Shown piece after piece: positions 1-64,000 of a stretch of DNA of 64,000 nt. Within the stretch, counting starts at the first letter, position 1. The number at the start of each line of letters is the position of its first letter. Made by a program: the position numbers and the translations under genes. The notes beneath the pieces were generated by a model. That model did no database searches and was not told where the DNA came from. It worked only from the letters and a program-made list of their open reading frames with translations. Source of the stretch: Clostridium algifaecis (GTDB taxonomy: Bacteria > Bacillota > Clostridia > Clostridiales > Clostridiaceae); NCBI RefSeq assembly GCF_017874415.1, contig NZ_JAGGLM010000015.1, forward strand, positions 1-64,000. Reading direction: 5' to 3'.

Positions 1-85
1 TTTCAAGTTCATTTGCAACTATTTTTATAGCATGATAAGTGTTTCCTTCTTTATTTGGACTTCCGTTAAACGCTACAACTTTCAT
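1..85 (-). CDS. Flavodoxin-fold NAD(P)H-dependent FMN reductase / iron-sulfur flavoprotein, N-terminus only
   Basis: Only the first 28 codons are in the window; the gene continues beyond the left edge. The start MKVVAFNGSPNKEGNTYHAI is the typical beta1 strand and phosphate-binding loop (GSPxxxGNT) of the NADPH-dependent FMN reductase/flavodoxin family, which binds FMN at this loop. It starts 3 bases after the stop of the ABM monooxygenase upstream on the same strand, so the two are probably co-transcribed. Whether it is a simple quinone/FMN reductase or a cysteine-bearing iron-sulfur flavoprotein cannot be told from this fragment. Confidence 0.75.
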   Translation of the reverse strand, partial: MKVVAFNGSPNKEGNTYHAIKIVANELE

Positions 86-88
86 TTA

Positions 89-373
89 TTATACCATTTT
101 ATATAAGTTAACCTCTGTCTCACCTTCTTGCAAATCTACAAGTTTAGGAACAATATTAGTAAAATGTTTGGAGTTATTATGAAGATTAATAGCCTCTTCA
201 TTTTGCCATTCTTCTATGAATGTTAATGTATTGCACTTATTAATATCTTCATACAAGTTATATGAAATACATCCTTTTTCATTTCTACTTTCTTTCATAA
301 GCTCTTCTGCTAGAATTTTAAATTCCTCTGTTTTCCCTTTCTTTAATAATGATTTTGCAACTATTGTAATCAT
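89..373 (-). CDS. Antibiotic biosynthesis monooxygenase (ABM) family protein, putative quinol monooxygenase
   Basis: The 94-residue protein has the size and pattern of a single ABM/dimeric alpha-beta barrel domain: an opening ITIVAKSLLKKGK strand, a central SRNEKGCISYNLYED stretch and the FIEEWQNEEAINLHNNSKHF segment ending in a conserved H-x(3)-F-like motif. Family members such as YgiN act on quinols or other aromatic compounds without a metal or flavin. A GGAGG box lies 7 bases before the ATG. It sits between an Old Yellow Enzyme upstream and a flavodoxin-type reductase downstream on the same strand, which fits a role in quinone or electrophile handling; the substrate is inference. Confidence 0.75.
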   Translation of the reverse strand: MITIVAKSLLKKGKTEEFKILAEELMKESRNEKGCISYNLYEDINKCNTLTFIEEWQNEEAINLHNNSKHFTNIVPKLVDLQEGETEVNLYKMV

Positions 374-426
374 ACTATTCCTCCATATTGTTCTATCTTT
401 TGCAACTTCACAAAACTATTTATTTC

Positions 427-1524
427 TCAAATCCTATTCAAAATACATTTATTAGGTTCAGTTTCCCAGCATTTATTACATGAAATACATTTTGGTATAT
501 AATCGATATTTTTTATCCATTTATTAATTAAGTCTGGCTCACATAAAAGTGGTCTAGCAATAGAAAAGTATTCAATATTTGTTGTGTTTAAAATCTCATG
601 CATTAAATTTATATTTCTATTTCCTCCCATCAAGATTACTTTTGCACTAACTTCTCTAGCAATCTTAGCAGTAACTTCTCTGAAATATGATTGTTTATTC
701 AATGATTTTATACTAGTTCTTGCTGGTGCCATTCCTTTACCAGAAGATTCATTCACTGCGCTAACTTCTATTATGTCTACACCTAATTTATCCACTGTTT
801 TGAAAACTTCCATAGCTTCAGCTTCAATTAGACCTTCTCCTTCATCCATAAAATCATCAAAATTAAGCTTAATCATAATAGGATACTCATCCCCAACTCT
901 TTTTCTTACTTCTTCAATTACCTCATATATTATTCTTGCTCTATTATGGATATTTCCACCATATTCATCATTTCTTCTATTATAATATGGGGTCAAAAAC
1001 TGACTTAAAAAATATCCGTGTGCTGCATGAATTTGAACTGCATCAAAACCTGACTTTTTCGCTCTTACTGCAGCATCTCCAAATTTTTTCACAATAGATT
1101 CAATCTCTAGTTTAGTTGCCTCTCTAGGTGTAATCTCTGTTACTCTATTCTCTACTTGTGATGGCCCTAGAATGTTCATTTCATTTACATTTGGGTGATG
1201 ACTTTGAGAACCACCAAATACGATCTGTAATGCAATCTTACTACCATGCTGATGAACTTTATCTACTAAAACTTTATATTCTTCAATAAATGAGTCATCG
1301 TAAATCCCAAGCATCCTTGGATTTGGTTGTTCATCCTTTGAGATAAATGCATATCCTGTTAATATTAAGCCAACTTCGCCTTGTGCTAATTCTTCATATA
1401 CTTTAATTATTTCATCATTAATATGGCCATCTTTTTCTGCCATTTTCATCCAAACTGCAGAACGAATAAATCTGTTTTTTATATCTAAATTCTTAACCTT
1501 TGTTTCATCAAATAAATTCTTAAT
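427..1524 (-). CDS. Old Yellow Enzyme family NADH:flavin oxidoreductase, apparent ATT start
   Basis: This is a 365-residue FMN-dependent TIM-barrel ene-reductase. Conserved parts include KNRFIRSAVW near the N-terminus, QIHAAHGYFLSQFLTP with Y-x-NRR-x-DEYGG, the phosphate-binding ILMGGNR and a C-terminal KCISCNKCW cysteine cluster. The first ATG in frame (1449) would delete the first 25 residues, which are clearly conserved family sequence. Reading upstream, the frame stays open to a TAA at 1537-1539 with no ATG, GTG or TTG. A GGAG box (1533-1536) lies 8 bases before an ATT at 1522-1524, giving the start M-K-N-L-F-D-E-T-K-V-K-N. I therefore place the start at this ATT. It could be a natural rare initiator or an ATG-to-ATT mutation that lowers expression. 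Confidence 0.8.
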   Translation of the reverse strand: MKNLFDETKVKNLDIKNRFIRSAVWMKMAEKDGHINDEIIKVYEELAQGEVGLILTGYAFISKDEQPNPRMLGIYDDSFIEEYKVLVDKVHQHGSKIALQIVFGGSQSHHPNVNEMNILGPSQVENRVTEITPREATKLEIESIVKKFGDAAVRAKKSGFDAVQIHAAHGYFLSQFLTPYYNRRNDEYGGNIHNRARIIYEVIEEVRKRVGDEYPIMIKLNFDDFMDEGEGLIEAEAMEVFKTVDKLGVDIIEVSAVNESSGKGMAPARTSIKSLNKQSYFREVTAKIAREVSAKVILMGGNRNINLMHEILNTTNIEYFSIARPLLCEPDLINKWIKNIDYIPKCISCNKCWETEPNKCILNRI

Positions 1525-1617
1525 AATACTCTCTCCTTAGTTTTATACTTTTGTAAATACTTTTATCAAAATTACAGCTATTTTTTATATCCTTATTTAA
1601 AATAAGAATTTATTCAC

Positions 1618-2814
1618 TTACAATAATGAGCGATTTCTTAAAGCCATTTCTAATCTAATTAATGCTTCCTTAATATAAATTCTTGGACACCCAATATTAA
1701 TTCTTTGAAATCCTTCTCCAGCTCTTCCAAATATAGCACCATCATTGAATTTTACTTTAGCCTCTTTAACAAGAAATTCATTTAATTCATGATTATTTAG
1801 TCCTAATTCCCTCATGTCCACCCAAACCAAAAAAGTACCTTCCGGCCTAATTACCTTCAATTTTGGTATTTTCTTTTCTATATGATTTATAAAATAATTT
1901 AAATTATCTTCTAAGTATTCTTTGAGTTGCAAAAGATATTCTTCTCCATCTATATAGGCTGCTTCTAATGCTACTTTCCCAAACACATTCCCTGAACCTA
2001 CTGCTCCTCTTGCGGCAATGAATTTATCTCTCATATCCTTATTAGGTATAATAGCAACAGCTTCACCGAGCCCTGATATATTAAATGTTTTACCTGGTGC
2101 AATAAAAGTAACAGAGTGATTAGCAAATTCTTCTGAAATAGATGCAAATGTAGTATGTTGACTCCTTTTAAAAACCACATCACAATGTATTTCATCTGAA
2201 ATGATAACACAGTTGTTTTCTAAGCAAATTTCACCTAATTTCATAAGTTCATCTTTACTCCAAACTCTTCCTACTGGATTATGTGGACTAGATAATATCA
2301 TCATTTTAGCATGATTGCCCATTAAAGTTTTAGAATCATGAAAATAGTTCTTCAAATCTTCATAATTCATTGTATAATTTTCTCCATCAAAAGATAGTTC
2401 ATTGTTTTTAACATAACAATTATTATCCTCTATAGCACTTCTAAAATGATGAAACACTGGTTCTTGAATAATAACCTCTTCTCCCTTTTGTGCAAAAGCC
2501 TTTACGGAAGCATATAAACCTCCAACCACTCCATCGCAAAAAACAATCCAGTCCTTTTCAATCTTCCATCGATAATCCCTCTTTACTTTTTCAATAACTG
2601 CTTCGTAACAAGAATCCAATTCAATAGGGTATCCAAATACAGTATGTTCAGCTCTCTTTTTAATTGCTTCTGCTACAGGCTCTGGGCAAGGAAAGTCCAT
2701 ATCAGCCACCCACATAGGCAGTATATCCTCAGCGTTAAACTCATTTTTATTAAAGTTCCATTTAATAGAATCTGTTTTTTTTCTTTCTATAATTTTATTA
2801 AAATCATATTTCAT
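1618..2814 (-). CDS. MalY/PatB family PLP-dependent C-S lyase or aminotransferase
   Basis: The 398-residue protein is a fold-type I PLP enzyme of the MalY/PatB group, which cleaves cystathionine or cysteine (beta-elimination). Visible landmarks are LPMWVADMDFPCPEPV near the N-terminus, SSPHNPVGRVW, the ISDEIHCDVVF strand that holds the PLP aspartate, the FIAPGKTFNISGLGEA loop with the Schiff-base lysine, and a C-terminal RINIGCPR arginine motif. I start it at 2814 rather than the ATG four codons earlier, because GGGGGA sits just before the later ATG while the earlier one touches its AAGG box. It is a single gene between the flavin enzyme and a chemoreceptor-like protein on the same strand. 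Confidence 0.85.
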   Translation of the reverse strand: MKYDFNKIIERKKTDSIKWNFNKNEFNAEDILPMWVADMDFPCPEPVAEAIKKRAEHTVFGYPIELDSCYEAVIEKVKRDYRWKIEKDWIVFCDGVVGGLYASVKAFAQKGEEVIIQEPVFHHFRSAIEDNNCYVKNNELSFDGENYTMNYEDLKNYFHDSKTLMGNHAKMMILSSPHNPVGRVWSKDELMKLGEICLENNCVIISDEIHCDVVFKRSQHTTFASISEEFANHSVTFIAPGKTFNISGLGEAVAIIPNKDMRDKFIAARGAVGSGNVFGKVALEAAYIDGEEYLLQLKEYLEDNLNYFINHIEKKIPKLKVIRPEGTFLVWVDMRELGLNNHELNEFLVKEAKVKFNDGAIFGRAGEGFQRINIGCPRIYIKEALIRLEMALRNRSLL

Positions 2815-2890
2815 TTTCCCCCACATCCTTATTACTACAAATTATTTCATATAATGAAAAACAATATCTGAATTACTTAATTCCATAATG

Positions 2891-3724
2891 CTACAATTTC
2901 CCTCCTATTTCTTTAATGATTTTAGCCGTATTATTCAGTTCACTTATAGTTCTATTGATTTCTTCAATATTTGCCACCTGAATTTCAAACATGCTATTAT
3001 TTTCATACATTTTATTAGTTATATTTTTAATTGAACTTTTTAACTTATTCATTACACTATTTATCTTTTTTATTGATTCACTACTAGAATTTGATAATTT
3101 TCTTATTTCTTTAGCAACAACTGCAAAACCCTTTCCCATTTCTCCAGCTCTTGAAGATTCTATTGCAGCATTAAGACCTAATAAATTAGTCTGTTTTGAT
3201 ATATTTTCAACAAAATTTATAATTTCATCTGTTTTTTCCATTTCTTCATTTGTTGTATTTATTTCATTTAATATATTATTACTAGATTTAGCTACATTTT
3301 GTATTCTAGTTACTACATTATCAAGAACCTTTGAAATTTCAGTAAAGGAATCCACAAATGTTTGTGAATGACTTTTAATATCATCTCCCCAATCTCTTCT
3401 TCCCATAGCTATACTTCCTATTATTTCTCCATCTACATTTTTTATTGGAATTGCTGTGGCTTTTATAGCTATTCCAAAATATTCTTTAGGCAAGCTTTTT
3501 ACTACAGTTTTTCCTTGCTGCATACATAAATAAGCAGGAATATCCCGTGGTAATATATCACCTTCATTGTAAATACTTTCTCCAGTATCTTCTGTTTGCA
3601 CAATTTTAATTATTTTTTCTTTGTCAGCAAGTAGAAAGCTTACTTCATTATTAAATAGTATACCTATATAAGGTAATACATAACTAATGCTTAAAAGCAA
3701 ATTTTTATTACTAATTTTTTCCAT
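2891..3724 (-). CDS. Soluble methyl-accepting chemotaxis-like protein with N-terminal sensor domain
   Basis: The 277-residue protein has no membrane segment. Residues 1-110 form an uncharacterised sensor-like domain (PAS/GAF-like pattern ending [13 protein letters not shown]). Residues 130-277 are a shortened MCP signalling helix with the hairpin tip motif [20 protein letters not shown] followed by [12 protein letters not shown], the part that contacts CheA/CheW. The methylation helices are much shorter than in a full receptor. Such cytosolic mini-receptors are common in clostridia. An AGAGG box lies 7 bases before the ATG. It ends before the MalY-like gene and follows the GltD-like flavoprotein with 12 bases between them, so it may be co-transcribed with redox genes and sense a metabolite of theirs (inference). 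Confidence 0.8.
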
Positions 3725-3736
3725 ATATAAACCTCT

Positions 3737-4990
3737 TTATTTAGATTTCACTTCACAACTTTGGGTAATATATCCTTCAATAGCCTGTGCAACTAATTTT
3801 GATACCCGTACAGCAGCTACTACCGTTTTAGCCCCTGTTACCACATCACCAGAAGCAAACACCCCTTCTCTAGTAGTTCTTCCTAATTCATCAGTAACTA
3901 CTAATCCTTGAGCATTAACCTCAATTCCTTTTGTACTAGACACTATATTTGCTCTAGGTACCTGACCTGCTGCTATAATTATGGAATCTGCTTTAAATAT
4001 ATCTTCTGAGCCTTCTATTTTCACTACTTTTGCTTTCCCATTTTCATCTTTTACTATTTCAGTTCTTGCATATTTAATGCCTTCACCAATTATTTCTACA
4101 GGTACCTTATAGTACTCAAACTTAACACCGTCAATCCGAGCATATTCCACTTCAGTTCTCCCCGCTTGAATATCTCCTGGCCCTCTTCTATACATTATAT
4201 AAACCTCTCTTGAGCCATTTCTAAGAGCAATTCTAGCTGCATCCATTGCTACATTACCACCACCTATAATGCACACTCTATTTCCTAATTTATATGCATC
4301 AGGTTTTTTTAAGTAATCTATAGCATAATGAACATGTCCTAAAGTTTCCCCTTTTATACCTAAGGCCCTAGATTTCCATACCCCCGTCCCTATAAATACA
4401 GCTTTATACTCATCTCTAAAAAGATCATCAATGGTTATAACTGATCCAATTAGGGTATTAGGTCTTATTTTTATTCCCATACTAACCAATTTTTCTTCCA
4501 ACTTTTCTAAGACACTATTTGGCAACCTAAAGTCAGGGATACCATATCTTAAAACTCCACCAATCTTATCATGAGCTTCGAAAATAGTTATATCATAACC
4601 TTTATCCGCAAGAATAAATGCTATGGTAATCCCTGCTGGACCTGAGCCTATTATAGCTACTTTTTTATTAATTTTTTTTACTGCTCCTGAAGTGATGAAG
4701 TTCAAATAATAATTTGATATATAATTTTCTACTGAACTTATTTGAATTGGATTACTTTTTCTACCCATTACACAATGTCCTTCACACTGATTCTCATGAG
4801 GACATACAAGTGAACACACTACAGAAAGAGGATTGTTTTTAAAAAGCTTTTCTCCGGCTTCTATAATATTTCCTTCTAAAAACAGCTTCATAACCTCATT
4901 TACTGGCGTGTTAACCGGACAACCTTCTCTACACATTGGTTTTTTACACTGAAGGCATCTTTTTGCTTCTTCTATTACAAATTCTCCCAT
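3737..4990 (-). CDS. GltD-like FAD/NAD(P)-dependent oxidoreductase (glutamate synthase small-subunit family)
   Basis: The 417-residue protein starts with a cysteine-rich Fer4_20 segment (CLQCKKPMCREGCPVNTPV and CSLVCPHENQCEGHC) that can bind [4Fe-4S] clusters. Two Rossmann nucleotide-binding folds follow: an FAD site KVAIIGSGPAGI near residue 108 and an NADPH site VCIIGGGNVAMDAARIA near residue 244. The C-terminal GVFASGDVVTGAKTVVAAV is the conserved FAD-binding end. This is the electron-input subunit type of glutamate synthase, and similar subunits occur in NfnB-like enzymes. There is no GltB large subunit nearby, so the electron acceptor is unknown. At 417 residues it is slightly short for GltD (about 460). 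Confidence 0.85.
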   Translation of the reverse strand: MGEFVIEEAKRCLQCKKPMCREGCPVNTPVNEVMKLFLEGNIIEAGEKLFKNNPLSVVCSLVCPHENQCEGHCVMGRKSNPIQISSVENYISNYYLNFITSGAVKKINKKVAIIGSGPAGITIAFILADKGYDITIFEAHDKIGGVLRYGIPDFRLPNSVLEKLEEKLVSMGIKIRPNTLIGSVITIDDLFRDEYKAVFIGTGVWKSRALGIKGETLGHVHYAIDYLKKPDAYKLGNRVCIIGGGNVAMDAARIALRNGSREVYIMYRRGPGDIQAGRTEVEYARIDGVKFEYYKVPVEIIGEGIKYARTEIVKDENGKAKVVKIEGSEDIFKADSIIIAAGQVPRANIVSSTKGIEVNAQGLVVTDELGRTTREGVFASGDVVTGAKTVVAAVRVSKLVAQAIEGYITQSCEVKSK

Positions 4991-5036
4991 GAAACTTTCA
5001 CCTTTCTTATCTAGCTTAATCTTATTTTTATTTAAT

Positions 5037-5073
5037 AATAAGAGCCTCAGCTTCTAAGGCTTTGGCTCTTATT
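5037..5073 (-). terminator. Hairpin downstream of the iron alcohol dehydrogenase
   Basis: The arms AATAAGAGCC and GGCTCTTATT are perfectly complementary over 10 bases, with a second short AGC/GCT pairing inside. The hairpin starts 18 bases after the alcohol dehydrogenase stop. On the minus strand it is followed by an AT-rich stretch rather than a clean T-run, so termination may be partial and allow read-through to the GltD-like gene. Confidence 0.6.
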
Positions 5074-5090
5074 GTTGTCAATATAAATAC

Positions 5091-6245
5091 TTATTCTGCA
5101 CTTACTCCATAATAAGCATTCTTATAAAGCTCTGCTAATTCTTCTGCACTTGTTTCTCTTGGATTTGTAGGAGTACATACATCATTGAAAGCATTTTGAG
5201 ACATTTCTTTTAAAACAGCATTAAATTTATCTTCACTTATTTCATTTTGAGTTAATTTGTTAAATGAATCCGGAATTCCTAAAGTTTTATTTAACTCTCT
5301 TATAGAATTAGATAAGTTATCAATACCTAAATTCTTTTCTATTAGGTGATACTTATTTGTACCTTTTCTGTTATATTCGATAACATACGGAAGTAAAATA
5401 GCATTTGCTAAACCATGAGTTATTCCAAACTGCCCTCCTATGCTATGTGCTAAACTATGAACAATACCTAAAGATACATTACCAAATGCCCATCCAGCAA
5501 TAGTAGATGCATTATGCATCGCTTCTCTTGCTTCCATATCTTGTCCATTTTCATAAGCTTTAGGAAGCCACTTAAATACTAATCTAACCGCTTCAATTGC
5601 CAATGGGTCTGTTAGCATACTAGCAACATTTGAGACATAAGCTTCTAAAGCATGTGATAATACATCCATACCAGTATAAGCGGTAGCATTCTTTGGCATT
5701 TTAGCTGGAAGATCTGAATCAAGTATTGCAATATCAGGTACTATCTCAGGAGATACAATAGGATACTTCGCATGGGTCTTAGTATCTGTTGCTACAAAGC
5801 ACCCTGTAATTTCTGATCCTGTTCCACTTGTAGATGGAATTGCAATAAATTTTGCTTTGTTTCTTAATGTTGGAATTGAACCTGGTTGAATTAAGCTTTT
5901 GAATTCTAGTTCAGGATATTCATAAAACACCCACATGCCTTTTGCTGCATCTAGAGATGAACCCCCTCCTATGGCAATAATCCAGTCTGGTTCAAATTCT
6001 AACATATCCTTTGAACCTCTAATAATTATTTCAACAGTTGGATTAGGCTCTACATAATCTATAACCTTAACCTCAATACCTGATTTATTTAAATATTTTT
6101 GTGCTTTTTCAATAAAACCAAATTTCTTCATTGAAGATCCACCAGTTACTATTATTGCCTTCTTACCTTCAACTTGAGAAAGATACTCCATACTTCCTTC
6201 TCCTGATACGACCAAATTTGGTACTTTAAACATAGAATAAGCCAT
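5091..6245 (-). CDS. Iron-containing alcohol dehydrogenase
   Basis: This 384-residue group III alcohol dehydrogenase interconverts an aldehyde or ketone and an alcohol using NAD(P)H. The nucleotide-binding GGGSS lies at residues 93-97 and the PSTSGTGSE loop at 138-145. The iron ligands expected by comparison with FucO-type enzymes are D194 and H198 (GMDVLSHALEAY), H263 and H277 (HSLAHSIGGQFGITHG). All four are present. Its ATG overlaps the stop of the upstream tautomerase gene by one base (TAATG), which implies translational coupling. It may detoxify aldehydes together with the tautomerase and the flavin enzymes around it; its exact substrate cannot be read from the sequence. Confidence 0.9.
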   Translation of the reverse strand: MAYSMFKVPNLVVSGEGSMEYLSQVEGKKAIIVTGGSSMKKFGFIEKAQKYLNKSGIEVKVIDYVEPNPTVEIIIRGSKDMLEFEPDWIIAIGGGSSLDAAKGMWVFYEYPELEFKSLIQPGSIPTLRNKAKFIAIPSTSGTGSEITGCFVATDTKTHAKYPIVSPEIVPDIAILDSDLPAKMPKNATAYTGMDVLSHALEAYVSNVASMLTDPLAIEAVRLVFKWLPKAYENGQDMEAREAMHNASTIAGWAFGNVSLGIVHSLAHSIGGQFGITHGLANAILLPYVIEYNRKGTNKYHLIEKNLGIDNLSNSIRELNKTLGIPDSFNKLTQNEISEDKFNAVLKEMSQNAFNDVCTPTNPRETSAEELAELYKNAYYGVSAE

Positions 6246-6445
6246 TATTTATCTCCATCCTCTCTTAATTTTAATAATGTATTTCCACCAATTCCTATAT
6301 TTTCAGGTTCTACCTCGTTAATAATTATTCTAAAGAACTCCTTTTCAATTTGAGTGATCTCACTTAATTCATCTGTTACTTTTTTTATCATCATTTCTTT
6401 TATCTCTTTTTTTTGTGGGGTTATATCAATATTTATTATAGGCAT
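6245..6445 (-). CDS. 4-oxalocrotonate tautomerase family protein
   Basis: The 66-residue protein opens MPIINIDITPQKKEIKE. Proline 2, which becomes the N-terminal catalytic proline after methionine removal, and the length of about 62-70 residues are the hallmarks of the 4-OT tautomerase family, which forms small multimers and isomerises enol/keto or conjugated acids. The conserved arginine usually found near residue 11 is not obvious; lysines are there instead, so its activity may differ. AAAGGAG lies about 11 bases before the ATG. It is the first gene of a coupled pair with the iron alcohol dehydrogenase. Confidence 0.75.
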   Translation of the reverse strand: MPIINIDITPQKKEIKEMMIKKVTDELSEITQIEKEFFRIIINEVEPENIGIGGNTLLKLREDGDK

Positions 6446-6532
6446 AAATTCCCAACTCCTTTTGTTTTATTGATCTATTAAAATTTGTAAATCGACTTAC
6501 AGACATAGTCTATATAACCTATTCAAAATAAA

Positions 6533-6570
6533 CAAGTATGCACTTTTATGTAACAAAGTTTCCTAGAGGT
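6533..6570. promoter_or_regulatory. Predicted operator of the tautomerase-alcohol dehydrogenase unit
   Basis: The 21-base stretch at 6533-6553 differs at one position from 10172-10192, which lies upstream of the DUF1450-like gene. Here an ACTTTTATGTAA arm is followed after 5 bases by an imperfect inverted partner (9 of 12 pairs). It lies 88 bases upstream of the tautomerase start, in the promoter region. An HxlR-family protein encoded at 8001 is the obvious candidate binder, but that is inference. Confidence 0.5.
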
Positions 6571-6674
6571 AACCTTTATTTATAACATTAAGAAATTTGC
6601 AGCAATTTTTTATTATTTGCCAAAGTCACAATTAAAAGTTAAAAATTCAGTGAACACTTAAAGAAAAGTAAGTA

Positions 6675-6703
6675 TTGACATTACATAAATAATGCCTTAC
6701 TAT
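6675..6703 (+). promoter_or_regulatory. Promoter of the TetR-family gene
   Basis: TTGACA at 6675-6680 and TACTAT at 6698-6703 are separated by exactly 17 bases, a near-consensus housekeeping promoter. Transcription would begin about 6710, right at the palindrome at 6712-6729. Confidence 0.75.
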
Positions 6704-6711
6704 TAACCATA

Positions 6712-6729
6712 TGAATGATTGTTCATTCA
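6712..6729. promoter_or_regulatory. TetR-type operator palindrome (first copy)
   Basis: TGAATGATTGTTCATTCA has 7-base perfect arms around TTGT. It overlaps the predicted transcription start of the TetR gene and lies 22 bases before its ATG, so it is well placed for autorepression. It fits the TGAATGA-N4-TCATTCA form known for B. subtilis FadR sites. A second copy occurs at 7364-7381. Confidence 0.75.
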
Positions 6730-6750
6730 GAAGGAGGACTTTTAAATAAA

Positions 6751-7308
6751 ATGGATAAGAAAACTTTAATTCTGAAAAGCGCATTAAAGCTTATAACTGA
6801 AAATGGATTTCACGGAACGCCTGTATCTATGATAGCTAAGGATTCCGGTGTTGCGGCTGGAACAATTTATTTACATTTCAAAAATAAAGAAGATATTTTT
6901 GATGAACTATATATTTATGTAAAAGCAGATTATAATGATGCTATTGTAAATGGAATGTATGAAGGTATCAGCGTAGAAGATGAATATCACTTAAAGTGGA
7001 CAAATATGGTTAACTATCTTATTAATAATCCAGCAGAAGCTAAATATATAGATCAATATCTTACCTCTCCAAGTGCAGATAAGGATTTAATTAAAGATAA
7101 ACTTGAAAAATGCGCTGGATTAAAAAATCTATACGAAAGAGCTATTACAAGTAGTTTAATTAAAGACATTTCTTATGAAACTGTTATAACTGCTATGCTT
7201 GGTACTGTAAATCAAATATTTAGAATGCATAATTCAAATATTTTAAATATAGATGAAAAAGTTATAGAAGAGGTTTTTCATTTATTTTGGACCGGAATAA
7301 AAAAATAG
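6751..7308 (+). CDS. TetR/AcrR family transcriptional regulator
   Basis: The 185-residue protein has a classic TetR DNA-binding domain at residues 1-50 (ILKSALKLITENGFHGTPVS, then IAKDSGVAAGTIYLHFKNKE), followed by a variable ligand domain. I start it at 6751, where GAAGGAGG lies 11 bases upstream; an ATG at 6715 lies inside the operator and before that ribosome binding site. It is flanked by two copies of the same FadR-like palindrome, one at its own promoter and one before the decayed receptor gene downstream. It probably represses itself and that receptor. The effector is unknown; the operator resemblance hints at acyl-CoA or another hydrophobic ligand. Confidence 0.9.
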   Translation: MDKKTLILKSALKLITENGFHGTPVSMIAKDSGVAAGTIYLHFKNKEDIFDELYIYVKADYNDAIVNGMYEGISVEDEYHLKWTNMVNYLINNPAEAKYIDQYLTSPSADKDLIKDKLEKCAGLKNLYERAITSSLIKDISYETVITAMLGTVNQIFRMHNSNILNIDEKVIEEVFHLFWTGIKK

Positions 7309-7363
7309 ATAAACAAAAAATTCAATATTTATAAAAATTATTGAATTTTTTATTGAATATTTA

Positions 7364-7381
7364 TGAATGAATATTCATTCT
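7364..7381. promoter_or_regulatory. TetR-type operator palindrome (second copy)
   Basis: GAATGAATATTCATTC at 7365-7380 is a perfect 16-base palindrome, extended by T on both sides. Its outer arms are identical to those at 6712-6729. It lies 58 bases upstream of the FIST-chemoreceptor pseudogene, so the TetR protein encoded at 6751 probably controlled that receptor. Confidence 0.75.
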
Positions 7382-7438
7382 TAAGTAAGCAGATATATTT
7401 ATACAAAATAATTTAAATTTAAAAAGAGGAGTTTCTTT

Positions 7439-7980
7439 ATGGAAAATATAAAAATGGCTTATAGTGAGTTACATTAAGTTAAAATATCTGCATTCCATTG
7501 TACTAAAAATTTCTCAAATCCAAAACTAATAATTTATTTTGCACCAGCCAAAAACTTTAAAGAAATATCTGAAAGTTTTAAAGAGCTATTTCCAAATACC
7601 TTAACGGTAGGATGTACATCACAAGGTCAATTTTCAAATAATGGATTCAAAGTGAATTCTATAATTGCAATGTCTTTTGAAGGAGACGTGTTAGCGAAGT
7701 CTTTAGTTATGACTGAAATAGATAAAGCTCCAATTAAATATTTACCAAAAATAAGAGAGACTATTACTTCGCTAAACAATAATAGAAATAATATTGCTAT
7801 AGAACTTATGTGTGGTAATACAGGAAAGGAATAAAAGAGGTTTCCAAAAAAATAAAGAATATATCTAATCAAACAAATATACTTGCATTAAATGCTAATA
7901 TTGAAGCTGCCAGAGCAGGAGAATATGGAAAAGGTTTTACAATTGTAGCCAATGAAAATAAGGCATCTTTTATACAATAA
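7439..7980 (+). pseudogene. Decayed FIST-domain methyl-accepting chemotaxis receptor
   Basis: An AGAGGAG box is 7 bases before ATG 7439. The frame reads MENIKMAYSELH, then a TAA at 7475-7477, then continues in the same frame for 118 codons of FIST-like sequence (KLIIYFAPAKNF, LTVGCTSQGQFS, SIIAMSFEGD) to a TAA at 7832-7834. In the +1 frame the end of an MCP signalling domain follows ([28 protein letters not shown]) and stops at 7980. So there is one nonsense codon, a large internal deletion that joins mid-FIST to the MCP tip, and a truncated end. The protein would have been a soluble or membrane receptor sensing small ligands through FIST. It is non-functional now. Confidence 0.8.
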
Positions 7981-8000
7981 TATAAAAAGGGGAGATTATT

Positions 8001-8333
8001 TTGATAGAACATAATAATAAGAATTATATTTGCCCATTAGATTTAGGATTTGAAACTATAAGAGGTAAATGGAAATCAATACTATTACTTAATTTATATG
8101 GGAGTTCAAAAAGGTTTTTAGAACTTAAAAGATCTGCAATAGGTGTGAGTCACAAAGTATTAACTGATAATTTAAAGCAACTTGAATATGACGGCTTAAT
8201 AAACAAAGTTGTTTATGCACAAGTTCCACCAAAAGTAGAATATTCACTTACAAAAAAAGGGGAAGAATTAGTCTCTGCTTTAACTTTAATTCGAAGTTGG
8301 TCTAAAAAGTACTATTCAAATATAATATGTTAG
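8001..8333 (+). CDS. HxlR-family winged-helix transcriptional regulator
   Basis: The 110-residue protein begins with TTG, preceded by AAGGGGAG at 8 bases. It shows the HxlR signature: an early cysteine in YICPLDLGFETIRGKWKSIL, then LLLNLYGSSKRFLELKRS, SHKVLTDNLKQLEYDGLINK and PPKVEYSLTKKG. HxlR proteins such as YodB, CatR and HypR sense quinones, diamide or aldehydes, often through that N-terminal cysteine (C11 here). Surrounding flavin, alcohol dehydrogenase and Fe-S genes fit such a regulon. It may bind the dyads at 6533 and 10172. The coding end abuts an IS630 remnant. Confidence 0.9.
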   Translation: MIEHNNKNYICPLDLGFETIRGKWKSILLLNLYGSSKRFLELKRSAIGVSHKVLTDNLKQLEYDGLINKVVYAQVPPKVEYSLTKKGEELVSALTLIRSWSKKYYSNIIC

Positions 8334-8563
8334 AAGATTACTATTTTGATGAAGTCAAAGATAGATTTAATTTGATATTTTTACCACCTTATAGTCTAAA
8401 CCTTAATCTATTTGAGTGGTTATGCAGATGATTAAAATCTTATGTAATTAACAATGTGTTTTTCTCTTCTTTACTAAAAGTTAAAGTTACAATTCAAAAG
8501 TTTATAGCAAATATAAATGAAGTTCCCACCAAAACAATAGACAGGCTATATGTTAGAATATAG
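8330..8563 (+). pseudogene. IS630-family transposase remnant (C-terminal part)
   Basis: An open frame broken by one internal stop encodes the end of an IS630/Tc1-type DDE transposase: IFLPPYSLNLNLFEWLCR, stop, LKSYVINNVFFSSLLKV, then IQKFIANINEVPTKTIDRLY. The LPPYSPxLNPIE motif around the catalytic glutamate is degenerate (NLNLFE). The homology begins exactly at the HxlR stop codon, so the last codon or codons of that regulator may have been replaced by the insertion. The N-terminal two thirds of the transposase are gone. Confidence 0.8.
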
Positions 8564-8651
8564 AAACTTTATTGCAACATATATATTATAGTAATTCTAT
8601 ATAATCAGAAATTTAAGTGTATTCTTCCAAATCTACCATCAAATTTTCATA

Positions 8652-8697
8652 AAAAAAGACTATAGTAGATTTGTTTTTACACAAATCTATCTATAGT
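8652..8697 (-). terminator. Terminator of the double-BFD gene
   Basis: On the minus strand GACTATAGATAGATTTG pairs with CAAATCTACTATAGTC (one bulged base) and is followed by TTTTTTT (8652-8658). It lies about 130 bases beyond the stop of the BFD gene at 8831. I see no credible gene between 8564 and 8830. Confidence 0.8.
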
Positions 8698-8830
8698 CAC
8701 GAATCTCTTCTGCTTTACACAGTGCTATGTTGGATTTATTCTGCTGCACTTAATATAAAATTCCAATTAATTTCTCTAATACTAATTGGTTTCACCATTT
8801 ATTGCTTAATAAAGTTTACTCTACGAATTA

Positions 8831-9193
8831 TTATTTTGCTAATAATTGAGCAACTAATGCTTTATTGCTTTCTACACAATTACCACAACCAGTACCTACT
8901 TTAGTAAGGGCTTGCACTTCTTCAAATGACTTAGCACCACCTTTAATAGCATTCACTAAATCTTTTACTGTAACTTTAAAACATCCACATACTACTACAT
9001 TTTCATCGATTTTTCTTTTTAATAATAAGTCATCAACTAATGCTTTAACACCATCTGTACAATTACCACAACCAGTACCGACTTTAGTAATAGCTTGCAC
9101 CTCTTCAAATGACTTAGCACCACTTTTGATAGCCTCATTTAAATCTTGTTCAGTAACATTAAAACATCCACATACTATTTTGTTATTATCCAT
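8831..9193 (-). CDS. Protein with two tandem BFD-like [2Fe-2S] domains
   Basis: The 120-residue protein is two near-identical bacterioferritin-associated-ferredoxin-like domains (Fer2_BFD). Each has a CGCF motif near its start and a TKVGTGCGNC motif near its end, giving the four cysteines that bind one [2Fe-2S] cluster, so two clusters are expected. The stretch KSFEEVQA(I/L)TKVGTGCGNC is repeated almost exactly, so the duplication looks recent. I choose the ATG at 9193, where AAAGGAG lies 8 bases upstream. A second ATG 51 bases earlier (9244) also has GGAGAAAATAAA before it and could add 17 lysine-rich residues. It likely carries electrons or serves as an Fe-S scaffold for nearby redox enzymes. 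Confidence 0.85.
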   Translation of the reverse strand: MDNNKIVCGCFNVTEQDLNEAIKSGAKSFEEVQAITKVGTGCGNCTDGVKALVDDLLLKRKIDENVVVCGCFKVTVKDLVNAIKGGAKSFEEVQALTKVGTGCGNCVESNKALVAQLLAK

Positions 9194-9507
9194 TTTATTT
9201 TCTCCTTTAAGTTTTTTTATTTTTGAAATTATTGATTTTATCATTTTTTTATTTTCTCCATTTAAAATCTAGTGCATATATCTATGCAGTAATTTATTTT
9301 TTTATTTTTAAAATCATTATGTATGATTTATTTATAGGTTTATGTTAATTAGACTTCAACTTTATTAAATATTATTTAGACTTTGAAGTAAATTCTCTAC
9401 ATTAGTTCCATGAACTGCGTTATTGATAACTCTTTTGTTCTTTGAAAACTAATGTAGCTACTTTGGTACATAAAATAATTGCCAATTTACTTTTTTACCT
9501 ATTATTG

Positions 9508-9579
9508 CTATTGTTCGTATGTTTTAAGGGTCTTTTTATTATAATTTCTTATACTTCTTCTATTTAATATTGAATCCAC
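9508..9579 (-). pseudogene. Possible nitroreductase N-terminal fragment
   Basis: From a GTG at 9579, preceded by AGAAGG, the frame reads VDSILNRRSIRNYNKKTLKT and stops after 23 codons. The RRSIRxY motif right at the N-terminus is characteristic of NfsB-type nitroreductases, where it contacts FMN. Nothing convincing follows in any frame, though the DNA to about 9370 could be decayed coding sequence. It would fit the redox gene neighbourhood but rests on about a dozen residues. Confidence 0.35.
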
Positions 9580-9752
9580 TTTTGTAGACCTTCTATATGT
9601 TCAATTTATATTAAAATGTGCATTTTTACTTATCAATCATGAAAACCTTACTTACTTATACACATTAATAGCCAGTTTTTTTACTTTATATTGTTACTTT
9701 ATAAACTTATTTATTATTTGGGAGAATAATTATAAACTGTCTTTACAGCGCC

Positions 9753-9770
9753 TAGGTCAATGACGACCTA
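9753..9770. other. Small GC-richer hairpin downstream of the DUF1450-like gene
   Basis: TAGGTC and GACCTA form a 6-base stem around AATGAC, in an otherwise very AT-rich region. It begins about 45 bases after the DUF1450-like stop on the minus strand and could be its terminator, though no T-run follows directly. Confidence 0.35.
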
Positions 9771-9814
9771 TGCCACTATTGAACTTATTAAAATTTGTAT
9801 TTATCTTAATAAAA

Positions 9815-10012
9815 TTACTTTGCTAGTTTTACAGCTTCTATAAACTCTGCACTTGAATCCTTAATAACTAGTTCGTCATTAATATATCCAAAGCTTTTTC
9901 CCTCATTTTGGCCACATAAGCCTATGCAACCTAAATATAAATTTTCTTCTAGTACACTTGCTTTTAATTCTTCAACATCTACTCCTGAGCAATTTGGACA
10001 AACTTTTATCAT
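9815..10012 (-). CDS. DUF1450-like small cysteine protein (thioredoxin-like [2Fe-2S] type)
   Basis: The 65-residue protein has a CPNC motif at residues 5-8 and CIGLC at about 29-33, followed by a short GYINDELV strand. This arrangement is like DUF1450/YuzB proteins, which share a thioredoxin-like [2Fe-2S] ferredoxin fold. Four cysteines could bind one [2Fe-2S] cluster or a metal. AGGAGG lies 7 bases before the ATG. The gene stands alone on the minus strand behind a strong dyad at 10172-10210, close to the two-domain BFD protein; both may belong to the same redox regulon. The function is unknown. Confidence 0.7.
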   Translation of the reverse strand: MIKVCPNCSGVDVEELKASVLEENLYLGCIGLCGQNEGKSFGYINDELVIKDSSAEFIEAVKLAK

Positions 10013-10171
10013 TTTCTATTCCTCCTAAAATATTTTATTATTAAGATTTTTCCATTAATTTTAGATTACTTCTGAAATTTGATTTTGTACGCTAAAATAT
10101 TTATGCAATCTACATAATGAGATTTCTAAAACTCTTAATGCCCTTAGTCTACTTTATAAATATATACCACA

Positions 10172-10210
10172 CAAGTATGCACTTTTAGGTAAGTTAAGTT
10201 ACCTAAAAGT
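10172..10210. promoter_or_regulatory. Predicted HxlR-type operator upstream of the DUF1450-like gene
   Basis: ACTTTTAGGTAA (10181-10192) and TTACCTAAAAGT (10199-10210) are perfect 12-base inverted arms with 6 bases between them. The left flank CAAGTATGC is also shared with 6533-6541, where the rest of the dyad is degenerate. It lies about 160 bases upstream of the gene at 10012. The divergent HxlR remnant at 10338 is on its other side, so the site could have served that regulator. Confidence 0.6.
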
Positions 10211-10244
10211 AAGTAATTAGTTTTATAAAGAATTTATGAACAAT

Positions 10245-10280
10245 AAATTCAAATTAGTTTTAATTGACTAATTTGAATTT
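10245..10280. promoter_or_regulatory. Perfect 14-base inverted repeat upstream of the HxlR remnant
   Basis: AAATTCAAATTAGT (10245-10258) and ACTAATTTGAATTT (10267-10280) are perfect arms with an 8-base spacer. It lies 58 bases before the start codon of the HxlR remnant and has no T-run, so an operator is more likely than a terminator. Confidence 0.5.
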
Positions 10281-10337
10281 AGCTTCAGTTTTGATATACT
10301 ATTACTATCTAAAAATTATATTTAAAAAGGAGAAACT

Positions 10338-10516
10338 ATGATAAGCTATAATATGAACTAGAAACAGATGGACTTATTGAAAAGAAAGTTTTTGCGGAAG
10401 TTCCTCCACGTGTGGAGTATTCTCTGACTGAAAGAGGAAAAAAACTTTTCCCTGGTTTAAATATGATTCAGCAGTGGGCAATAGAAACATTCCAAAACAA
10501 CGAAACAATTAAGTAA
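10338..10516 (+). pseudogene. HxlR-family regulator remnant with internal deletion
   Basis: AAAAGGAG precedes an ATG at 10338 that opens only a few codons. From 10355, in another frame, the C-terminal half of an HxlR regulator is intact: ELETDGLIEKKVFAEVPPRV, then EYSLTERGKKLFPGLNMIQQ, to TAA at 10514. It is related to, but not identical with, the intact HxlR gene at 8001 (VEYSLT(K/E)(K/R)G shared). The DNA-binding half is missing, so an internal deletion has joined the start to the end of the gene. Confidence 0.85.
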
Positions 10517-10649
10517 TATATAGATTACTTGGTTTAATTCCCAAGCTATAAAATATCTTTTATAATTTAAAGCACTTAGTTATATGAGCAGCCTTTAATT
10601 TTAAACGGAATATATTTCCAAATTTATTAAACACTACTTTTAAAAAATA

Positions 10650-10697
10650 AAAAATAGCAGACTAAAGTGCAACTTAACACCTTAGTCTGCTATTTTT
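10650..10697. terminator. Strong bidirectional terminator after the recombinase genes
   Basis: AAAAATAGCAGACTAA (10650-10665) and TTAGTCTGCTATTTTT (10682-10697) are perfect 16-base arms. T-runs flank the hairpin in both directions. It begins 7 bases after the second recombinase stop and would isolate the mobile element from the flanking genes. I see nothing else in 10517-10649. Confidence 0.85.
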
Positions 10698-10703
10698 ATA
10701 ACT

Positions 10704-12116
10704 TTATTCAATTACAACTTCAATCTCTGTCCCATCAAGTAGGGTTACAATAATTTTCTCCCCTTCAAACACAGTCATCTTTTCAATAATCCTAAAAAAC
10801 AAATCCATATCAAATTCTTCTATTGGTTCTGCATTTTCTATAATTCTCATAAACTGCTTTGCCTTATATCTTTGAAGCAAGTTATCACTTTTTAAATGTT
10901 CCTTCCACTTCTCCATAAAATAATTCTTATTTTCAATCATTGCATTAAAGGTATTTATAAAAGCTTGGTATAAAACTCTATCATCTATATGCTTATTCTG
11001 GCATCTCTTCTCACCTTTTACTGTATACTTCTTATTACATCTCCAAATAATTCTTCTAAGTCTTTCATCTGTAGAATTCCATACCTTTCTCCCAAAGGTA
11101 CTGCCACAGTGTCCACAAATAACTCTTCCAGCAAAAGGATTGTAAGCTGTGGCATAATCTAATTTGCTAATGTTATATTTTTCAGCAAATACTCGCCTTC
11201 TTTCTATTTCAAGCTGTACTGCCTCCCACATTTCTTTATCAATTATGGCAGGATGGCTTTCTTCTACATAGTATTGAGGAACCTCACCATTATTCTCTAC
11301 CCTTTTCTTAGTAAGAAAATCTACTGTATAAGTCTTTTGAAGTAAGGCATCTCCTTTATACTTTTCATTAGTTAGTATTCCTCTTATAGTGCTTTCATAC
11401 CATTTAGCTTTACCATTCCATCCTTTAACCCCTTCTTCTTCAAGTTCTCTTGCAATTCTGTTTGAACCTTTTCCATCAAGGTAATCCTTATAAATTCTTC
11501 TTACTATCTTGGCTTGTTTTTCATCTATTATTAAGTTTCCTTCTTCATCTTTATCATAACCTAAAAACTTTTTATGATTAACTATCACCTTTCCTTGTTC
11601 AAATCTTCTACGGATACCCCAAGTGCTAATTTGACTCAGATTGTTGGATTCTTCTTGTGCCAAGGAACTTAAGATAGTTAACAAAACTTCTCCCTTACTG
11701 TCTAAAGTATTGATATTTTCCTTTTCGAATATTACTCCAATACCTAGCTCCTTAAGCATTCTTACATAATTCAAACAATCCAGAGTATTGCGAGCAAATC
11801 TTGATATTGATTTTGTAATGATTATGTCTATATTTCCAGCCTTACATTCCTCTATCATTTTATTAAACTGCTCTCTCTTTTTAGTATTAGTTCCTGAAAT
11901 GCCTTCGTCTGCAAATATTCCAGCAAATTCATAGTCTGGATGATTCTCTATAAAAGCTGTGTAATATGCAACCTGTGCTTCATAGCTTGATAACTGTTCT
12001 AATTGGTCTGTTGATACTCTGCAGTAAGCTGCCATCTTCTTTTTCTGTGGTTCTAGGTTCTGTGCTAAATTGGTTCTGTTTGCCCTTGCTGGTATAACTG
12101 TAATGTTTCTTGCCAT
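10704..12116 (-). CDS. Large serine recombinase (second of an overlapping pair)
   Basis: The 470-residue protein has an N-terminal resolvase domain with the catalytic serine S35 in AAYCRVSTDQ and the SRFARNT helix, then a recombinase domain (KFLGYDKDEEGN to GILTNEKYKGDALLQKTY) and a zinc ribbon (CGHCGS and WRCNKKYTVKGEKRCQNKH). A C-terminal helical segment and a final IIVTLLDGTEIEVVIE strand follow. All active-site landmarks are present. It starts inside the 3' end of the upstream recombinase, in a different frame, with a 137-base overlap. It probably integrates and excises the island, perhaps as a heteromer with its partner. Confidence 0.9.
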   Translation of the reverse strand: MARNITVIPARANRTNLAQNLEPQKKKMAAYCRVSTDQLEQLSSYEAQVAYYTAFIENHPDYEFAGIFADEGISGTNTKKREQFNKMIEECKAGNIDIIITKSISRFARNTLDCLNYVRMLKELGIGVIFEKENINTLDSKGEVLLTILSSLAQEESNNLSQISTWGIRRRFEQGKVIVNHKKFLGYDKDEEGNLIIDEKQAKIVRRIYKDYLDGKGSNRIARELEEEGVKGWNGKAKWYESTIRGILTNEKYKGDALLQKTYTVDFLTKKRVENNGEVPQYYVEESHPAIIDKEMWEAVQLEIERRRVFAEKYNISKLDYATAYNPFAGRVICGHCGSTFGRKVWNSTDERLRRIIWRCNKKYTVKGEKRCQNKHIDDRVLYQAFINTFNAMIENKNYFMEKWKEHLKSDNLLQRYKAKQFMRIIENAEPIEEFDMDLFFRIIEKMTVFEGEKIIVTLLDGTEIEVVIE

Positions 12117-13269
12117 CCCTCAATTCCTCCCTCACAATAATTTCTTCCTTTATATTAAGCCTGCTTAAAACTTCATCTTCTATTGCCGTTCCTTGGCAGG
12201 CATCTTTTCCATTTTTAATATAATTACTACATTGCCACACTATCTTTTTGCAATTTAATTTGCTATTCCAAGTTCTTCTCCTTAAAGTTGAGCCGCATTT
12301 ACTGCAGTAAAGCATTCCTGTTAGAGGATACCTCTTTGTGTACTTATCTGTATCTCCTGCAACATTACCTTTGGCTTCAGCTCTTCTTTTAATTTCTTCT
12401 TGAACTTGTTCCCACATCTCTCTTGAAATTATCGGAGAATGGTTATCTTCAATATAATAACTATCAATAACTCCTTTATTCCTTACTGAGCCTTTTTTCA
12501 AATGGTCTGGTGTGTAATATTTCTGAAGTATTGCATCTCCCTTGTACTTCTCATTCTTTAAAATTCCTAGGATTGTGGTATCGTGCCACCTTGCTCCTCC
12601 AATTGTAGGAACCCCTTCTGCATTTAATTCCTTTGCAATGGTAAAACCACCTTTACCACTTAGGTACTCATTAAAAATTCTTTTTACCACCTCAGCCTCT
12701 TTAGGATTTATAACTAAATCTCCATACTCATCCTTGTCATATCCTAAAAACCTTGTGGTATTAATTATTAGTTCCCCTTGTTCAAACTTTTTTCTTGCTC
12801 TCCATTTAAGATTATCGCTCACATTTTTACTTTCTTCCTGTGCAAATGAAGAGAGGACGGTAAGCATTAACTCACCGTCCCCTGACAAAGTATTTATATT
12901 TTCTTTTTCAAACCTAACTTCTACACCTATATCTTTCAGTTCCCTTACTATCTGTAGCATTATTGCTGTGTTTCTTGCAAATCTTGAGATTGACTTTGTT
13001 ATTATCAAATCTATATTTTTATTTCTACAAAGTTCTAACATCCTTTGAAACTCTGGTCTGTTTTCAGTAGTTCCTGTGACACCTCTATCTGCAAATACTC
13101 CTACATACTCATAGTCTGGATTATTTGATATGATATTTTCATAGTATTGTATTTGATTTTCTAGAGATTCTCCTTGCTTGTCATTATCAGTGGATACTCT
13201 AGCATAAGCACAAACTTTTTTCTTTACCTTTTGAACCTTTTGTATTGGCTCAATAATCCTTACACGCAT
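11980..13269 (-). CDS. Large serine recombinase (first of an overlapping pair)
   Basis: The 429-residue protein has the catalytic serine S26 in CAYARVSTDNDKQGES, the SRFARNT helix, the recombinase domain (RFLGYDKDEYGD, GILKNEKYKGDAILQKYY) and a zinc ribbon near residues 320-360 (CSKCGS, WQCSNYIKNGKDACQG). It lacks the long helical C-terminus of its partner and instead ends with a polar tail (GKKHYSYTSKGKQNQ) encoded in the overlap. A promoter with a dyad in its spacer lies at 13305-13333. Tandem recombinases with this tail are seen in other clostridial elements, so the overlap is probably natural rather than a frameshift. Confidence 0.9.
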   Translation of the reverse strand: MRVRIIEPIQKVQKVKKKVCAYARVSTDNDKQGESLENQIQYYENIISNNPDYEYVGVFADRGVTGTTENRPEFQRMLELCRNKNIDLIITKSISRFARNTAIMLQIVRELKDIGVEVRFEKENINTLSGDGELMLTVLSSFAQEESKNVSDNLKWRARKKFEQGELIINTTRFLGYDKDEYGDLVINPKEAEVVKRIFNEYLSGKGGFTIAKELNAEGVPTIGGARWHDTTILGILKNEKYKGDAILQKYYTPDHLKKGSVRNKGVIDSYYIEDNHSPIISREMWEQVQEEIKRRAEAKGNVAGDTDKYTKRYPLTGMLYCSKCGSTLRRRTWNSKLNCKKIVWQCSNYIKNGKDACQGTAIEDEVLSRLNIKEEIIVREELRDGKKHYSYTSKGKQNQFSTEPRTTEKEDGSLLQSINRPIRTVIKL

Positions 13270-13304
13270 TGATTTTACTCCTTTCTATCAAATTGTTACT
13301 ACTA

Positions 13305-13333
13305 TATATCACTCTGAAGGTGATAGAAGTCAA
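13305..13333 (-). promoter_or_regulatory. Promoter of the recombinase genes, with internal dyad
   Basis: On the minus strand TTGACT (13328-13333) and GATATA (13305-13310) are 17 bases apart. TATCAC and GTGATA form a dyad within this promoter. The segment AGAGTGATATAT and the following GTAACAA recur at the promoter at 17138-17166. The rest of 13270-13421 shows nothing else. Confidence 0.65.
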
Positions 13334-13421
13334 GCTATATAGAAGTGAAAGCGGCTACCCTAATTTTAGAGTAACGACTACTTATTAAATATCATAATTG
13401 TTGCATCAAATCTTGCTGCCT

Positions 13422-13712
13422 TTAAGATATTTTTAACTTTGAATATCTTTCTCTAATATCATCAATCAGCCGTTTTATTCCTTCTAAGTCTGGCTTAAGA
13501 TTCATATGTCTTTCTACAATTTCAAGCCTTTCTTTAGTCTGCCAGACATAAATATCAAATTTAGAGCGTACTGTTTTTCCGCCAGATATTTCAATGTCAT
13601 AACCATTCCTTATGTTTAAATAAATGTAATTTTCAAAATCAATAGTTTTTACTGTATATGGCTTTCCTAAATATTCTAATAATCTTTGTTTACCTTTTGA
13701 TATTTTTAACAT
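13422..13712 (-). CDS. Hypothetical protein of the mobile element (96 aa)
   Basis: I do not recognise this family. The protein is basic, begins MLKISKGKQRLLEYLGKPYT, has a beta-rich middle (YIYLNIRNGYDIEISGG) and a charged C-terminal helix (LEGIKRLIDDIRERYSKLK). GGGGAGGA lies 7 bases before the ATG, so it is probably translated. A TAGAGC/GCTCTA hairpin at about 13735-13755 lies immediately upstream. It follows the amidoligase and the broken cyclotransferase gene in the same direction and precedes the recombinases, so it belongs to the element's late-positioned genes. A role as a small DNA-binding or directionality factor is possible but unsupported. Confidence 0.6.
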   Translation of the reverse strand: MLKISKGKQRLLEYLGKPYTVKTIDFENYIYLNIRNGYDIEISGGKTVRSKFDIYVWQTKERLEIVERHMNLKPDLEGIKRLIDDIRERYSKLKIS

Positions 13713-13789
13713 TTCAAATCCTCCCCAAATTTAAATAGAGCCTTTGCAAGCTCTATATTTTTTAAACCTACTATCAATTCCTTAACAAG

Positions 13790-13916
13790 TTAAACTTCAT
13801 GTAAACCTTCCATTGCCTTATTAAGATGGGTTAATGATATACCCCAATCTTCATAGCCTTTAATTATAGTATTAAGATAAGCTTTTCTAGGCTCACCCCT
13901 TTCCTTATTAAAATGT
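13790..13916 (-). pseudogene. 3' part of a gamma-glutamylcyclotransferase (AIG2-like) gene cut by an IS
   Basis: The last 42 codons read HFNKERGEPRKAYLNTIIKG, YEDWGISLTHLNKAMEGLHE, V, stop. The Y-x(3)-I-x-x-G-Y-x-D-W-G-I pattern is the usual C-terminal end of small AIG2-like gamma-glutamylcyclotransferases, which the truncated gene at 15779-16085 lacks. The two parts lie on either side of the IS, on the same strand and in the right order. There is no start codon or ribosome binding site of its own. Confidence 0.85.
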
Positions 13917-14057
13917 GTTCGGAAACCCTTCAGGCCTCCACTTATCTTAATCCCGGAGGGTTATGTTATTTCACTTCCCCCCAGAATTTCAATTAAATTT
14001 GTATTAAACCCTTAAATTTTTTCCAAAAGCACTTGACAATAATAGGAAAATTTGCAG

Positions 14058-14096
14058 CCTCACAATATGGAATCTATTTCCAAAAATATTGTGAGG
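14058..14096 (+). promoter_or_regulatory. Leader hairpin that covers the transposase ribosome binding site
   Basis: CCTCACAATAT (14058-14068) and ATATTGTGAGG (14086-14096) form a perfect 11-base stem with a 17-base loop. The 3' arm contains the GTGAGG that serves as ribosome binding site 7 bases before the ATG at 14104. In the RNA the site would be sequestered, as in other IS elements that block translation from read-through transcripts. Confidence 0.7.
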
Positions 14097-14103
14097 TGTT
14101 TTT

Positions 14104-15615
14104 ATGTTAGGTAATTGGCGTAGCCATTCAGATTATCAAAGTTTTCTACTATCAAGTCTTATGGAAATTTATAAAATTAATCCCACTATCGTGGAATATT
14201 ACTCATCAAGTATAGATAAACTCTACAACCTAAATCTTGATGATATAAAGCCATTAATTAGTCCAAATTATTCTTTAACTGGCAAGCCTTCAAATCAACA
14301 ACCGGAACTTCTTAGGTCATTTATTCTAATGTCTGACCTAGGTTTTCATAGCCTTCCTAAATGGATAAAGCACTTACGTGCACATAACATACTTTGCACT
14401 ATTATAGGTGTTGAAAAATCAAGTGTGCCAGGTTTAGGAACTCATTATGACTTTATAACAAGATTTTGGGGCGTGAGCCCTGAGGCTGAAAAGAAAGCCT
14501 TGGACTCACTGCATCCTTTCACTTCCAAGCCCCACAAAAAACTTAGGAAAAATGAAAAACTGCCACCCAAACATCCTGGTGTTATTAAAAATTTAGTTGA
14601 ACAAGCTCTCAAGGGACGAACCATCGAAACCCGACCTGAAAAGCTGTTTCAACAAATTTTTGCTAAGTTAGCTGTTGAGCCATCCGCCAAACTCGGTCTC
14701 CTTGGTGATACTCATAAAATCGACATATCAGGAGATGGAACCTGTGTTGAAACAGGCGGTAGCTCATTAGGCATAAAGACCTGTGATTGCATTAAAAAAG
14801 GAACTTTCAATTGTAAATGCAATAGAAGATTCTCTGACCCTGACGCTAGACGCGGTTGGGACAGCTACCACGAAAAGTGGTACTACGGTCATTGCCTATA
14901 TTTTCTTAGTGTATATAACCCTAAACTTAAGAAGGATCTTCCTATATATTTTAGGATGGTACAAGCGCAGCGTTATGATGGCGTTACTGCAATATTTGCA
15001 TTATCAGAAGTTAAAAGGATGTATCCTTTATTCAACTTTGATAAGTTCATCGGAGATGCTGCTCATGATAACTATCCTACTTATAAGCTTCTTAATGAAT
15101 GGAATATAAAAGCAGTTATATCCCTTAATCCAAAAGGTGAAGGTAAAAATAAATATGAGCCACCAGTCGGATTTACTAAAGATGGAATACCTATCTGCAA
15201 ATGCAATCAACCAATGGTATATGATTGGTATGATAAAATCAGAAGCAGAATTAAGTATCGTTGCCCTTTAGTAAAAAAGAAAATTGAACAATGTCCCTAT
15301 AAAGATGAGTGTTCTCCGAGTGCCTACGGCCGTGTGGTATATGTTAAACCCAGTAATGATCTACGTCTATTTACTGCTATCCCTCGAAACACGGACATAT
15401 GGAAACAAATAATGAAAAAGAGAACTTCCTCTGAGCGAGTAAACAAAAGAATACTTGAAGATTACAATATGGAAGAAGCACACTGCCGTGGTAAAAAACG
15501 TTGGTCTTGGTGGACATTAATCCATAGTATCAATATTCATTTGGATGCCCAAAACTCAATTCTTAAAACTAACATATTGGACATTTTAGAATCAGCTATA
15601 AGTAAAGCAATCTAG
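14104..15615 (+). CDS. DDE transposase of the insertion sequence
   Basis: The 503-residue protein has the acidic motifs of a DDE transposase: a first D in HKIDISGDGTCVETGG, a second in NFDKFIGDAAHDNYPTYKLL, and a late glutamate in TSSERVNKRILEDYNMEEAH, which matches the YREK-like helix of IS4/IS1182-type enzymes. A cysteine-rich insertion (KTCDCIKKGTFNCKCNRRF) and a second cysteine cluster (CPLVKKKIEQCPYKDEC) look like zinc-binding parts. The gene is full length and uninterrupted, so the IS may still be active. Assignment to a particular IS family is uncertain. Confidence 0.9.
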   Translation: MLGNWRSHSDYQSFLLSSLMEIYKINPTIVEYYSSSIDKLYNLNLDDIKPLISPNYSLTGKPSNQQPELLRSFILMSDLGFHSLPKWIKHLRAHNILCTIIGVEKSSVPGLGTHYDFITRFWGVSPEAEKKALDSLHPFTSKPHKKLRKNEKLPPKHPGVIKNLVEQALKGRTIETRPEKLFQQIFAKLAVEPSAKLGLLGDTHKIDISGDGTCVETGGSSLGIKTCDCIKKGTFNCKCNRRFSDPDARRGWDSYHEKWYYGHCLYFLSVYNPKLKKDLPIYFRMVQAQRYDGVTAIFALSEVKRMYPLFNFDKFIGDAAHDNYPTYKLLNEWNIKAVISLNPKGEGKNKYEPPVGFTKDGIPICKCNQPMVYDWYDKIRSRIKYRCPLVKKKIEQCPYKDECSPSAYGRVVYVKPSNDLRLFTAIPRNTDIWKQIMKKRTSSERVNKRILEDYNMEEAHCRGKKRWSWWTLIHSINIHLDAQNSILKTNILDILESAISKAI

Positions 15616-15778
15616 CCTAGATAGTTATCATATTTCTTAAAAAATTCACCTATCGGTGGGTTAGCTTTGCTATGCCCATTTTAAACTGAAACTAAATAAA
15701 AAATACTAATTTAAGGTGTGCTCCGCACTAAAAACATGTAAAGTCATTTTTAGCTTTGCTGGAAACTAGTTTCCGAAC

Positions 15779-16085
15779 TCACTCTATTAACCATTACATA
15801 TACAAAGGCTTCGTAAACTTTTCCATTATCATCTTTTACCCTTACAAATATTTTAGTGTAAAGTCTAGGGTAGCCCTCATAAATATCTAACTTTTTAACA
15901 TCCCTTGGTGATACTTCATAAACAGCACCGTAAACTACTTCAGCATCAGCTTCAACAATATCAGCAACCCTGTTAAATACCAACTTATAGCCTTTCAATT
16001 TAACCTTTACTACAGGAACACAATCTGGACACCTTTTTGCCATTTGCTCTAGATTCAAATTACTCCCATAACTAAAATACAGAAT
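15779..16085 (-). pseudogene. 5' part of a gamma-glutamylcyclotransferase (AIG2-like) gene cut by an IS
   Basis: In frame from 16085 the sequence reads ILYFSYGSNLNLEQMAKRC, with the YGSN motif that binds the gamma-glutamyl group, then ADAEVVYGAVYEVSPRDVKK, where the second acidic motif of the fold occurs (LDIYEGYP follows). The reading frame crosses into the IS and ends at 15750 with nine foreign residues. No ATG, GTG or TTG precedes YGSN; only ATT (16083-16085) or CTG (16080-16082) could serve, after AGGAG at 16096-16100. The TTG at 16058 lies after the motif. The start may also be decayed. It lies downstream of the amidoligase gene, its usual partner. Confidence 0.8.
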
Positions 16086-16168
16086 TTTTTATCAGCTCCT
16101 TTTTATCCTTCTATTCATCACTCAAAAGCTAAAGATAATCAATCTTTAATTTTAAATAGCAGAAGGCT

Positions 16169-17089
16169 CTATTCTCCTGCTGCTATTCTCTCTGGTCTGC
16201 CATACCTAAAGGCAATATCACCCTCTAATTCTTTAAGTAGGTGGTATCTTGCTGTTTCAAACTCTTCTCCAATTAAGCCTAGCCTTAAAAGCCAAGTTCT
16301 AAAGGTGTATTTTGGATTTGAACTTTCAGTTTTCTTAGGACTTGCACTACTTTGATTTAAAGCTTGATTGCATATGGCTAGGCAAAGTTGTATATATGAT
16401 TTGATTTTTCCAGCGTGGGTACATGAATTTAGAAATCTCATTTCTACAGTGTTTCCATTAAAAAAACTATGTAAATTAAGACCTCTGTATCTGCTTGTAT
16501 TGTACTTTCTATGCCTGTCTTCCCCGAAATAATTTTCGTACCAAAGGTTTGCAAACTCCTCTAAGGTATCAGGTTTTCTTTTATTAAGCATGTTTAAAAA
16601 GTTCTTATCCACCTTCTTACAATACCTGCCTTCCCTTCTGCTCTCCACTTTTAAAGCTTTATAAATCAAATCCTCTTTACTTGCCATAATGTTTACTAAG
16701 TTTCTAAGGGTCTTTGCTGTGAAAGGGCTCTTATCAACATGTATATGAATACCGGTAGACTTATTTTCAAAGGCTCCTTCTTTTCTTAAAGCTCTAACTA
16801 TCTCCTGCACCGTTTCAATATCTTCATATTTGCAAATTGGAGAAACTACCTCAACTCTATACTTGTTATCTGCTTCAACTATTCCTTTGCCCTCTTTTCT
16901 TTGAGGATTTAAACTGGAGTCATTAACCACCTTCCAAATCCTATCCTCTGAATCCTTTATCTCAAAGCTATCATAAGCACCACCTACATATTTTGCTGCT
17001 ACTCCAAAATATGCTCCAATAGTTGTAGCTGCCTTTTCCCTTGTAACTCCTGTCAGTTCTATTTCAATACCAAAATTTAAGTCCTTCAA
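16169..17089 (-). CDS. Amidoligase (COOH-NH2 ligase) family enzyme
   Basis: The 306-residue protein matches the amidoligase_2 group of the glutamine synthetase/GCS superfamily: GIEIE at residues 7-11 (metal and ATP site), EVVSP near 80, the HxHxD motif THIHVD-type at 113-119 (H115, H117, D119) and RYRGLNLHSF plus VEMRFLNS near 200-222. These enzymes form amide or peptide bonds between amino and carboxyl groups using ATP. In mobile elements they are often next to AIG2-like cyclotransferases, and this is so here. The likely target is a cell-wall peptide or a protein, but it is unknown. A promoter like that of the recombinases lies 50-80 bases upstream. Confidence 0.85.
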   Translation of the reverse strand: MKDLNFGIEIELTGVTREKAATTIGAYFGVAAKYVGGAYDSFEIKDSEDRIWKVVNDSSLNPQRKEGKGIVEADNKYRVEVVSPICKYEDIETVQEIVRALRKEGAFENKSTGIHIHVDKSPFTAKTLRNLVNIMASKEDLIYKALKVESRREGRYCKKVDKNFLNMLNKRKPDTLEEFANLWYENYFGEDRHRKYNTSRYRGLNLHSFFNGNTVEMRFLNSCTHAGKIKSYIQLCLAICNQALNQSSASPKKTESSNPKYTFRTWLLRLGLIGEEFETARYHLLKELEGDIAFRYGRPERIAAGE

Positions 17090-17137
17090 TTCTAGAACCT
17101 CCTAAAGGCTTAAGCCTGTGTGTTTTTGTTACATACA

Positions 17138-17166
17138 TATATCACTCTAAAACACACATATATCAA
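17138..17166 (-). promoter_or_regulatory. Promoter of the amidoligase operon
   Basis: On the minus strand TTGATA (17161-17166) and GATATA (17138-17143) are 17 bases apart. The stretch from AGAGTGATATAT to GTAACAA is nearly the same as at the recombinase promoter (13305-13333), so both are probably controlled together. Confidence 0.6.
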
Positions 17167-17233
17167 GTTAACTCTGGATAATACGTAAATGTTTATTTAA
17201 CATAAAACCTAAATTGGAGCAAAAGAAAAACAC

Positions 17234-17674
17234 CTACTTTAAAGTGGTGCTACCAAACCTAAAATCAATGGAGCATTTAATAGAGCAATACTTTCTGTTT
17301 TTATTTCCGTAAGTTTTAAATTCTTTGCCACAGTTTTTGCATTTAAAGCTATACCAAGCGCTATCTCTTTTGTTTTTCTTGTCATCATTATTTTTCCACC
17401 AAGTCCTTCGACAAGTCTCACAGCAGAACTTAGGTTTTCTTCCTCGCTTGTCTTCTGTATTTAGTTCCTTGCCACAATTAAGGCAATTTTTAATTGTAGT
17501 TGATTCTTCTACTGTTTTATTATCAACAGGTTGTCCATAACCTACAAGTCCATGGCTCTTACATAGATTTCTTACGCTATCCCTTTTAATTTGAAGAATG
17601 CTTGCAATGCTTTTGTAGCCGTAGCCTTTTTTCCTTAGTTCTAAAATTTGCTGTTTTTGCTCTGTTTTTAGCAT
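17234..17674 (-). CDS. HTH protein with two C-terminal zinc-finger-like motifs
   Basis: The 146-residue protein starts with a helix-turn-helix (LELRKKGYGYKSIASILQIK, RDSVRNLCKSHGL) of the resolvase/sigma region 4 kind. Two cysteine clusters follow: CLNCGKEL with CCETCRRTWW at about residues 64-93, and CKNCGKEF with YCSIKCSIDFR near 112-137. Each could bind one zinc ion, like MYM or FCS fingers. It is likely a DNA-binding regulator of the element. It lies between the GC-rich block and the amidoligase operon on the same strand. Confidence 0.75.
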   Translation of the reverse strand: MLKTEQKQQILELRKKGYGYKSIASILQIKRDSVRNLCKSHGLVGYGQPVDNKTVEESTTIKNCLNCGKELNTEDKRGRKPKFCCETCRRTWWKNNDDKKNKRDSAWYSFKCKNCGKEFKTYGNKNRKYCSIKCSIDFRFGSTTLK

Positions 17675-17751
17675 GTTTTTTCACCTCTTTTTTATGGTCT
17701 AAGAGAGCCTAAGCCCTCTATTTTTAACACTTCACACTATCTCATAAAATT

Positions 17752-17848
17752 TACACTCCGGGGGCCTTGAAATATGCGTTTATTAGCATGAGGGCATCCG
17801 CCCGACGTAGCATCAAAAAGTTGTAGAGATTTCACCCCCCCTAGGGTC
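17752..17848. other. GC-rich structured non-coding block, possible packaging site or RNA
   Basis: In an otherwise AT-rich element, this stretch contains CCGGGGGCC (from 17757), ATGC/GCAT and GGGC/GCCC hairpins (17774-17789 and 17792-17803), and a run of Cs ending in the palindrome CCCTAGGG (17839-17846). It has no reading frame of note and sits between the YozE-like and HTH/zinc-finger genes. From memory it resembles the conserved GC-rich block, with ATCTCTACAA on the minus strand, found near HNH-terminase genes of Firmicute prophages, where cos sites lie. I cannot verify this resemblance. Confidence 0.45.
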
Positions 17849-17865
17849 TATAAGCAAAAGTTTAT

Positions 17866-18351
17866 TTAGATTTTATTCTTCTCAAAATGCTTCCAAGCCT
17901 TTTCAAAAGCTTTCATAGCACCAAGGCAGGCATGTTTACTATATAGATAATCTTTAATCTCAGTTTTGTCTATTGACTCCTTAGGAAACTCAGGAGCCTT
18001 TTCCATATCCCTAACAAAATCACCAAGGCTTGAATCGTTATATTTATAACGTCTTATACAAAATCTATAAAAGCTATTTGGTATTCTTTCCTTCATTTTA
18101 AAATGCCAGTTTTGTTCATTTTCATATATTGCAGTAAAGCCAGCCCTAATCATTGCGGCTTTAAACTGTCCGTTGTAAACATAAATGCCTGTTTCCCTTT
18201 CAAAATCATGCTTTAAGCCATAACTACTACCTTTGGCATAAGTCCTCTTTGACAACTGAAATTTCCCTTTTATCCATTTATCCAAAATTGCCTTATCCTT
18301 TTCTTCAAGCTCCTTATAAGATTCTGTTTGGTCATAATAATTTTTACACAT
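17866..18351 (-). CDS. YozE SAM-like domain protein of the mobile element
   Basis: The 161-residue protein has a C-terminal half like the YozE_SAM_like family: SFYRFCIRRYKYNDSSLGDF, then a FPKES segment and EIKDYLYSKHACLGAMKAFE with a final aromatic W-x-H-F. YozE-like domains are small helical bundles found in Firmicute phages and chromosomes. The N-terminal half (LSKRTYAKGSSYGLKHDFER, followed by TGIYVYNGQFKAAMIRAGF) is typical of phage-associated proteins and may be a separate DNA-binding domain. AAGGAG lies 10 bases before the ATG. It is immediately downstream of the iteron region and may take part in replication or regulation; its function is unknown. Confidence 0.7.
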   Translation of the reverse strand: MCKNYYDQTESYKELEEKDKAILDKWIKGKFQLSKRTYAKGSSYGLKHDFERETGIYVYNGQFKAAMIRAGFTAIYENEQNWHFKMKERIPNSFYRFCIRRYKYNDSSLGDFVRDMEKAPEFPKESIDKTEIKDYLYSKHACLGAMKAFEKAWKHFEKNKI

Positions 18352-18377
18352 AGCATCATCTCTCCTTTAAAATTTGA

Positions 18378-18718
18378 CCTAACCGTCCTAACCGTTTTTT
18401 TCCCCCACATACCTTCTATATATAGGGTAATATAATAAAGGTTTATTTTACTCTTTAAAATCATAGTCCCTACATGTATTGTATGTTTACGGTTATATGG
18501 TTATATGGTTAGGTTAATATATATTAGTATTAAAGAATATAGTAATATCAATACTTATAGCTACTTTGACTTTTTCCTTTACCCTAACCGTAACCGAACC
18601 GTCCTAACCGTAATTCCTATGTTTTTTAAATATTTTTATCTTATGCTTAAATTGACTCTTTGATTTTTAATGCCATAACCATTTTCACATCATCAACCTA
18701 ACCATTTTTTCGGTTAGG
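18378..18718. repeat. Iteron-like array of CTAACCG repeats, candidate replication origin
   Basis: At least ten copies of a (C/A)TAACC(G/A) unit occur in this gene-free stretch: two direct copies at 18378-18395; three inverted copies spaced exactly 8 bases apart at 18489-18512 (ACGGTTAT, ATGGTTAT, ATGGTTAG); a group at 18583-18610; one at 18676-18682; and an inverted pair at 18697-18718 that forms a CCTAACC/GGTTAGG hairpin 12 bases past the end of the replication protein gene. The DNA between the groups is AT-rich. Repeats of this kind beside a primase-helicase gene suggest the element's origin of replication. Confidence 0.65.
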
Positions 18719-18729
18719 GCAATACTCCT

Positions 18730-21396
18730 TCAGTTTAAAAAATCCATATCTACATCCACATTTTCACCCTTAGGTACTTTAACCACATATACTCTACAAT
18801 TTTTACCACAAATACTTTTAGTCATTTGTAATCTTAAAACTCCCTTATTATCCTTTTGACTCTCAATATATCCTCTTTCAGCAAATCCCCTAAATACCTT
18901 CTTTGGTGAAAAGCCGCTCTCCTCTAATGCCTTATGTGCAAAGGATGGAATAACAAGATAATTTTCATCAACATCTATTCTGCCATACCTAGGACTTGGA
19001 TTATCAAACTCAAACCTTTGGTTATTTGCTATAATCCACCCTGTTAACATCTCCCAAGCTCTTTCGATATTATCATTTTGTGTTAGCTGCTTATTATTTT
19101 CTATCATATCTGTTGCTGTTTTTATAGCATTCTCTCTAGCAGATACTTCATCTTCTCCAAATACATATATTGAAGATAGATAATCTCCAAGACACACCAC
19201 AGCAACCTCATCAATATGAATGCATTCTTGATATCTTTCTTTTAAGCTTACCCTTAACTCTTCATAAAGAGACTGTAGAAAGGTTTTATCCTTCTTTAGG
19301 TCAACACATAGCTTGTTTACAAATACTTCACCAGCAAAGCCATAATGTGCCTCTGACACCTCATGCATAAGGCTTGCAAATGCTATATCCTCCACAGGTT
19401 TTGCATATATTTCAAAGGTTCTAGTGCTTGCTCCATCTTGCATATTGCTGCTAAGTAGAGCCTCTTCTCCTGTGGTAATTATAATATTTCTCCAAGTGCG
19501 TATTTCTTGAATTCCTCCATCCTTATTGCCTCTAGTTCTTCCTTGCCCTTGTGAAAGCATATAGATAATGCTATCAGTAGTCATTCTTTTGGTATTTAAT
19601 ACTTGAAGCTCGTCTATGGCAAAGGGTAAATTCCTTAGTGCTGCTGCCATTCTCTCAAGTCCTACTATGGTGCTGTTAAAGGAACCTATAAGCTTATTTG
19701 GATTACCAAAGGCAGACATTGCAAGCTTTATTGTAGCTGTTTTCCCACTTCTACTACTATGCCATAGGTGAATGAAAAACACTCTTTTATGAAGTGGTTC
19801 TATAAGTACTGATGCAAAGCTTGAGGCAATAATAAATTTTGCAGCAGGGTTTCCCCTTGCTAATCTTGCAACCTCTAACCATTTATTAAAATCTCCGCTC
19901 TTTTCTAGTCCGCTCATTATGGTGGAAGCCTCTTTGCTATCATCTTCAAATTCTAATTTTTCAAAAGTACTATATGGAAAGAACTCATTATGCTTAAGCC
20001 ACCCTATCCTTGCAACTGATTTTACAATAGGAATAGTTTTAGCATTTTCCCTTTCAAAATCAGATATATAAGAAATTAAATCTCCTGCATTATTTGAGGA
20101 TACTGGAAAACTACTATCTGCAAGTCTAAGTATGCTGTTTCTATTAAATATAACTGACCTTGGTGCAAGTACATCTCTCCAATAGCCATCTCTAAAAAAA
20201 GCTAATTCTACCTTTTCAGTTTCTGTATCTAAATTATGAAATCTTCTACTTATAACAACTGGAGTAAAGCTTACTGGCACTGTCTTTATATTTCCTTCTG
20301 CACTCTGCTCACATTTAACGATACCGTCCTTAAAATCAACATTCCAACCAAATGGAACATTATAGCCTTTAGTATCTAATCCCTTAAGCTCTAATGGCTT
20401 TTTATTGTAAGCTTCTTTTTCACTGCGTTTAATGTGCTTTATACTCTTTTCTAAATCTCTAAAATTAACCTTACCCTTTAGCTTTGACTTAATTAATGCA
20501 TAAGTTGCAGGATCATTTTCTTTAACCATTGAAAGCTTTTCTAGCATTTCTTTTTCATAAACCTTTGAGATATCCTCTAAGCTAGAAATGATATCAAGCA
20601 AATCCTCACTCCTAAACTCCTCCCACTCCTCGCCTGTTATAGGGTCTTCAGGCCTATACTTGCAAATGCTCTTAGTAATAGTTTCAATCTCTTTATCATC
20701 AAGTGGTGGGTTGCATCTAGTATTATTTTCAACTAGTAGTGCTGCTAAAATAGCTTCAAAGCTTAATCCCTTTCTCCTTAAAGCTCCTGCCATACTTGCC
20801 ATCACTGCATTTCTTGAGCCTTCTTCTATAACATCTGGAATCTCCTTAAAGCTAGTTCTTTTCTTTAGAATTAAATCTATAAGCCATTCATCTGGTGCAG
20901 CCATTTCAATATCATCTATCCACTCATAATAATTACCACTTTTATGAATGCTCCCAGGAGCTACAACAAGACCACCATTCGCCCTAATATCTACACCTTT
21001 AAGTATTCCCACCTTATTAGGAATGGTTACTCCTTCTGGCATTAGGTAGTAGTGATGGCTTCCACCACTACCTGTTCTAACACTTAAAGTTCTGTTAAGA
21101 TTTCCATACTCCTTTAAGCTTTCATATCCACCATTGTCTATATCAAGTACAAAATAATTATCACCAGTAGCAAAACCTATATTGGCATAAGGATGCTTCT
21201 TAAACTCTGTTATGATTTCTTCTTCAGAGGTAGTTGCTTTTTTCACCCAGCTATTATAGATTGGATGTTTACCGCTACTTTTGCAATTAGCACCCTTACT
21301 ACAAGTACAATTACCAGCTTCATTAATTCCATTAAGCATAACTATCTTAAACCCTCTTTTGGAATAGCTTACTGCTAGACTCGCTCTATCTATCAA
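18730..21396 (-). CDS. PrimPol-DUF927 replication protein (primase-polymerase fused to helicase-like ATPase)
   Basis: The 888-residue protein begins with a bifunctional primase/polymerase domain: FVLDIDN (about 82-88, catalytic acidic pair), GGSHHYYLMP (about 111-120) and VDIRANGGLVVAPGS. A PriCT-1-like segment follows (GSRNAVMASMAGALRRKGLS and NPPLDDKEIETITKSICKY). Residues about 350-700 are a DUF927 ATPase with a Walker A-like HSSRSGKT near 548 and Walker B LPFAIDELQ near 594. It probably primes and unwinds the element's DNA at the adjacent iteron region. It is intact, which implies that the island replicated after excision in the recent past. Confidence 0.85.
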   Translation of the reverse strand: MIDRASLAVSYSKRGFKIVMLNGINEAGNCTCSKGANCKSSGKHPIYNSWVKKATTSEEEIITEFKKHPYANIGFATGDNYFVLDIDNGGYESLKEYGNLNRTLSVRTGSGGSHHYYLMPEGVTIPNKVGILKGVDIRANGGLVVAPGSIHKSGNYYEWIDDIEMAAPDEWLIDLILKKRTSFKEIPDVIEEGSRNAVMASMAGALRRKGLSFEAILAALLVENNTRCNPPLDDKEIETITKSICKYRPEDPITGEEWEEFRSEDLLDIISSLEDISKVYEKEMLEKLSMVKENDPATYALIKSKLKGKVNFRDLEKSIKHIKRSEKEAYNKKPLELKGLDTKGYNVPFGWNVDFKDGIVKCEQSAEGNIKTVPVSFTPVVISRRFHNLDTETEKVELAFFRDGYWRDVLAPRSVIFNRNSILRLADSSFPVSSNNAGDLISYISDFERENAKTIPIVKSVARIGWLKHNEFFPYSTFEKLEFEDDSKEASTIMSGLEKSGDFNKWLEVARLARGNPAAKFIIASSFASVLIEPLHKRVFFIHLWHSSRSGKTATIKLAMSAFGNPNKLIGSFNSTIVGLERMAAALRNLPFAIDELQVLNTKRMTTDSIIYMLSQGQGRTRGNKDGGIQEIRTWRNIIITTGEEALLSSNMQDGASTRTFEIYAKPVEDIAFASLMHEVSEAHYGFAGEVFVNKLCVDLKKDKTFLQSLYEELRVSLKERYQECIHIDEVAVVCLGDYLSSIYVFGEDEVSARENAIKTATDMIENNKQLTQNDNIERAWEMLTGWIIANNQRFEFDNPSPRYGRIDVDENYLVIPSFAHKALEESGFSPKKVFRGFAERGYIESQKDNKGVLRLQMTKSICGKNCRVYVVKVPKGENVDVDMDFLN

Positions 21397-21427
21397 ATCC
21401 TCACATCCTTTCCTATCTTAATTGATG

Positions 21428-21673
21428 CTATTCTTCAAACCATGGTGACTCTGTAATTTTAATATCTTCTGATACATAGGTAACTAGATTTCCATATTCA
21501 CAAAGGCTATAAATGTATTCTGTATCACAGCCTGTGTTTTCTATAAGACCTTCTACAGAAGCAATAACCTCTGCATCTTCACACTTAGCAAGTATCTTTA
21601 ATTGCTCCATAATTCTTGCAATTATAGTTTCTGCTCCGTATTCATTTATAAGTTCATTCAAATTTTTAGCCAT
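21428..21673 (-). CDS. Small acidic hypothetical protein (81 aa)
   Basis: I do not recognise a family. The protein is acidic and mostly helical (LNELINEYGAETIIARIMEQ), with three cysteines, and ends ESPWFEE. GGAGGAA lies 8 bases upstream of the ATG. It precedes the PrimPol gene by 31 bases on the same strand and is probably expressed from the cro-side promoter. Similar small proteins occur in the early regions of Firmicute phages. Confidence 0.6.
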   Translation of the reverse strand: MAKNLNELINEYGAETIIARIMEQLKILAKCEDAEVIASVEGLIENTGCDTEYIYSLCEYGNLVTYVSEDIKITESPWFEE

Positions 21674-21717
21674 TTATAAATTCCTCCTTAATTTTTTGTA
21701 TTAAAAAAGCACCCGCA

Positions 21718-21930
21718 TTAAAGTGCTTGCATATTTCTTCTATCCTTTTTTACTGACATTTTCCCTAAGCTTAATTTAGAGCTGCTTGTAATAACTCTTC
21801 CTTTAGATGCACCAAAGGCTACAAGGTCTACTCTGCCAAAATCATCCTTAGCTGAAACATCTCCAAATAGATCTCTTCTCTCCTGCATAAGCCTATACTG
21901 CTTATACTTTCTGCTTACATTTCCAGACAT
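21718..21930 (-). CDS. Small basic hypothetical protein (70 aa)
   Basis: I do not recognise a family. The sequence is basic and polar (MSGNVSRKYKQYRLMQERRD, ending VKKDRRNMQAL), probably disordered or nucleic-acid-binding. It lies between the cro-like gene and the 81-residue gene, all on the minus strand. The upstream ribosome binding site (GGAGATGATAAC) is acceptable. About 120 bases upstream of it (21931-22048) hold no gene. Confidence 0.5.
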   Translation of the reverse strand: MSGNVSRKYKQYRLMQERRDLFGDVSAKDDFGRVDLVAFGASKGRVITSSSKLSLGKMSVKKDRRNMQAL

Positions 21931-22041
21931 GTTATCATCTCCGTAAAATTTATTTTTGCACTACATCGGTTTCACCAGATTTCTTCCGATCAGGTTTTAA
22001 GTACTTTGCCGAATCACCTTAAACTTGTGCTATTCAGTTTT

Positions 22042-22056
22042 ATTGCGTTTACGTAA
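22042..22056. promoter_or_regulatory. Operator-like copy at the 3' end of the cro-like gene
   Basis: ATTGCGTTTACGTAA is identical to the operator at 22282-22296 but overlaps the last codons and stop of the cro-like gene. It could be an auxiliary site for looping or a roadblock. Confidence 0.55.
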
Positions 22057-22258
22057 GTTGTTTATCAAAAAAAATATCTTTTACATCTTTGATATTCAAG
22101 CATTCACAAAGCTTACATATTTCGCTTCTGTTAAACTCACTTTTCCCATTTATCTTGCGATATAGTGTAACCTTGTTTATAGCAAGCATATTTGCTATAT
22201 CAGACATTGATTTCCCAGACATAATAATCTGAGCCATAAACTTATTTCTATTAAACAT
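22049..22258 (-). CDS. Cro-like small HTH protein
   Basis: The 69-residue protein is a single helix-turn-helix domain of the XRE/Cro kind: AQIIMSGKSMSDIANMLAIN followed by VTLYRKINGKSEFNRSEICK and LCECLNI. It resembles the short DUF739-like regulators of Gram-positive phages. AAGGAGGAG lies about 6 bases before the ATG. It is divergent to the larger repressor gene at 22430, and the 171 bases between them carry repeated operators, so it is in the Cro position of a lysogeny switch and first gene of the replication operon. Confidence 0.8.
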   Translation of the reverse strand: MFNRNKFMAQIIMSGKSMSDIANMLAINKVTLYRKINGKSEFNRSEICKLCECLNIKDVKDIFFDKQLT

Positions 22259-22281
22259 CTTAACTCCTCCTTGTTACTCTA

Positions 22282-22398
22282 ATTGCGTTTACGTAATTAT
22301 ATTTTAATACTTATTTTAGCCTAAGTCAATACGTAAACGCAATTATAATAGCTATATTGCATAATTTTATTGCAAATACGCAATTTATCTGCTATAGT
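22282..22398. promoter_or_regulatory. Divergent promoter/operator region of the cro/cI switch
   Basis: Three operator-like sites are visible: ATTGCGTTTACGTAA at 22282-22296, the same sequence inverted at 22329-22343, and the variant ATTGCAAATACGCAAT at 22369-22384. The rightward promoter is TTGCAA (22370-22375), 17 bases, TATAGT (22393-22398), and overlaps the third site. The leftward one is TTGACT (22324-22329), 17 bases, TAAAAT (22301-22306), flanked by the first two sites. Binding would thus block either promoter, as in lambda-type switches. Confidence 0.75.
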
Positions 22399-22429
22399 AT
22401 AGTTAAAATACTCATTAGAAGGTGATAAA

Positions 22430-22858
22430 GTGGATTTTAAGGATAAAGTTAAAACTAGAAGGCTAGAACTTGGGCTAACTTTAGAAGATGTAGCTAAAGC
22501 AGTTGGTGTTACTGCTCCTACTATACTACGATACGAAAGTGGTAATATTAAAAATGTTAGAAAAGATAAAATTAAAGCATTAGCTGATGCATTACAAGTT
22601 TCTCCATCTTATTTAATGGATTGGGAAAACAGCGATGATTTTAATAGTAGTTTTAACTATTTTATGAAAATGCAAATGCTTCTTTTAGGATATAAAATCA
22701 TTTTTGATGATGAAGATGGTTATATTATTCTTAAAGGAAAAGAAGGTGAGTTTGAAATCTCTGAATCTGATATTGATAGTTTAAGCAACGATTTAGAGTC
22801 TTTTTTAAATTTTAAGATATATGAGTTAATGAAGAACTCTAGAAAATTCGGTAAATAG
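22430..22858 (+). CDS. CI-like XRE-family repressor
   Basis: The 142-residue protein starts with GTG after AGAAGGTGAT. Residues 5-62 are a classic XRE helix-turn-helix (VKTRRLELGLTLEDVAKAVG, VTAPTILRYESGNIKNVRKD, and LQVSPSYLMDWE). The C-terminal half (YKIIFDDEDGYIILKGKEGE) is short and has no S24 autocleavage serine-lysine pair, so RecA-induced self-cleavage as in LexA/CI is not expected. Induction may rely on another factor such as a helper phage protein or a metalloprotease. It is divergent from the cro-like gene. Confidence 0.85.
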   Translation: MDFKDKVKTRRLELGLTLEDVAKAVGVTAPTILRYESGNIKNVRKDKIKALADALQVSPSYLMDWENSDDFNSSFNYFMKMQMLLLGYKIIFDDEDGYIILKGKEGEFEISESDIDSLSNDLESFLNFKIYELMKNSRKFGK

Positions 22859-22874
22859 AAACACTCTTTCCTTT

Positions 22875-23120
22875 AATTTCAAAAGTAGCAATGCTAACTG
22901 CGGTAAATATTTTGTACCACTGCGCAGCTCCGATGCTGAAAAACTAAGAAGGAGCATTTACCAAACACTACAAATGCGTGTCAGAAGAAATCCTGAGGAT
23001 GAAAATCACAAGGACTATTTTGAAAGGTAGAAAAAAGATGTTGCCAAATGGAAGAAAGATATTAAAAAAGGCAAGAAAACCACTGAAGAGTTTGTCCAGT
23101 GGCTGCTTAAGAGTAAGTAG
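22875..23120 (+). pseudogene. Remnant of a DUF6076-like zinc-binding phage-associated protein
   Basis: One frame from 22875 to 23120 reads NCGKYFVPLRSSDAEKLRRS, then NPEDENHKDYFER, a TAG at 23028-23030 where tryptophan is expected, and KKDVAKWKKDIKKGKKTTEE, FVQWLLKSK, stop. The CGKYFVP start and the TxEEFxxWL end look like DUF6076-type proteins, which are common in Firmicute islands; the family name is from memory. Its N-terminal part and start are missing and one nonsense codon is present, so it is dead. Confidence 0.65.
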
Positions 23121-23150
23121 AAATGAATCTATAAACTTCACTTTAACTGT

Positions 23151-23190
23151 AAAAATAGAGAGATTCTTTCACAATTCTCTCTATTTTTCT
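23151..23190. terminator. Bidirectional terminator between the element and the RhuM gene
   Basis: AAAAATAGAGAGA (23151-23163) and TCTCTCTATTTTT (23176-23188) are perfect 13-base arms with T-runs in both directions. It lies between converging genes and would stop both the repressor-side transcript and the RhuM transcript. Confidence 0.85.
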
Positions 23191-23209
23191 TAATTATCAA
23201 TATTTTGTA

Positions 23210-24247
23210 TTACTTGTTTCTACCACCTTTTAAATACCTTTCAAACTCTTTATCAAAATCCGATATATATAGTTTATCTTGCTTAATTCTAAACTTCTCA
23301 TACTCTTCATGAGCCTTTGCAACTGCCATATCGTGAGATATTATGCCTGAATTTTCTAGTATTTCTTGATCAGAAAAAGCTAAAAATTTATTTACATGAA
23401 TAAGCCAATCTTCCATAGTCATAATTTGCTGATTTAAAGCCCTAAGCTCCGCAAAATCTATGAATAAAGTAACAAGCCTATTTAGCTTATCTATCTCTTT
23501 TTCATTTAAATAATTTTTTGCAATTGTTGTATCGCTTTTTAAAACCTTTCCTTTAGGAGCATTTTTCCATGTAGTTAATCCCATATAAGGCATATCACTA
23601 TCTGCTCTATTATAAATAATTTCAGCTGCAGTTTGGCCCGTAGTAGCAAAATGTAATTTATTTTGCACAGTTTTATAAAACAACTTTGTTTCTTTAGAAT
23701 TTGAACTATAATCACTGCTACATTGTTCAAAAACATCCGCTATCTTTTGATAAGCTCTACGCTCGCTAGCTCTTATTTCTCGTATTTTTTCTAATAATTC
23801 ATCAAAGTAATCTTTTCCAAATGGTTTCCCATTTTTAAGCATTTTATCATTTAAAACAAAACCTTTAGTTATGTATTGATTTAGTGTATTTGTTGCCCAT
23901 TTTCTAAACTGCGTTGCCTGTTTTGAATTCACTCTATATCCAACTGAAATAGTTGCATCAAGATTATAAAACTTCACACTTCTATTAACACTTCTATTTC
24001 CTTCTTTTTGAACTATCCGAAATTCTCGGATAGTTGACTCCATATGTAGTTCTTCAGTTTCATAAATATTTTTCAAATGGTCATTTATAGTTCTAACATC
24101 TACATTGAAAAGCTTTGCCATTGATTTTTGTGAAAGCCAAAATGTTTCATCAGCAAAATACACATCTACTGTGACAGTTTCCTCTTCATTTGAGTAAAAT
24201 ATAATTTTTTCCTCTTGAATAATCATGTTATTTTTATCTATATTCAT
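23210..24247 (-). CDS. RhuM family protein, candidate toxin partner of an AbiEi antitoxin
   Basis: The 345-residue protein matches the virulence RhuM family along its length: a helix-turn-helix in TFWLSQKSMAKLFNVDVRTI, the FYNLDATISVGYRVNSKQAT motif, FRKWATNTLNQYITKGFVLN, and KLHFATTGQTAAEIIYNRAD. RhuM proteins are widespread in genomic islands and their biochemical activity is not known to me. Its start overlaps the upstream AbiEi-type gene by one base (TAATG), indicating translational coupling typical of toxin-antitoxin pairs. In standard AbiE systems the second gene is the AbiEii nucleotidyltransferase; there is none here. Confidence 0.85.
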   Translation of the reverse strand: MNIDKNNMIIQEEKIIFYSNEEETVTVDVYFADETFWLSQKSMAKLFNVDVRTINDHLKNIYETEELHMESTIREFRIVQKEGNRSVNRSVKFYNLDATISVGYRVNSKQATQFRKWATNTLNQYITKGFVLNDKMLKNGKPFGKDYFDELLEKIREIRASERRAYQKIADVFEQCSSDYSSNSKETKLFYKTVQNKLHFATTGQTAAEIIYNRADSDMPYMGLTTWKNAPKGKVLKSDTTIAKNYLNEKEIDKLNRLVTLFIDFAELRALNQQIMTMEDWLIHVNKFLAFSDQEILENSGIISHDMAVAKAHEEYEKFRIKQDKLYISDFDKEFERYLKGGRNK

Positions 24248-24840
24248 TATAGCAACACCTCCATATATTTCTTAAGTATTTCATTAACCCTAAACACTTT
24301 TGCATACTCAAAAAGCTTATTAAAATCAGTAGTTTTTAACCTAACGTAATCCTTTAAAGCTTGAGTAACTATTTGAATATCTATTCTTTCTCTGCTTCTT
24401 AAAATATCACAAATAGTTCTTTCAACATCATATACTTTGATTTCATTTCCAAAAGAAGTCTTAGCTGTAACAACCCCTAATAGATGTAATTCTCTTTTTA
24501 TGTAGTAAATCTTATTATTATCACTAACATTTTGAGGAGCTTTATAACCACTTGGCACAGTAACAGCATACTCAAAAGGAGTTCTATCAGTAAGCTCATG
24601 AATAAATAAAGCTGTTTCATGTGAATAGATAAGCTTTGGGTACTTTGCTTGCATATAAAACATTTCATCCTCTATCTCACCAACTGCAACATATACACCT
24701 CTTTTAACTCTTTCTATTTTTCCCATATCCATTAACTTGGTTAAGTATATCCTAGGAATATTAAATTTATCTAAATCGGAGGTTACTATCGTTCCATTGT
24801 TTTCCTTAATCAAATCTTCTAATTTCTTTATATAATCCAT
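24247..24840 (-). CDS. AbiEi-type (type IV) antitoxin, winged-helix domain protein
   Basis: The 197-residue protein has an N-terminal winged helix (LIKENNGTIVTSDLDKFNIP, with RVKRGVYV) and an AbiEi-like C-terminal part (YPKLIYSHETALFIHELTDR, AVTVPSGYK, VYDVERTICDILRSRERID). AbiEi antitoxins repress their own promoter and counter AbiEii. I start at the third in-frame ATG (24840), which has AAAGGA 8 bases upstream; the two ATGs at 24846-24849 are too close to it. The promoter carries a 13-base inverted repeat well suited to autoregulation. Confidence 0.85.
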   Translation of the reverse strand: MDYIKKLEDLIKENNGTIVTSDLDKFNIPRIYLTKLMDMGKIERVKRGVYVAVGEIEDEMFYMQAKYPKLIYSHETALFIHELTDRTPFEYAVTVPSGYKAPQNVSDNNKIYYIKRELHLLGVVTAKTSFGNEIKVYDVERTICDILRSRERIDIQIVTQALKDYVRLKTTDFNKLFEYAKVFRVNEILKKYMEVLL

Positions 24841-24851
24841 TCTCATCATCC

Positions 24852-24897
24852 TTTACAAATATACTTATATTGTATTTTATATACGTATATTTGTAAA
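24852..24897 (-). promoter_or_regulatory. Promoter and inverted-repeat operator of the AbiEi-RhuM pair
   Basis: TTTACAAATATAC (24852-24864) and GTATATTTGTAAA (24885-24897) are perfect 13-base arms separated by 20 bases. On the minus strand the first arm contains TTTACA as -35 box and, 17 bases on, TACAAT as -10 box; the second arm begins near the transcription start. A bound dimer of dimers would close the promoter. 24898-25050 shows no gene. Confidence 0.75.
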
Positions 24898-25050
24898 CAC
24901 TTATTTTTGAGATACATTTAAGTATCGGAGAAATCCTCGGCAACTGATAATTTAGCTTTTGGTATTTTGTATTCTTACCGCAAATCTCCATACCATTTCG
25001 TAAATATCCAATTACTCCTAATTTAGCGAATTTGTACAACCCCTTAACAC

Positions 25051-25082
25051 AAAAATTCCCTCAAACCACAAGTCTGAGGGAA
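25051..25082 (-). terminator. Terminator of rlmD
   Basis: TTCCCTCA (25056-25063) and TGAGGGAA (25075-25082) form an 8-base stem with a short inner loop. On the minus strand it is followed by TTTTT. It lies 24 bases after the rlmD stop. Confidence 0.85.
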
Positions 25083-25106
25083 CATAAAACACACCTTAAT
25101 ATTTAC

Positions 25107-26537
25107 TTAAATTCCTTCAAAACCTTTGATATCAGCCAATTTCTTCTCTATCTTCACGACACACTCAACATGAGCTGTCTGGCTGAACATATCAACAGGC
25201 TGAACACATTCTGTTTTATATCCAAGTTCTTCTAAAATGTTAAGATCTCTGGCGAGGGTGCCAGGATCACAAGATACATATATTATTTTTGATGGAGCCA
25301 TTTTAGCAATTGATATTAAAAGCTCCTTGTCACAGCCCTTTCTAGGTGGATCTACCACAACTACATCTGCCTTTATTCCTTTATCTATAAGTTCTGGTAT
25401 AACAACTTCTGATTTTCCAACTATAAACTCTGTATTGTCTACTCCATTCTCTATAGCATTAACTTTAGCATTTTCTATAGCCTGGGCAATTACTTCAACA
25501 CCATATACTTTTTTCGCACTTTGCGATAAAAATAAAGATATAGTTCCGGTTCCACAATACGCATCAAATACAATTTCATTTCCAGTCAAATCTGCATATT
25601 CCATAACTTTTTTATACAATATTTCAGTTTGTACAGGATTTACCTGAAAAAATGATAAAGGCGCTATATTAAACTTAAACTTACCAATATAATCATTTAT
25701 AGTACCGCTGCCCCATAAAGTTATGCATTTTTGTCCCAATATTACGTTTGTATTTTTATTATTTATATTTTGTATTATACTTTTTACTCCATTTACATTT
25801 TCAACTACTGATTTTATAAGCTCCGACTTAAATGGTAATTTTGAAGATGAGGTTACAATAACAAGCATTACCTCTCCAGTAGAAAAAGCCTTTCTAATCA
25901 TAATATGTCTTAATGTGCCGACTTTATTTTTTTCATCATATATATCGATATCATATTTATTTATCCACTGCCTTACAATTTTAATAATTTCATCTGCAGT
26001 TTCATTTTGTATATAGCAGGAATCCGTATCTATAATTTGATGACTTCTCCTGGCATAAAAGCCCATAGCCACACCATTTTTACTTTTTCCAACTGGAAGT
26101 TGAACTTTATTTCTATATCTATAAGGTTTCTCCATACCTATTGTGTCATACAACTTTACTTTGCCGCTTTTATTGTCTAAGTCTTCGTTTTCCTCTACTT
26201 GAAGTTTTCCAATTCTCTCAAGACAATCTTTTACTCTATTTTTTTTAAAGTCAAGCTGATATTCATATGACATATGTTGAAGCTGGCATCCCCCACATCT
26301 TTTATAAATATTACATGACGGATCTTTTCTATATTTTGATGTTTCAATTATATCCATTAATTTTCCAAAAGCAAAATTTTTGTTTACTTTTATAATCTTC
26401 ACTCTTACTTTTTCATTAATTATAGCGCCGGGCACAAATACAGTAAATCCATTTACCTTACCCACACCCTCTCCTTCATATCCCTGACTATTAATAGTCA
26501 TAATATATTCTTTATTCTTTTCAACTATATCATTCAC
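25107..26537 (-). CDS. rlmD: 23S rRNA (uracil-1939-C5)-methyltransferase RlmD-type
   Basis: This RNA m5U methyltransferase has an N-terminal TRAM domain ([20 protein letters not shown]), an Fe-S cysteine set ([15 protein letters not shown]) that also includes the first cysteine, a SAM site ([20 protein letters not shown]), the [11 protein letters not shown] motif and the catalytic cysteine in [14 protein letters not shown] start it at a GTG (26537) preceded by AGGTGAG; an ATG upstream at 26585 would lie inside a terminator hairpin. That gives 476 residues, close to the normal length. Bacteria of this group often have one or two such genes, so the exact target uridine (747 or 1939) is less certain. 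Confidence 0.9.
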
Positions 26538-26572
26538 AATCTCACCTACTATAAAATTATTATTTATTGTCC

Positions 26573-26597
26573 AAAAAAATAGCACCTGTTAAGGTGC
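26573..26597 (-). terminator. Hairpin with T-run just upstream of rlmD
   Basis: GCACC and GGTGC (26582-26597) pair around TGTTAA, and on the minus strand ATTTTTTT follows. It lies 36 bases before the rlmD GTG and about 175 bases after pyk, so it may be a second pyk terminator or a leader attenuator of rlmD. Confidence 0.65.
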
Positions 26598-26726
26598 AAA
26601 ATATAGAATCAGTTGTCTCTTGTTTTTCTTTTCATTTTATATAATTCTAACCATATATCATTATATTATACAATAAGTCATATTAAATTTTCAATAGATT
26701 TTTGCTATTTTTTTAATTAATAAAAA

Positions 26727-26760
26727 TAAAATAACCCTGTATAAAAAACAAGGTTATTTT
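26727..26760 (-). terminator. Terminator of pyk
   Basis: On the minus strand AAAATAACCTTGT pairs with ACAGGGTTATTTT (one mismatch) around a T-rich loop, and is followed by ATTTTTATT. It starts 14 bases after the pyk stop. Confidence 0.8.
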
Positions 26761-26773
26761 TATTACAATATTA

Positions 26774-28192
26774 TTATTTGATTAAATTAACTTTAATCAT
26801 GTTTGTAGTTCCTGAGCAACTTACAGGTACTCCTGCAGCTATGACTGCCAGATCACCTTTCTTCACATATTCAGCTTTTAAAGATGCTTCTACTGATTTT
26901 TCTATCAATTCATCTGTAGAATCAAATCTATCTGTAAGCAATGGGAATACTCCCCAATTAAGTGCTAATCTTCTTGTTACTTTTTCATTTGGAGTAACAG
27001 CAATAACAGGACAAGCCGGTCTATATTTTGAAACTTTATTCGCTGTGCTTCCACTTTGTGTAGCTGTTATAATAACAGCTGCATCTAACTCTGATGCTGT
27101 AGAACAAACTGCAAAACTTATTGCATTTGGTACATCCTTAAAATGAGATTCTCTCTTCCTTTGAAGTAATTCTTCATAATTGATCTCTGCTTCTGCAGCC
27201 TGAGCTATCTTTGCCATAGTTTGAGCTGCTTCTACAGGATATTTACCATTTGCAGATTCACCACTTAACATTATAGCATCTGTTCCATCAAATATTGCAT
27301 TTGCTATATCTGATGCTTCTGCCCTTGTTGGTCTTGGATTTCTTATCATTGAATCAAGCATTTGAGTAGCTGTTATAACAGGTTTACCAGCTTTGTTGCA
27401 CTTTGATATTATTTCTTTTTGAATTAATGGAACTTTTTCTATTGGGATTTCAACTCCCATGTCTCCTCTTGCAACCATTATTCCATCTGAAGCTTCTATT
27501 ATTTCATCTATATTCTCTACACCTTCCTGGCTTTCAACCTTCGAGAATATTTGTATATCTTCTCCACCATTTTTCTTTAGAACTTCTCTTATAGTATTAA
27601 CATCTGAAGCTTTTCTTATAAATGAAGCTGTTATTATATCAACTCCCTGTTCACATCCAAACTTCAAATCTTCTTCATCTTTTTTAGTTGTAGCTGGAAG
27701 ATTTACAGAAACACCAGGTACATTTACTCCCTTATGACTGCTAACTGAGCCTGTATTTTTTACTACACAGTTAATTTTATTTCCATCAACACTTTCAACT
27801 TCCATACCTACTAATCCATCATCAATAAGTATTTCGTCTCCAGGTTTTACATCTTTACAAAGTCCTTTATAAGTTATAGAACATTTTGTTTCATCACCTA
27901 AAATTTCTTCTCCACAATATACTGTAAACTTTTTTCCCTCTTGTAGTTCTACTTTAGTTTTAAAATCTCCAGTTCTTATTTCAGGTCCCTTTGTATCAAG
28001 TATAATTGCTATTGGTTTATTATATTTTTTCCTAAGTTTTTTTACTAAATCCATTCTTTCCTTGTGTTCTTCATAATCTCCATGAGAAAAATTGTGTCTC
28101 GAGGCACTCATACCAGCTTCAATAAGTTTTGATATAACTTCTTCTGTTTCGCTGGCAGGACCAACTGTAAAAATCATCTTGGTTTTTTGCAT
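26774..28192 (-). CDS. pyk: Pyruvate kinase
   Basis: The 472-residue enzyme converts phosphoenolpyruvate and ADP to pyruvate and ATP. Landmarks: TKMIFTVGPASE, the active-site NFSHGDYEEH, IILDTKGPEIRTG, the catalytic lysine in FSKVESQEGVEN, MVARGDMGVEIP and ATQMLDSMIRNPRPTRAE. The segment before NFSHG is SASRH where most enzymes have NVARL; the key arginine is kept. It has no extra C-terminal PEP-utiliser domain, so it is the short form. TGAGGAG precedes the ATG by 8 bases. It follows pfkA by 62 bases in a glycolytic pair after dnaE, as in other clostridia. Confidence 0.97.
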   Translation of the reverse strand: MQKTKMIFTVGPASETEEVISKLIEAGMSASRHNFSHGDYEEHKERMDLVKKLRKKYNKPIAIILDTKGPEIRTGDFKTKVELQEGKKFTVYCGEEILGDETKCSITYKGLCKDVKPGDEILIDDGLVGMEVESVDGNKINCVVKNTGSVSSHKGVNVPGVSVNLPATTKKDEEDLKFGCEQGVDIITASFIRKASDVNTIREVLKKNGGEDIQIFSKVESQEGVENIDEIIEASDGIMVARGDMGVEIPIEKVPLIQKEIISKCNKAGKPVITATQMLDSMIRNPRPTRAEASDIANAIFDGTDAIMLSGESANGKYPVEAAQTMAKIAQAAEAEINYEELLQRKRESHFKDVPNAISFAVCSTASELDAAVIITATQSGSTANKVSKYRPACPVIAVTPNEKVTRRLALNWGVFPLLTDRFDSTDELIEKSVEASLKAEYVKKGDLAVIAAGVPVSCSGTTNMIKVNLIK

Positions 28193-28254
28193 AATTTTAT
28201 TCTCCTCAAATATAAATTTATTTTCATTAAAGTTATTAAATTTGCTAATATATT

Positions 28255-29211
28255 TTATGCTAATGCACTTGCTATTTCATATAACTTTTCATCAAAACGC
28301 TTTGGTTGTTCAAGCGCTTCATCTATATCTAAATCTATTATTTTATTATTCCTTATACCAACCACTCTTGAAGATTTTCCATCTTCCAAAAGTTCTACAG
28401 CCCTAAAAGCCAATCTTGATGCTAAAATCCTGTCTTGGCACGTTGGACTTCCTCCTCTTTGAATATGTCCAAGTTTTGTAGCTCTTGTTTCTATACCGGT
28501 TATTTCTTCAACTTTCTTAGCTAAATCCTCTGCACCGCCAATTCCTTCTGCAAGTACCACTAAATTGTGCATCTTTCCATTCATTTTTCCTTCTAATATT
28601 GTCCTGCAAAGCTTATCTTGTTCATATCCTTTTTCAGGAATAATTATATTTTCTGCACCACCTGCTAATCCTGCATAAAGTGCAATATCACCACAATTTC
28701 TTCCCATAACTTCAACTATACTTACTCTTTCATGGGAAGTAGATGTATCTCTTAATTTATTTATTGCATCCAGTACTGTATTTATTGCTGTATCAAATCC
28801 TATAGTATAATCTGTATAAGCTAAATCATTATCTATAGTTCCAGGTAACCCTATAGTTGATATTCCTAATTTAGATAATAATTGGGCACCTCTAAATGAA
28901 CCATCTCCACCAATTACAACTAAACCATCTATCCCAAAAGTTTTTAATATATTGGCAGCTCTCTTTCTTCCTTCTTCTGTTTTAAACTCTTCACATCGTG
29001 CAGTTCTCAGAATTGTCCCGCCTCTTTGAATTATATCTGCAACACTATGTCTATCCATAGGAATTATTTCACCACTTATCAATCCACTATAACCTCTAAG
29101 AACTCCCATTACATTAAAGCCTTTATCCAGACCTGCTCTTACAACCGCTCTTATGGCAGCATTCATACCTGGTGCATCGCCGCCGCTTGTTAATACAGCT
29201 ATCGTTCTCAT
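28255..29211 (-). CDS. pfkA: ATP-dependent 6-phosphofructokinase
   Basis: The 318-residue enzyme phosphorylates fructose 6-phosphate. It starts [20 protein letters not shown] with the ATP-binding GGDAPG, and has [11 protein letters not shown], the catalytic GTIDNDL with [15 protein letters not shown] and [11 protein letters not shown]. The ATG at 29211 has AGGAGG 9 bases upstream; an upstream ATG at 29268 would add 19 unlikely residues. The glycine after GGDG marks it as ATP- rather than pyrophosphate-dependent, which is the usual rule for this family. Confidence 0.97.
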
Positions 29212-29342
29212 ACGTTTATACCTCCTATGACCATAGGGATGTTTTTTGTCCCACTTATATAATAACAATCTGTTTTTCTTGTAATAATTGTAACTATATT
29301 ATATCACAGATTAATCCATTTTTCATTATATATACATATGTT

Positions 29343-29381
29343 TAAAACAAAACTATTAAATATTATCATTTAATAGTTTTG
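29343..29381 (-). terminator. Terminator of dnaE
   Basis: CAAAACTATTAAA (29348-29360) and TTTAATAGTTTTG (29369-29381) are perfect 13-base arms. On the minus strand TTTTAAA follows. It is 26 bases after the dnaE stop and before pfkA, so pfkA-pyk probably have their own promoter in 29212-29340. Confidence 0.8.
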
Positions 29382-29406
29382 CCATTTAATATTAAATTAT
29401 TCGGTA

Positions 29407-32400
29407 TTAAATTAATTTAATGTTATCATATCCAAAAATATTTCTTAATTCCAGCATAATATCTCCTTCATTTTTTATCCACAAATCACTATCCAATCTA
29501 AATTTTTTTCTTTCCTTTCTGGTACATAAGTAAACCGGAATATTTCCTTTGTATAAAGCTATAACAGATTTTAATTTATCAGCAGCAGTTTTTAATTTTT
29601 CCTGATCTTCTATTAAAATATACAATTTTTGGGTATCCACCTTTATAAGTGGTTCTATATTTTCACATAATATCTTTGGTTGTTCTTCTTCTTTTATACT
29701 GATTCTGCCATTTACTATAATCATAGCATCTTCATTGATAAGATTTTTAAACTTATAAAATGTTTTAGGAAATACTATAACTTCTATTATTCCATATAAG
29801 TCCTCCAACTTTACAAACGCCATCATATCATTTTTTTTAGTGATTTTCCTAGATACTTCAGATACTATGCCGCCTATTATAACCTTATCCCCATCTTTAA
29901 CTTTAGATTCACCTATATTTTCTCCCTCTAAAGTTTTATTTATAAGTATATCTGAAATTTTTATACTTGTTTGAAGTCTAAGCGTCTTTTTATACTCATC
30001 TAGTGGATGTCCTGAAAGATAAAGCCCTGTCATCTCTTTTTCCATGGAAAGAATATCTTTCTTCTTAAATTCCTTTATATCTGGATATTGTATTCTTATG
30101 CTTGTATCATCTAATTCAGAGAATAAGCTTACCTGTCCTTCTATATTCTTCTTTCTGGAATTACTTACACTATCCAAAACTTTCTCATGAACAGCTATAA
30201 GTTTAGATCTATATACATTAAAACAATCAAAAGCACCGGATTTAATCAAGCTCTCAACCACTCTTTTATTTATAGCTCCTATTTCTATATTGTCACAAAA
30301 ATCAGCCAGTTCTTTAAATTTTCCATGCTTTTGTCTTGATTTAACTATGCTATCTATTACATTTTCTCCAACATTTTTTATAGCGGAAAGTCCAAATCTT
30401 ATGCTATTGTCCTTAACAGTAAACTTAGCATAACTTTCGTTTATATCTGGAGGCAGTATTTCTATTCCGCTGTCTTTTGCAAACCTTATGTAATAAGCAA
30501 CTTTTTCGCTGTCTCCTTTTACACTATTAAGCATTGCTGCTGTAAATTCTGTTGGATAATAATACATTAAATATGCAGTTTGAAATGCCACTACTGCATA
30601 CGCTGCTGCATGCGATTTATTAAAAGCATATGACGCAAAATCTATCATGGAATCAAAAATTTTATTTGCAATTTCACTAGATATCCCATTTTTGATACAA
30701 CCAGGAACCTGTATTTTGCCATCTTCATCTTCTATTCCGTATACAAAATTATGTCTTTCTTCTTCCATAACATGATGTTTTTTCTTAGACATGGCACGTC
30801 TTACAAGATCACTTCTTCCCATGGAGTATCCTGCCAGGTCCCTTACTATCTGCATTACCTGTTCCTGATACACCATACATCCATATGTAACAGAAAGAAT
30901 ATGTTCAAGTTCTGGAGTTATGTATTCTATTTTTTCAGGATTGTTCTTATTCTTAATATATTTTGGTATTTCGCTCATAGGACCCGGTCTGTATAAACTT
31001 ATTCCTGCTATTATATCTTCAAGAGAATCAGGTTTTAGCTCTTTCATAAATGATGTCATGCCCGGAGATTCAAGCTGAAATACACCTACAGTTTTGCCTT
31101 CTCCTATCATATTATAAACAGCTTCATCATCATAATCTATCTTGTCTAAATCTATATCAACATTTTTATTCTGTTTTACCATAAAAACTGCATCCCTAAG
31201 TACAGTCAATGTTCTAAGTCCCAAAAAATCCATTTTTAAAAGTCCAAGTTCTTCAAGAGTTCCCATCGTAAACTGTGCTACAACATTATCTTCATTTTTT
31301 TGAAGAGGGACATAATTTACAAGTGGCTGCGATGATATAACAACTCCTGCTGCATGTGTTGATGTATGTCTTGGAAGTCCTTCCAGTGATTTAGCCACAT
31401 CTATAAGTTCCCTGGTTCTTGGTTCGCCGTCATATGCTTCCTTAAATTCCTGATTCATATCAAGTGCTTTATCAATAGTTATATTAAGAACTGAAGGAAT
31501 CATCTTGGCTATCCTGTCAACCTCACCATATGAATAATTCATTGCTCTTCCAACATCTCTTATACAAGCTCTAGCTGCCATAGTTCCAAAGGTTATAATC
31601 TGTGATACATTGTCCTTGCCATATTTTTCTACCACATAATCTATTACCTCACCGCGTCTTTCATAACAAAAGTCACTATCTATATCAGGCATAGATACTC
31701 TTTCCGGATTCAAGAAACGTTCAAATATAAGATTATACTTTATAGGATCTATTTTCGTGATTCCTAAGGTATAAGCAACTATAGAACCTGCTCCGCTGCC
31801 CCTTCCAGGACCAGTCATTATTTTATTCTGTCTTGCAAACCTTATAAAATCCCAAACTATGAGGAAATAGTCAACATAGCCCATTCTCTTTATTATGCCA
31901 AGTTCATATTCAAGCCTATCTTTTAAGTCTTTGGTTACTCTATGATATCTTTTTTCAAGTCCTTCATAACATAAATTTTTCATATATTCATAAGGATCTA
32001 CATCATCTGGAAGTGGAAATTTAGGTAATTTTGATTTGTGAAATTCATAATCAAAATTGCACTCTTCAGCTATTTTAGCAGTATTTTCTATTGCTTCAGG
32101 TACATCTTTAAACATTTCATACATCTGTTCAGATGACTTTAGATAGAATTCATCAGATGGATATCTCATCCTGTCTTCCTCATCAACAGTTTTTCCTGTC
32201 TGTATACATAGTAATATGTCATGAGCTCTATAATCTTCTTTTCTTATATAATGAACATCATTAGTTGCAACTAATGGTATATTAAGCTCCTTTGACATCA
32301 ATTTCAATTCTTTATTTACCTTAAGTTGTTCCTTCATACCATGATCCTGCAGTTCAAGATAAAATCCATCTTTAAAAGTATCCCTGTAAAATTCGGCAGT

Positions 32401-32886
32401 TTCTCTCGCTGCTTTTAAATTGTTCTTAAGAATATATGATTGAACTTCCCCGCTCACACATGCACTCAAGGCAATCAAACCTTCACTATGTTTCTTAAGA
32501 TAATCATGATCAACCCTTGGTTTATAGTAAAAACCTTCTATAGATGCGGTAGATACTATTTTCATAAGATTATTATATCCTGTTTCATTTTTTACCAGCA
32601 GTACAAGATGATAATTCTCGTTTTCTCCATTATTTCTTTTTACATACATGGATTTTTGAGATACATATATTTCACAACCTATTATAGGTTTAATTCCCTG
32701 TGCCTTTGCTTCTTTATAAAACTCTACACAACCATACATGACTCCATGGTCAGTTATAGCTATGCTCTTCATTCCAAGTTCCTTAGCCCTTTTTATAAGT
32801 TCCGGAATTTTAGCTGATGAATCCAGGAGTGAATATTCTGTATGCTGATGAAGGCTCACCCATTCATGTTTTTCGTTTTCCACCAA
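29407..32886 (-). CDS. dnaE: DNA polymerase III alpha subunit (DnaE type)
   Basis: The 1159-residue replicative polymerase opens with a PHP domain (VSLHQHTEYSLLDSSAKIPE, then AITDHGVMYG). The polymerase core has PGRGSGAGSIVAYTLGIT and the catalytic PDIDSDFCYERRGEVIDYV, then KSHAAAYAVVAFQTAYL, tandem HhH motifs and a C-terminal OB domain (IIGGIVSEVSRKITKKNDMM). It lacks the exonuclease domain of PolC, so it is the DnaE rather than PolC form. The start is TTG (32886) or the next codon GTG (32883); GGGAGG is 8 bases before the GTG, which makes the GTG slightly more likely. Confidence 0.95.
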   Translation of the reverse strand: MVENEKHEWVSLHQHTEYSLLDSSAKIPELIKRAKELGMKSIAITDHGVMYGCVEFYKEAKAQGIKPIIGCEIYVSQKSMYVKRNNGENENYHLVLLVKNETGYNNLMKIVSTASIEGFYYKPRVDHDYLKKHSEGLIALSACVSGEVQSYILKNNLKAARETAEFYRDTFKDGFYLELQDHGMKEQLKVNKELKLMSKELNIPLVATNDVHYIRKEDYRAHDILLCIQTGKTVDEEDRMRYPSDEFYLKSSEQMYEMFKDVPEAIENTAKIAEECNFDYEFHKSKLPKFPLPDDVDPYEYMKNLCYEGLEKRYHRVTKDLKDRLEYELGIIKRMGYVDYFLIVWDFIRFARQNKIMTGPGRGSGAGSIVAYTLGITKIDPIKYNLIFERFLNPERVSMPDIDSDFCYERRGEVIDYVVEKYGKDNVSQIITFGTMAARACIRDVGRAMNYSYGEVDRIAKMIPSVLNITIDKALDMNQEFKEAYDGEPRTRELIDVAKSLEGLPRHTSTHAAGVVISSQPLVNYVPLQKNEDNVVAQFTMGTLEELGLLKMDFLGLRTLTVLRDAVFMVKQNKNVDIDLDKIDYDDEAVYNMIGEGKTVGVFQLESPGMTSFMKELKPDSLEDIIAGISLYRPGPMSEIPKYIKNKNNPEKIEYITPELEHILSVTYGCMVYQEQVMQIVRDLAGYSMGRSDLVRRAMSKKKHHVMEEERHNFVYGIEDEDGKIQVPGCIKNGISSEIANKIFDSMIDFASYAFNKSHAAAYAVVAFQTAYLMYYYPTEFTAAMLNSVKGDSEKVAYYIRFAKDSGIEILPPDINESYAKFTVKDNSIRFGLSAIKNVGENVIDSIVKSRQKHGKFKELADFCDNIEIGAINKRVVESLIKSGAFDCFNVYRSKLIAVHEKVLDSVSNSRKKNIEGQVSLFSELDDTSIRIQYPDIKEFKKKDILSMEKEMTGLYLSGHPLDEYKKTLRLQTSIKISDILINKTLEGENIGESKVKDGDKVIIGGIVSEVSRKITKKNDMMAFVKLEDLYGIIEVIVFPKTFYKFKNLINEDAMIIVNGRISIKEEEQPKILCENIEPLIKVDTQKLYILIEDQEKLKTAADKLKSVIALYKGNIPVYLCTRKERKKFRLDSDLWIKNEGDIMLELRNIFGYDNIKLI

Positions 32887-32961
32887 ACATGCCTCCCTTC
32901 ACTTTACCTTTTATTTCAAGTATAATGTTCTCTATAACAATTATATCATACTAAAGTTTCA

Positions 32962-33498
32962 TTAAAACGTGCTTATTTTATCAAAAGGATAAGCTCTAAA
33001 TATAACATGACCTTTGACATCTTTTAAATTTATAGGTCCAAGTATTCTGCTATCAGTACTGTTGCCCCTGTTATCTCCCATTACGAAAATATATCCTTCA
33101 GGTATAATATATTCTGTATTAATAGAATTTGGATCAGTAACTGTACCCTGTTGAAGATAATTTTCTGAAAGAAGTTTTTCATTTAAATATACTTTTCCAT
33201 CTTTTATATCAATTTTATCTCCCGCTATACCTATTACTCTTTTTATATAATCATCATTATTTTCATCTTTAGAATTGAAAACAATAACTTCTCCTCTATT
33301 TATATGTCCAGTTTCTGTGCTTATTTTTTCTAAAAATATTACATCGTTATTATTAAATGTTGGCTGCATAGAAGGTCCTACTACATAACTTTTAGCAAAA
33401 ACATAAGTGTGAAATGCAAATGCAAAACCAATCGCCAGCAAAATACATCCCATGTAATTCATTAATTCTTTTGCGATTTTTTTATGTTTATCATCCAT
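32962..33498 (-). CDS. lepB: Type I signal peptidase
   Basis: The 178-residue protein removes signal peptides at the outer face of the membrane. It has one N-terminal transmembrane helix (YMGCILLAIGFAFAFHTYVF), the catalytic serine in VGPSMQPTF, the catalytic lysine in DDYIKRVIGIAGD and the GDNRGNSTDSR box. The length fits the Gram-positive P-type family, and the gene stands alone, 76 bases past the dnaE start upstream region. A weak imperfect hairpin at about 33,590-33,625 separates it from the next gene upstream. Confidence 0.95.
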   Translation of the reverse strand: MDDKHKKIAKELMNYMGCILLAIGFAFAFHTYVFAKSYVVGPSMQPTFNNNDVIFLEKISTETGHINRGEVIVFNSKDENNDDYIKRVIGIAGDKIDIKDGKVYLNEKLLSENYLQQGTVTDPNSINTEYIIPEGYIFVMGDNRGNSTDSRILGPINLKDVKGHVIFRAYPFDKISTF

Positions 33499-33647
33499 AT
33501 TTTTTCATACTCCTTTGTCATTTATAGACTATAAATTTCAAAATAGATTATACTATATTAATATGAATAATTTATGTCCCTAAAAATAAAATAAGCCAGA
33601 TATAGATACATATTTGGTTTATATTTAAAAATGAAAAATTAATAATA

Positions 33648-34952
33648 TTACTTCCTTATTATCCTAGCAGACATTATGCATTTGCCTACTATCTCCTTTT
33701 TATAGTTATACATATTTATTTCAATCTTACAAAAATTTCTTCCCATGTCTATTATATTACAATATATGTCTATATTACTATCAATTTGAACAGGCCTTAT
33801 AAAATATGTATTTATGCTATCTACAAGTACATTTATATTGTTTTTTTGTCTGAGTGTCATAACTCCCATGGTTGATAGCAGCATATTGAGTGAACTATAT
33901 GATGCGGTTCCTATGGGGTTTAACATTTCAGGTGTTATTTTTCCATAAAAATGTGTAGCATTTCCTTTAGGTTCAAATTCAAATTTCTTAAAGACCATAT
34001 CTTCTAAAGTTTCTCCTGATTGAGGCTGCCTTGACATATATTGAAGCGCTTTAATTACATCTTCTCTTGTAACAACCCCTATTAACTTTTTTCCATCTAC
34101 TACCGGGAAAAGATCTATTCCTTCCCATCCCATTATATGTGCTGCATAAGCCACTGTGGTTTTTGGAGTCAATACTATCGGATTTCTATGCATAACCTTA
34201 CTTATAAGCTCATCATCAGATGTCCTGCTTGGAATATCTTTTAAAGTTACGATTCCAATAACTCTTTTTTTACTATCAACTACAGGATATCTCTCGTGTT
34301 TGGTTTTTTCTATATTTTCTCTCCATTTTAAAACTTTATCTGTATTATTCAAATATTCAGGATTGCTTTCCATTATATCCTCTATAAGTAAAATATATTT
34401 TTTTATCATATTTTCAGAAATAGCCTTGTTTATCATGCTTGCCACTGTAAAAGTATCATATGTAGTAGATATAAGTGGAAAACGTCTTTCATTCGCCAGT
34501 TCTCTTATTTCATCACTGCATTCAAAACCTCCAGTAATCAAGACTCCTGAATTATTTAAAAGTGCAAGTCTCTGAGCCTCTTCCCTATTTCCAACTATCA
34601 GTAAACAATCCTTTTTTATATACCTCTCCATAGCATCTATAGTCATAGCTCCTATTACAAAACAATGAAGTACTTTATATATTCCATCCCTACCACCAAG
34701 CAGCGTTCCATCCACTATATTAATTACCTCACCATAAGTAAGAGCTTCCATGTTTTTCTTTTCAACTTTTTCTATTCTTACTGTACCAACTCTTGGTATA
34801 GTAGTTACAATTCCCAAAGTATCAGAATCCTTTATTGCTCTATATGCTGTTCCATCACTAACTCCTAAATCACTAGCTATACTCCTAACTGATATCTTTG
34901 TTCCAACATCAAGTGAAAGTATATAATTGATTACATCTTCATGCTTTGACAT
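33648..34952 (-). CDS. HTH-DRTGG-CBS-hotdog regulator (YtoI-like)
   Basis: The 434-residue protein has an N-terminal helix-turn-helix (TKISVRSIASDLGVSDGTAY), a DRTGG domain (VINIVDGTLLGG to GVLITGGFECSDEIRELANE), two CBS domains (YPVVDSKKRVIGIVTLKDI and LFPVVDGKKLIGVVTREDV) and a C-terminal hotdog thioesterase-like fold (MLNPIGTASYSSLNMLLSTM). This architecture is that of B. subtilis YtoI. CBS domains bind adenine nucleotides, so it may couple energy or c-di-AMP level to transcription or acyl-CoA metabolism; its true role is not known. It ends right upstream of whiA on the same strand, about 10 bases apart. Confidence 0.85.
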   Translation of the reverse strand: MSKHEDVINYILSLDVGTKISVRSIASDLGVSDGTAYRAIKDSDTLGIVTTIPRVGTVRIEKVEKKNMEALTYGEVINIVDGTLLGGRDGIYKVLHCFVIGAMTIDAMERYIKKDCLLIVGNREEAQRLALLNNSGVLITGGFECSDEIRELANERRFPLISTTYDTFTVASMINKAISENMIKKYILLIEDIMESNPEYLNNTDKVLKWRENIEKTKHERYPVVDSKKRVIGIVTLKDIPSRTSDDELISKVMHRNPIVLTPKTTVAYAAHIMGWEGIDLFPVVDGKKLIGVVTREDVIKALQYMSRQPQSGETLEDMVFKKFEFEPKGNATHFYGKITPEMLNPIGTASYSSLNMLLSTMGVMTLRQKNNINVLVDSINTYFIRPVQIDSNIDIYCNIIDMGRNFCKIEINMYNYKKEIVGKCIMSARIIRK

Positions 34953-34961
34953 AACCTTATC

Positions 34962-35915
34962 CTACCTTTCTTCTCTCCTAAGTTCTTCTGCTATTTTTTC
35001 AATTCTCCTTAATCTATGATTTACTCCAGATTTTCCTACTTTGGGATTCAACATTTCTCCTAGTTCTTTAAGTGATTCGTCGGGATACTTTAACCTTAGT
35101 TCTGCAATTTCTCTTAAATTTTGAGGAAGACGTAATAACCCAATTTCTTTTTCTATTAATTTTATACTTTCGATTTGCCTTACTGCTGCATTCACAGTTT
35201 TGCTTAAATTAGCCGTCTCACAATTTACCAATCTATTTATATTGTTTCTCATTTCCTTCATTATTCTAACATTTTCCAAGTCCAAAAGTGCAGAATGCGC
35301 TCCTATTATATTTAGTAGATCAACTATTTGTTCTCCCTCTTTTAAATATACTATAAAGCTATTTTTTCTCTGGATAACCTTTGAATTCAAATTATATTCA
35401 TTTATAAGCTTGCTCAAATCATCTGCATAATCACAATTATGAGTTACAAATTCAAGATGATAGGTCTTTTCAGGATTGCTCACACTTCCACCGCCCAGGA
35501 AAGCTCCCCTGATATATGCTCTTTTATATTCATTCTTTTCAAAAACAACATCTGGTATATTATAATTCAGTGAAAAAATATTTTCATCTTGCTTAAGAAG
35601 CCCAACCTTTTCAAGCAAAGCTTTAACATGCATTTCCTCAGTAATCAAAACAATATATATATTATTCTTTTTTAATGAATTACTCTTTTTCATCATTATT
35701 TTAGTGTGAATATAAAATTTGTCCTTTAATATTGTAAAAATAAATCTAGCAATCGTAGGATTTTCTGTAGTTATTTTAAAACTAAACTGTTTATTCCCAC
35801 CAAGAGACAAAGTACCGCTTACTTTCATTATAGCAGACAGCTCAGCTATAGCTTCTCCTTTGCTAATATCTACATATCTGCAAACCTCATTTTTTACTTT
35901 TAATGAAAATGACAT
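34962..35915 (-). CDS. whiA: WhiA DNA-binding protein
   Basis: The 317-residue protein has the WhiA layout: an N-terminal degenerate LAGLIDADG homing-endonuclease fold (YIRGAFLGGGSVSNPEKTYH) and a C-terminal helix-turn-helix (LREIAELRLKYPDESLKELG, GVNHRLRRIEKIAEELR). WhiA affects cell division and chromosome segregation in Firmicutes and sporulation in actinomycetes. It follows yvcK with a 9-base gap in the conserved order rapZ-yvcK-whiA. AGGAG lies 6 bases before the ATG. Confidence 0.95.
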   Translation of the reverse strand: MSFSLKVKNEVCRYVDISKGEAIAELSAIMKVSGTLSLGGNKQFSFKITTENPTIARFIFTILKDKFYIHTKIMMKKSNSLKKNNIYIVLITEEMHVKALLEKVGLLKQDENIFSLNYNIPDVVFEKNEYKRAYIRGAFLGGGSVSNPEKTYHLEFVTHNCDYADDLSKLINEYNLNSKVIQRKNSFIVYLKEGEQIVDLLNIIGAHSALLDLENVRIMKEMRNNINRLVNCETANLSKTVNAAVRQIESIKLIEKEIGLLRLPQNLREIAELRLKYPDESLKELGEMLNPKVGKSGVNHRLRRIEKIAEELRREER

Positions 35916-35924
35916 ATATATCTC

Positions 35925-37262
35925 CTACCTATTGCTTTTTTTATTTTGTTTAATTCTTTCAGATAAATAAAAATACTCGATTATCTTTTTTCTATCATAT
36001 AAAAGTTTTTTATCCATAATTGTTTCTATTAAAATAGAAGCAAGTTTTTCCGAGTTATGTCTTATGAGACCATTCTTTATACTAATAAAGTCCCCTTCTA
36101 TAGGTTTTACTCCCAATTTATTTATATTCTCTTCATCTATATTTACAAGATGTGATGCTTCTTCATGATATTTTCCTTCTAAAGCTTTGTCTATTTTACC
36201 TACATTTACAACAACATAGTCAATTATTCCACTTCCACCATGCTTGTAAATAGTCTTTATATGATCAGATACAGAAAATCCATCTGTTTCTCCGGGCTGT
36301 GTCATTATATTAGATATATATATTTTAACACCCTTAGTCTTGTGCAGGGCTGGAGCTATACCTCTAACCAGAAGATTTGGTATAACACTCGTATAAAGAC
36401 TTCCCGGTCCAAGAATTATGGCATCTGCTTCTATTATGGCTTCAATAGCTTCTTTTAATGCAGTTGCCCCCTTTGGTTCAATAAAAAGTCTGTCTATTTT
36501 AGTATTGCGCTTTATAGCTTCTTCAGGTATGGTAGATTCTCCCTGTGCCATGGTTCCATTCTTATATTTGGCTTTAAGCACTAAATTGTCAAGTGTAACA
36601 GGCATAACCTTTCCTGTAACTGCAAGTACTGAACTCATTTTTTGAACAGCTTCTTCAAAGTTTGAAGATATACCATCCATAGCCGCCAAAAATAAATTGC
36701 CAAAGCTCTGATTTTTTAACCTGCCATCTTTGAATCTATATTGAAGTAATTCTTCCATAATAGGTTCAGTATCAGCAAGAGCCATTATACAGTTTCTTAT
36801 GTCTCCTGGAGGAAGTATACCAAGATCTTCCCTCAAATCTCCAGATCCACCGCCATCATCCCCAACAGTAACTATAGCTGTTATATTCGATGTATAATAT
36901 TTAAGCCCTCTAAGCATTGTTGAAAGTCCTGTACCTCCACCAATCGCAACTATTTTAGGACCCTTTACAAGAAGTCTTTTTTCATATATTAGATTTTCAA
37001 GTCTCCTAGAATTTAATGAAACATTTAAATAACCCTTATTTATAAGTGCTATTATAGAACGCATTCCCTGAGTTATAGAAATATATAATACAAAAATACC
37101 CGATATAATTAAAAAAATATAGAATGAAATATAATAAATACTATAAAATCTTCTATTTACAAATTCAAGTACACCAAATATTATAAAAAGTACTCCCATA
37201 GCTCCAAGCATGATCCATCTTTTAACTTTTATACCAGGTCTGAGCCAACCCGTAATTTTCAT
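35925..37262 (-). CDS. yvcK: YvcK/CofD-like UDP-sugar-binding protein, gluconeogenesis factor family
   Basis: The 445-residue protein has two N-terminal membrane helices (about residues 18-60), unlike the shorter soluble B. subtilis form, and a CofD-like domain from residue 104 ([57 protein letters not shown]). YvcK binds UDP-GlcNAc and is needed for growth on gluconeogenic carbon and normal cell shape. It overlaps rapZ by 4 bases (ATGA), so the two are coupled. Confidence 0.95.
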
Positions 37263-38143
37263 AACTTTTTACCACCTCTATTGGCATCTTCTTCAATATC
37301 CCTGTGATCTATGTTAACTTTATATCCGTTTTGTTTAAGATTGTTATAAATAATATTTGCAATTGTTACAGATCTATGTCTTCCTCCAGTACATCCTATT
37401 GAAATAATTAATTGTCTTTTTCCCTCTTTTAAATAATAAGGTATTAAAAATTCCAGCATATCAGAAAGTTTATTTACAAATTCATTGGTCTGCTTGAACT
37501 TAGTTATATAATCTACCACCAATTTATCATTTCCTGAATATTTTTTAAGTTTAGGAATATAAAATGGATTTGGAAGAAATCTAACATCAAAAACCAAGTC
37601 TGAATCCACAGGTATTCCATATTTAAAGCCAAAAGAAAGCACTGTTATCATAAGCTGTGTTTCAATCTGGCCTTCTTCTGAATATATCCTGTTTATCTCT
37701 TCTCTAAGCTCTCTTGTGGCCAGTTTAGATGTATCTATTATAGTATCAGCTCTATCTTTTAACTCTCTAAGTTTATTTCTCTCCATGGATATTCCATTTA
37801 ATATTCTTCCTTCTGGTGCCAGCGGATGTTTTCTTCTGGATTCTTTAAATCTTTTTATAAGTACTTCATCTGAGGCATCTAAAAATAATATTTCATATTT
37901 ATATTTATTATCTTTTAGATAATTTAAGCTTTCAAAAATATCATTAAAAAATTGTCCACCACGTATATCTATAACTAAAGCTATTTTATCTATTTTTCCA
38001 TAGGTTTTATAACAAGCTTCTGCAAACTTAGGTATAAGTGTTGGAGGAAGATTATCTACGCAGAAATATCCTAAATCTTCCAAGTTTCTTACAGCCTGAG
38101 TTTTACCTGCACCAGACAATCCTGTCACTATAACAAATCTCAT
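37259..38143 (-). CDS. rapZ: RNase adapter protein RapZ (YvcJ)
   Basis: The 294-residue protein begins with a Walker A motif ([15 protein letters not shown]) and has the C-terminal signature [13 protein letters not shown] that binds a small molecule. RapZ/YvcJ is a nucleotide-binding protein; the enterobacterial form senses glucosamine 6-phosphate and directs RNase E to sRNAs, while in Firmicutes it affects competence and cell-wall precursor metabolism. GAGGGCTTA precedes the ATG. It is first in the rapZ-yvcK-whiA run. Confidence 0.95.
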
Positions 38144-38230
38144 GTTAAGCCCTCCTATTAAAAATTGCTTTAACTTAATGCTGCAATTTCATTGATTTGT
38201 TGTTATAATTATAACATAAAAAAATTTCAT

Positions 38231-38269
38231 AAAAAATAGAGAATCTAACTGTAATTAATAGATTCTCTT
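38231..38269 (-). terminator. Terminator of murB
   Basis: AGAGAATCTA (38239-38248) and TAGATTCTCT (38260-38269) pair perfectly, and on the minus strand ATTTTTTA follows. It lies 20 bases past the murB stop. Confidence 0.85.
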
Positions 38270-38288
38270 TCTAAAAACTATTTAATAA

Positions 38289-39203
38289 TTAGTCCTCACC
38301 TATAATCCTAACTTCAGTATAAAGATCAACATCAAACTGTTCCTTTACAGTCTTTTGAACTACCTTTATTAAATTCAAGATATCGTTTGCTGTGGCATTA
38401 CCTTTATTTATTATAAATCCAGAATGTTTTTCAGAAACCTGTGCTCCGCCAACACTTACACCCTTTAATTTACTGTCATCTATTAATTTTGCTGCGAAAT
38501 GGCCTTCCGGTCTTTTAAATGTACTTCCTGCAGAAGGATATTCAAGCGGCTGCTTTTCTTTTCTTCTTCTATTCAAATCTTCAATTCTATTATGAATTTT
38601 ATCATAATCTCCTCTTTCAAGCTTAAAGGTAACTTCAAGAACTGTATATCCATATTTTAAAATAGAACTCATTCTATAATCAAGTTCCAGTTCTTTTAAA
38701 TTAAGTGTTCTTACATTAGTATGATTGTCTATAACTTTTACACTTTCTATAACGTTTGATATTTCTCCATTATAGGCTCCTGCATTCATAGTAACAGCAC
38801 CACCTACACTGCCGGGAATACCACATGCAAATTCAAAACCAGTTAATTTGCTATTTAAAGCAGCTTCTGATACATCCTTTAAAGAAGCCCCGCTTCCAGA
38901 TATTATTTTATTTTCACTTATTTTTATAGAATTTAAATTTGTTAATTTAATTACAATTCCTCTTATTCCACCATCTTTAACAAGTAAATTAGAACCATTT
39001 CCCATTATGTAATACGGTATATTTTTATCCTTACTCATTTTAATTACATCAATGACTTGATTTGAATTTTCTGGAGTTATTAGAATATCCGCTGGTCCTC
39101 CTACCTTAAAAGAAGTATGATTTTTCATTAGCTCATCTATTTTTATATCTTCTTCATTCAATACTTTTTTTAAATCAACAATAAAATTCTTAAATTTATT
39201 CAT
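38289..39203 (-). CDS. murB: UDP-N-acetylmuramate dehydrogenase
   Basis: The 304-residue FAD enzyme reduces UDP-GlcNAc-enolpyruvate to UDP-MurNAc. Motifs: [40 protein letters not shown], the FAD loop [38 protein letters not shown] with the catalytic serine, and [20 protein letters not shown]. It is of the shorter type II form. I start at 39203, where GAGGAG lies 9 bases upstream; an ATG at 39272 would add a hydrophobic 23-residue stretch that is not part of the family. Confidence 0.95.
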
Positions 39204-39280
39204 GGTTCTATTCTCCTCGAAATTAAAATTTAAAACACTAATTAGTATAATGTATATGCATGTCTTAATCAAGATTCATA

Positions 39281-41149
39281 TCAATTTTTTTGATTTTTAA
39301 AAAATTCTATAATACTTTTTGCCGCGCGTCTATCAATGGAGTTCGTTTTAATAAGTTCATCCATATCTGCTTTTTTTATATTTTCTATGCTCCCGAACTT
39401 CTTTAAAAGCTCTTTTCTTCTCTTGCCTCCCACATTTGGTATATCATCCAATACAGAGTGAAGTACTCTCTTATTCCTTAAACTTCTATGATATGTTATA
39501 GCAAATCTATGAACTTCATCCTGTATTCTGGTTATAAATCTCATCAAGCTTGAATGTAATTCTATATTTAACTCTCTATTATTATATATAAGTCCTCTGG
39601 TTTTGTGACTATCATCTTTTACCATGCCGCAAACAGGTATATCTATATCAAATTTTTGAAGTACACTAATTGCTACATTTACCTGCCCCTTTCCACCATC
39701 CATAAGAATTAAATCAGGAAATACACAAAATTTTCCCGAGCTCAATTTTAAATCTTTTTTCTGTATTCTCCTTATTTCGTCCAATCCATGTTCAAACCTT
39801 CTTGTAAGCATTTCATTCAAGCTATCATAGTCATTTGCTCCTTTAACAGTATTTATTTTAAATCTTCTATAATCACTGTGCTTTGCTCTTCCATCTTCAA
39901 AAACGATCATGCTTCCTACAGAATCAACTCCCTGAATGTTTGATATATCATATGCTTCTATTCTATGGGGGATATCTTCAAGATCCAATAATCCGGCAAT
40001 TTCTTCAACAGATTCTATATGCATTTGTTTATCCTGAATTAATTTCATTTTAAAATTGCTAAGTGTAGTTTCTGCATTCTTTCCTACCAGATCAAGAGTA
40101 GCTTTCTTATCACCTTTTAATGGAATTTTAATATTTACTTTTGAGTCTTTTTTCATGCTGAGCCACTGCTGTAAAAGTTCTATATCTTCTGCATCCGGGA
40201 CATATATGTTTCTAGGTATATGCGCAGTTCCCCCATAAAATCCCTTAATAAAATTACAAATTACATTTTTTTTAGGTAAATCTATGGTATTTTCTATGAC
40301 ATAATGTTCCCTTCCTATTATTTTCCCGTACCTGAGAAAAAATATTTGAACACAACTATCACATTTATCTGAATATATATTTATAAAATCTTCATCTTCA
40401 AAATTTCCTGTTATTATTTTTTGTTTTTCCGTTACTTTTTTAACTGCAATTATTTTATCTCTTAAGTTTGCCGCTTTTTCAAATTCCAACTTTTCTGAAG
40501 CAATTTTCATATTATCTTCTAATTCTCTTATAATATTTTTATCTCTTCCAGATAAAAGATCTATCACTTCATCTATTATTTTTCTGTACTGCAGTTTAGT
40601 TATATAGGCAGCACAAGGGGCCTTGCATAATTCTATAAAATAGTTTAGGCAGGGTCTTACGTTAGTCTTTTCTTCCACTATTCTCATTCTACAGTTTCTT
40701 ATAGGAAATATCTTTTTTATAAGTTCTATAGTTTCATGTACAAAAGAAACATTGGGAAATGGTCCAAAATATTTTCCACCATCTTTTTCCATATTTCTTG
40801 TAACAATTACTCTTGGAAAATCTTCATTTATAGTTACTTTTATAAATGGATATTGTTTATCATCTTTCAGTAAAATATTATATTTTGGTCTGTATTTTTT
40901 TATCAAATTACATTCAAGTATAAGTGCCTCTATTTCAGAATCTGTAACTATATATTCAAATTCTGATATATTTTCTACCATTGCCTTCACTTTGGCAGAA
41001 TGATTTTTAGAATTTTGAAAATACTGTCTTACTCTATTTTTAAGTATTTTTGCTTTTCCTACATATATAACTCCACCGAAGGAATTCTTCATAATATAAA
41101 CACCAGGTTTATCTGGTAAAACCTTTAACTGGTATTCAAAATCAAACAT
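39281..41149 (-). CDS. uvrC: Excinuclease ABC subunit C
   Basis: The 622-residue endonuclease cuts both sides of a lesion handed over by UvrAB. It has an N-terminal GIY-YIG domain (KPGVYIMKNSFGGVIYVGKA), a UvrB/C coiled-coil segment (LEFEKAANLRDKI), the C-terminal RNase H-like nuclease (EAYDISNIQGVDSVGSMIVF, LILMDGGKGQVNVA, IQDEVHRFAITYHR) and a double HhH end (IPNVGGKRRKELLKKFGSIE). It lies near murB and is apart from uvrBA, which are 4 kb upstream in the same direction. Confidence 0.97.
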   Translation of the reverse strand: MFDFEYQLKVLPDKPGVYIMKNSFGGVIYVGKAKILKNRVRQYFQNSKNHSAKVKAMVENISEFEYIVTDSEIEALILECNLIKKYRPKYNILLKDDKQYPFIKVTINEDFPRVIVTRNMEKDGGKYFGPFPNVSFVHETIELIKKIFPIRNCRMRIVEEKTNVRPCLNYFIELCKAPCAAYITKLQYRKIIDEVIDLLSGRDKNIIRELEDNMKIASEKLEFEKAANLRDKIIAVKKVTEKQKIITGNFEDEDFINIYSDKCDSCVQIFFLRYGKIIGREHYVIENTIDLPKKNVICNFIKGFYGGTAHIPRNIYVPDAEDIELLQQWLSMKKDSKVNIKIPLKGDKKATLDLVGKNAETTLSNFKMKLIQDKQMHIESVEEIAGLLDLEDIPHRIEAYDISNIQGVDSVGSMIVFEDGRAKHSDYRRFKINTVKGANDYDSLNEMLTRRFEHGLDEIRRIQKKDLKLSSGKFCVFPDLILMDGGKGQVNVAISVLQKFDIDIPVCGMVKDDSHKTRGLIYNNRELNIELHSSLMRFITRIQDEVHRFAITYHRSLRNKRVLHSVLDDIPNVGGKRRKELLKKFGSIENIKKADMDELIKTNSIDRRAAKSIIEFFKNQKN

Positions 41150-41178
41150 TCCCTCACCTCTTGAATATATAATTTTAA

Positions 41179-41787
41179 TTATTTGTAAAATATAGCTGGT
41201 ATCTTATATATAGTAAAAAGAAGACCACCTATCATAAGTAATTGCTCTATGGCAGAGCCAATTTTAGAATTAGTACTATATGTAAATGGGAATTTAACTT
41301 TCTTTTTTCTAAAAGGATAGAATAAAGGAACGCCTTTATTTGTAAACATATCACAAAGTAGGTGCATACCATACCCTGTCATAAAATAATATACAAGGTA
41401 GTGTATATTATACATATTACCCAGATATCCTGCAACAAATGAAAACATAGACATACCCATTAAGCTGTGTGTAAGTCCGCCTCTATGAGAAGATACAGCT
41501 ATTATAATAAATACTATACCTAATGCTTTTATTATTGGTTTATCCACATACAAATAATCATACCATAATAATACTATACCAAGACACCCATATAAAGTAA
41601 CCTTTGTTATTTTATTTTTAAATGGGAGTATGTACTTATTTACTATACTTTTAGGATGGTCTATATCAGGTAATATAGATGCAAATATAACTAGAACCAT
41701 ACCAAAATAATTAAATCCCCCGGGAATTAACTTATAAATGGATAAAAAAGTAATCACTCCCATTCCTGCATGAGTTCTACCTTTCAT
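41179..41787 (-). CDS. Membrane-bound metal-dependent hydrolase (YdjM/DUF457-like)
   Basis: The 202-residue protein has about five hydrophobic helices and the conserved polar residues of the YdjM/DUF457 family: an N-terminal RTHAGMG, ILPDIDHPKS, SSHRGGLTHSLMG and YGMHLLCDMFTNKGVPLFYP. The histidines and aspartates would coordinate a metal on one side of the membrane. The substrate is unknown. AGGAG lies about 5 bases before the ATG. It sits alone between uvrC and the penicillin-binding protein; 41788-41938 shows nothing. Confidence 0.8.
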   Translation of the reverse strand: MKGRTHAGMGVITFLSIYKLIPGGFNYFGMVLVIFASILPDIDHPKSIVNKYILPFKNKITKVTLYGCLGIVLLWYDYLYVDKPIIKALGIVFIIIAVSSHRGGLTHSLMGMSMFSFVAGYLGNMYNIHYLVYYFMTGYGMHLLCDMFTNKGVPLFYPFRKKKVKFPFTYSTNSKIGSAIEQLLMIGGLLFTIYKIPAIFYK

Positions 41788-41938
41788 TTTTTCTCCTTTT
41801 CATTTTGCTGCAAAAGTCTAAATACACCATACTTAATCTCAATAAACTGCTTAGTCTCTATATTATAGCATTAAATTAAATTAAATATTACTTTTTTCAA
41901 CAAAATTTCCCGGGTAATTACATAATTATTATATTGTA

Positions 41939-43363
41939 TTATTTTCCAAGAGATGTACTTATTACTCCAGATGCTATCTGGGCAGCAAGTATTCCTCCCT
42001 GTCCTCCATTTTCCACAATTACTGCAACTGCTACCTGTGGATTATCATAAGGTGCAAAACCTATAAACCAGGAATGAGGAGGAGAATCATTTCCCATAAC
42101 TTGATTATCAGCTGTACCAGTTTTTCCAGCTACTTCAACTCCTTCTACAGAAGCATTAGTTCCTGTACCATAATCTACAACAGATTTCATCATTGTTTTC
42201 ATAGTATTTGCAATATCTGGAGATATAATCTGACCTATAGATTCCGGAGATACCGACTTAACTAATTTTCCACTGTTTGTAACTACACTTGTTACAAGAT
42301 GAGGTTTCATCATAACCCCGCCATTTGCTATAGTACTTACTACCAATGCCATTTGAAGTGGACTTGCAAGCACGCTGCTCTGTCCAATTGCACTTTGAGC
42401 AATATTTCCTTTTTCATAAGATTTTAAAGCAGGGAAGTTACTTGCTTCAACAGGTATTCCATCTGTTGGAATACTCTTATTAAAATAAAATTCTTCAGCA
42501 GTACTCTTCAATTTATCATTTCCAAGATCAATACCAAGAGATCCAAAATATACATTACTCGAATGAGCATAAGCCTGCTGGAAATCTATATTTCCCAAAA
42601 CTTCTCCATTATAATCATGCAATGTATAATTTCCAATTTGAATTGATCCTGTATCATCAATGGATCTGTTTTGAACACCACTTATATTTTCCAGTGCACT
42701 TATAGCTGTTACAGTTTTAAAAGTAGAACCCGGCGGATACAGTCCACCAGTAGCTCTATTCAAAAGCGGCCTGGTTGAATCCTTATTTATACTTGCCCAG
42801 CTTTCTCCAAGATTGTTTGGATCAAATGATGGTTTAGAAACCATAGCAATTACTTCACCTGTTTTAGGATTTAATACAACTACAGCTCCTCTATTATCTC
42901 CCAAAAGATCATATGCTTTCTTCTGAGTTGCTGTATCCAGAGTAGTTTTTACTCCATCTCCAACTTTTTTTACAGACTTTCCTTTATTTTTAATAAGGCT
43001 TTTTAAGTTATCCTGTATATCTGTAGACATAAGCTGAGTATCGTATTTTTTTTCAAGACCTGTTATTCCATATTTCTGATCCACATAACCAAGTACATGA
43101 GAAAACATAGCTCCACCTGTATATTCTCTTTTCTGTGTTTCTTCATTTATAGGTTCACTTTTAGTTAATGGATTTCCATTTCTATCATATATGGTTCCTC
43201 TAAGTACCTCATTTCTTTTAATCCATACTCTCCTATTGTAGCTGCTATTTACTATATTAGGTCCTACTACCATTTCAAAATAAGTCATGTATGAAATTAA
43301 TCCAATAAAGCACAATAAAAAAACAAACATTACTTTTTTAATATTATTTAGTATGTTATTCAT
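41939..43363 (-). CDS. Penicillin-binding protein (transpeptidase, PbpA-like class B)
   Basis: The 474-residue protein has one N-terminal membrane anchor (VMFVFLLCFIGLISYMTYFE), a small dimerisation part (RGTIYDRNGNPLTKSEPI) and a transpeptidase domain with the three motifs SxxK (PPGSTFKTV), SxN (HSSNVYFG) and KTG (VAGKTGTAD). The pedestal domain is much shorter than in PBP2/PBP3, as in mycobacterial PbpA. It follows a FtsW/RodA-type gene with a 1-base gap, so the two probably form one glycosyltransferase-transpeptidase pair that makes peptidoglycan for division or sporulation. Confidence 0.92.
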   Translation of the reverse strand: MNNILNNIKKVMFVFLLCFIGLISYMTYFEMVVGPNIVNSSYNRRVWIKRNEVLRGTIYDRNGNPLTKSEPINEETQKREYTGGAMFSHVLGYVDQKYGITGLEKKYDTQLMSTDIQDNLKSLIKNKGKSVKKVGDGVKTTLDTATQKKAYDLLGDNRGAVVVLNPKTGEVIAMVSKPSFDPNNLGESWASINKDSTRPLLNRATGGLYPPGSTFKTVTAISALENISGVQNRSIDDTGSIQIGNYTLHDYNGEVLGNIDFQQAYAHSSNVYFGSLGIDLGNDKLKSTAEEFYFNKSIPTDGIPVEASNFPALKSYEKGNIAQSAIGQSSVLASPLQMALVVSTIANGGVMMKPHLVTSVVTNSGKLVKSVSPESIGQIISPDIANTMKTMMKSVVDYGTGTNASVEGVEVAGKTGTADNQVMGNDSPPHSWFIGFAPYDNPQVAVAVIVENGGQGGILAAQIASGVISTSLGK

Positions 43364-43364
43364 G

Positions 43365-44567
43365 CTACCTACCCTCTTCTGATATCTTCTGAATTATACC
43401 CAGAGAAAAAAACGTTATTAGCATAGAGCTGCCTCCATAACTAACAAGCGGCAGAGTTACACCTGTAAGCGGGATGGCATTCATAACACCACCAACTATA
43501 ACTAAAACCTGACATGCAATCATAGTACTATAACCTACAGCCAGAAGTCTTGAAAATTCATCGCTGCAATAAACAGCTGCCCTAATACATCTGTAAAAAA
43601 GCAAAAAGTACATTATAACTACCGCAAATCCCATAAGTATACCAAGTTCTTCACATAATCCTGCAAATATAAAGTCAGTAGTATTTATAGGAACAAATTC
43701 AGGATGGCCTAATCCAAGTCCTGTACCGGTGAGTCCCCCTGACGATATGGAAAACATTGACTGAACTATCTGATAACTTTTGTCATTCGCATAAGGCCAT
43801 GGATTCTTCCATATTAAAACTCTCGTTCTTACGTGATTAAACATTTTATAGCTCATATATGACCCTGCCGCTGCCAGTAAAAAACATGTTATTACATATT
43901 TGAATTTTGATGTAGCTATATAAAGCATGGTTACAGCTATTCCAAAAAATATAAGTGCTGAACCAAGGTCTCTTTGAATTACCATAAATCCAAGACAAAC
44001 CATTACAACTAAACCTGGAACTATAAGATTTTTAAAATTTTTATAATCCTTTAAATCTGCAGCAAGATAAGCTACTAATGTTATTTTACCAAATTCAGAT
44101 GGTTGAAAACTAAATCCTCCAAAACTAACCCAGTTTTTTGATCCGTTTATCTCAGTTCCGTGCAAAGTACCAAGACTCATAAATATTATAGTAAATACTA
44201 AATATATGTATTTATATTTGCTAAAGCCTGTAGTATCAGGCGTTAAAACTACAATTAATATAAATCCGGTAACCCCAACTGCAAAAAATATAATCTGTTT
44301 AATAGAAACTGCCATATTTATCCTATATAGCATAACCATACCTATAACAGATAAAATACTTGAAAAAACAAATATATATTTGTCTCCATCTGAAAAAAAT
44401 CTTCTTATAACAAAATAAGAATAGCCTATAAGCAAACATGTAACCACAGCCATAACCATAGCACCTTTGTCAAAAGGCTGTTTTATCACAGCTAAATTGA
44501 AAAAACATGCTAAACATAATAAATATGTATATCTAAGCAGTTTTTTCTCATCTCTAGTAGTATCCAA
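43365..44567 (-). CDS. FtsW/RodA/SpoVE family peptidoglycan glycosyltransferase
   Basis: The 400-residue SEDS protein has about ten membrane helices. Family marks: NGSKNWVSFGGFSFQPSEF with the conserved K-x-W and QPSE, VIQRDLGSALIFFGIAVTML with the catalytic aspartate in RDLGS, GLGLGHPEFVPINTTDFIFA and LPLVSYGGSSMLITFFSLGI. SEDS proteins polymerise lipid II and work with a cognate class B PBP, here the next gene. An FHA protein gene lies just upstream in the same direction. Confidence 0.93.
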   Translation of the reverse strand: MDTTRDEKKLLRYTYLLCLACFFNLAVIKQPFDKGAMVMAVVTCLLIGYSYFVIRRFFSDGDKYIFVFSSILSVIGMVMLYRINMAVSIKQIIFFAVGVTGFILIVVLTPDTTGFSKYKYIYLVFTIIFMSLGTLHGTEINGSKNWVSFGGFSFQPSEFGKITLVAYLAADLKDYKNFKNLIVPGLVVMVCLGFMVIQRDLGSALIFFGIAVTMLYIATSKFKYVITCFLLAAAGSYMSYKMFNHVRTRVLIWKNPWPYANDKSYQIVQSMFSISSGGLTGTGLGLGHPEFVPINTTDFIFAGLCEELGILMGFAVVIMYFLLFYRCIRAAVYCSDEFSRLLAVGYSTMIACQVLVIVGGVMNAIPLTGVTLPLVSYGGSSMLITFFSLGIIQKISEEGR

Positions 44568-44597
44568 TTGTACTCACCACCCATAAATATCTTATAA

Positions 44598-45038
44598 TTA
44601 TCCTATTAATTTAAAAGAAGTATTGCCAATTTTTATTTCATCTCCTGAGCTCAAATACTGGCGTCCTTCTAATTTTTTACCATTTAAAAGAGTTCCATTA
44701 GTACTTCCTAAGTCTTCTATAATGCAATCCTTGCCATTTTTAACATATACTCTTGCATGGTGAGATGAAGCATAAGGATCCTCAAGTCGTAAAAGATTAT
44801 CACTTTTCCTCCCTATCGTTATTTCTTTACGTATAGGAATAACGGCACCTTTTCTCAAATTTGAATTATTTCCAGCTATCAATACTTCAAGTCCAAAGGC
44901 TCTTCTATTTGCCATTCTTGCCCTTTTTCCTCCATTTTTTATATCCTTGTACATTATTCTCAATGAACAAACTATTATTATATATACTATTCCTATGATT
45001 ACAATCTTAAAGATTAAACTCAATTTACTCAAATCCAT
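44598..45038 (-). CDS. Membrane-anchored FHA-domain protein
   Basis: The 146-residue protein has one N-terminal transmembrane helix (IFKIVIIGIVYIIIVCSLRI) and a C-terminal FHA domain (ITIGRKSDNLLRLEDPYASS, HHARVYV, IEDLGSTNGTLLNGKKL). FHA domains bind phosphothreonine. It is first in a FHA-FtsW/RodA-PBP run. A similar cluster in actinobacteria (fhaB, rodA, pbpA, pknB) is controlled by a Ser/Thr kinase; no kinase is next to this one, so the phosphorylated partner would be encoded elsewhere. Confidence 0.88.
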   Translation of the reverse strand: MDLSKLSLIFKIVIIGIVYIIIVCSLRIMYKDIKNGGKRARMANRRAFGLEVLIAGNNSNLRKGAVIPIRKEITIGRKSDNLLRLEDPYASSHHARVYVKNGKDCIIEDLGSTNGTLLNGKKLEGRQYLSSGDEIKIGNTSFKLIG

Positions 45039-45062
45039 TTTAAAATATCCTCCCCTAAGATG

Positions 45063-45096
45063 AAAAAACTAGCATTTTGAGCCTGTTTATGCTAGT
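45063..45096 (-). terminator. Terminator of uvrA
   Basis: ACTAGCAT (45068-45075) and ATGCTAGT (45089-45096) pair perfectly; on the minus strand TTTTTT follows at once. It lies 12 bases after the uvrA stop and before the FHA gene. Confidence 0.85.
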
Positions 45097-45107
45097 CATT
45101 ATGTAGA

Positions 45108-47930
45108 TTATATCATTTTTTTTAAATATTGTCCTGTATAAGAATTTTTATTTCCAGCTATTTTTTCAGGTGTACCTGTACAAAGTACTTTTCCACCTTT
45201 TTCTCCACCTTCCGGCCCAAGGTCTATTATATAATCTGCACATTTTATAACATCCAGATTATGTTCTATAACCACAACAGTATTTCCTGTGTCAACAATC
45301 CTCTGGAGTATATCTACAAGTCTCTTTACATCATCTATATGAAGTCCTGTAGTTGGTTCATCTAGTATATACAAAGTTTTACCTGTACTTCTCTTAGAAA
45401 GTTCATAAGCAAGTTTAATTCTCTGAGCTTCTCCTCCAGATAACTGTGTTGATGGTTGGCCAAGTTTAATATACCCCAGTCCTACATCAAATAACGTTTG
45501 TAGTTTATTTTTTATTCGAGGTATATTCTTAAAAAAATCAAGTGCTTCTTCTACAGTCATATTTAGAACATCGTCTATATTTTTACCCTTGTATTTCACC
45601 TGGAGAGTTTCTCTATTGTATCTTTTACCCTTGCATACTTCACATGGAACATACACATCCGATAAAAATTGCATCTCAATTTTTATTATTCCATCACCAC
45701 TACAAGCCTCACATCTTCCACCCTTTACATTGAAACTAAACCTCCCAGGCTTATAGCCTCTCATTTTAGCTTCGGCAGTATTTGAAAAAACCTCTCTTAT
45801 TACATCAAATACTCCAGTATATGTAGCCGGATTTGATCTTGGAGTCCTGCCTATAGGGCTCTGATTTATATCTATAATTTTATCTATGTTTTCTATCCCA
45901 AGTATATCCTTATGCTTGCCAGGATTATTCTTAGAACCATTTATTTTTTTATTCAGTCCTTTATATAATATTTCATTTACGAGTGTACTCTTTCCAGAAC
46001 CTGATACACCTGTTACACAATTAAAAACTCCAATATGAAAATCGACATTTATATTTTTTAGATTATTCTCTTCTGCTCCTCTTACAGTTATAAAATTTCC
46101 ATTTCCCTTTCTTCTGGATTCTGGCACCTCTATTTTCTTTTTTCCACTTAAATATTGTCCTGTTATAGATCTTTCACTTTTAATTATATCAGATATAGTA
46201 CCGGTTCCAACTACTTCACCGCCATGTTCTCCTGCTCCAGGTCCTATATCAACTATGTAGTCTGCAGCTCTCATAGTATCCTCGTCATGTTCCACAACAA
46301 CCAAAGTATTTCCTATGTCTCTCAAATGCTTTAAAGTTCTAATAAGCCTGTCATTATCCCTCTGGTGAAGTCCTATACTTGGCTCATCAAGTATGTATAA
46401 TACTCCAACTAAACTTGATCCTATCTGTGTAGCAAGCCTAATTCTTTGAGACTCTCCACCGGATAAAGTTCCTGCGGTTCTAGCTAAAGTTAAATAATCA
46501 AGTCCTACATCTACTAAAAATTCGAGTCTGCTATTTATCTCTTTTAATACCTGATCACTTATTATCTTGTCTTTGTCAGACAACTTAATATTCTTAAAAA
46601 ATTTCAACTCATCTTTTATAGACATACTACAAAATTCATAAATATTCTTGCCGCCCACTGTAACTGCCAGAGCTTCCGGTTTAAGCCTTGCTCCTTTACA
46701 TGATGGACAAACATTATCACTCATATAGTTTTCTATTTCACTCTTTATATAATCAGAATTAGTTTCCATATATCTTCTTTTTAAAGTATTGATTATTCCC
46801 TCAAAACCATGATTGAATTCCATCAATCTTCCGTCTTTTTCATATTTAACTTTTATTTTTTCACCTTTTAAACCATAAAGAAGTATATTAACTATTTTAT
46901 CGCCTAGTTTATCTATAGGTGTATCTAATTTAAATTTATATTTTTGTGAAAGTGCCTTAAGTATACTATATGTCCATGCTTCTTCCTTCAAACTTCCAGC
47001 TCCCCATGGGAGAACTCCTCCGTCCATTATACTTTTCGTTTTATCCGGTATAACTAATTTCTCATCAATTTCTAAAAGTTTGCCAAGTCCATCACAAGTA
47101 TCACACTTTCCAAAAGGAGAATTAAAAGAAAAAGTTCTAGGTGTTATTTCTCCTATACTTATGCCACAATGTACACAGGCAAATTTTTCGCTGAAAAGTA
47201 TATCTTCACCGCCAACAACATTTATTATTACTATGCCATCTGAAAGTTTAAGTGAAGTTTCTATTGAATCTGCCAGCCTGCTTTCTATATCATCTTTTAC
47301 TATGAGTCTATCTACTACAACCTCTATAGTATGTTTTTTATTTTTCTCTAAGGCAAGTTCATCTTCTTCTAAATCCACAATTTCTCCATCAATTCTAGCT
47401 CTAACATATCCATTTTTCTTTATATTCTCAATTGTTTTTACGTGCTGACCCTTACGCCCCCTGACAATAGGTGCAAGTATCTGTATTTTAGTTCTTTCGG
47501 GCATAGATAATATTTTGTCTACCATCTGATCTACTGTCTGCTGTGTTATTTCCCTCCCACATTCAGGACAGTGAGGTACTCCAATTCTTGCATACAAAAG
47601 CCTTAAATAATCGTATATTTCAGTAACTGTTCCTACCGTGGATCGTGGATTTCTGCTTGTGGTTTTCTGGTCAATGGATATAGCTGGGGACAATCCTTCT
47701 ATATATTCAACATCAGGTTTATTCATCTGTCCTAAAAATTGCCTTGCATAGGCAGACAAAGATTCAACATATCTTCTCTGGCCTTCTGCATATAATGTAT
47801 CAAATGCAAGAGATGATTTTCCAGAGCCAGAAAGTCCTGTGAAAACTATAAATTTATTTCTTGGTATAGTTAAATCTACATTTTTTAAATTGTGAACTTT
47901 AGCACCTTTTATAACTATACTTTCTTTCAT
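45108..47930 (-). CDS. uvrA: Excinuclease ABC subunit A
   Basis: The 940-residue DNA-damage recognition ATPase has two ABC modules. The first has Walker [17 protein letters not shown] and a zinc module with CxxC pairs ([22 protein letters not shown]); its signature is [16 protein letters not shown]. The second has [18 protein letters not shown], the zinc finger [14 protein letters not shown] to CEVCKGKRY, and [16 protein letters not shown]. It follows uvrB by 23 bases, forming the usual uvrBA operon. Confidence 0.98.
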
Positions 47931-47953
47931 ATTTTTAACTCCTTAGTATAATA

Positions 47954-49933
47954 TCAATTTTTTTCTTTTTTTAACTTTGCTATAATATCTCTAAGTCTGG
48001 CAGCCTCTTCAAATCTAAGTTCACTGGCAGCCTTTTTCATTTCTTTCTGATTTTTCTCTATTAATTTATCTATATTTTCATTATTGCCAGCTATTGCTTC
48101 ATCTAAACTATCATAATTCTCCTGTTTCTCCAAAACTGTAGTTGCTTCTATTATATCTCTTATTTCTTTACTTATAGTTTTAGGAATTATACCATGTTCT
48201 TTATTATATTTCATTTGTATTTTTCTTCTTCTATTGGTTTCAGTAATAGCTTTATTCATAGAGTCTGTAATTGTATCTCCATACATTATAACTTTACTTT
48301 CAGAATTTCTGGCAGCCCTTCCTATAGTCTGTATAAGTGATCTTTCTGATCTTAAAAATCCTTCTTTATCTGCATCCAATATTGCAACCAATGCAACTTC
48401 AGGTATATCAAGTCCTTCCCTTAAAAGGTTAATTCCAACAAGTACATCAAATTCACCTTTTCTAAGGTCACGAATTATCTTCATTCTCTCAATTGTAACA
48501 ATGCTCGAGTGCATATATCTTGCTTTTATATTCATATCTTTGAAATAATCTGTCAAATCTTCCGCCATCTTTTTTGTAAGTGTAGTTACAAGCACCCTGA
48601 AGCCTCTTTTTACAGTATCATTTATAGCTGTATATAAATCGTCTATTTGATCTTTAACCGGTCTTACTATAATTTCTGGATCCAAAAGCCCTGTCGGTCT
48701 AAGTATCTGTTCCGCAATGTTTTCAGAATGCTCCATTTCATAATCTGATGGTGTTGCACTGACAAAAACAATCTGATTTACCTTTTTTTCAAATTCTTCA
48801 AATTTTAAAGGCCTATTATCAAAAGCAGATGGCAGCCTAAATCCATAATCCACAAGGGATTGTTTTCTAGATTTATCCCCTGCATACATAGCTTTTACCT
48901 GTGGAAGTGTAACATGACTTTCATCTATAAACATCAAAAAATCTTTTGGAAAATAATCCATAAGTGTTTGAGGTGGACTTCCTTTAGCCCTTCCATCAAT
49001 TATCCTGGAATAATTTTCAATACCACTGCAATAACCAACTTCTCTCATCATTTCTATATCAAAATTAGTTCTCTGTTTTAGTCTTTGAGCTTCAAGAAGT
49101 TTATCACAAGATGTAAGCTCCTGCAGCCTTTCTTCCAACTCTTCCTCTATTTTGCTTATTGCACCTTCCATCTTTTCCTTCGAAGTCGCAAAATGAGATG
49201 CCGGAAATATTGAGACATGATTCCTTGCTCCAATAGTATTTCCGCTCAAAACATCAAATTCTTTTATTCTGTCAATTTCATCCCCAAAAAATTCTATCCT
49301 TATACCGTGATTTGTAGAAGAAGCTGGGAATATGTCCAAAGTGTCACCCTTTACTCTAAAGGTTCCACGAACAAAATTAATATCATTTCTTTCATATTGT
49401 ATTTCTACCAATTTTTTAATAATTTCATCTCTGTCTTTTACCATACCTGGTCTTAAAGATATCGTAAGTCTTTTATACTCTTCTGGATTTCCAAGTCCAT
49501 ATATGCATGATACAGATGCAACTACAATTACATCTTTTCTTTCAAAGAGAGCTGAAGTAGCAGAATGCCTGAGTTTATCTATTTCATCATTTATAGATGC
49601 GTCTTTTTCAATATATGTATCTGTTTGTGCAACATAGGCCTCAGGTTGATAATAATCATAATAGGACACAAAATATTCCACACTATTTTCCGGGAAAAAT
49701 TCTTTAAATTCAGAACAAAGTTGTGCTGCCAGTGTTTTATTATGAGCAAGTACCAAAGTTGGTTTTTGAACTTTTTCTATTATATTCGCCATAGTAAAAG
49801 TTTTACCTGATCCAGTTACACCAATTAAGGTCTGATATTTATCAGCATTTAAAATACCATTTTTTATACTCTCTATAGCCTGAGGCTGATCTCCCTTTGG
49901 TTTAAATTTAGAGTGTATTTTAAAATTTCCCAT
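47954..49933 (-). CDS. uvrB: Excinuclease ABC subunit B
   Basis: The 659-residue helicase-like protein loads onto damaged DNA with UvrA. It has Walker [18 protein letters not shown], the beta-hairpin region [20 protein letters not shown], the DESH box [12 protein letters not shown], the helicase end [17 protein letters not shown] and a C-terminal UVR motif ([20 protein letters not shown]) for UvrC contact. It begins 4 bases after the PDZ protein's stop region and is co-directional with uvrA. Confidence 0.98.
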
Positions 49934-49937
49934 TTTT

Positions 49938-51236
49938 CTAATCGTCCTTATCCTTATTTTTATTCTTTATCTTATTTAATACATCTGAAAATTTATTTTT
50001 GTTTAAGTTTATTACCATACTGTCTTTAGGTACATTTCTAGGTACAAATACTATTCCAAGTCTTCTATCACCATTCATTTTGTCATAACTCAATTGTTCA
50101 AATTTTCCTGTTACTCTTTTTACTTTAAGCCATATAAAATTTGAACTCTCCTTTACTATTTCGCCTATTTTTTCTTCATCTTCAATTTTCTCATTATTTA
50201 TTTCTACCAGCAAATCTCCACTTTTTACTCCCATTTCATTAGCTGGTGAATTCGGTGCAACAGCCAGTACCATAATACCTTCACTGCTGCTTATGTATTT
50301 AGGTTTTCCTTTAGTTTCAATATATCTTTGAAAAATTATCATTCCTTCATGTGCAATAGGTGCAAAAAGTAGAACTAACACCTTGAAAAACAAGCTAAAA
50401 TTTGCGAGTTGAGCTAATCCAAATAATATTACACTGTATATCATAATAAAACTTCCTGATATAAATGTCTTTTCTCTTGTATTTTTTGTAAAGGTTATAG
50501 TATTATATCCAACCACTGCATAAAATGGCATAAGAGTTAGCACTGCTGTCTTTAAAGTATCTGATATAAGTGAATCCTTTAATATAGGCCACCAAGATGG
50601 TGTAGATACTTGCCATGCAGATGATACTACAGATTTATCTTGAAGTATAAAAAATATAGCCACTGGAATTATCCAATATCTTTTGAGTGCAAATCCTCCA
50701 ATTATCCTTCCTTCTTTACTTGTAAAAATTGGTATGCTACCTGTTTTACCATCTATGATAACAAGTAATCCTTCTACAAAATGCAGCACAGCTACCATAC
50801 TCATAAGTGACATTACATCTATTTTTAGGAAGTCGAGTCCTGGAATATTAAAATATACGGATATTTCACTAAGTATAATACTAAGTATTCCAATTACAGC
50901 TCCAGAATAAGAAAAACATATAAATCTTGGATTAAAAAACATAAAGATTATTGATGCTAAAAATACAAGATCTACAGCAGAATTTTGTTTGAAAGCTATA
51001 CCCAAATAAGACATTATAATACTTACCAATGTTCCCGCAAATATTCCTATTACAACCTGAGATATTGTAAGCTCAAAAGGAGAATTAATTTTCTCTCCAA
51101 TTATCATCTTCTGCATAACTGCAGTTTGCATATTTTTTTTATATAATACAAAAGCCATAATGGCCAAAAGCACTATTAAATATGGTTCTGTAAGTGCAAA
51201 AGCTATAGACTTAAGTGTGTACAGCAATATATTCAT
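49938..51236 (-). CDS. Polytopic membrane protein with C-terminal PDZ domain (MinJ position)
   Basis: The 432-residue protein has about eight hydrophobic helices in residues 1-300 and a PDZ domain at about 310-390 ([20 protein letters not shown], then [12 protein letters not shown]). In B. subtilis the gene between ctpB and uvrB encodes MinJ, a membrane/PDZ bridge between DivIVA and MinD. The order ftsE-ftsX-ctp-this gene-uvrB-uvrA is the same here. It is therefore a MinJ-like candidate for division-site placement, but sequence identity cannot be judged here. Confidence 0.8.
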
Positions 51237-51262
51237 TAAAAGTTAATACCCCTCTCCATAAA

Positions 51263-51295
51263 TTAAATTAGACAGAACTTTTCTGTCTAATTTAA
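51263..51295 (-). terminator. Hairpin downstream of the Ctp protease gene
   Basis: TTAAATTAGACAGAA (51263-51277) and TTCTGTCTAATTTAA (51281-51295) are perfect 15-base arms around three bases. It lies between the protease stop and the PDZ gene. The stretch after it on the minus strand is AT-rich (TTTATGG), so termination is plausible but not certain. Confidence 0.65.
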
Positions 51296-51350
51296 AATGT
51301 CAAATCCATTATAGTAATTTATTTATATTTGGTCAAAGATAAAATAATAT

Positions 51351-52526
51351 CTATTGAAGTTTACTCTGTGCAATTTCCAATGCTTTTACAAATTGAGGAT
51401 CTATGCTTCTATCATAAGGCTTTCCTTTTAAACTGTCAGGATAAACTACATTAGTATCAGGCTTTATTCCTTTTTTCTGTACATTATCACCATTTGGAGT
51501 ATACCACTTAGATATAGTCACCTTAAGTGCAGTACCATCTCCTGTGTCAAACATAGTCTGAACAACACCTTTTCCAAAAGTTTTTTCTCCTACTAATGTT
51601 CCTTTTTTATAATCTTTTATAGCACCCGAAAATATTTCTGATGCACTAGCAGTGTTTCCATTCGTCAGTATGGTAACTGGCAAATTATAAAAATTGCCTC
51701 CTTTAGATTTGTATTCCTTCTTATTATTGTATTTATCATTAGTAGAAACTACTACCTTACCTTTAGGTACAAAATTTGAAACCATATCAACGCATTGGTC
51801 AAGAACTCCACCTGGATTATCTCTCAGATCAATAATTACGGATTTCATTCCCCTTGATTCTAATGTATCCAATTCATTTTTGAAATTTTTAGCTGTATTT
51901 TCATCAAACATTGATACCTGAATATATCCTACACTTGAACTTACCATATCTCCAGTGACAGTCTGCATATTCACTTTTTCTCTCTTTACTTTTACATCAA
52001 AGCTTCCTTTGTTCTCTCTAAAGATTGTAAGTGTAATTTCAGTTCCCTCTTTTCCCTTCATCATAGCAACAGCTTTATCGAGTTCATTTCCATTTACCGC
52101 AGTTCCATTTACCTTCTCTATTATATCCTTAGCTTTTAGACCAACCTTTTCAGAAGGCGTTCCCTTAAATACCTTATCTATTTTGATTTTGTTGTCGCTT
52201 GAAGTAACTTGAATTCCTATTCCACTGTATTTACCTTCAGTTTCACTATTAAGAGCATCAAATTCATTTTTATTCATAAATACAGTATATGGATCATTTA
52301 ATGAAGCTGTCATGCCTTTTAAAGCTCCCTCTAGCAATGCATCGTCACTAATAGCTCCATCATAATATTTATATAATGTATTTCTCACCTCAAATATCTT
52401 TTCAAATTTACTCAGAGCATTTCCTTCACGCATGCGCCAAAAATTAAAGGTTCCAAACATAGTAATAAGATTAGTTATAACAACAATAGCTATAGTACAA
52501 AGTACCCACTTTTTATTCTTTTTCAA
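51351..52526 (-). CDS. S41-family C-terminal processing protease (CtpA/CtpB type)
   Basis: The 391-residue protein has an N-terminal membrane/signal segment (WVLCTIAIVVITNLITMFGT), a PDZ domain (GIGIQVTSSDNKIKIDKVFK, KVGLKAKDIIEKVNG) and a tail-specific protease domain with the catalytic serine in NGNTASASEIFSGAI and the lysine in VGEKTFGKGVVQ. CtpB of B. subtilis trims SpoIVFA in the sigma-K checkpoint and lies beside ftsEX and minJ, the same order as here. A sporulation role is likely but inferred. Confidence 0.93.
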   Translation of the reverse strand: MKKNKKWVLCTIAIVVITNLITMFGTFNFWRMREGNALSKFEKIFEVRNTLYKYYDGAISDDALLEGALKGMTASLNDPYTVFMNKNEFDALNSETEGKYSGIGIQVTSSDNKIKIDKVFKGTPSEKVGLKAKDIIEKVNGTAVNGNELDKAVAMMKGKEGTEITLTIFRENKGSFDVKVKREKVNMQTVTGDMVSSSVGYIQVSMFDENTAKNFKNELDTLESRGMKSVIIDLRDNPGGVLDQCVDMVSNFVPKGKVVVSTNDKYNNKKEYKSKGGNFYNLPVTILTNGNTASASEIFSGAIKDYKKGTLVGEKTFGKGVVQTMFDTGDGTALKVTISKWYTPNGDNVQKKGIKPDTNVVYPDSLKGKPYDRSIDPQFVKALEIAQSKLQ

Positions 52527-52636
52527 ATCATATACACCTCTTTCAAGTAAATCTCAAATATGTAATTAATCATCTATATATTAGTATTTATGTAATTATT
52601 AAATAATTATAACATTAAAAATTCAAATCGTCTTAT

Positions 52637-52666
52637 AAAATTGGCATGCAGAATTCTGCATGCCAA
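52637..52666 (-). terminator. Terminator of ftsEX
   Basis: TTGGCATGCAGAA and TTCTGCATGCCAA form a perfect 26-base palindrome (52641-52666). On the minus strand TTTTATAAG follows. It lies 20 bases past the ftsX stop. Confidence 0.8.
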
Positions 52667-52686
52667 ATAATTTACAATATAACAAA

Positions 52687-53583
52687 TTAAACTGCCAAAA
52701 ATTTTCTCATAGAAAGTATACTTCCAATTGCCCCAATAATGATACCAACAAGTACAAATAATGCCAGTATATTAGTATATATATATTGAGGACTTATAAG
52801 CTGCATCATTATAAAAGAAGAAGAAATTTTAAAATACATAATTCTATATAAATAATATAAAACTATATCTGCAAAAATTCCACCTATCAATCCTATCATC
52901 ATACCTTCTATTATAAAAGGCCACCTTATAAACCAGTCTGTAGCACCTATATATTTCATTATACCTATTTCTTTTCTTCTTGAATAAACAGTTAACTTTA
53001 TAGTATTTCCAATTAAGAACAATGAAACTCCAATTAATATAACCAATATAACAGTTCCTACCCACTTTATGGTTCTTGTTATACTTATGATTTTATCCAC
53101 TATTCCCTTACCATCTTGAATGCTGTCAATACCATCCATATTTTTAATGTTGTCTACAACCTTTGACACAACTTCAGGTGTTGTTACTTTTATTATATAA
53201 GAATTTGGAAGTGGATTATTTTTTTCGAGTCCATCTGCGAGAGACTTATTCTGGCTTCCAAGCTGATTTTTAAATTTATCCACTGCCTGAGCTTTAGTTT
53301 CATAATTTACAGAAACAATTCCATCCGTTGTATTAATTTTATCTTCTATACTTCTTTTCTGGGAGCTAGTTATATTATCCTTCAAATATACTTTTATTTC
53401 AACTTTTGACTGAACTTCAAGTATCCCCTGCTTGATATTTAACATTGCAAGAAGTGATATTCCCAATATGAAAAGAGTAGCTGCAACTGTTGCTGCCGAT
53501 GCAATACTTATGGTTTTGTTTCTCTTTAAACTCTTAAAAGATTCCTCTATAAAAAATTTTATTGTGCTAATCCTCATAACCAT
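52687..53583 (-). CDS. ftsX: Cell-division permease-like protein FtsX
   Basis: The 298-residue protein has four membrane helices: one near residue 25 (ISIASAATVAATLFILGISL), three in the last 130 residues, and an extracellular part between them (residues about 55-165), the layout of FtsX. With FtsE it forms an ABC-like complex that activates peptidoglycan hydrolases outside the cell. I choose the ATG at 53583 or the near one at 53577; both are within reach of AAAGGGG. The 5' end overlaps ftsE by about 17 bases. Confidence 0.93.
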   Translation of the reverse strand: MVMRISTIKFFIEESFKSLKRNKTISIASAATVAATLFILGISLLAMLNIKQGILEVQSKVEIKVYLKDNITSSQKRSIEDKINTTDGIVSVNYETKAQAVDKFKNQLGSQNKSLADGLEKNNPLPNSYIIKVTTPEVVSKVVDNIKNMDGIDSIQDGKGIVDKIISITRTIKWVGTVILVILIGVSLFLIGNTIKLTVYSRRKEIGIMKYIGATDWFIRWPFIIEGMMIGLIGGIFADIVLYYLYRIMYFKISSSFIMMQLISPQYIYTNILALFVLVGIIIGAIGSILSMRKFLAV

Positions 53584-54253
53584 ATGCACCCCTTTTTTCA
53601 TCTCTTACAATTATTCCTTTTTCCAATGCGATAACTCTCTTTCTCATGTTATCCACTATTTCTCTGGCATGAGTTGCCATAAGGACTGTAGTTCCCGCAC
53701 GATTTATGTCATTTATTGTATCCATTATATCCATAGAAGTATCCGGATCCAGGTTTCCTGTAGGTTCATCTGCTATCAGTATAGAAGGATTATTTACAAT
53801 GGCTCTTGCAAGTGATATTCTCTGCTGCTCTCCTCCTGATAGTTCATGTGGGAATGCTTTATATTTTTTAGCAAGTCCTACAAGTGACAATACTACTGGA
53901 ACTTTTTTTCTTATTTCTTTAGGTGAAGCTTCAATTACTCTCATAGCAAAAGCAACATTTTCATATACATTCAATGTAGGTATCAATCTAAAATCCTGAA
54001 AAACTACTCCAAGCTTTCTTCTATATAGCGGTATTTTTTTTCGCGGCAAATTAGTTATATCCTGACCATTTACTATTAAATTACCATTAGTTGCTTCAAT
54101 CTCTTTAAGCATCATTTTAATAAAAGTGGTTTTTCCTGCTCCACTAGGGCCTACCAAAAATACAAATTCGCCCTTTTCAATTTTAAGATTTATGTTAGAC
54201 AACGCAAATATGTTATTATTATAAACCTTACTTACGTTTTTAAATTCTATCAT
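53567..54253 (-). CDS. ftsE: Cell-division ATP-binding protein FtsE
   Basis: The 228-residue ABC ATPase has Walker A LVGPSGAGKTTFIK, signature HELSGGEQQRISLARAIVNN, Walker B ILIADEPTGNLDPDTSMDIM and the H-loop ATHAREIVDNM. The sequence FQDFRLIPTLNVYENVAFAM after the Q-loop is FtsE-typical. The C-terminal YGYED codons overlap the ftsX start, so they are translationally coupled. AGGAGAGG lies upstream of the ATG. Confidence 0.95.
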   Translation of the reverse strand: MIEFKNVSKVYNNNIFALSNINLKIEKGEFVFLVGPSGAGKTTFIKMMLKEIEATNGNLIVNGQDITNLPRKKIPLYRRKLGVVFQDFRLIPTLNVYENVAFAMRVIEASPKEIRKKVPVVLSLVGLAKKYKAFPHELSGGEQQRISLARAIVNNPSILIADEPTGNLDPDTSMDIMDTINDINRAGTTVLMATHAREIVDNMRKRVIALEKGIIVRDEKRGAYGYED

Positions 54254-54370
54254 CTATACCTCTCCTCATATATTCTTGTGTTTTTAAAGTCTCCCCCCTT
54301 AACGTCATATTTTACATTATATCATAATAAGCTAAATAATTAAAAATTTAAACTATTAATTTATTATTAA

Positions 54371-54400
54371 TAAAAAATAAGGGCACAAATTTCGCCCTTA
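54371..54400 (-). terminator. Terminator of mazEF
   Basis: TAAGGGC (54378-54384) and GCCCTTA (54394-54400) pair, and on the minus strand ATTTTTTATT follows. It starts 7 bases past the mazF stop. Nothing else is visible in 54254-54370 besides the ftsE promoter region. Confidence 0.85.
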
Positions 54401-54406
54401 AATAGT

Positions 54407-54757
54407 TTACTGTATACCTACACTTACCAGAAGTGCATTGTCAACTTTTTTCATATCTATATCTGTCATATGACCAATTTTTTCTTTCAATCTTCTTTTA
54501 TCCAAAGTTCTTATTTGTTCAAGCAATACTACCGAATCCTTATTAAGTCCATAGGCTTCTGAAGAAATCTCCACATGAGTTGGAAGTTTTGCTTTATTTA
54601 TCTGAGAAGTAATTGCTGAAACTATAACTGTAGGGCTATATTTATTACCAACATCATTTTGAATAATAATAACAGGTCTAATGCCACCCTGTTCAGAACC
54701 CACTACAGGACTTAAATCAGCATAAAATATATCTCCTCTTTTCACTATCGTTGTCAT
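54407..54757 (-). CDS. ndoA: MazF/EndoA-type endoribonuclease toxin
   Basis: Starting at ATG 54757 the protein has 116 residues, the same length as B. subtilis EndoA. It begins [20 protein letters not shown] and continues [32 protein letters not shown] and KLPTHVEI, the PemK/MazF fold with the conserved arginine and the TSQ loop that cut mRNA at specific short sequences. An earlier ATG at 54790 lies inside the antitoxin gene and lacks a ribosome binding site. The gene overlaps its antitoxin by 41 bases. Confidence 0.93.
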
Positions 54758-55037
54758 TAGGCAAATCACTCTCCGAAAGCTTCGCTTCATATTCTTTTAA
54801 CTCCCTTATGTCTCGTGCAAAGCCCATTTCCGCAAACTCAAGATTAAGTTGTGCCATTTCCCTATATCCCTTTTCCATATAGGATATATTATCTAACCTT
54901 TTTTTATCCCTAATATATAATATGATAGCTTCCTTAATAAATTCACTTCTTTTTTTGCAATCTTTCTTAAGCGCTCTATTAAATTCATCATACAGTGTTT
55001 CTGAAAGGCTCACTACTAATCTTTTTGAATTTGACAT
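54717..55037 (-). CDS. ndoAI: EndoAI/MazE-type ribbon-helix-helix antitoxin
   Basis: The 106-residue protein has a ribbon-helix-helix start ([40 protein letters not shown]) that binds DNA as a dimer, and a C-terminal helical tail ([20 protein letters not shown]) that would block the toxin. It has the place it has in B. subtilis, after alr and before the toxin. TAGGAGG precedes the ATG. The C-terminal codons overlap the toxin gene. Confidence 0.9.
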
Positions 55038-55258
55038 TTAAAAATTAATACCTCCTATTAACGTAAGAAAAAAGATACATATAGTATATTATATATCTAT
55101 ACATATGTCAAAAAATTATAATATCTAACTTATATACTTTTTTATCGACATTATAATATCTTTTGCCAAACGTTTATTCTCCATATACATATTTAATTTT
55201 AGTTCAATATGTATTTTATAATTACAATTTCTTATGTAAATAGGATAAGTATTAACTT

Positions 55259-56431
55259 TTAAACAATATAATTTTTTACTTTTAATATTTTGCCATCTTT
55301 TATATATACTCTTGGGAGTCTTTTTGACATCATACAAAGCACTTCATAATTTATAGTTTCCAGTATAGAGGCTATGTTGTCTGCATTAAACTTCAAATTT
55401 CCCTTTTCACCAATCAATATAACTTCATCACCAACACTTACATCACCTACATCAGTTACATCTACCATGCATTGATCCATGCATATATTTCCAACTACAG
55501 GAGCCAATTTGTCATTTATAATAATCTTCGACTTTTGAGACAATCTCCTCGAATACCCATCAGCATAACCTATAGGTAAAGTTGCAATTACAGTCTTTCT
55601 AACAGATTTAAATTTTCTGCCATATCCAACATACTTGTCTTTATCTATAGTTTTTAAATGAACTATATTAGCTTTTAGTGTCATTACAGGCTTTATATTC
55701 AACTTATTCTTGTCAACTTCATTTGAAGGATAGTATCCATAAATTATTATTCCAGGCCTTACTTCATCAAAATAAGTAAATGGGAGCTCCATTATTGCAG
55801 CACTATTAGCTATGTTTTTCATATTTATTTTAACATTCTTGTCCATTAACTTACCATAAAATTTTTTGTATTCCTCAAATTGAAGCTTGGTATAAGTTTT
55901 ATCTGACTCATCTGCTGTAGAAAAATGTGAGAATAAGCTCTCTATTTCTATATTTTGAAGCTGGCTTATTTTATAAACAGCATCAATTCCTTCATCGTCA
56001 GGTAAAAATCCAATTCTGCCCATACCAGTATCCAATGCTATATGAATTTTTATTTTTCTACCATATTTAACTGCCATTTTAGATAAGCTATTTGCATCAT
56101 CATAAGATGATATTGTAGGCTCTAAATTATATTTTATTAAATCTTCAAATAAAAAATTTGGTGTAATTCCAAGTATCATTATAGGACATTCTATGCCATT
56201 TTTTCTAAGTTCTATGGCTTCATCTAAAATAGCCACCGCCAATTTCGTAAACCCATTTTTTAAAAGAGTTGATGCAACCTCAACAGCACCATGTCCATAT
56301 GCATCTGCTTTTACAACTCCTATTATATCTCTATCCCCTACCTTATTTTTTATCTGTCTGGCATTATAAATTAAATTGTCTAAATTAATTTCTACCCAGG
56401 CAGGCCTAAAAAATTCATCCACAATGTTCAC
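55259..56431 (-). CDS. alr: Alanine racemase
   Basis: The 390-residue PLP enzyme interconverts L- and D-alanine for cell wall synthesis. The PLP lysine is in VVKADAYGHGAVEVA near residue 40; HIALDTGMGRIGF, FSHFSTADESD, ANSAAIMELP and the catalytic tyrosine in VGYGRKF are present, as is the IGYADGYSR motif. It ends with a short extra tail. The stretch 55038-55258 after it has no gene I trust, and only an AT-rich promoter region for the antitoxin gene. Confidence 0.97.
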   Translation of the reverse strand: MNIVDEFFRPAWVEINLDNLIYNARQIKNKVGDRDIIGVVKADAYGHGAVEVASTLLKNGFTKLAVAILDEAIELRKNGIECPIMILGITPNFLFEDLIKYNLEPTISSYDDANSLSKMAVKYGRKIKIHIALDTGMGRIGFLPDDEGIDAVYKISQLQNIEIESLFSHFSTADESDKTYTKLQFEEYKKFYGKLMDKNVKINMKNIANSAAIMELPFTYFDEVRPGIIIYGYYPSNEVDKNKLNIKPVMTLKANIVHLKTIDKDKYVGYGRKFKSVRKTVIATLPIGYADGYSRRLSQKSKIIINDKLAPVVGNICMDQCMVDVTDVGDVSVGDEVILIGEKGNLKFNADNIASILETINYEVLCMMSKRLPRVYIKDGKILKVKNYIV

Positions 56432-56434
56432 TCC

Positions 56435-57058
56435 TTATTTTATCTGAACAGTACCTGCGTCAAATAAATTCTTTTGTAAATCTATATTTTCTTTAAAATT
56501 ACTATATTCAACTTTTACTTTTTCTCTATCATGAGAATCATAGATTAACAGATATTTTGGAACAGCTTTTTCTGAACTGACATACAATTCAGCCTTGCAT
56601 ATATTTTTATTATTGCCTGGTATATCTAAACCTATAACCTGATATTCCTCATTATATATATTCTTAAATGAATTATCAACCCTTTCGTTTGTGTAAATAA
56701 GACTTACATATTCATCTATAAAGCATAATCTGAATAAGCTGTCAAAACTCTCATCTGTATTATAATTACTCCCATTTTTCAAATCATGGATAAACATCTT
56801 ATCGCCTTTATATATAAATATCCTGTCTTTGCCCAATTCAAATCTATTTCCATATTCCTTATTATAAAATTGCTTTCCTTCATAATTTATTTTTTGTTTG
56901 TCATTTTCTATCTCTATATTTACATTGCAGCTATAGCTGTCCAAATTTTTAAGATAATCAATAGTATTTTCTACATTATGAGTTTTCTTACTGCACGATG
57001 AAAAAATAAATATTATAGGAATGCATATAATAAAAATAATCAGAAGTTTCTTAAACAT
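56435..57058 (-). CDS. GerS-like germination lipoprotein
   Basis: The 207-residue protein has a lipoprotein signal (KKLLIIFIICIPIIFIFSSC, cysteine of the lipobox near residue 22) and a LolA-like beta-rich body (YLKNLDSYSCNVNIEIENDK, KINYEGKQFYNKEYGNRFEL). In C. difficile GerS, a lipoprotein needed for spore cortex modification and germination, is encoded just before an alr gene; the order is the same here with 3 bases between them. I start at 57058, with GGAGG 6 bases upstream, rather than 57076. Assignment rests on context and size. Confidence 0.75.
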   Translation of the reverse strand: MFKKLLIIFIICIPIIFIFSSCSKKTHNVENTIDYLKNLDSYSCNVNIEIENDKQKINYEGKQFYNKEYGNRFELGKDRIFIYKGDKMFIHDLKNGSNYNTDESFDSLFRLCFIDEYVSLIYTNERVDNSFKNIYNEEYQVIGLDIPGNNKNICKAELYVSSEKAVPKYLLIYDSHDREKVKVEYSNFKENIDLQKNLFDAGTVQIK

Positions 57059-57182
57059 CCAATTCCTCCAATTCATGTATTTTTACTAATAATATTATTC
57101 CATGCAGTTTGTTTCTATTACACTTATATTAATATAACTTTAAATTTACTATACATAATTTTTATTTTATCTGCTTATGTAT

Positions 57183-58682
57183 CTATTTAAAAATATCTTT
57201 TATTGCAAAAGGTATTTCATCCATTATATGTGACGCATTAACACAAAACATTTTTTCAGACAATCTATCACCGCAAAGTCCATGTATATATGCACCTATA
57301 CATGCTGCTTTAAAAGCACTATATTTCTGTGCCACAAAGGATGTAATCATTCCAGTTAAACAATCACCCATTCCACCTGAAGCCATTGCACTGTTTCCAG
57401 TAGAATTTACAGCTACCATTTGTCCATCAGTTATAATAGTATTGTAACCTTTAAGAAGCAATACTACATCATTTTCTCTGGCAAATTTCTTTGAAACTTC
57501 TATTCTGTTCTTTTCTATATAATCAATATCAAGTCCAGTAACTCTAGACATCTCCCCTAGATGTGGTGTCATTACCACATTACATTTTTTGTGCTTTAAA
57601 ATATCCAATTTTCCACTTAAAACATTTATAGCATCTGCATCAATTACCACAGTATTTCTTGCTTTTTCAATTACTTTTTTTAAAATATCAAATGTAAATT
57701 CATTGTTCCCCATTCCAGGTCCTATTCCTATTGCATCACATTTTTCAATAAATTCTTCCAGTTTACTATTATCTTCTAGTCTAAATGTCATAGCCTCTGT
57801 AAGCTTTGTATTCATAATATCCTGTATATTTTCTCTGCATCCCAAAGTTACAAGTCCTGCCCCGCTCCTAACTGCAGATTGTGTACTTATATATGCAGCT
57901 CCTGAAAATCCTTTGGATCCTGCAGCAATAAGCACTCTTCCAAAGTTTCCCTTATGAGAATACTTATTTCTCTTATGAATCATATTTTTCATTAAATAAT
58001 TATCTATTAAAAATTCATTGCTTTTATATTTTTCAATTACTTTATCAGGAATACCTATATCTTCAATGACTAAATCTCCAATAAAATTGCCTGCATCATA
58101 ATTTAAGAATCCCCTTTTATACAGTTGAAAAGATACCGTTTTATCGGCTTTAACTGCATTTTTTAATACTTTTCCACTATTCCCGCTGATTCCTGAAGGA
58201 ATGTCTATGGACAAAGTATACTTGCTATACTCATTTATGCATTTTACAACTTCACCATACAAACCCTCTACATCCCTTGAAAGTCCGGTACCAAAAATAG
58301 CATCAATTGTCATGTCACTAAATTTTAGTGAATTTCTAATATTCTCAATCTGCTCCAAACTATTTACTATCATTATGTTTATTCCTAGCTTTTTCAATAT
58401 TTCATAGTTGACTGTGCAATCACTGCTCATATTACTTTCATTTCCAATTAAAAATATGTCTACTTTTTTACCCAAATTGTAAAGATGTCTGGCAACTGCA
58501 AAACCATCTCCTCCATTATTTCCTTTAGTACATACCACACAAAAAGAATTATATGTAGATGTATCAATATTTTTTATTACTTTCAATGCTGCATTTTCCA
58601 TCAATACAATTCCCGGTATACCTAATTCATTTATACAATAACTGTCAAGTTTTCTCATTATATCAACCGTTGCAATCTTCAA
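57183..58682 (-). CDS. nnr: Bifunctional NAD(P)H-hydrate epimerase/dehydratase
   Basis: The 499-residue protein joins an N-terminal YjeF_N epimerase domain (MENAALKVI, CTKGNNGGDGFAVARHLY, TIDAIFGTGLSRDVEG) and a C-terminal ribokinase-like dehydratase domain (GRVLIAAGSKGFSGAAYIST, GIGPGMGN, VVIDADAINVL, TPHLGEMSRV, GSGDVLTG-like SGGMGDCLTGMI). It repairs damaged NADH and NADPH hydrates. Its stop is followed after one base by the acpS gene region, so the pair is acpS-nnr as in many Firmicutes. Confidence 0.95.
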   Translation of the reverse strand: MKIATVDIMRKLDSYCINELGIPGIVLMENAALKVIKNIDTSTYNSFCVVCTKGNNGGDGFAVARHLYNLGKKVDIFLIGNESNMSSDCTVNYEILKKLGINIMIVNSLEQIENIRNSLKFSDMTIDAIFGTGLSRDVEGLYGEVVKCINEYSKYTLSIDIPSGISGNSGKVLKNAVKADKTVSFQLYKRGFLNYDAGNFIGDLVIEDIGIPDKVIEKYKSNEFLIDNYLMKNMIHKRNKYSHKGNFGRVLIAAGSKGFSGAAYISTQSAVRSGAGLVTLGCRENIQDIMNTKLTEAMTFRLEDNSKLEEFIEKCDAIGIGPGMGNNEFTFDILKKVIEKARNTVVIDADAINVLSGKLDILKHKKCNVVMTPHLGEMSRVTGLDIDYIEKNRIEVSKKFARENDVVLLLKGYNTIITDGQMVAVNSTGNSAMASGGMGDCLTGMITSFVAQKYSAFKAACIGAYIHGLCGDRLSEKMFCVNASHIMDEIPFAIKDIFK

Positions 58683-58683
58683 T

Positions 58684-59058
58684 TTAAAACACCTCCATTA
58701 CCGCAAATGCTACAGCAGTACTAATTTCATGAGATATACTCAAATGAATTTTATAACTTTCATAATCTTTAGTAAGTAATTTGGCTTTTCCTCTTAAAAC
58801 AGCAGTTGGCTTACCTTCAGTAGTCCTATCTATAAATATGTCCTTAAAATCAAAACCTCTAAAACCAGTTCCAAGTGCTTTGGAAACAGCTTCCTTTGCC
58901 GCAAACCTTCCTGCTATAAATTCCGGTCTGCAATTTCTACTATTTAAATACTTGATTTCTTCATCATTAAATAGTTTATTCATAAAATTTGAATGCTTAT
59001 CAACAGCATTTTTTATTCTAGCAATTTCAACTATATCCACACCAACACCTAAAATCAC
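58684..59058 (-). CDS. acpS: Holo-[acyl-carrier-protein] synthase
   Basis: The 124-residue enzyme transfers 4'-phosphopantetheine from CoA to ACP. It starts VILGVGVDIVEIARI from a GTG at 59058 with AGGAGG 6 bases upstream; the aspartate in VDI and the glutamate in FAAKEAVSKALGTG bind magnesium. The ending HLSISHE is typical. An earlier ATG at 59160 would give an unusual 34-residue extension without a ribosome binding site. It precedes nnr by one base. Confidence 0.95.
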   Translation of the reverse strand: MILGVGVDIVEIARIKNAVDKHSNFMNKLFNDEEIKYLNSRNCRPEFIAGRFAAKEAVSKALGTGFRGFDFKDIFIDRTTEGKPTAVLRGKAKLLTKDYESYKIHLSISHEISTAVAFAVMEVF

Positions 59059-59180
59059 AATATACCTCCTGTTAGCTTTTTTCTTTTTATTATATAATAA
59101 ATTAAATATTAATTTTTTTAAAGTTACAAAAAATGAGATAAACAGCAAAATACCATTCATCCCATAAATAAATTCTATTT

Positions 59181-59525
59181 TTAAGCCATTGATTTTATTT
59201 CCTTATCAAAATCCAATATATATTCATCCACATAATCACCAATTATATCTACCAAATGAATTGGCGACACCTGATTTTCGTACAATAATCTCAATAATTT
59301 ATGTACTTTGTACCTGTCAGGACTTATACTCATTACAGAATCTCTACACACATCTATTAATTTATCTTTAATTATACTCTGTCTTTCTATCTCTATACCA
59401 TAAGATTGTAATGAAACAATACTCAAATCGTATGTAATATCCACTTTTTCTTTAGTCAACCTATAAAAATAAATATACTTTATATTTTTATTTATTTGAG
59501 TTTTCACTAGATTTTCTAATACCAT
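59181..59525 (-). CDS. DUF6514-like clostridial protein
   Basis: The 114-residue protein has a beta-rich start (KYIYFYRLTKEKVDITYDLS, IVSLQSYGIEIERQS) and a helical end with RDSVMSISPDRYKVHKLLRL and the tail SPIHLVDIIGDYVDEYI. It matches my memory of a small conserved clostridial family (DUF6514), whose function is unknown. The start at 59525 has GGAGG 12 bases upstream. A short frame beginning at 59533 has a better spacing but stops after 14 codons and overlaps it, which might lower expression. 59526-59768 shows no gene. Confidence 0.65.
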   Translation of the reverse strand: MVLENLVKTQINKNIKYIYFYRLTKEKVDITYDLSIVSLQSYGIEIERQSIIKDKLIDVCRDSVMSISPDRYKVHKLLRLLYENQVSPIHLVDIIGDYVDEYILDFDKEIKSMA

Positions 59526-59768
59526 AAGTCATTTTTCCTCCCCCAAATTAACTCATTAATTATAATTAAGATCACAAAAACATATTAGCATACATTATAA
59601 AAAAATTATGTCACTTTATGAGAAGGAAATTTATAAATTATCTCTTTTATATGACAACATAATTAAGAGATTTTATAAATAATAATTTAAAACTTTTCAT
59701 ATATATTTTTCTTAATGAATTGTTGTCGAAAATTAAATAATAACTACAAAAATTTCTTATGTAAATAT

Positions 59769-60257
59769 TTAGTTTTTATTAATTTTATAAAATATCACTG
59801 GATCTTTTGATGATTTTACATTGGAATTCAATTTACTATACTCTATATATTTAATAATATCCAGATTGGTTATAATCATAGGTGTTATAAGTGAATAACC
59901 TCTGCCTTCTATAAAGTTTCTATCAACTTTTATAATTGGATCACCCATCTTGACTTTTGTTCCTTGTTGAGCAAGCCTTTCAAAGCCTTCTCCATGTAAT
60001 TCAACAGTATCTATTCCTATATGTACCATAATTTCAGCTCCATTTTCAAGTACCATGCCAAAAGCATGATTTGTATTAAATATAACAGATAGCATTCCGT
60101 TTGCCGGTGCAACTATAGTATCTCCAGTAGGTTTAATTGCCACACCATCTCCTGCTATTTTATTTGCAAATATTTCATCAGGTACCTCAGATAAATCTAC
60201 AATTTCACCATCCACAGGAGCCCTTAACTGAAAACTCCTTTTCAAAAAATTAATCAT
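59769..60257 (-). CDS. PTS glucose-type EIIA component
   Basis: The 162-residue phosphocarrier is a stand-alone EIIA-Glc/Crr-type domain: LRAPVDGEIVDLSEVPDEIF, the histidines in NTNHAFGMV and EIMVHIGIDTVELHGEGF (the second is the phosphorylated one), and KVKMGDPIIKVD. It receives phosphate from HPr and passes it to a membrane EIIBC unit not encoded here. I start at 60257, with AAGGGAG 9 bases upstream, rather than at the ATG 45 bases earlier. It may serve several sugar permeases. Confidence 0.93.
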   Translation of the reverse strand: MINFLKRSFQLRAPVDGEIVDLSEVPDEIFANKIAGDGVAIKPTGDTIVAPANGMLSVIFNTNHAFGMVLENGAEIMVHIGIDTVELHGEGFERLAQQGTKVKMGDPIIKVDRNFIEGRGYSLITPMIITNLDIIKYIEYSKLNSNVKSSKDPVIFYKINKN

Positions 60258-60303
60258 AACCAATATCTCCCTTAAAACTGAAACTTGTACTATAATCATC
60301 AAA

Positions 60304-60336
60304 ATAATAGGTATAAGTCAAACTTATACCTATTAT
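60304..60336 (-). terminator. Perfect hairpin between yihY and the EIIA gene
   Basis: ATAATAGGTATAAGT (60304-60318) and ACTTATACCTATTAT (60322-60336) are perfect 15-base arms around CAA. It starts 56 bases after the YihY stop. On the minus strand TTTTGATG follows, which is a modest T-run. It could also be a binding site for a regulator of the EIIA gene, whose start lies 47 bases further on. Confidence 0.6.
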
Positions 60337-60391
60337 CATTCAATATCTTCTTAAGTATTATATATTGTCAACAAATTATTGTCAATATCTT

Positions 60392-61225
60392 TTAAAAATG
60401 GTTTTTATTTTTATATATTGAAGCATTAATTTCGCCGCCTATTATTGTTATATTAGATAAAATAAAAAGCCACGTTAAAAGAGCTATGACAGCTCCTATG
60501 CTCCCATAAAGAAGTGAATAATTTGCAAAATTGTTAACATAAAAAGCAAAACAAATAGATACCAGTACAAGACTCAAAGTAGACGCAACAACTCCTGGAA
60601 TAACCTGATACCACATAAGTTTAATACTTGGAGTATATTTATATAGTGCTGCAAATATGATACTTATTGATAAAAGTATAATTATATATCTTGTAACATT
60701 CCATATAAAATTAAATTCAACAGGAAGGTTAAACTTCCACATTAAAAATCTTCCAAGTAATGCACCAAATACTAAAAGTAATATAGTGATTAACATTATT
60801 AAAATGATTCCTAAAGTGCACAATATTGATATCATGTATATTTTGCTTATATGCCTATCCTCATCTACTTCATATGCCTTGTTAAGACCTTTTATTACTG
60901 CCTGAAATCCACTTGAAGCACTCCATATCGTAAAAACCAGACTTAAAAACAATGTCTTATCATTTCTAACATTTACTATATTTAAAATAGTTTCATTCAT
61001 AAGCTTTAGAATCTCGCTCGGCAGTATTCCATTTAACATTGTAATTAAATCTCCACTTTCTATTGGAATATACCCTATAAGACTTATCATAAATATTAAA
61101 AATGGGAAAAATGAAAATATTAAGCTGTACGCCAGTTGAGAAGACAATGCCATAATATCATCTTTTATAAATCTTATTGCAACTTCCTTTAAATTATATA
61201 AAATATTTTTCATAAATTTATCCAC
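60392..61225 (-). CDS. YihY/BrkB family inner membrane protein
   Basis: The 277-residue protein has six predicted membrane helices and the family's conserved start LSSQLAYSLIFSFFPFLIFM followed by ILPSEI, then TIWSASSGFQAVIKGLNKAY, and a late RYTPSIKLMW-like YKYTPSIKLMWYQVIPGVV. The family was once called RNase BN in error; its transport or wall-related function is unsettled. It is divergent from the surface protein gene at 61372, with 146 bases between them. Confidence 0.92.
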   Translation of the reverse strand: MDKFMKNILYNLKEVAIRFIKDDIMALSSQLAYSLIFSFFPFLIFMISLIGYIPIESGDLITMLNGILPSEILKLMNETILNIVNVRNDKTLFLSLVFTIWSASSGFQAVIKGLNKAYEVDEDRHISKIYMISILCTLGIILIMLITILLLVFGALLGRFLMWKFNLPVEFNFIWNVTRYIIILLSISIIFAALYKYTPSIKLMWYQVIPGVVASTLSLVLVSICFAFYVNNFANYSLLYGSIGAVIALLTWLFILSNITIIGGEINASIYKNKNHF

Positions 61226-61371
61226 CTTTATAATTAATTACATTATTTATAATATTATCTTTATATTACAAAATATATACTGAAAATTTACTAAATGCAA
61301 TATAACCTGTTGAAAATTAACAAAAAAAAGATTAAAATAATTATATACTAAACAACCAAAGGGGGTCTAAA

Positions 61372-62706
61372 ATGAAAAACTTCACAAAAAATTTAATACT
61401 CTTTTGTGGAATATGTGCTATAACTCAATTATCAAGTCACAGTATTGTATTTGCTACAAGCAATACAGACAAGCCTTCCATTGAATCATCCAAAATTGTT
61501 CAATCCAATTTATCAAAAAATAATAATGAGAAAACTTTATCAAGTACTTCTCAAATTACAAATAATAATGATTCTAGTGCAGAAGCAAGCGTATCTGCAA
61601 GCAATGTAAAAAATACATCTGCTGATAATAGTTCTAAGTCAACAACAACAGATACTCCACAAAGAGTTAATTCCTCATCAATTATCAATAATGGAGACTA
61701 TAACAATATAGTTGGAAAGGATAATGTTCCTGTAGATAAGGTATGGCAAATACGATTCAGTGAACCTGTAGATATTCAATCTTTAGATGGAAAAATAAAG
61801 CTAATTGATGAAAGTACAAATAAAGAAGTTCCAATTAGAATGACAGGCAGCAATTTTGATCAGGTTGTATCAATAGTACCTTTAATTACTCTTGATCCAC
61901 AAAATCAATATAACCTCACATTTTCTGATACTATAACTTCTAAATTCGGAAAAAAGCTTTCAAATCCAACTTTATTGAATTTTACTACATCTCCAGTAAT
62001 AAAATCCATAGACAACTTAACTGCATCTATAAATCAGTGGCAAGATTATAGTCTGCCTACTACAGTAAATGCAAATATGTCTGATGGTACTACAACTTCT
62101 GTAGCTGTTTCCTGGGATAAATCTGTAGATACATCACAGGCACCTGGAAATTATACATATACTGGAACAATAACTGGTTATGGAACTGTAACTTTAACTT
62201 TAACTATAAATTCATTTCAACCAGTAAGTAGTATATCAAATAGTAAAAGAACTCAATCGAGTACAGGTGTAAACTTATATAATTATTTAATGAATTATAA
62301 TAACAGACAGGATGTACTTCAAAGAGCTATACAGCTTCATGGTGGAGATACAAGCAATAACTGTGCATATTATGCTAGCGAAGCATTAAGAAGAGTAAAT
62401 GTAAATGTACCAACTTATACAGCAAACACAAACCAGCTTACATCTACACTTCAAAATTTAGGATGGAAAATTTCAACTGATCTTTCATATCTTCTTCCAG
62501 GAGATATATGCTTTACTGTCTCTTATGGAAGTGGACCAACCCATACTTATACTTTTATGAAATGGTTGGATCCTAAAAACTACAATTATGCTTATGTATG
62601 TGATAATCAGGGAAATGAATATAATAATGACGCACTTCATACAAGGCCTATAGAATATGGTTCGGAAACAAAAGATCCTATATCTTATTTTATGTATTTA
62701 GCATAA
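61372..62706 (+). CDS. Secreted surface protein with two Ig-like domains and a CHAP/NlpC-like C-terminus
   Basis: The 444-residue protein has a signal peptide (cleavage probably after HSIVFA near residue 29), a Ser/Thr/Asn-rich linker to about 105, an SbsA/Big_5-like domain (VWQIRFSEPVDIQSLDGKIK to LLNFTTSP, about 115-208), a Big_4-like domain (ATVNANMSDGTTT-type, SWDKSVDTSQAPGNYTYTGT, about 213-283) and a C-terminal domain with a likely catalytic cysteine in SNNCAYYASEALRRV (about 331) and a histidine in GPTHTYTFMKW (about 390). The last part looks like a CHAP or NlpC/P60-type peptidase or amidase. AGGGGGT precedes the ATG. It is probably a wall hydrolase held by Ig-like modules. Confidence 0.75.
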   Translation: MKNFTKNLILFCGICAITQLSSHSIVFATSNTDKPSIESSKIVQSNLSKNNNEKTLSSTSQITNNNDSSAEASVSASNVKNTSADNSSKSTTTDTPQRVNSSSIINNGDYNNIVGKDNVPVDKVWQIRFSEPVDIQSLDGKIKLIDESTNKEVPIRMTGSNFDQVVSIVPLITLDPQNQYNLTFSDTITSKFGKKLSNPTLLNFTTSPVIKSIDNLTASINQWQDYSLPTTVNANMSDGTTTSVAVSWDKSVDTSQAPGNYTYTGTITGYGTVTLTLTINSFQPVSSISNSKRTQSSTGVNLYNYLMNYNNRQDVLQRAIQLHGGDTSNNCAYYASEALRRVNVNVPTYTANTNQLTSTLQNLGWKISTDLSYLLPGDICFTVSYGSGPTHTYTFMKWLDPKNYNYAYVCDNQGNEYNNDALHTRPIEYGSETKDPISYFMYLA

Positions 62707-62739
62707 TAAATAAAATACAATTGAAAATATAAATATACA

Positions 62740-62784
62740 AAAATGTAGTTAAATTTGCTTTTATACAAACTTAGCTACATTTTT
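62740..62784 (+). terminator. Terminator of the surface protein gene
   Basis: AAAATGTAG(T)TAA and TTA(G)CTACATTTTT form a stem with few mismatches, extended inward by TTTG/CAAA, with a T-run at its end. It lies 34 bases past the stop and may also serve the converging LacI-family gene. Confidence 0.75.
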
Positions 62785-62816
62785 AATAAATAAAAAAGTC
62801 CATTCCATATAATTTT

Positions 62817-63812
62817 TTATGCTGTTCCTCTTATTATTAGTTTAGATTTTAAATTTATCTTTTTATTTACTGTTTTACCATTAATTATACTTATAAGAAG
62901 TTTACAGGCTTCTTTTCCCATTTCATAGATCGGTTGCCTTATAGTTGTAAGCTCAGGTTCTACATATTCGCAAAAAAATATATCATCATATCCTATAACA
63001 GATATATCTTTAGGTATCTTCAATTTTTTTCGTTTTAAAACCTTTATTCCACCAAAAGCCATAACATCACTACAATAGATAATAGCATCGATTTTTTTAT
63101 TTGAACTCAATAATTTTTCAGTTGCAGCTACGCCTCCTTCAATAGAATATGTACTTTCACATATTAAACTTTTATCATATATCTTAAGTTTCTTTGTTAT
63201 TTCAGCATAAGCTGTTAATCTTAATTTAGATGTTTCTAATTCCATAGAGCCTGTTACAAAAGCTATACTTTTCATATTCTTATTGTATAAATATGTAACA
63301 GCTTCATTTATTCCCTCACTATTAGAACAAAACACACCACTATAATCTCTAAATGGTTCTACATACCTATCTACGAACACAACAGGAATACCATTTTCTT
63401 TTAGAATTTCAAGGCTCTTTTTACTATTTCCTCCTGAAATAAATATTGTTCCAGCTATTAATTTGCTTACTAAAAGCTTAGTATATTTTTCTTCTTTAAT
63501 TACATTGTTATCTGAATTGCATAACATAACATTATAATTTAATTTTCCAGCAGTATCTTCAATTGCACGAGCTATTTCACTAAAAAATGGATTTACAATA
63601 TCAGGAAGAATTATTCCTATGGTTTCAGTTTTATTTGTAATTAAACTCCTTGCAATACTATTTGGAATATAATTTAATTCTTTAGATATTTTTAATATAT
63701 TTTCTCTAGTTTTATCACTAACACTTATAGGTTTATTATTTAAAACCAAAGAAACTGTTGCCTTTGAAACTTTAGCTTCTTTAGCTATATCTGATATAGT
63801 TATCTTTTTCAC
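62817..63812 (-). CDS. LacI/GalR family transcriptional regulator
   Basis: The 331-residue protein has a LacI-type helix-turn-helix at residues 1-50 (ITISDIAKEAKVSKATVSLV, LNNKPISVSDKTRENILKIS, LNYIPNSIARSL with the hinge helix) and a periplasmic-binding-like sugar domain (TIGIILPDIVNPFFSEIARA, ISVIGYDDIFFCEYVEPELT, TIRQPIYEMG). This is the RbsR-like pattern. It lies beside the end of a gene that may encode a sugar-binding protein, so it could control a sugar transporter just beyond the right edge. Confidence 0.93.
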   Translation of the reverse strand: MKKITISDIAKEAKVSKATVSLVLNNKPISVSDKTRENILKISKELNYIPNSIARSLITNKTETIGIILPDIVNPFFSEIARAIEDTAGKLNYNVMLCNSDNNVIKEEKYTKLLVSKLIAGTIFISGGNSKKSLEILKENGIPVVFVDRYVEPFRDYSGVFCSNSEGINEAVTYLYNKNMKSIAFVTGSMELETSKLRLTAYAEITKKLKIYDKSLICESTYSIEGGVAATEKLLSSNKKIDAIIYCSDVMAFGGIKVLKRKKLKIPKDISVIGYDDIFFCEYVEPELTTIRQPIYEMGKEACKLLISIINGKTVNKKINLKSKLIIRGTA

Positions 63813-63887
63813 TTAGTATCACACCTACTTTATATCTTTATTATTATATTTTACCAATAGATATAATATTAATCTACATAATACTAT

Positions 63888-63915
63888 AAAGGCTATGTAT
63901 TAATACATAGCCTTT
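63888..63915. terminator. 28-base perfect palindrome after the partial gene
   Basis: AAAGGCTATGTATTAATACATAGCCTTT is fully self-complementary. It begins 8 bases after the stop of the partial gene at 63923, which suggests a terminator, but no T-run follows on the minus strand. It is also about 80 bases upstream of the LacI-family gene and could be a regulator site. Confidence 0.6.
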
Positions 63916-63922
63916 AACAATA

Positions 63923-64000
63923 TTACTTTTTAAATAAAACGATATTTATTGGTACATACTTTTCTACGCTTTGTTTTTTAGATGCCTTTATTGCATTTTC
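63923..64000 (-). CDS. C-terminal end of a gene, possibly a sugar-binding protein
   Basis: Only the last 25 codons are inside the window: ENAIKASKKQSVEKYVPINI, VLFKK, stop. The pattern A-x-K-A-x(4)-K-x-V-x-K-x-V-x(4)-V-L resembles the C-terminal end of sugar ABC transporter substrate-binding proteins of the RbsB type, and the LacI-family gene next to it would agree. The evidence is thin because the fragment is so short. Confidence 0.4.
   Translation of the reverse strand, partial: ENAIKASKKQSVEKYVPINIVLFKK

What the first reader, a model, noticed from the sequence alone, without database searches (positions are those of the whole stretch)
23210..24897. AbiEi-type antitoxin coupled to RhuM instead of AbiEii
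The sequence shows a winged-helix AbiEi-like gene whose stop overlaps the start of a RhuM gene by one base, behind a promoter embraced by perfect 13-base inverted arms. AbiEi is known to repress its own promoter through inverted repeats and to pair with the AbiEii nucleotidyltransferase. No such enzyme is encoded here; RhuM takes its place. RhuM is abundant in genomic islands but I know of no settled activity. The pair could be a toxin-antitoxin or anti-phage module with a new effector.
Basis: partly seen in the sequence, partly recalled or inferred. Interest (0 to 1): 0.75.

Follow-up and report, generated by a model that had tools for sequence, protein, structure and literature searches.

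The report
Toxin-antitoxin operon with swapped second gene
A bacterial gene pair that normally makes a growth-stopping enzyme and its controller has kept the controller but carries a different, poorly understood defence-associated gene in the enzyme's place; the swap looks like a one-off rather than a widespread new system.

Summary
The anatomy reported is real. An intact AbiEi gene (24247-24849, minus) overlaps an intact RhuM gene (23210-24247, minus) by one base (TAATG), and the promoter-like site lies in a 19-nt inverted repeat (outer 13 bases perfect). The control region comes from an ordinary AbiE operon: close AbiEi relatives carry nearly the same repeat, and the last AbiEi codons carry GGAGGT, as at 22 of 33 other AbiEi junctions. 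AbiEii was not found anywhere in the genome. RhuM sits where AbiEii belongs.

A conserved AbiEi-RhuM module is not supported. Of 78 AbiEi loci, 65 have AbiEii next; only the window has RhuM next on the same strand. Of 253 other RhuM loci (231 distinct proteins), none has AbiEi directly upstream. In G174 RhuM also abuts an AbiEi that lacks AbiEii, but convergently. RhuM is often operon-coupled, most often to methyltransferase genes, and a toxin role in R-M loci was proposed in 2013.

Best reading: a chimeric AbiE operon in which AbiEi still represses the promoter and so controls RhuM. Toxicity of RhuM and neutralisation by AbiEi are undemonstrated.

The parts
24247..24849 (-). AbiEi-type antitoxin/repressor gene, 200 aa, intact
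   Evidence: closest solved chains 9hlo (AbiGI) E 3.2e-37 and 6y8q E 3.9e-37; keeps all 13 positions invariant, and all 16 at least 90% conserved, among 28 other AbiEi rows
23210..24247 (-). RhuM-family gene, 345 aa, intact, in the place of AbiEii
   Evidence: keeps all 63 positions invariant among 54 other RhuM rows and departs at 3 of 63 that are at least 90% conserved
24247..24247 (-). one-base stop/start overlap TAATG
   Evidence: sequence
24256..24262 (-). Shine-Dalgarno-like GGAGGTG inside the last AbiEi codons, 8 nt before the RhuM ATG
   Evidence: GGAGGT lies in the last 33 nt of AbiEi at 22 of 33 other junctions
24852..24870 (.). arm of the AbiEi operator-like inverted repeat nearer the gene
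24879..24897 (.). arm of the AbiEi operator-like inverted repeat farther from the gene
24869..24897 (-). promoter-like site TTTACA-17-TACAAT inside the repeat
   Evidence: consensus match only
24246..24275 (-). possible second, extended -10 promoter-like site at the gene junction (TTAAGA-18-TATAAT preceded by TG); would weaken strict operon control if real
   Evidence: 15 sites found in the region against 11.9 expected (sd 3.7), so may be chance
23151..23188 (-). terminator-like hairpin after RhuM, AU-rich, with the U-run inside the stem
   Evidence: -15.4 kcal/mol, z -2.69, 1 of 200 shuffles as good; not listed by the terminator scan

Best explanation
This is an AbiE (type IV toxin-antitoxin) operon whose second gene, abiEii, has been replaced at the stop codon of abiEi by a rhuM gene. 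AbiEi most likely still binds its inverted repeat, which covers the promoter, and represses the operon, so RhuM is made under AbiEi's autoregulation and translated from the ribosome-binding site that used to serve AbiEii. RhuM is a defence-associated, probably DNA-binding protein (winged-helix-like N-terminal module, helical C-terminal domain) that elsewhere stands alone or rides in restriction-modification operons; here it is cargo of an SCC-like mobile element. Shown: gene content, overlap, repeat, ribosome-binding site, no AbiEii found in the genome, no other adjacent same-strand pair in the sample. Inferred: the replacement event, repression of RhuM by AbiEi, and RhuM's role in defence. 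Not shown: that RhuM is toxic or that AbiEi neutralises it.
For: AbiEi nests in a 10-member clade (support 0.984; low support inside it) in which 6 have AbiEii next, 3 have no partner and 1 is the window. The half-site TTACAAATATACTTATA recurs exactly in L034, and nearly so in L033, L035, L036, L037 and L038. The last AbiEi codons carry GGAGGT, as at 22 of 33 other junctions; L057 and L061 also have a one-base TAATG overlap. PF08843 was not found in the genome, which has one AbiEi and one RhuM match. In S. agalactiae full-length AbiEi, C-terminal domain included, is needed for repression through such a repeat (11-N27-11 there, 13-N20-13 here), and abiEi overlaps abiEii by 4 nt (PMC3985639, passages), so an intact AbiEi is expected if repression is what is kept. 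RhuM couples readily to upstream genes: 40 of 132 distinct full-length loci have a same-strand ORF ending within 20 nt.
Against: A promoter-like site overlaps the gene junction, so RhuM may be transcribed independently. There is only one instance, so selection for the arrangement cannot be shown. AbiEi genes without AbiEii also persist with no partner (L035, L037), so an intact AbiEi does not prove that it acts on RhuM. The repeat of the relative L033 (score 12.0) does not exceed its own shuffles (maximum 13.5). DNA binding was not tested.
Confidence: 0.6

Rival explanations
1. Passive cargo turnover: abiEii was lost when RhuM landed in the element; AbiEi is an orphan and RhuM works on its own, with no functional link.
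For: In G174 AbiEii is also missing downstream of AbiEi and RhuM abuts it (9 nt between the two genes) but convergently, where AbiEi cannot head its operon. Near RhuM relatives in Clostridia (L097, L122) are not among the loci printed with an upstream gene within 100 nt. A promoter-like site lies at the junction. AbiEi without AbiEii is not rare in this clade.
Against: The join is exact to the ribosome-binding site and stop codon, and the repeat and both reading frames are intact.
Confidence: 0.25
2. A true toxin-antitoxin or anti-phage pair: RhuM is a toxin and AbiEi its antitoxin.
For: Position and coupling match AbiE. RhuM was proposed as a toxin of R-M loci (PMC3710099, passages). RhuM's N-terminal module is joined to a Fic domain in 5 of 6 proteins that I picked for matching RhuM only over that module, so the RhuM C-terminal domain stands where a known toxin domain can stand. 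RhuM is PADLOC candidate PDC-S05.
Against: No second adjacent same-strand pair in 253 other RhuM loci or 77 other AbiEi loci. The RhuM genes sampled live almost without exception without AbiEi nearby, so RhuM needs no AbiEi beside it to be tolerated. In M. tuberculosis the antitoxin TakA (Rv1044, an AbiEi homologue) phosphorylates a serine in the active site of its nucleotidyltransferase toxin (PMC7205606, passages), a mechanism that should not carry over to an unrelated protein.
Confidence: 0.12

Closest known systems
AbiE type IV toxin-antitoxin system (AbiEi-AbiEii; the AbiEi relative AbiGI of AbiG is a solved chain)
   Same: AbiEi gene, promoter-like site inside an inverted repeat, overlapping two-gene layout, ribosome-binding site in the last AbiEi codons
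   Different: no AbiEii nucleotidyltransferase found in the operon or the genome; RhuM stands in its place
RhuM genes inside restriction-modification operons
   Same: RhuM tightly coupled behind a defence gene
   Different: the partner here is a repressor/antitoxin, not a methyltransferase; none of the 18 window ORFs scanned by Pfam reaches the cut-off of an R-M family
PADLOC candidate defence system PDC-S05
   Same: RhuM matches its profile at E 1.1e-149
   Different: a candidate only; the one passage naming it that I read (PMC12988326) reports a tree, no activity
RhuM-Fic fusion proteins
   Same: same N-terminal module (RhuM residues 13-138)
   Different: the C-terminal domain here is RhuM's own, with no detectable relation to Fic

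Membership tests
AbiE type IV toxin-antitoxin system | AbiEi-family antitoxin with wHTH and C-terminal domain | tested here: met
AbiE type IV toxin-antitoxin system | AbiEii (PF08843) nucleotidyltransferase toxin | tested here: not met
   no match in the genome at E<=0.1; the same search rings in 4 of 14 control genomes; nothing near the pair by tblastn
AbiE type IV toxin-antitoxin system | overlapping two-gene layout and promoter within inverted repeats | tested here: met
   by sequence only:
AbiE type IV toxin-antitoxin system | antitoxin neutralises the toxin | not testable with these tools
   needs expression assays
RhuM family (PF13310) | match over the gathering score, conserved residues kept | tested here: met
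   361.2 bits against 33.7; 63 of 63 invariant positions kept
PADLOC PDC-S05 (candidate defence) | profile match | tested here: met
PADLOC PDC-S05 (candidate defence) | protects against phage | not testable with these tools
   needs phage plating
Fic/Doc toxins | Fic domain | tested here: not met
   no Fic match in Pfam at E<=1; hhalign of RhuM residues 139-345 against six RhuM-Fic C-termini: probability 0.1% (few sequences)
DdrC-like DNA-binding fold | winged-helix N-terminal domain as in DdrC | tested here: inconclusive

The most novel reading that the evidence does not exclude
AbiEi with its operator and built-in ribosome-binding site acts as a transplantable control head whose effector can be swapped in place: here the AbiEii enzyme for RhuM, a DNA-binding (perhaps DdrC-like, damage- or end-sensing) effector, giving a repressor-controlled defence gene that is released when AbiEi is lost or titrated during infection.
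Probability: 0.15. Interest if true: 0.7.

Novelty: new variant of a known kind. Interest (0 to 1): 0.36.

Why it matters
If AbiEi really governs RhuM here, this operon gives a clean handle on a very common gene of unsettled function: remove or titrate AbiEi and see what RhuM does. It would also show how a defence operon can change its effector while keeping its control region. As a conserved new toxin-antitoxin family it does not stand on the evidence gathered.

Tried and rejected
Conserved AbiEi-RhuM module: rejected after searches from both sides. Compared by hand from the two printed tables of the same 391 class genomes, AbiEi and RhuM lie within 2 kb in four genomes besides the window's: G174 (convergent, 9 nt apart), G302 (divergent; 100 nt between the ORFs, 376 between the matches), G338 (same strand, RhuM 1.4 kb downstream, an ORF on the other strand between) and G248 (RhuM split over two ORFs, followed by short AbiEi and AbiEii ORFs). 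The RhuM table was cut at its end, so weak matches could be missed. Of 54 of 398 phylum genomes with RhuM at E<=1e-30, the 51 not already covered were searched for AbiEi: 24 have it, none within 10 kb of a listed RhuM match. Plasmid and phage hit lists were not cross-checked for pairs beyond the six regions fetched.

AbiEii hidden or decayed near the pair, or elsewhere in the genome: not found. RhuM C-terminal domain as a divergent Fic: no support. No solved structure of a RhuM relative was found by sequence (the few hits have E 0.045 or worse and look unrelated). No Fic chain is among the 50 rows listed, which does not exclude one. The first AbiEi scan of viral contigs with a single protein found nothing; the alignment scan gave 42 loci. 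A direct repeat marking the ends of the mobile element was sought between 24850-25200 and 6000-14000; the best is 13 nt, not convincing. DdrC literature: one paper listed, not opened.

Rows dropped before counts: loci 32-65, 1 and 6 (AbiEi-derived or the window itself), identical proteins and RhuM ORFs of 250 aa or less. Of 51 upstream ORFs within 100 nt, 48 went to Pfam (L026, L086, L087 left out); of 61 downstream ORFs, 55. In one search loci 1, 6, 32-65, 190 and 191 were left out; of the 253 loci kept 243 have at least 300 nt upstream of the RhuM ORF and 231 RhuM proteins are distinct. In 'next' means the same strand with a gap between -60 and 400 nt; L055 and L339 were added to the AbiEii count by hand because their long ORFs overlap AbiEi beyond that limit; the 78 loci include some near-duplicates. 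ORFs were called mechanically throughout.

Full report
What is there. The window holds an AbiEi gene (24247-24849, minus, 200 aa) followed by a RhuM gene (23210-24247, minus, 345 aa); stop and start share one base. AbiEi matches PF13338 (E 1.5e-8), PADLOC AbiEi (E 4.3e-73) and the solved chains 9hlo (AbiGI) and 6y8q. RhuM matches PF13310 (E 3.3e-108) and PADLOC PDC-S05 (E 1.1e-149). Counted against the other rows only, RhuM keeps all 63 positions invariant in 54 relatives and AbiEi all 13 invariant in 28 relatives. The promoter-like hexamers lie inside a 19-nt inverted repeat with an 8-nt gap. A hairpin follows RhuM.

The control region is inherited from AbiE. The closest AbiEi relatives (57-70% identity) carry nearly the same inverted repeat, beginning 46-62 nt before the start codon used (L036 reads -146 because its ORF starts late); L034 shares the half-site TTACAAATATACTTATA exactly. 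Scores exceed the shuffles for L034-L038 and L062 but not for L033 (12.0 against 13.5). The AbiEi C-terminus ends MEVLL or a variant, so its codons can carry a ribosome-binding site for the next gene: GGAGGT is present at 22 of 33 other junctions. In the window GGAGGTG lies 8 nt before the RhuM ATG. The published S. agalactiae abiE promoter has similar geometry, a perfect 11-bp repeat spaced by 27 bp, with repression by full-length AbiEi and a 4-nt overlap of the two genes (PMC3985639, passages).

The second gene has been exchanged. Of 78 AbiEi loci, 65 have AbiEii next (63 by script, 2 by hand), 1 is the window with RhuM, 1 is cut by a contig end, 1 (G174) has a convergent RhuM, and 10 have no recognised partner. 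In the 10-member clade around the window's AbiEi (support 0.984, low inside) 6 have AbiEii, 3 have none and 1 is the window, so loss of AbiEii is not rare here. No AbiEii was found in the window's genome at E<=0.1.

No conserved pair. None of 253 other RhuM loci (231 distinct proteins; 243 with at least 300 nt upstream) has AbiEi directly upstream on the same strand; three have an AbiEi somewhere in the locus: G174 (convergent, 9 nt), G302 (divergent, 100 nt) and a viral contig (about 1.3 kb downstream). In 148 genomes of the first relatives search RhuM occurs in 22, the window's own included; tblastn with this AbiEi over the 31 loci fetched by then hit only the two copies of the window locus. 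In 391 class genomes AbiEi occurs in 108 and RhuM in 97, own genome included; four other genomes have the two within 2 kb, only G174 abutting. In 398 phylum genomes RhuM occurs in 54 at E<=1e-30; of the 51 not covered before, 24 have AbiEi, none near a listed RhuM. In G174 the AbiEi stop is followed by what looks like the first codons of AbiEii (inferred by comparison with L052 and L058) and then by RhuM in the opposite orientation. So RhuM can take this spot without becoming AbiEi's operon partner, which speaks against a required functional pair.

What RhuM does elsewhere. Of 132 distinct full-length RhuM loci, 40 have a same-strand ORF ending within 20 nt upstream and 11 more within 100 nt. 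Of 48 of these 51 ORFs, 14 match N6_Mtase, 6 N6_N4_Mtase and 1 AbiTii; AbiEi is not among the 25 families listed of 33. PADLOC profiles of type I and type III methyltransferases are the commonest matches. Of 55 of 61 downstream ORFs, 11 match Methylase_S, 6 ResIII and 7 Recombinase. RhuM in R-M loci and a toxin role were proposed in 2013 (PMC3710099, passages). Six proteins that match RhuM only over residues 13-138 were picked; five carry a Fic domain behind that module and one shows no Fic match.

Setting. The pair lies near one edge of what looks like a mobile element: two overlapping large serine recombinases (10704-13269), a transposase-like ORF (14104-15615), an amidoligase (16169-17089) and a Prim-Pol/DUF927 protein with a Cch helix-turn-helix domain (18730-21396), next to the 3' end of an RlmCD-like RNA methyltransferase gene (25107-26585; named from recall). 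In 12 genus relatives the ORFs after that gene match nothing in the window at 1e-5 except two recombinase pieces (L347, L348), which suggests an integration hot spot. Likeness to SCC elements is a recalled comparison.

Literature. Only asked for both names: two held papers contain 'RhuM' and 'AbiEi'; in one they occur only in a gene list (passages), the other (PMC11376236) was seen only in the listing. The listings show no paper on such a pair. PMC7319586 was seen as abstract and outline, PMC7205606 as passages, PMC12629846 and PMC12988326 as single passages.

Conclusion. The most likely mechanism is AbiEi autorepression extended to RhuM. A toxin-antitoxin relation between AbiEi and RhuM has no comparative support, and the arrangement is a singleton in what was searched here.

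Noticed in passing
window 10704-25100: SCC-like element: two overlapping large serine recombinases, a Cch-type Prim-Pol/DUF927 protein, an amidoligase and a transposase-like ORF, beside an RlmCD-like gene; in the genus the sequence after that gene varies and twice holds a recombinase piece.
   Followed up: partly
L353, L354, L356, L357, L358: RhuM's N-terminal module (residues 13-138) is fused to a Fic domain instead of the RhuM C-terminal domain.
   Followed up: partly
L333 3884-6681 (similar viral contigs L334-L336): An AbiEi-like gene overlaps a 159-aa ORF without Pfam match, followed by an ORF that reads like a type I methyltransferase (HsdM, by eye): another AbiEi not followed by AbiEii.
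   Followed up: no
L132 6008-8161: RhuM is followed by a 717-aa serine recombinase fused to a SpoVT C-terminal domain; 7 of 55 downstream ORFs match SpoVT_C and 7 match Recombinase.
   Followed up: no
L056 (G174:C95) 455-2053: A second place where AbiEii is missing and RhuM abuts AbiEi, but convergently, with 9 nt between the genes.
   Followed up: yes
window 23210-24247 (model): The five best Foldseek matches of the RhuM model are all DdrC, a DNA-damage response protein.
   Followed up: partly
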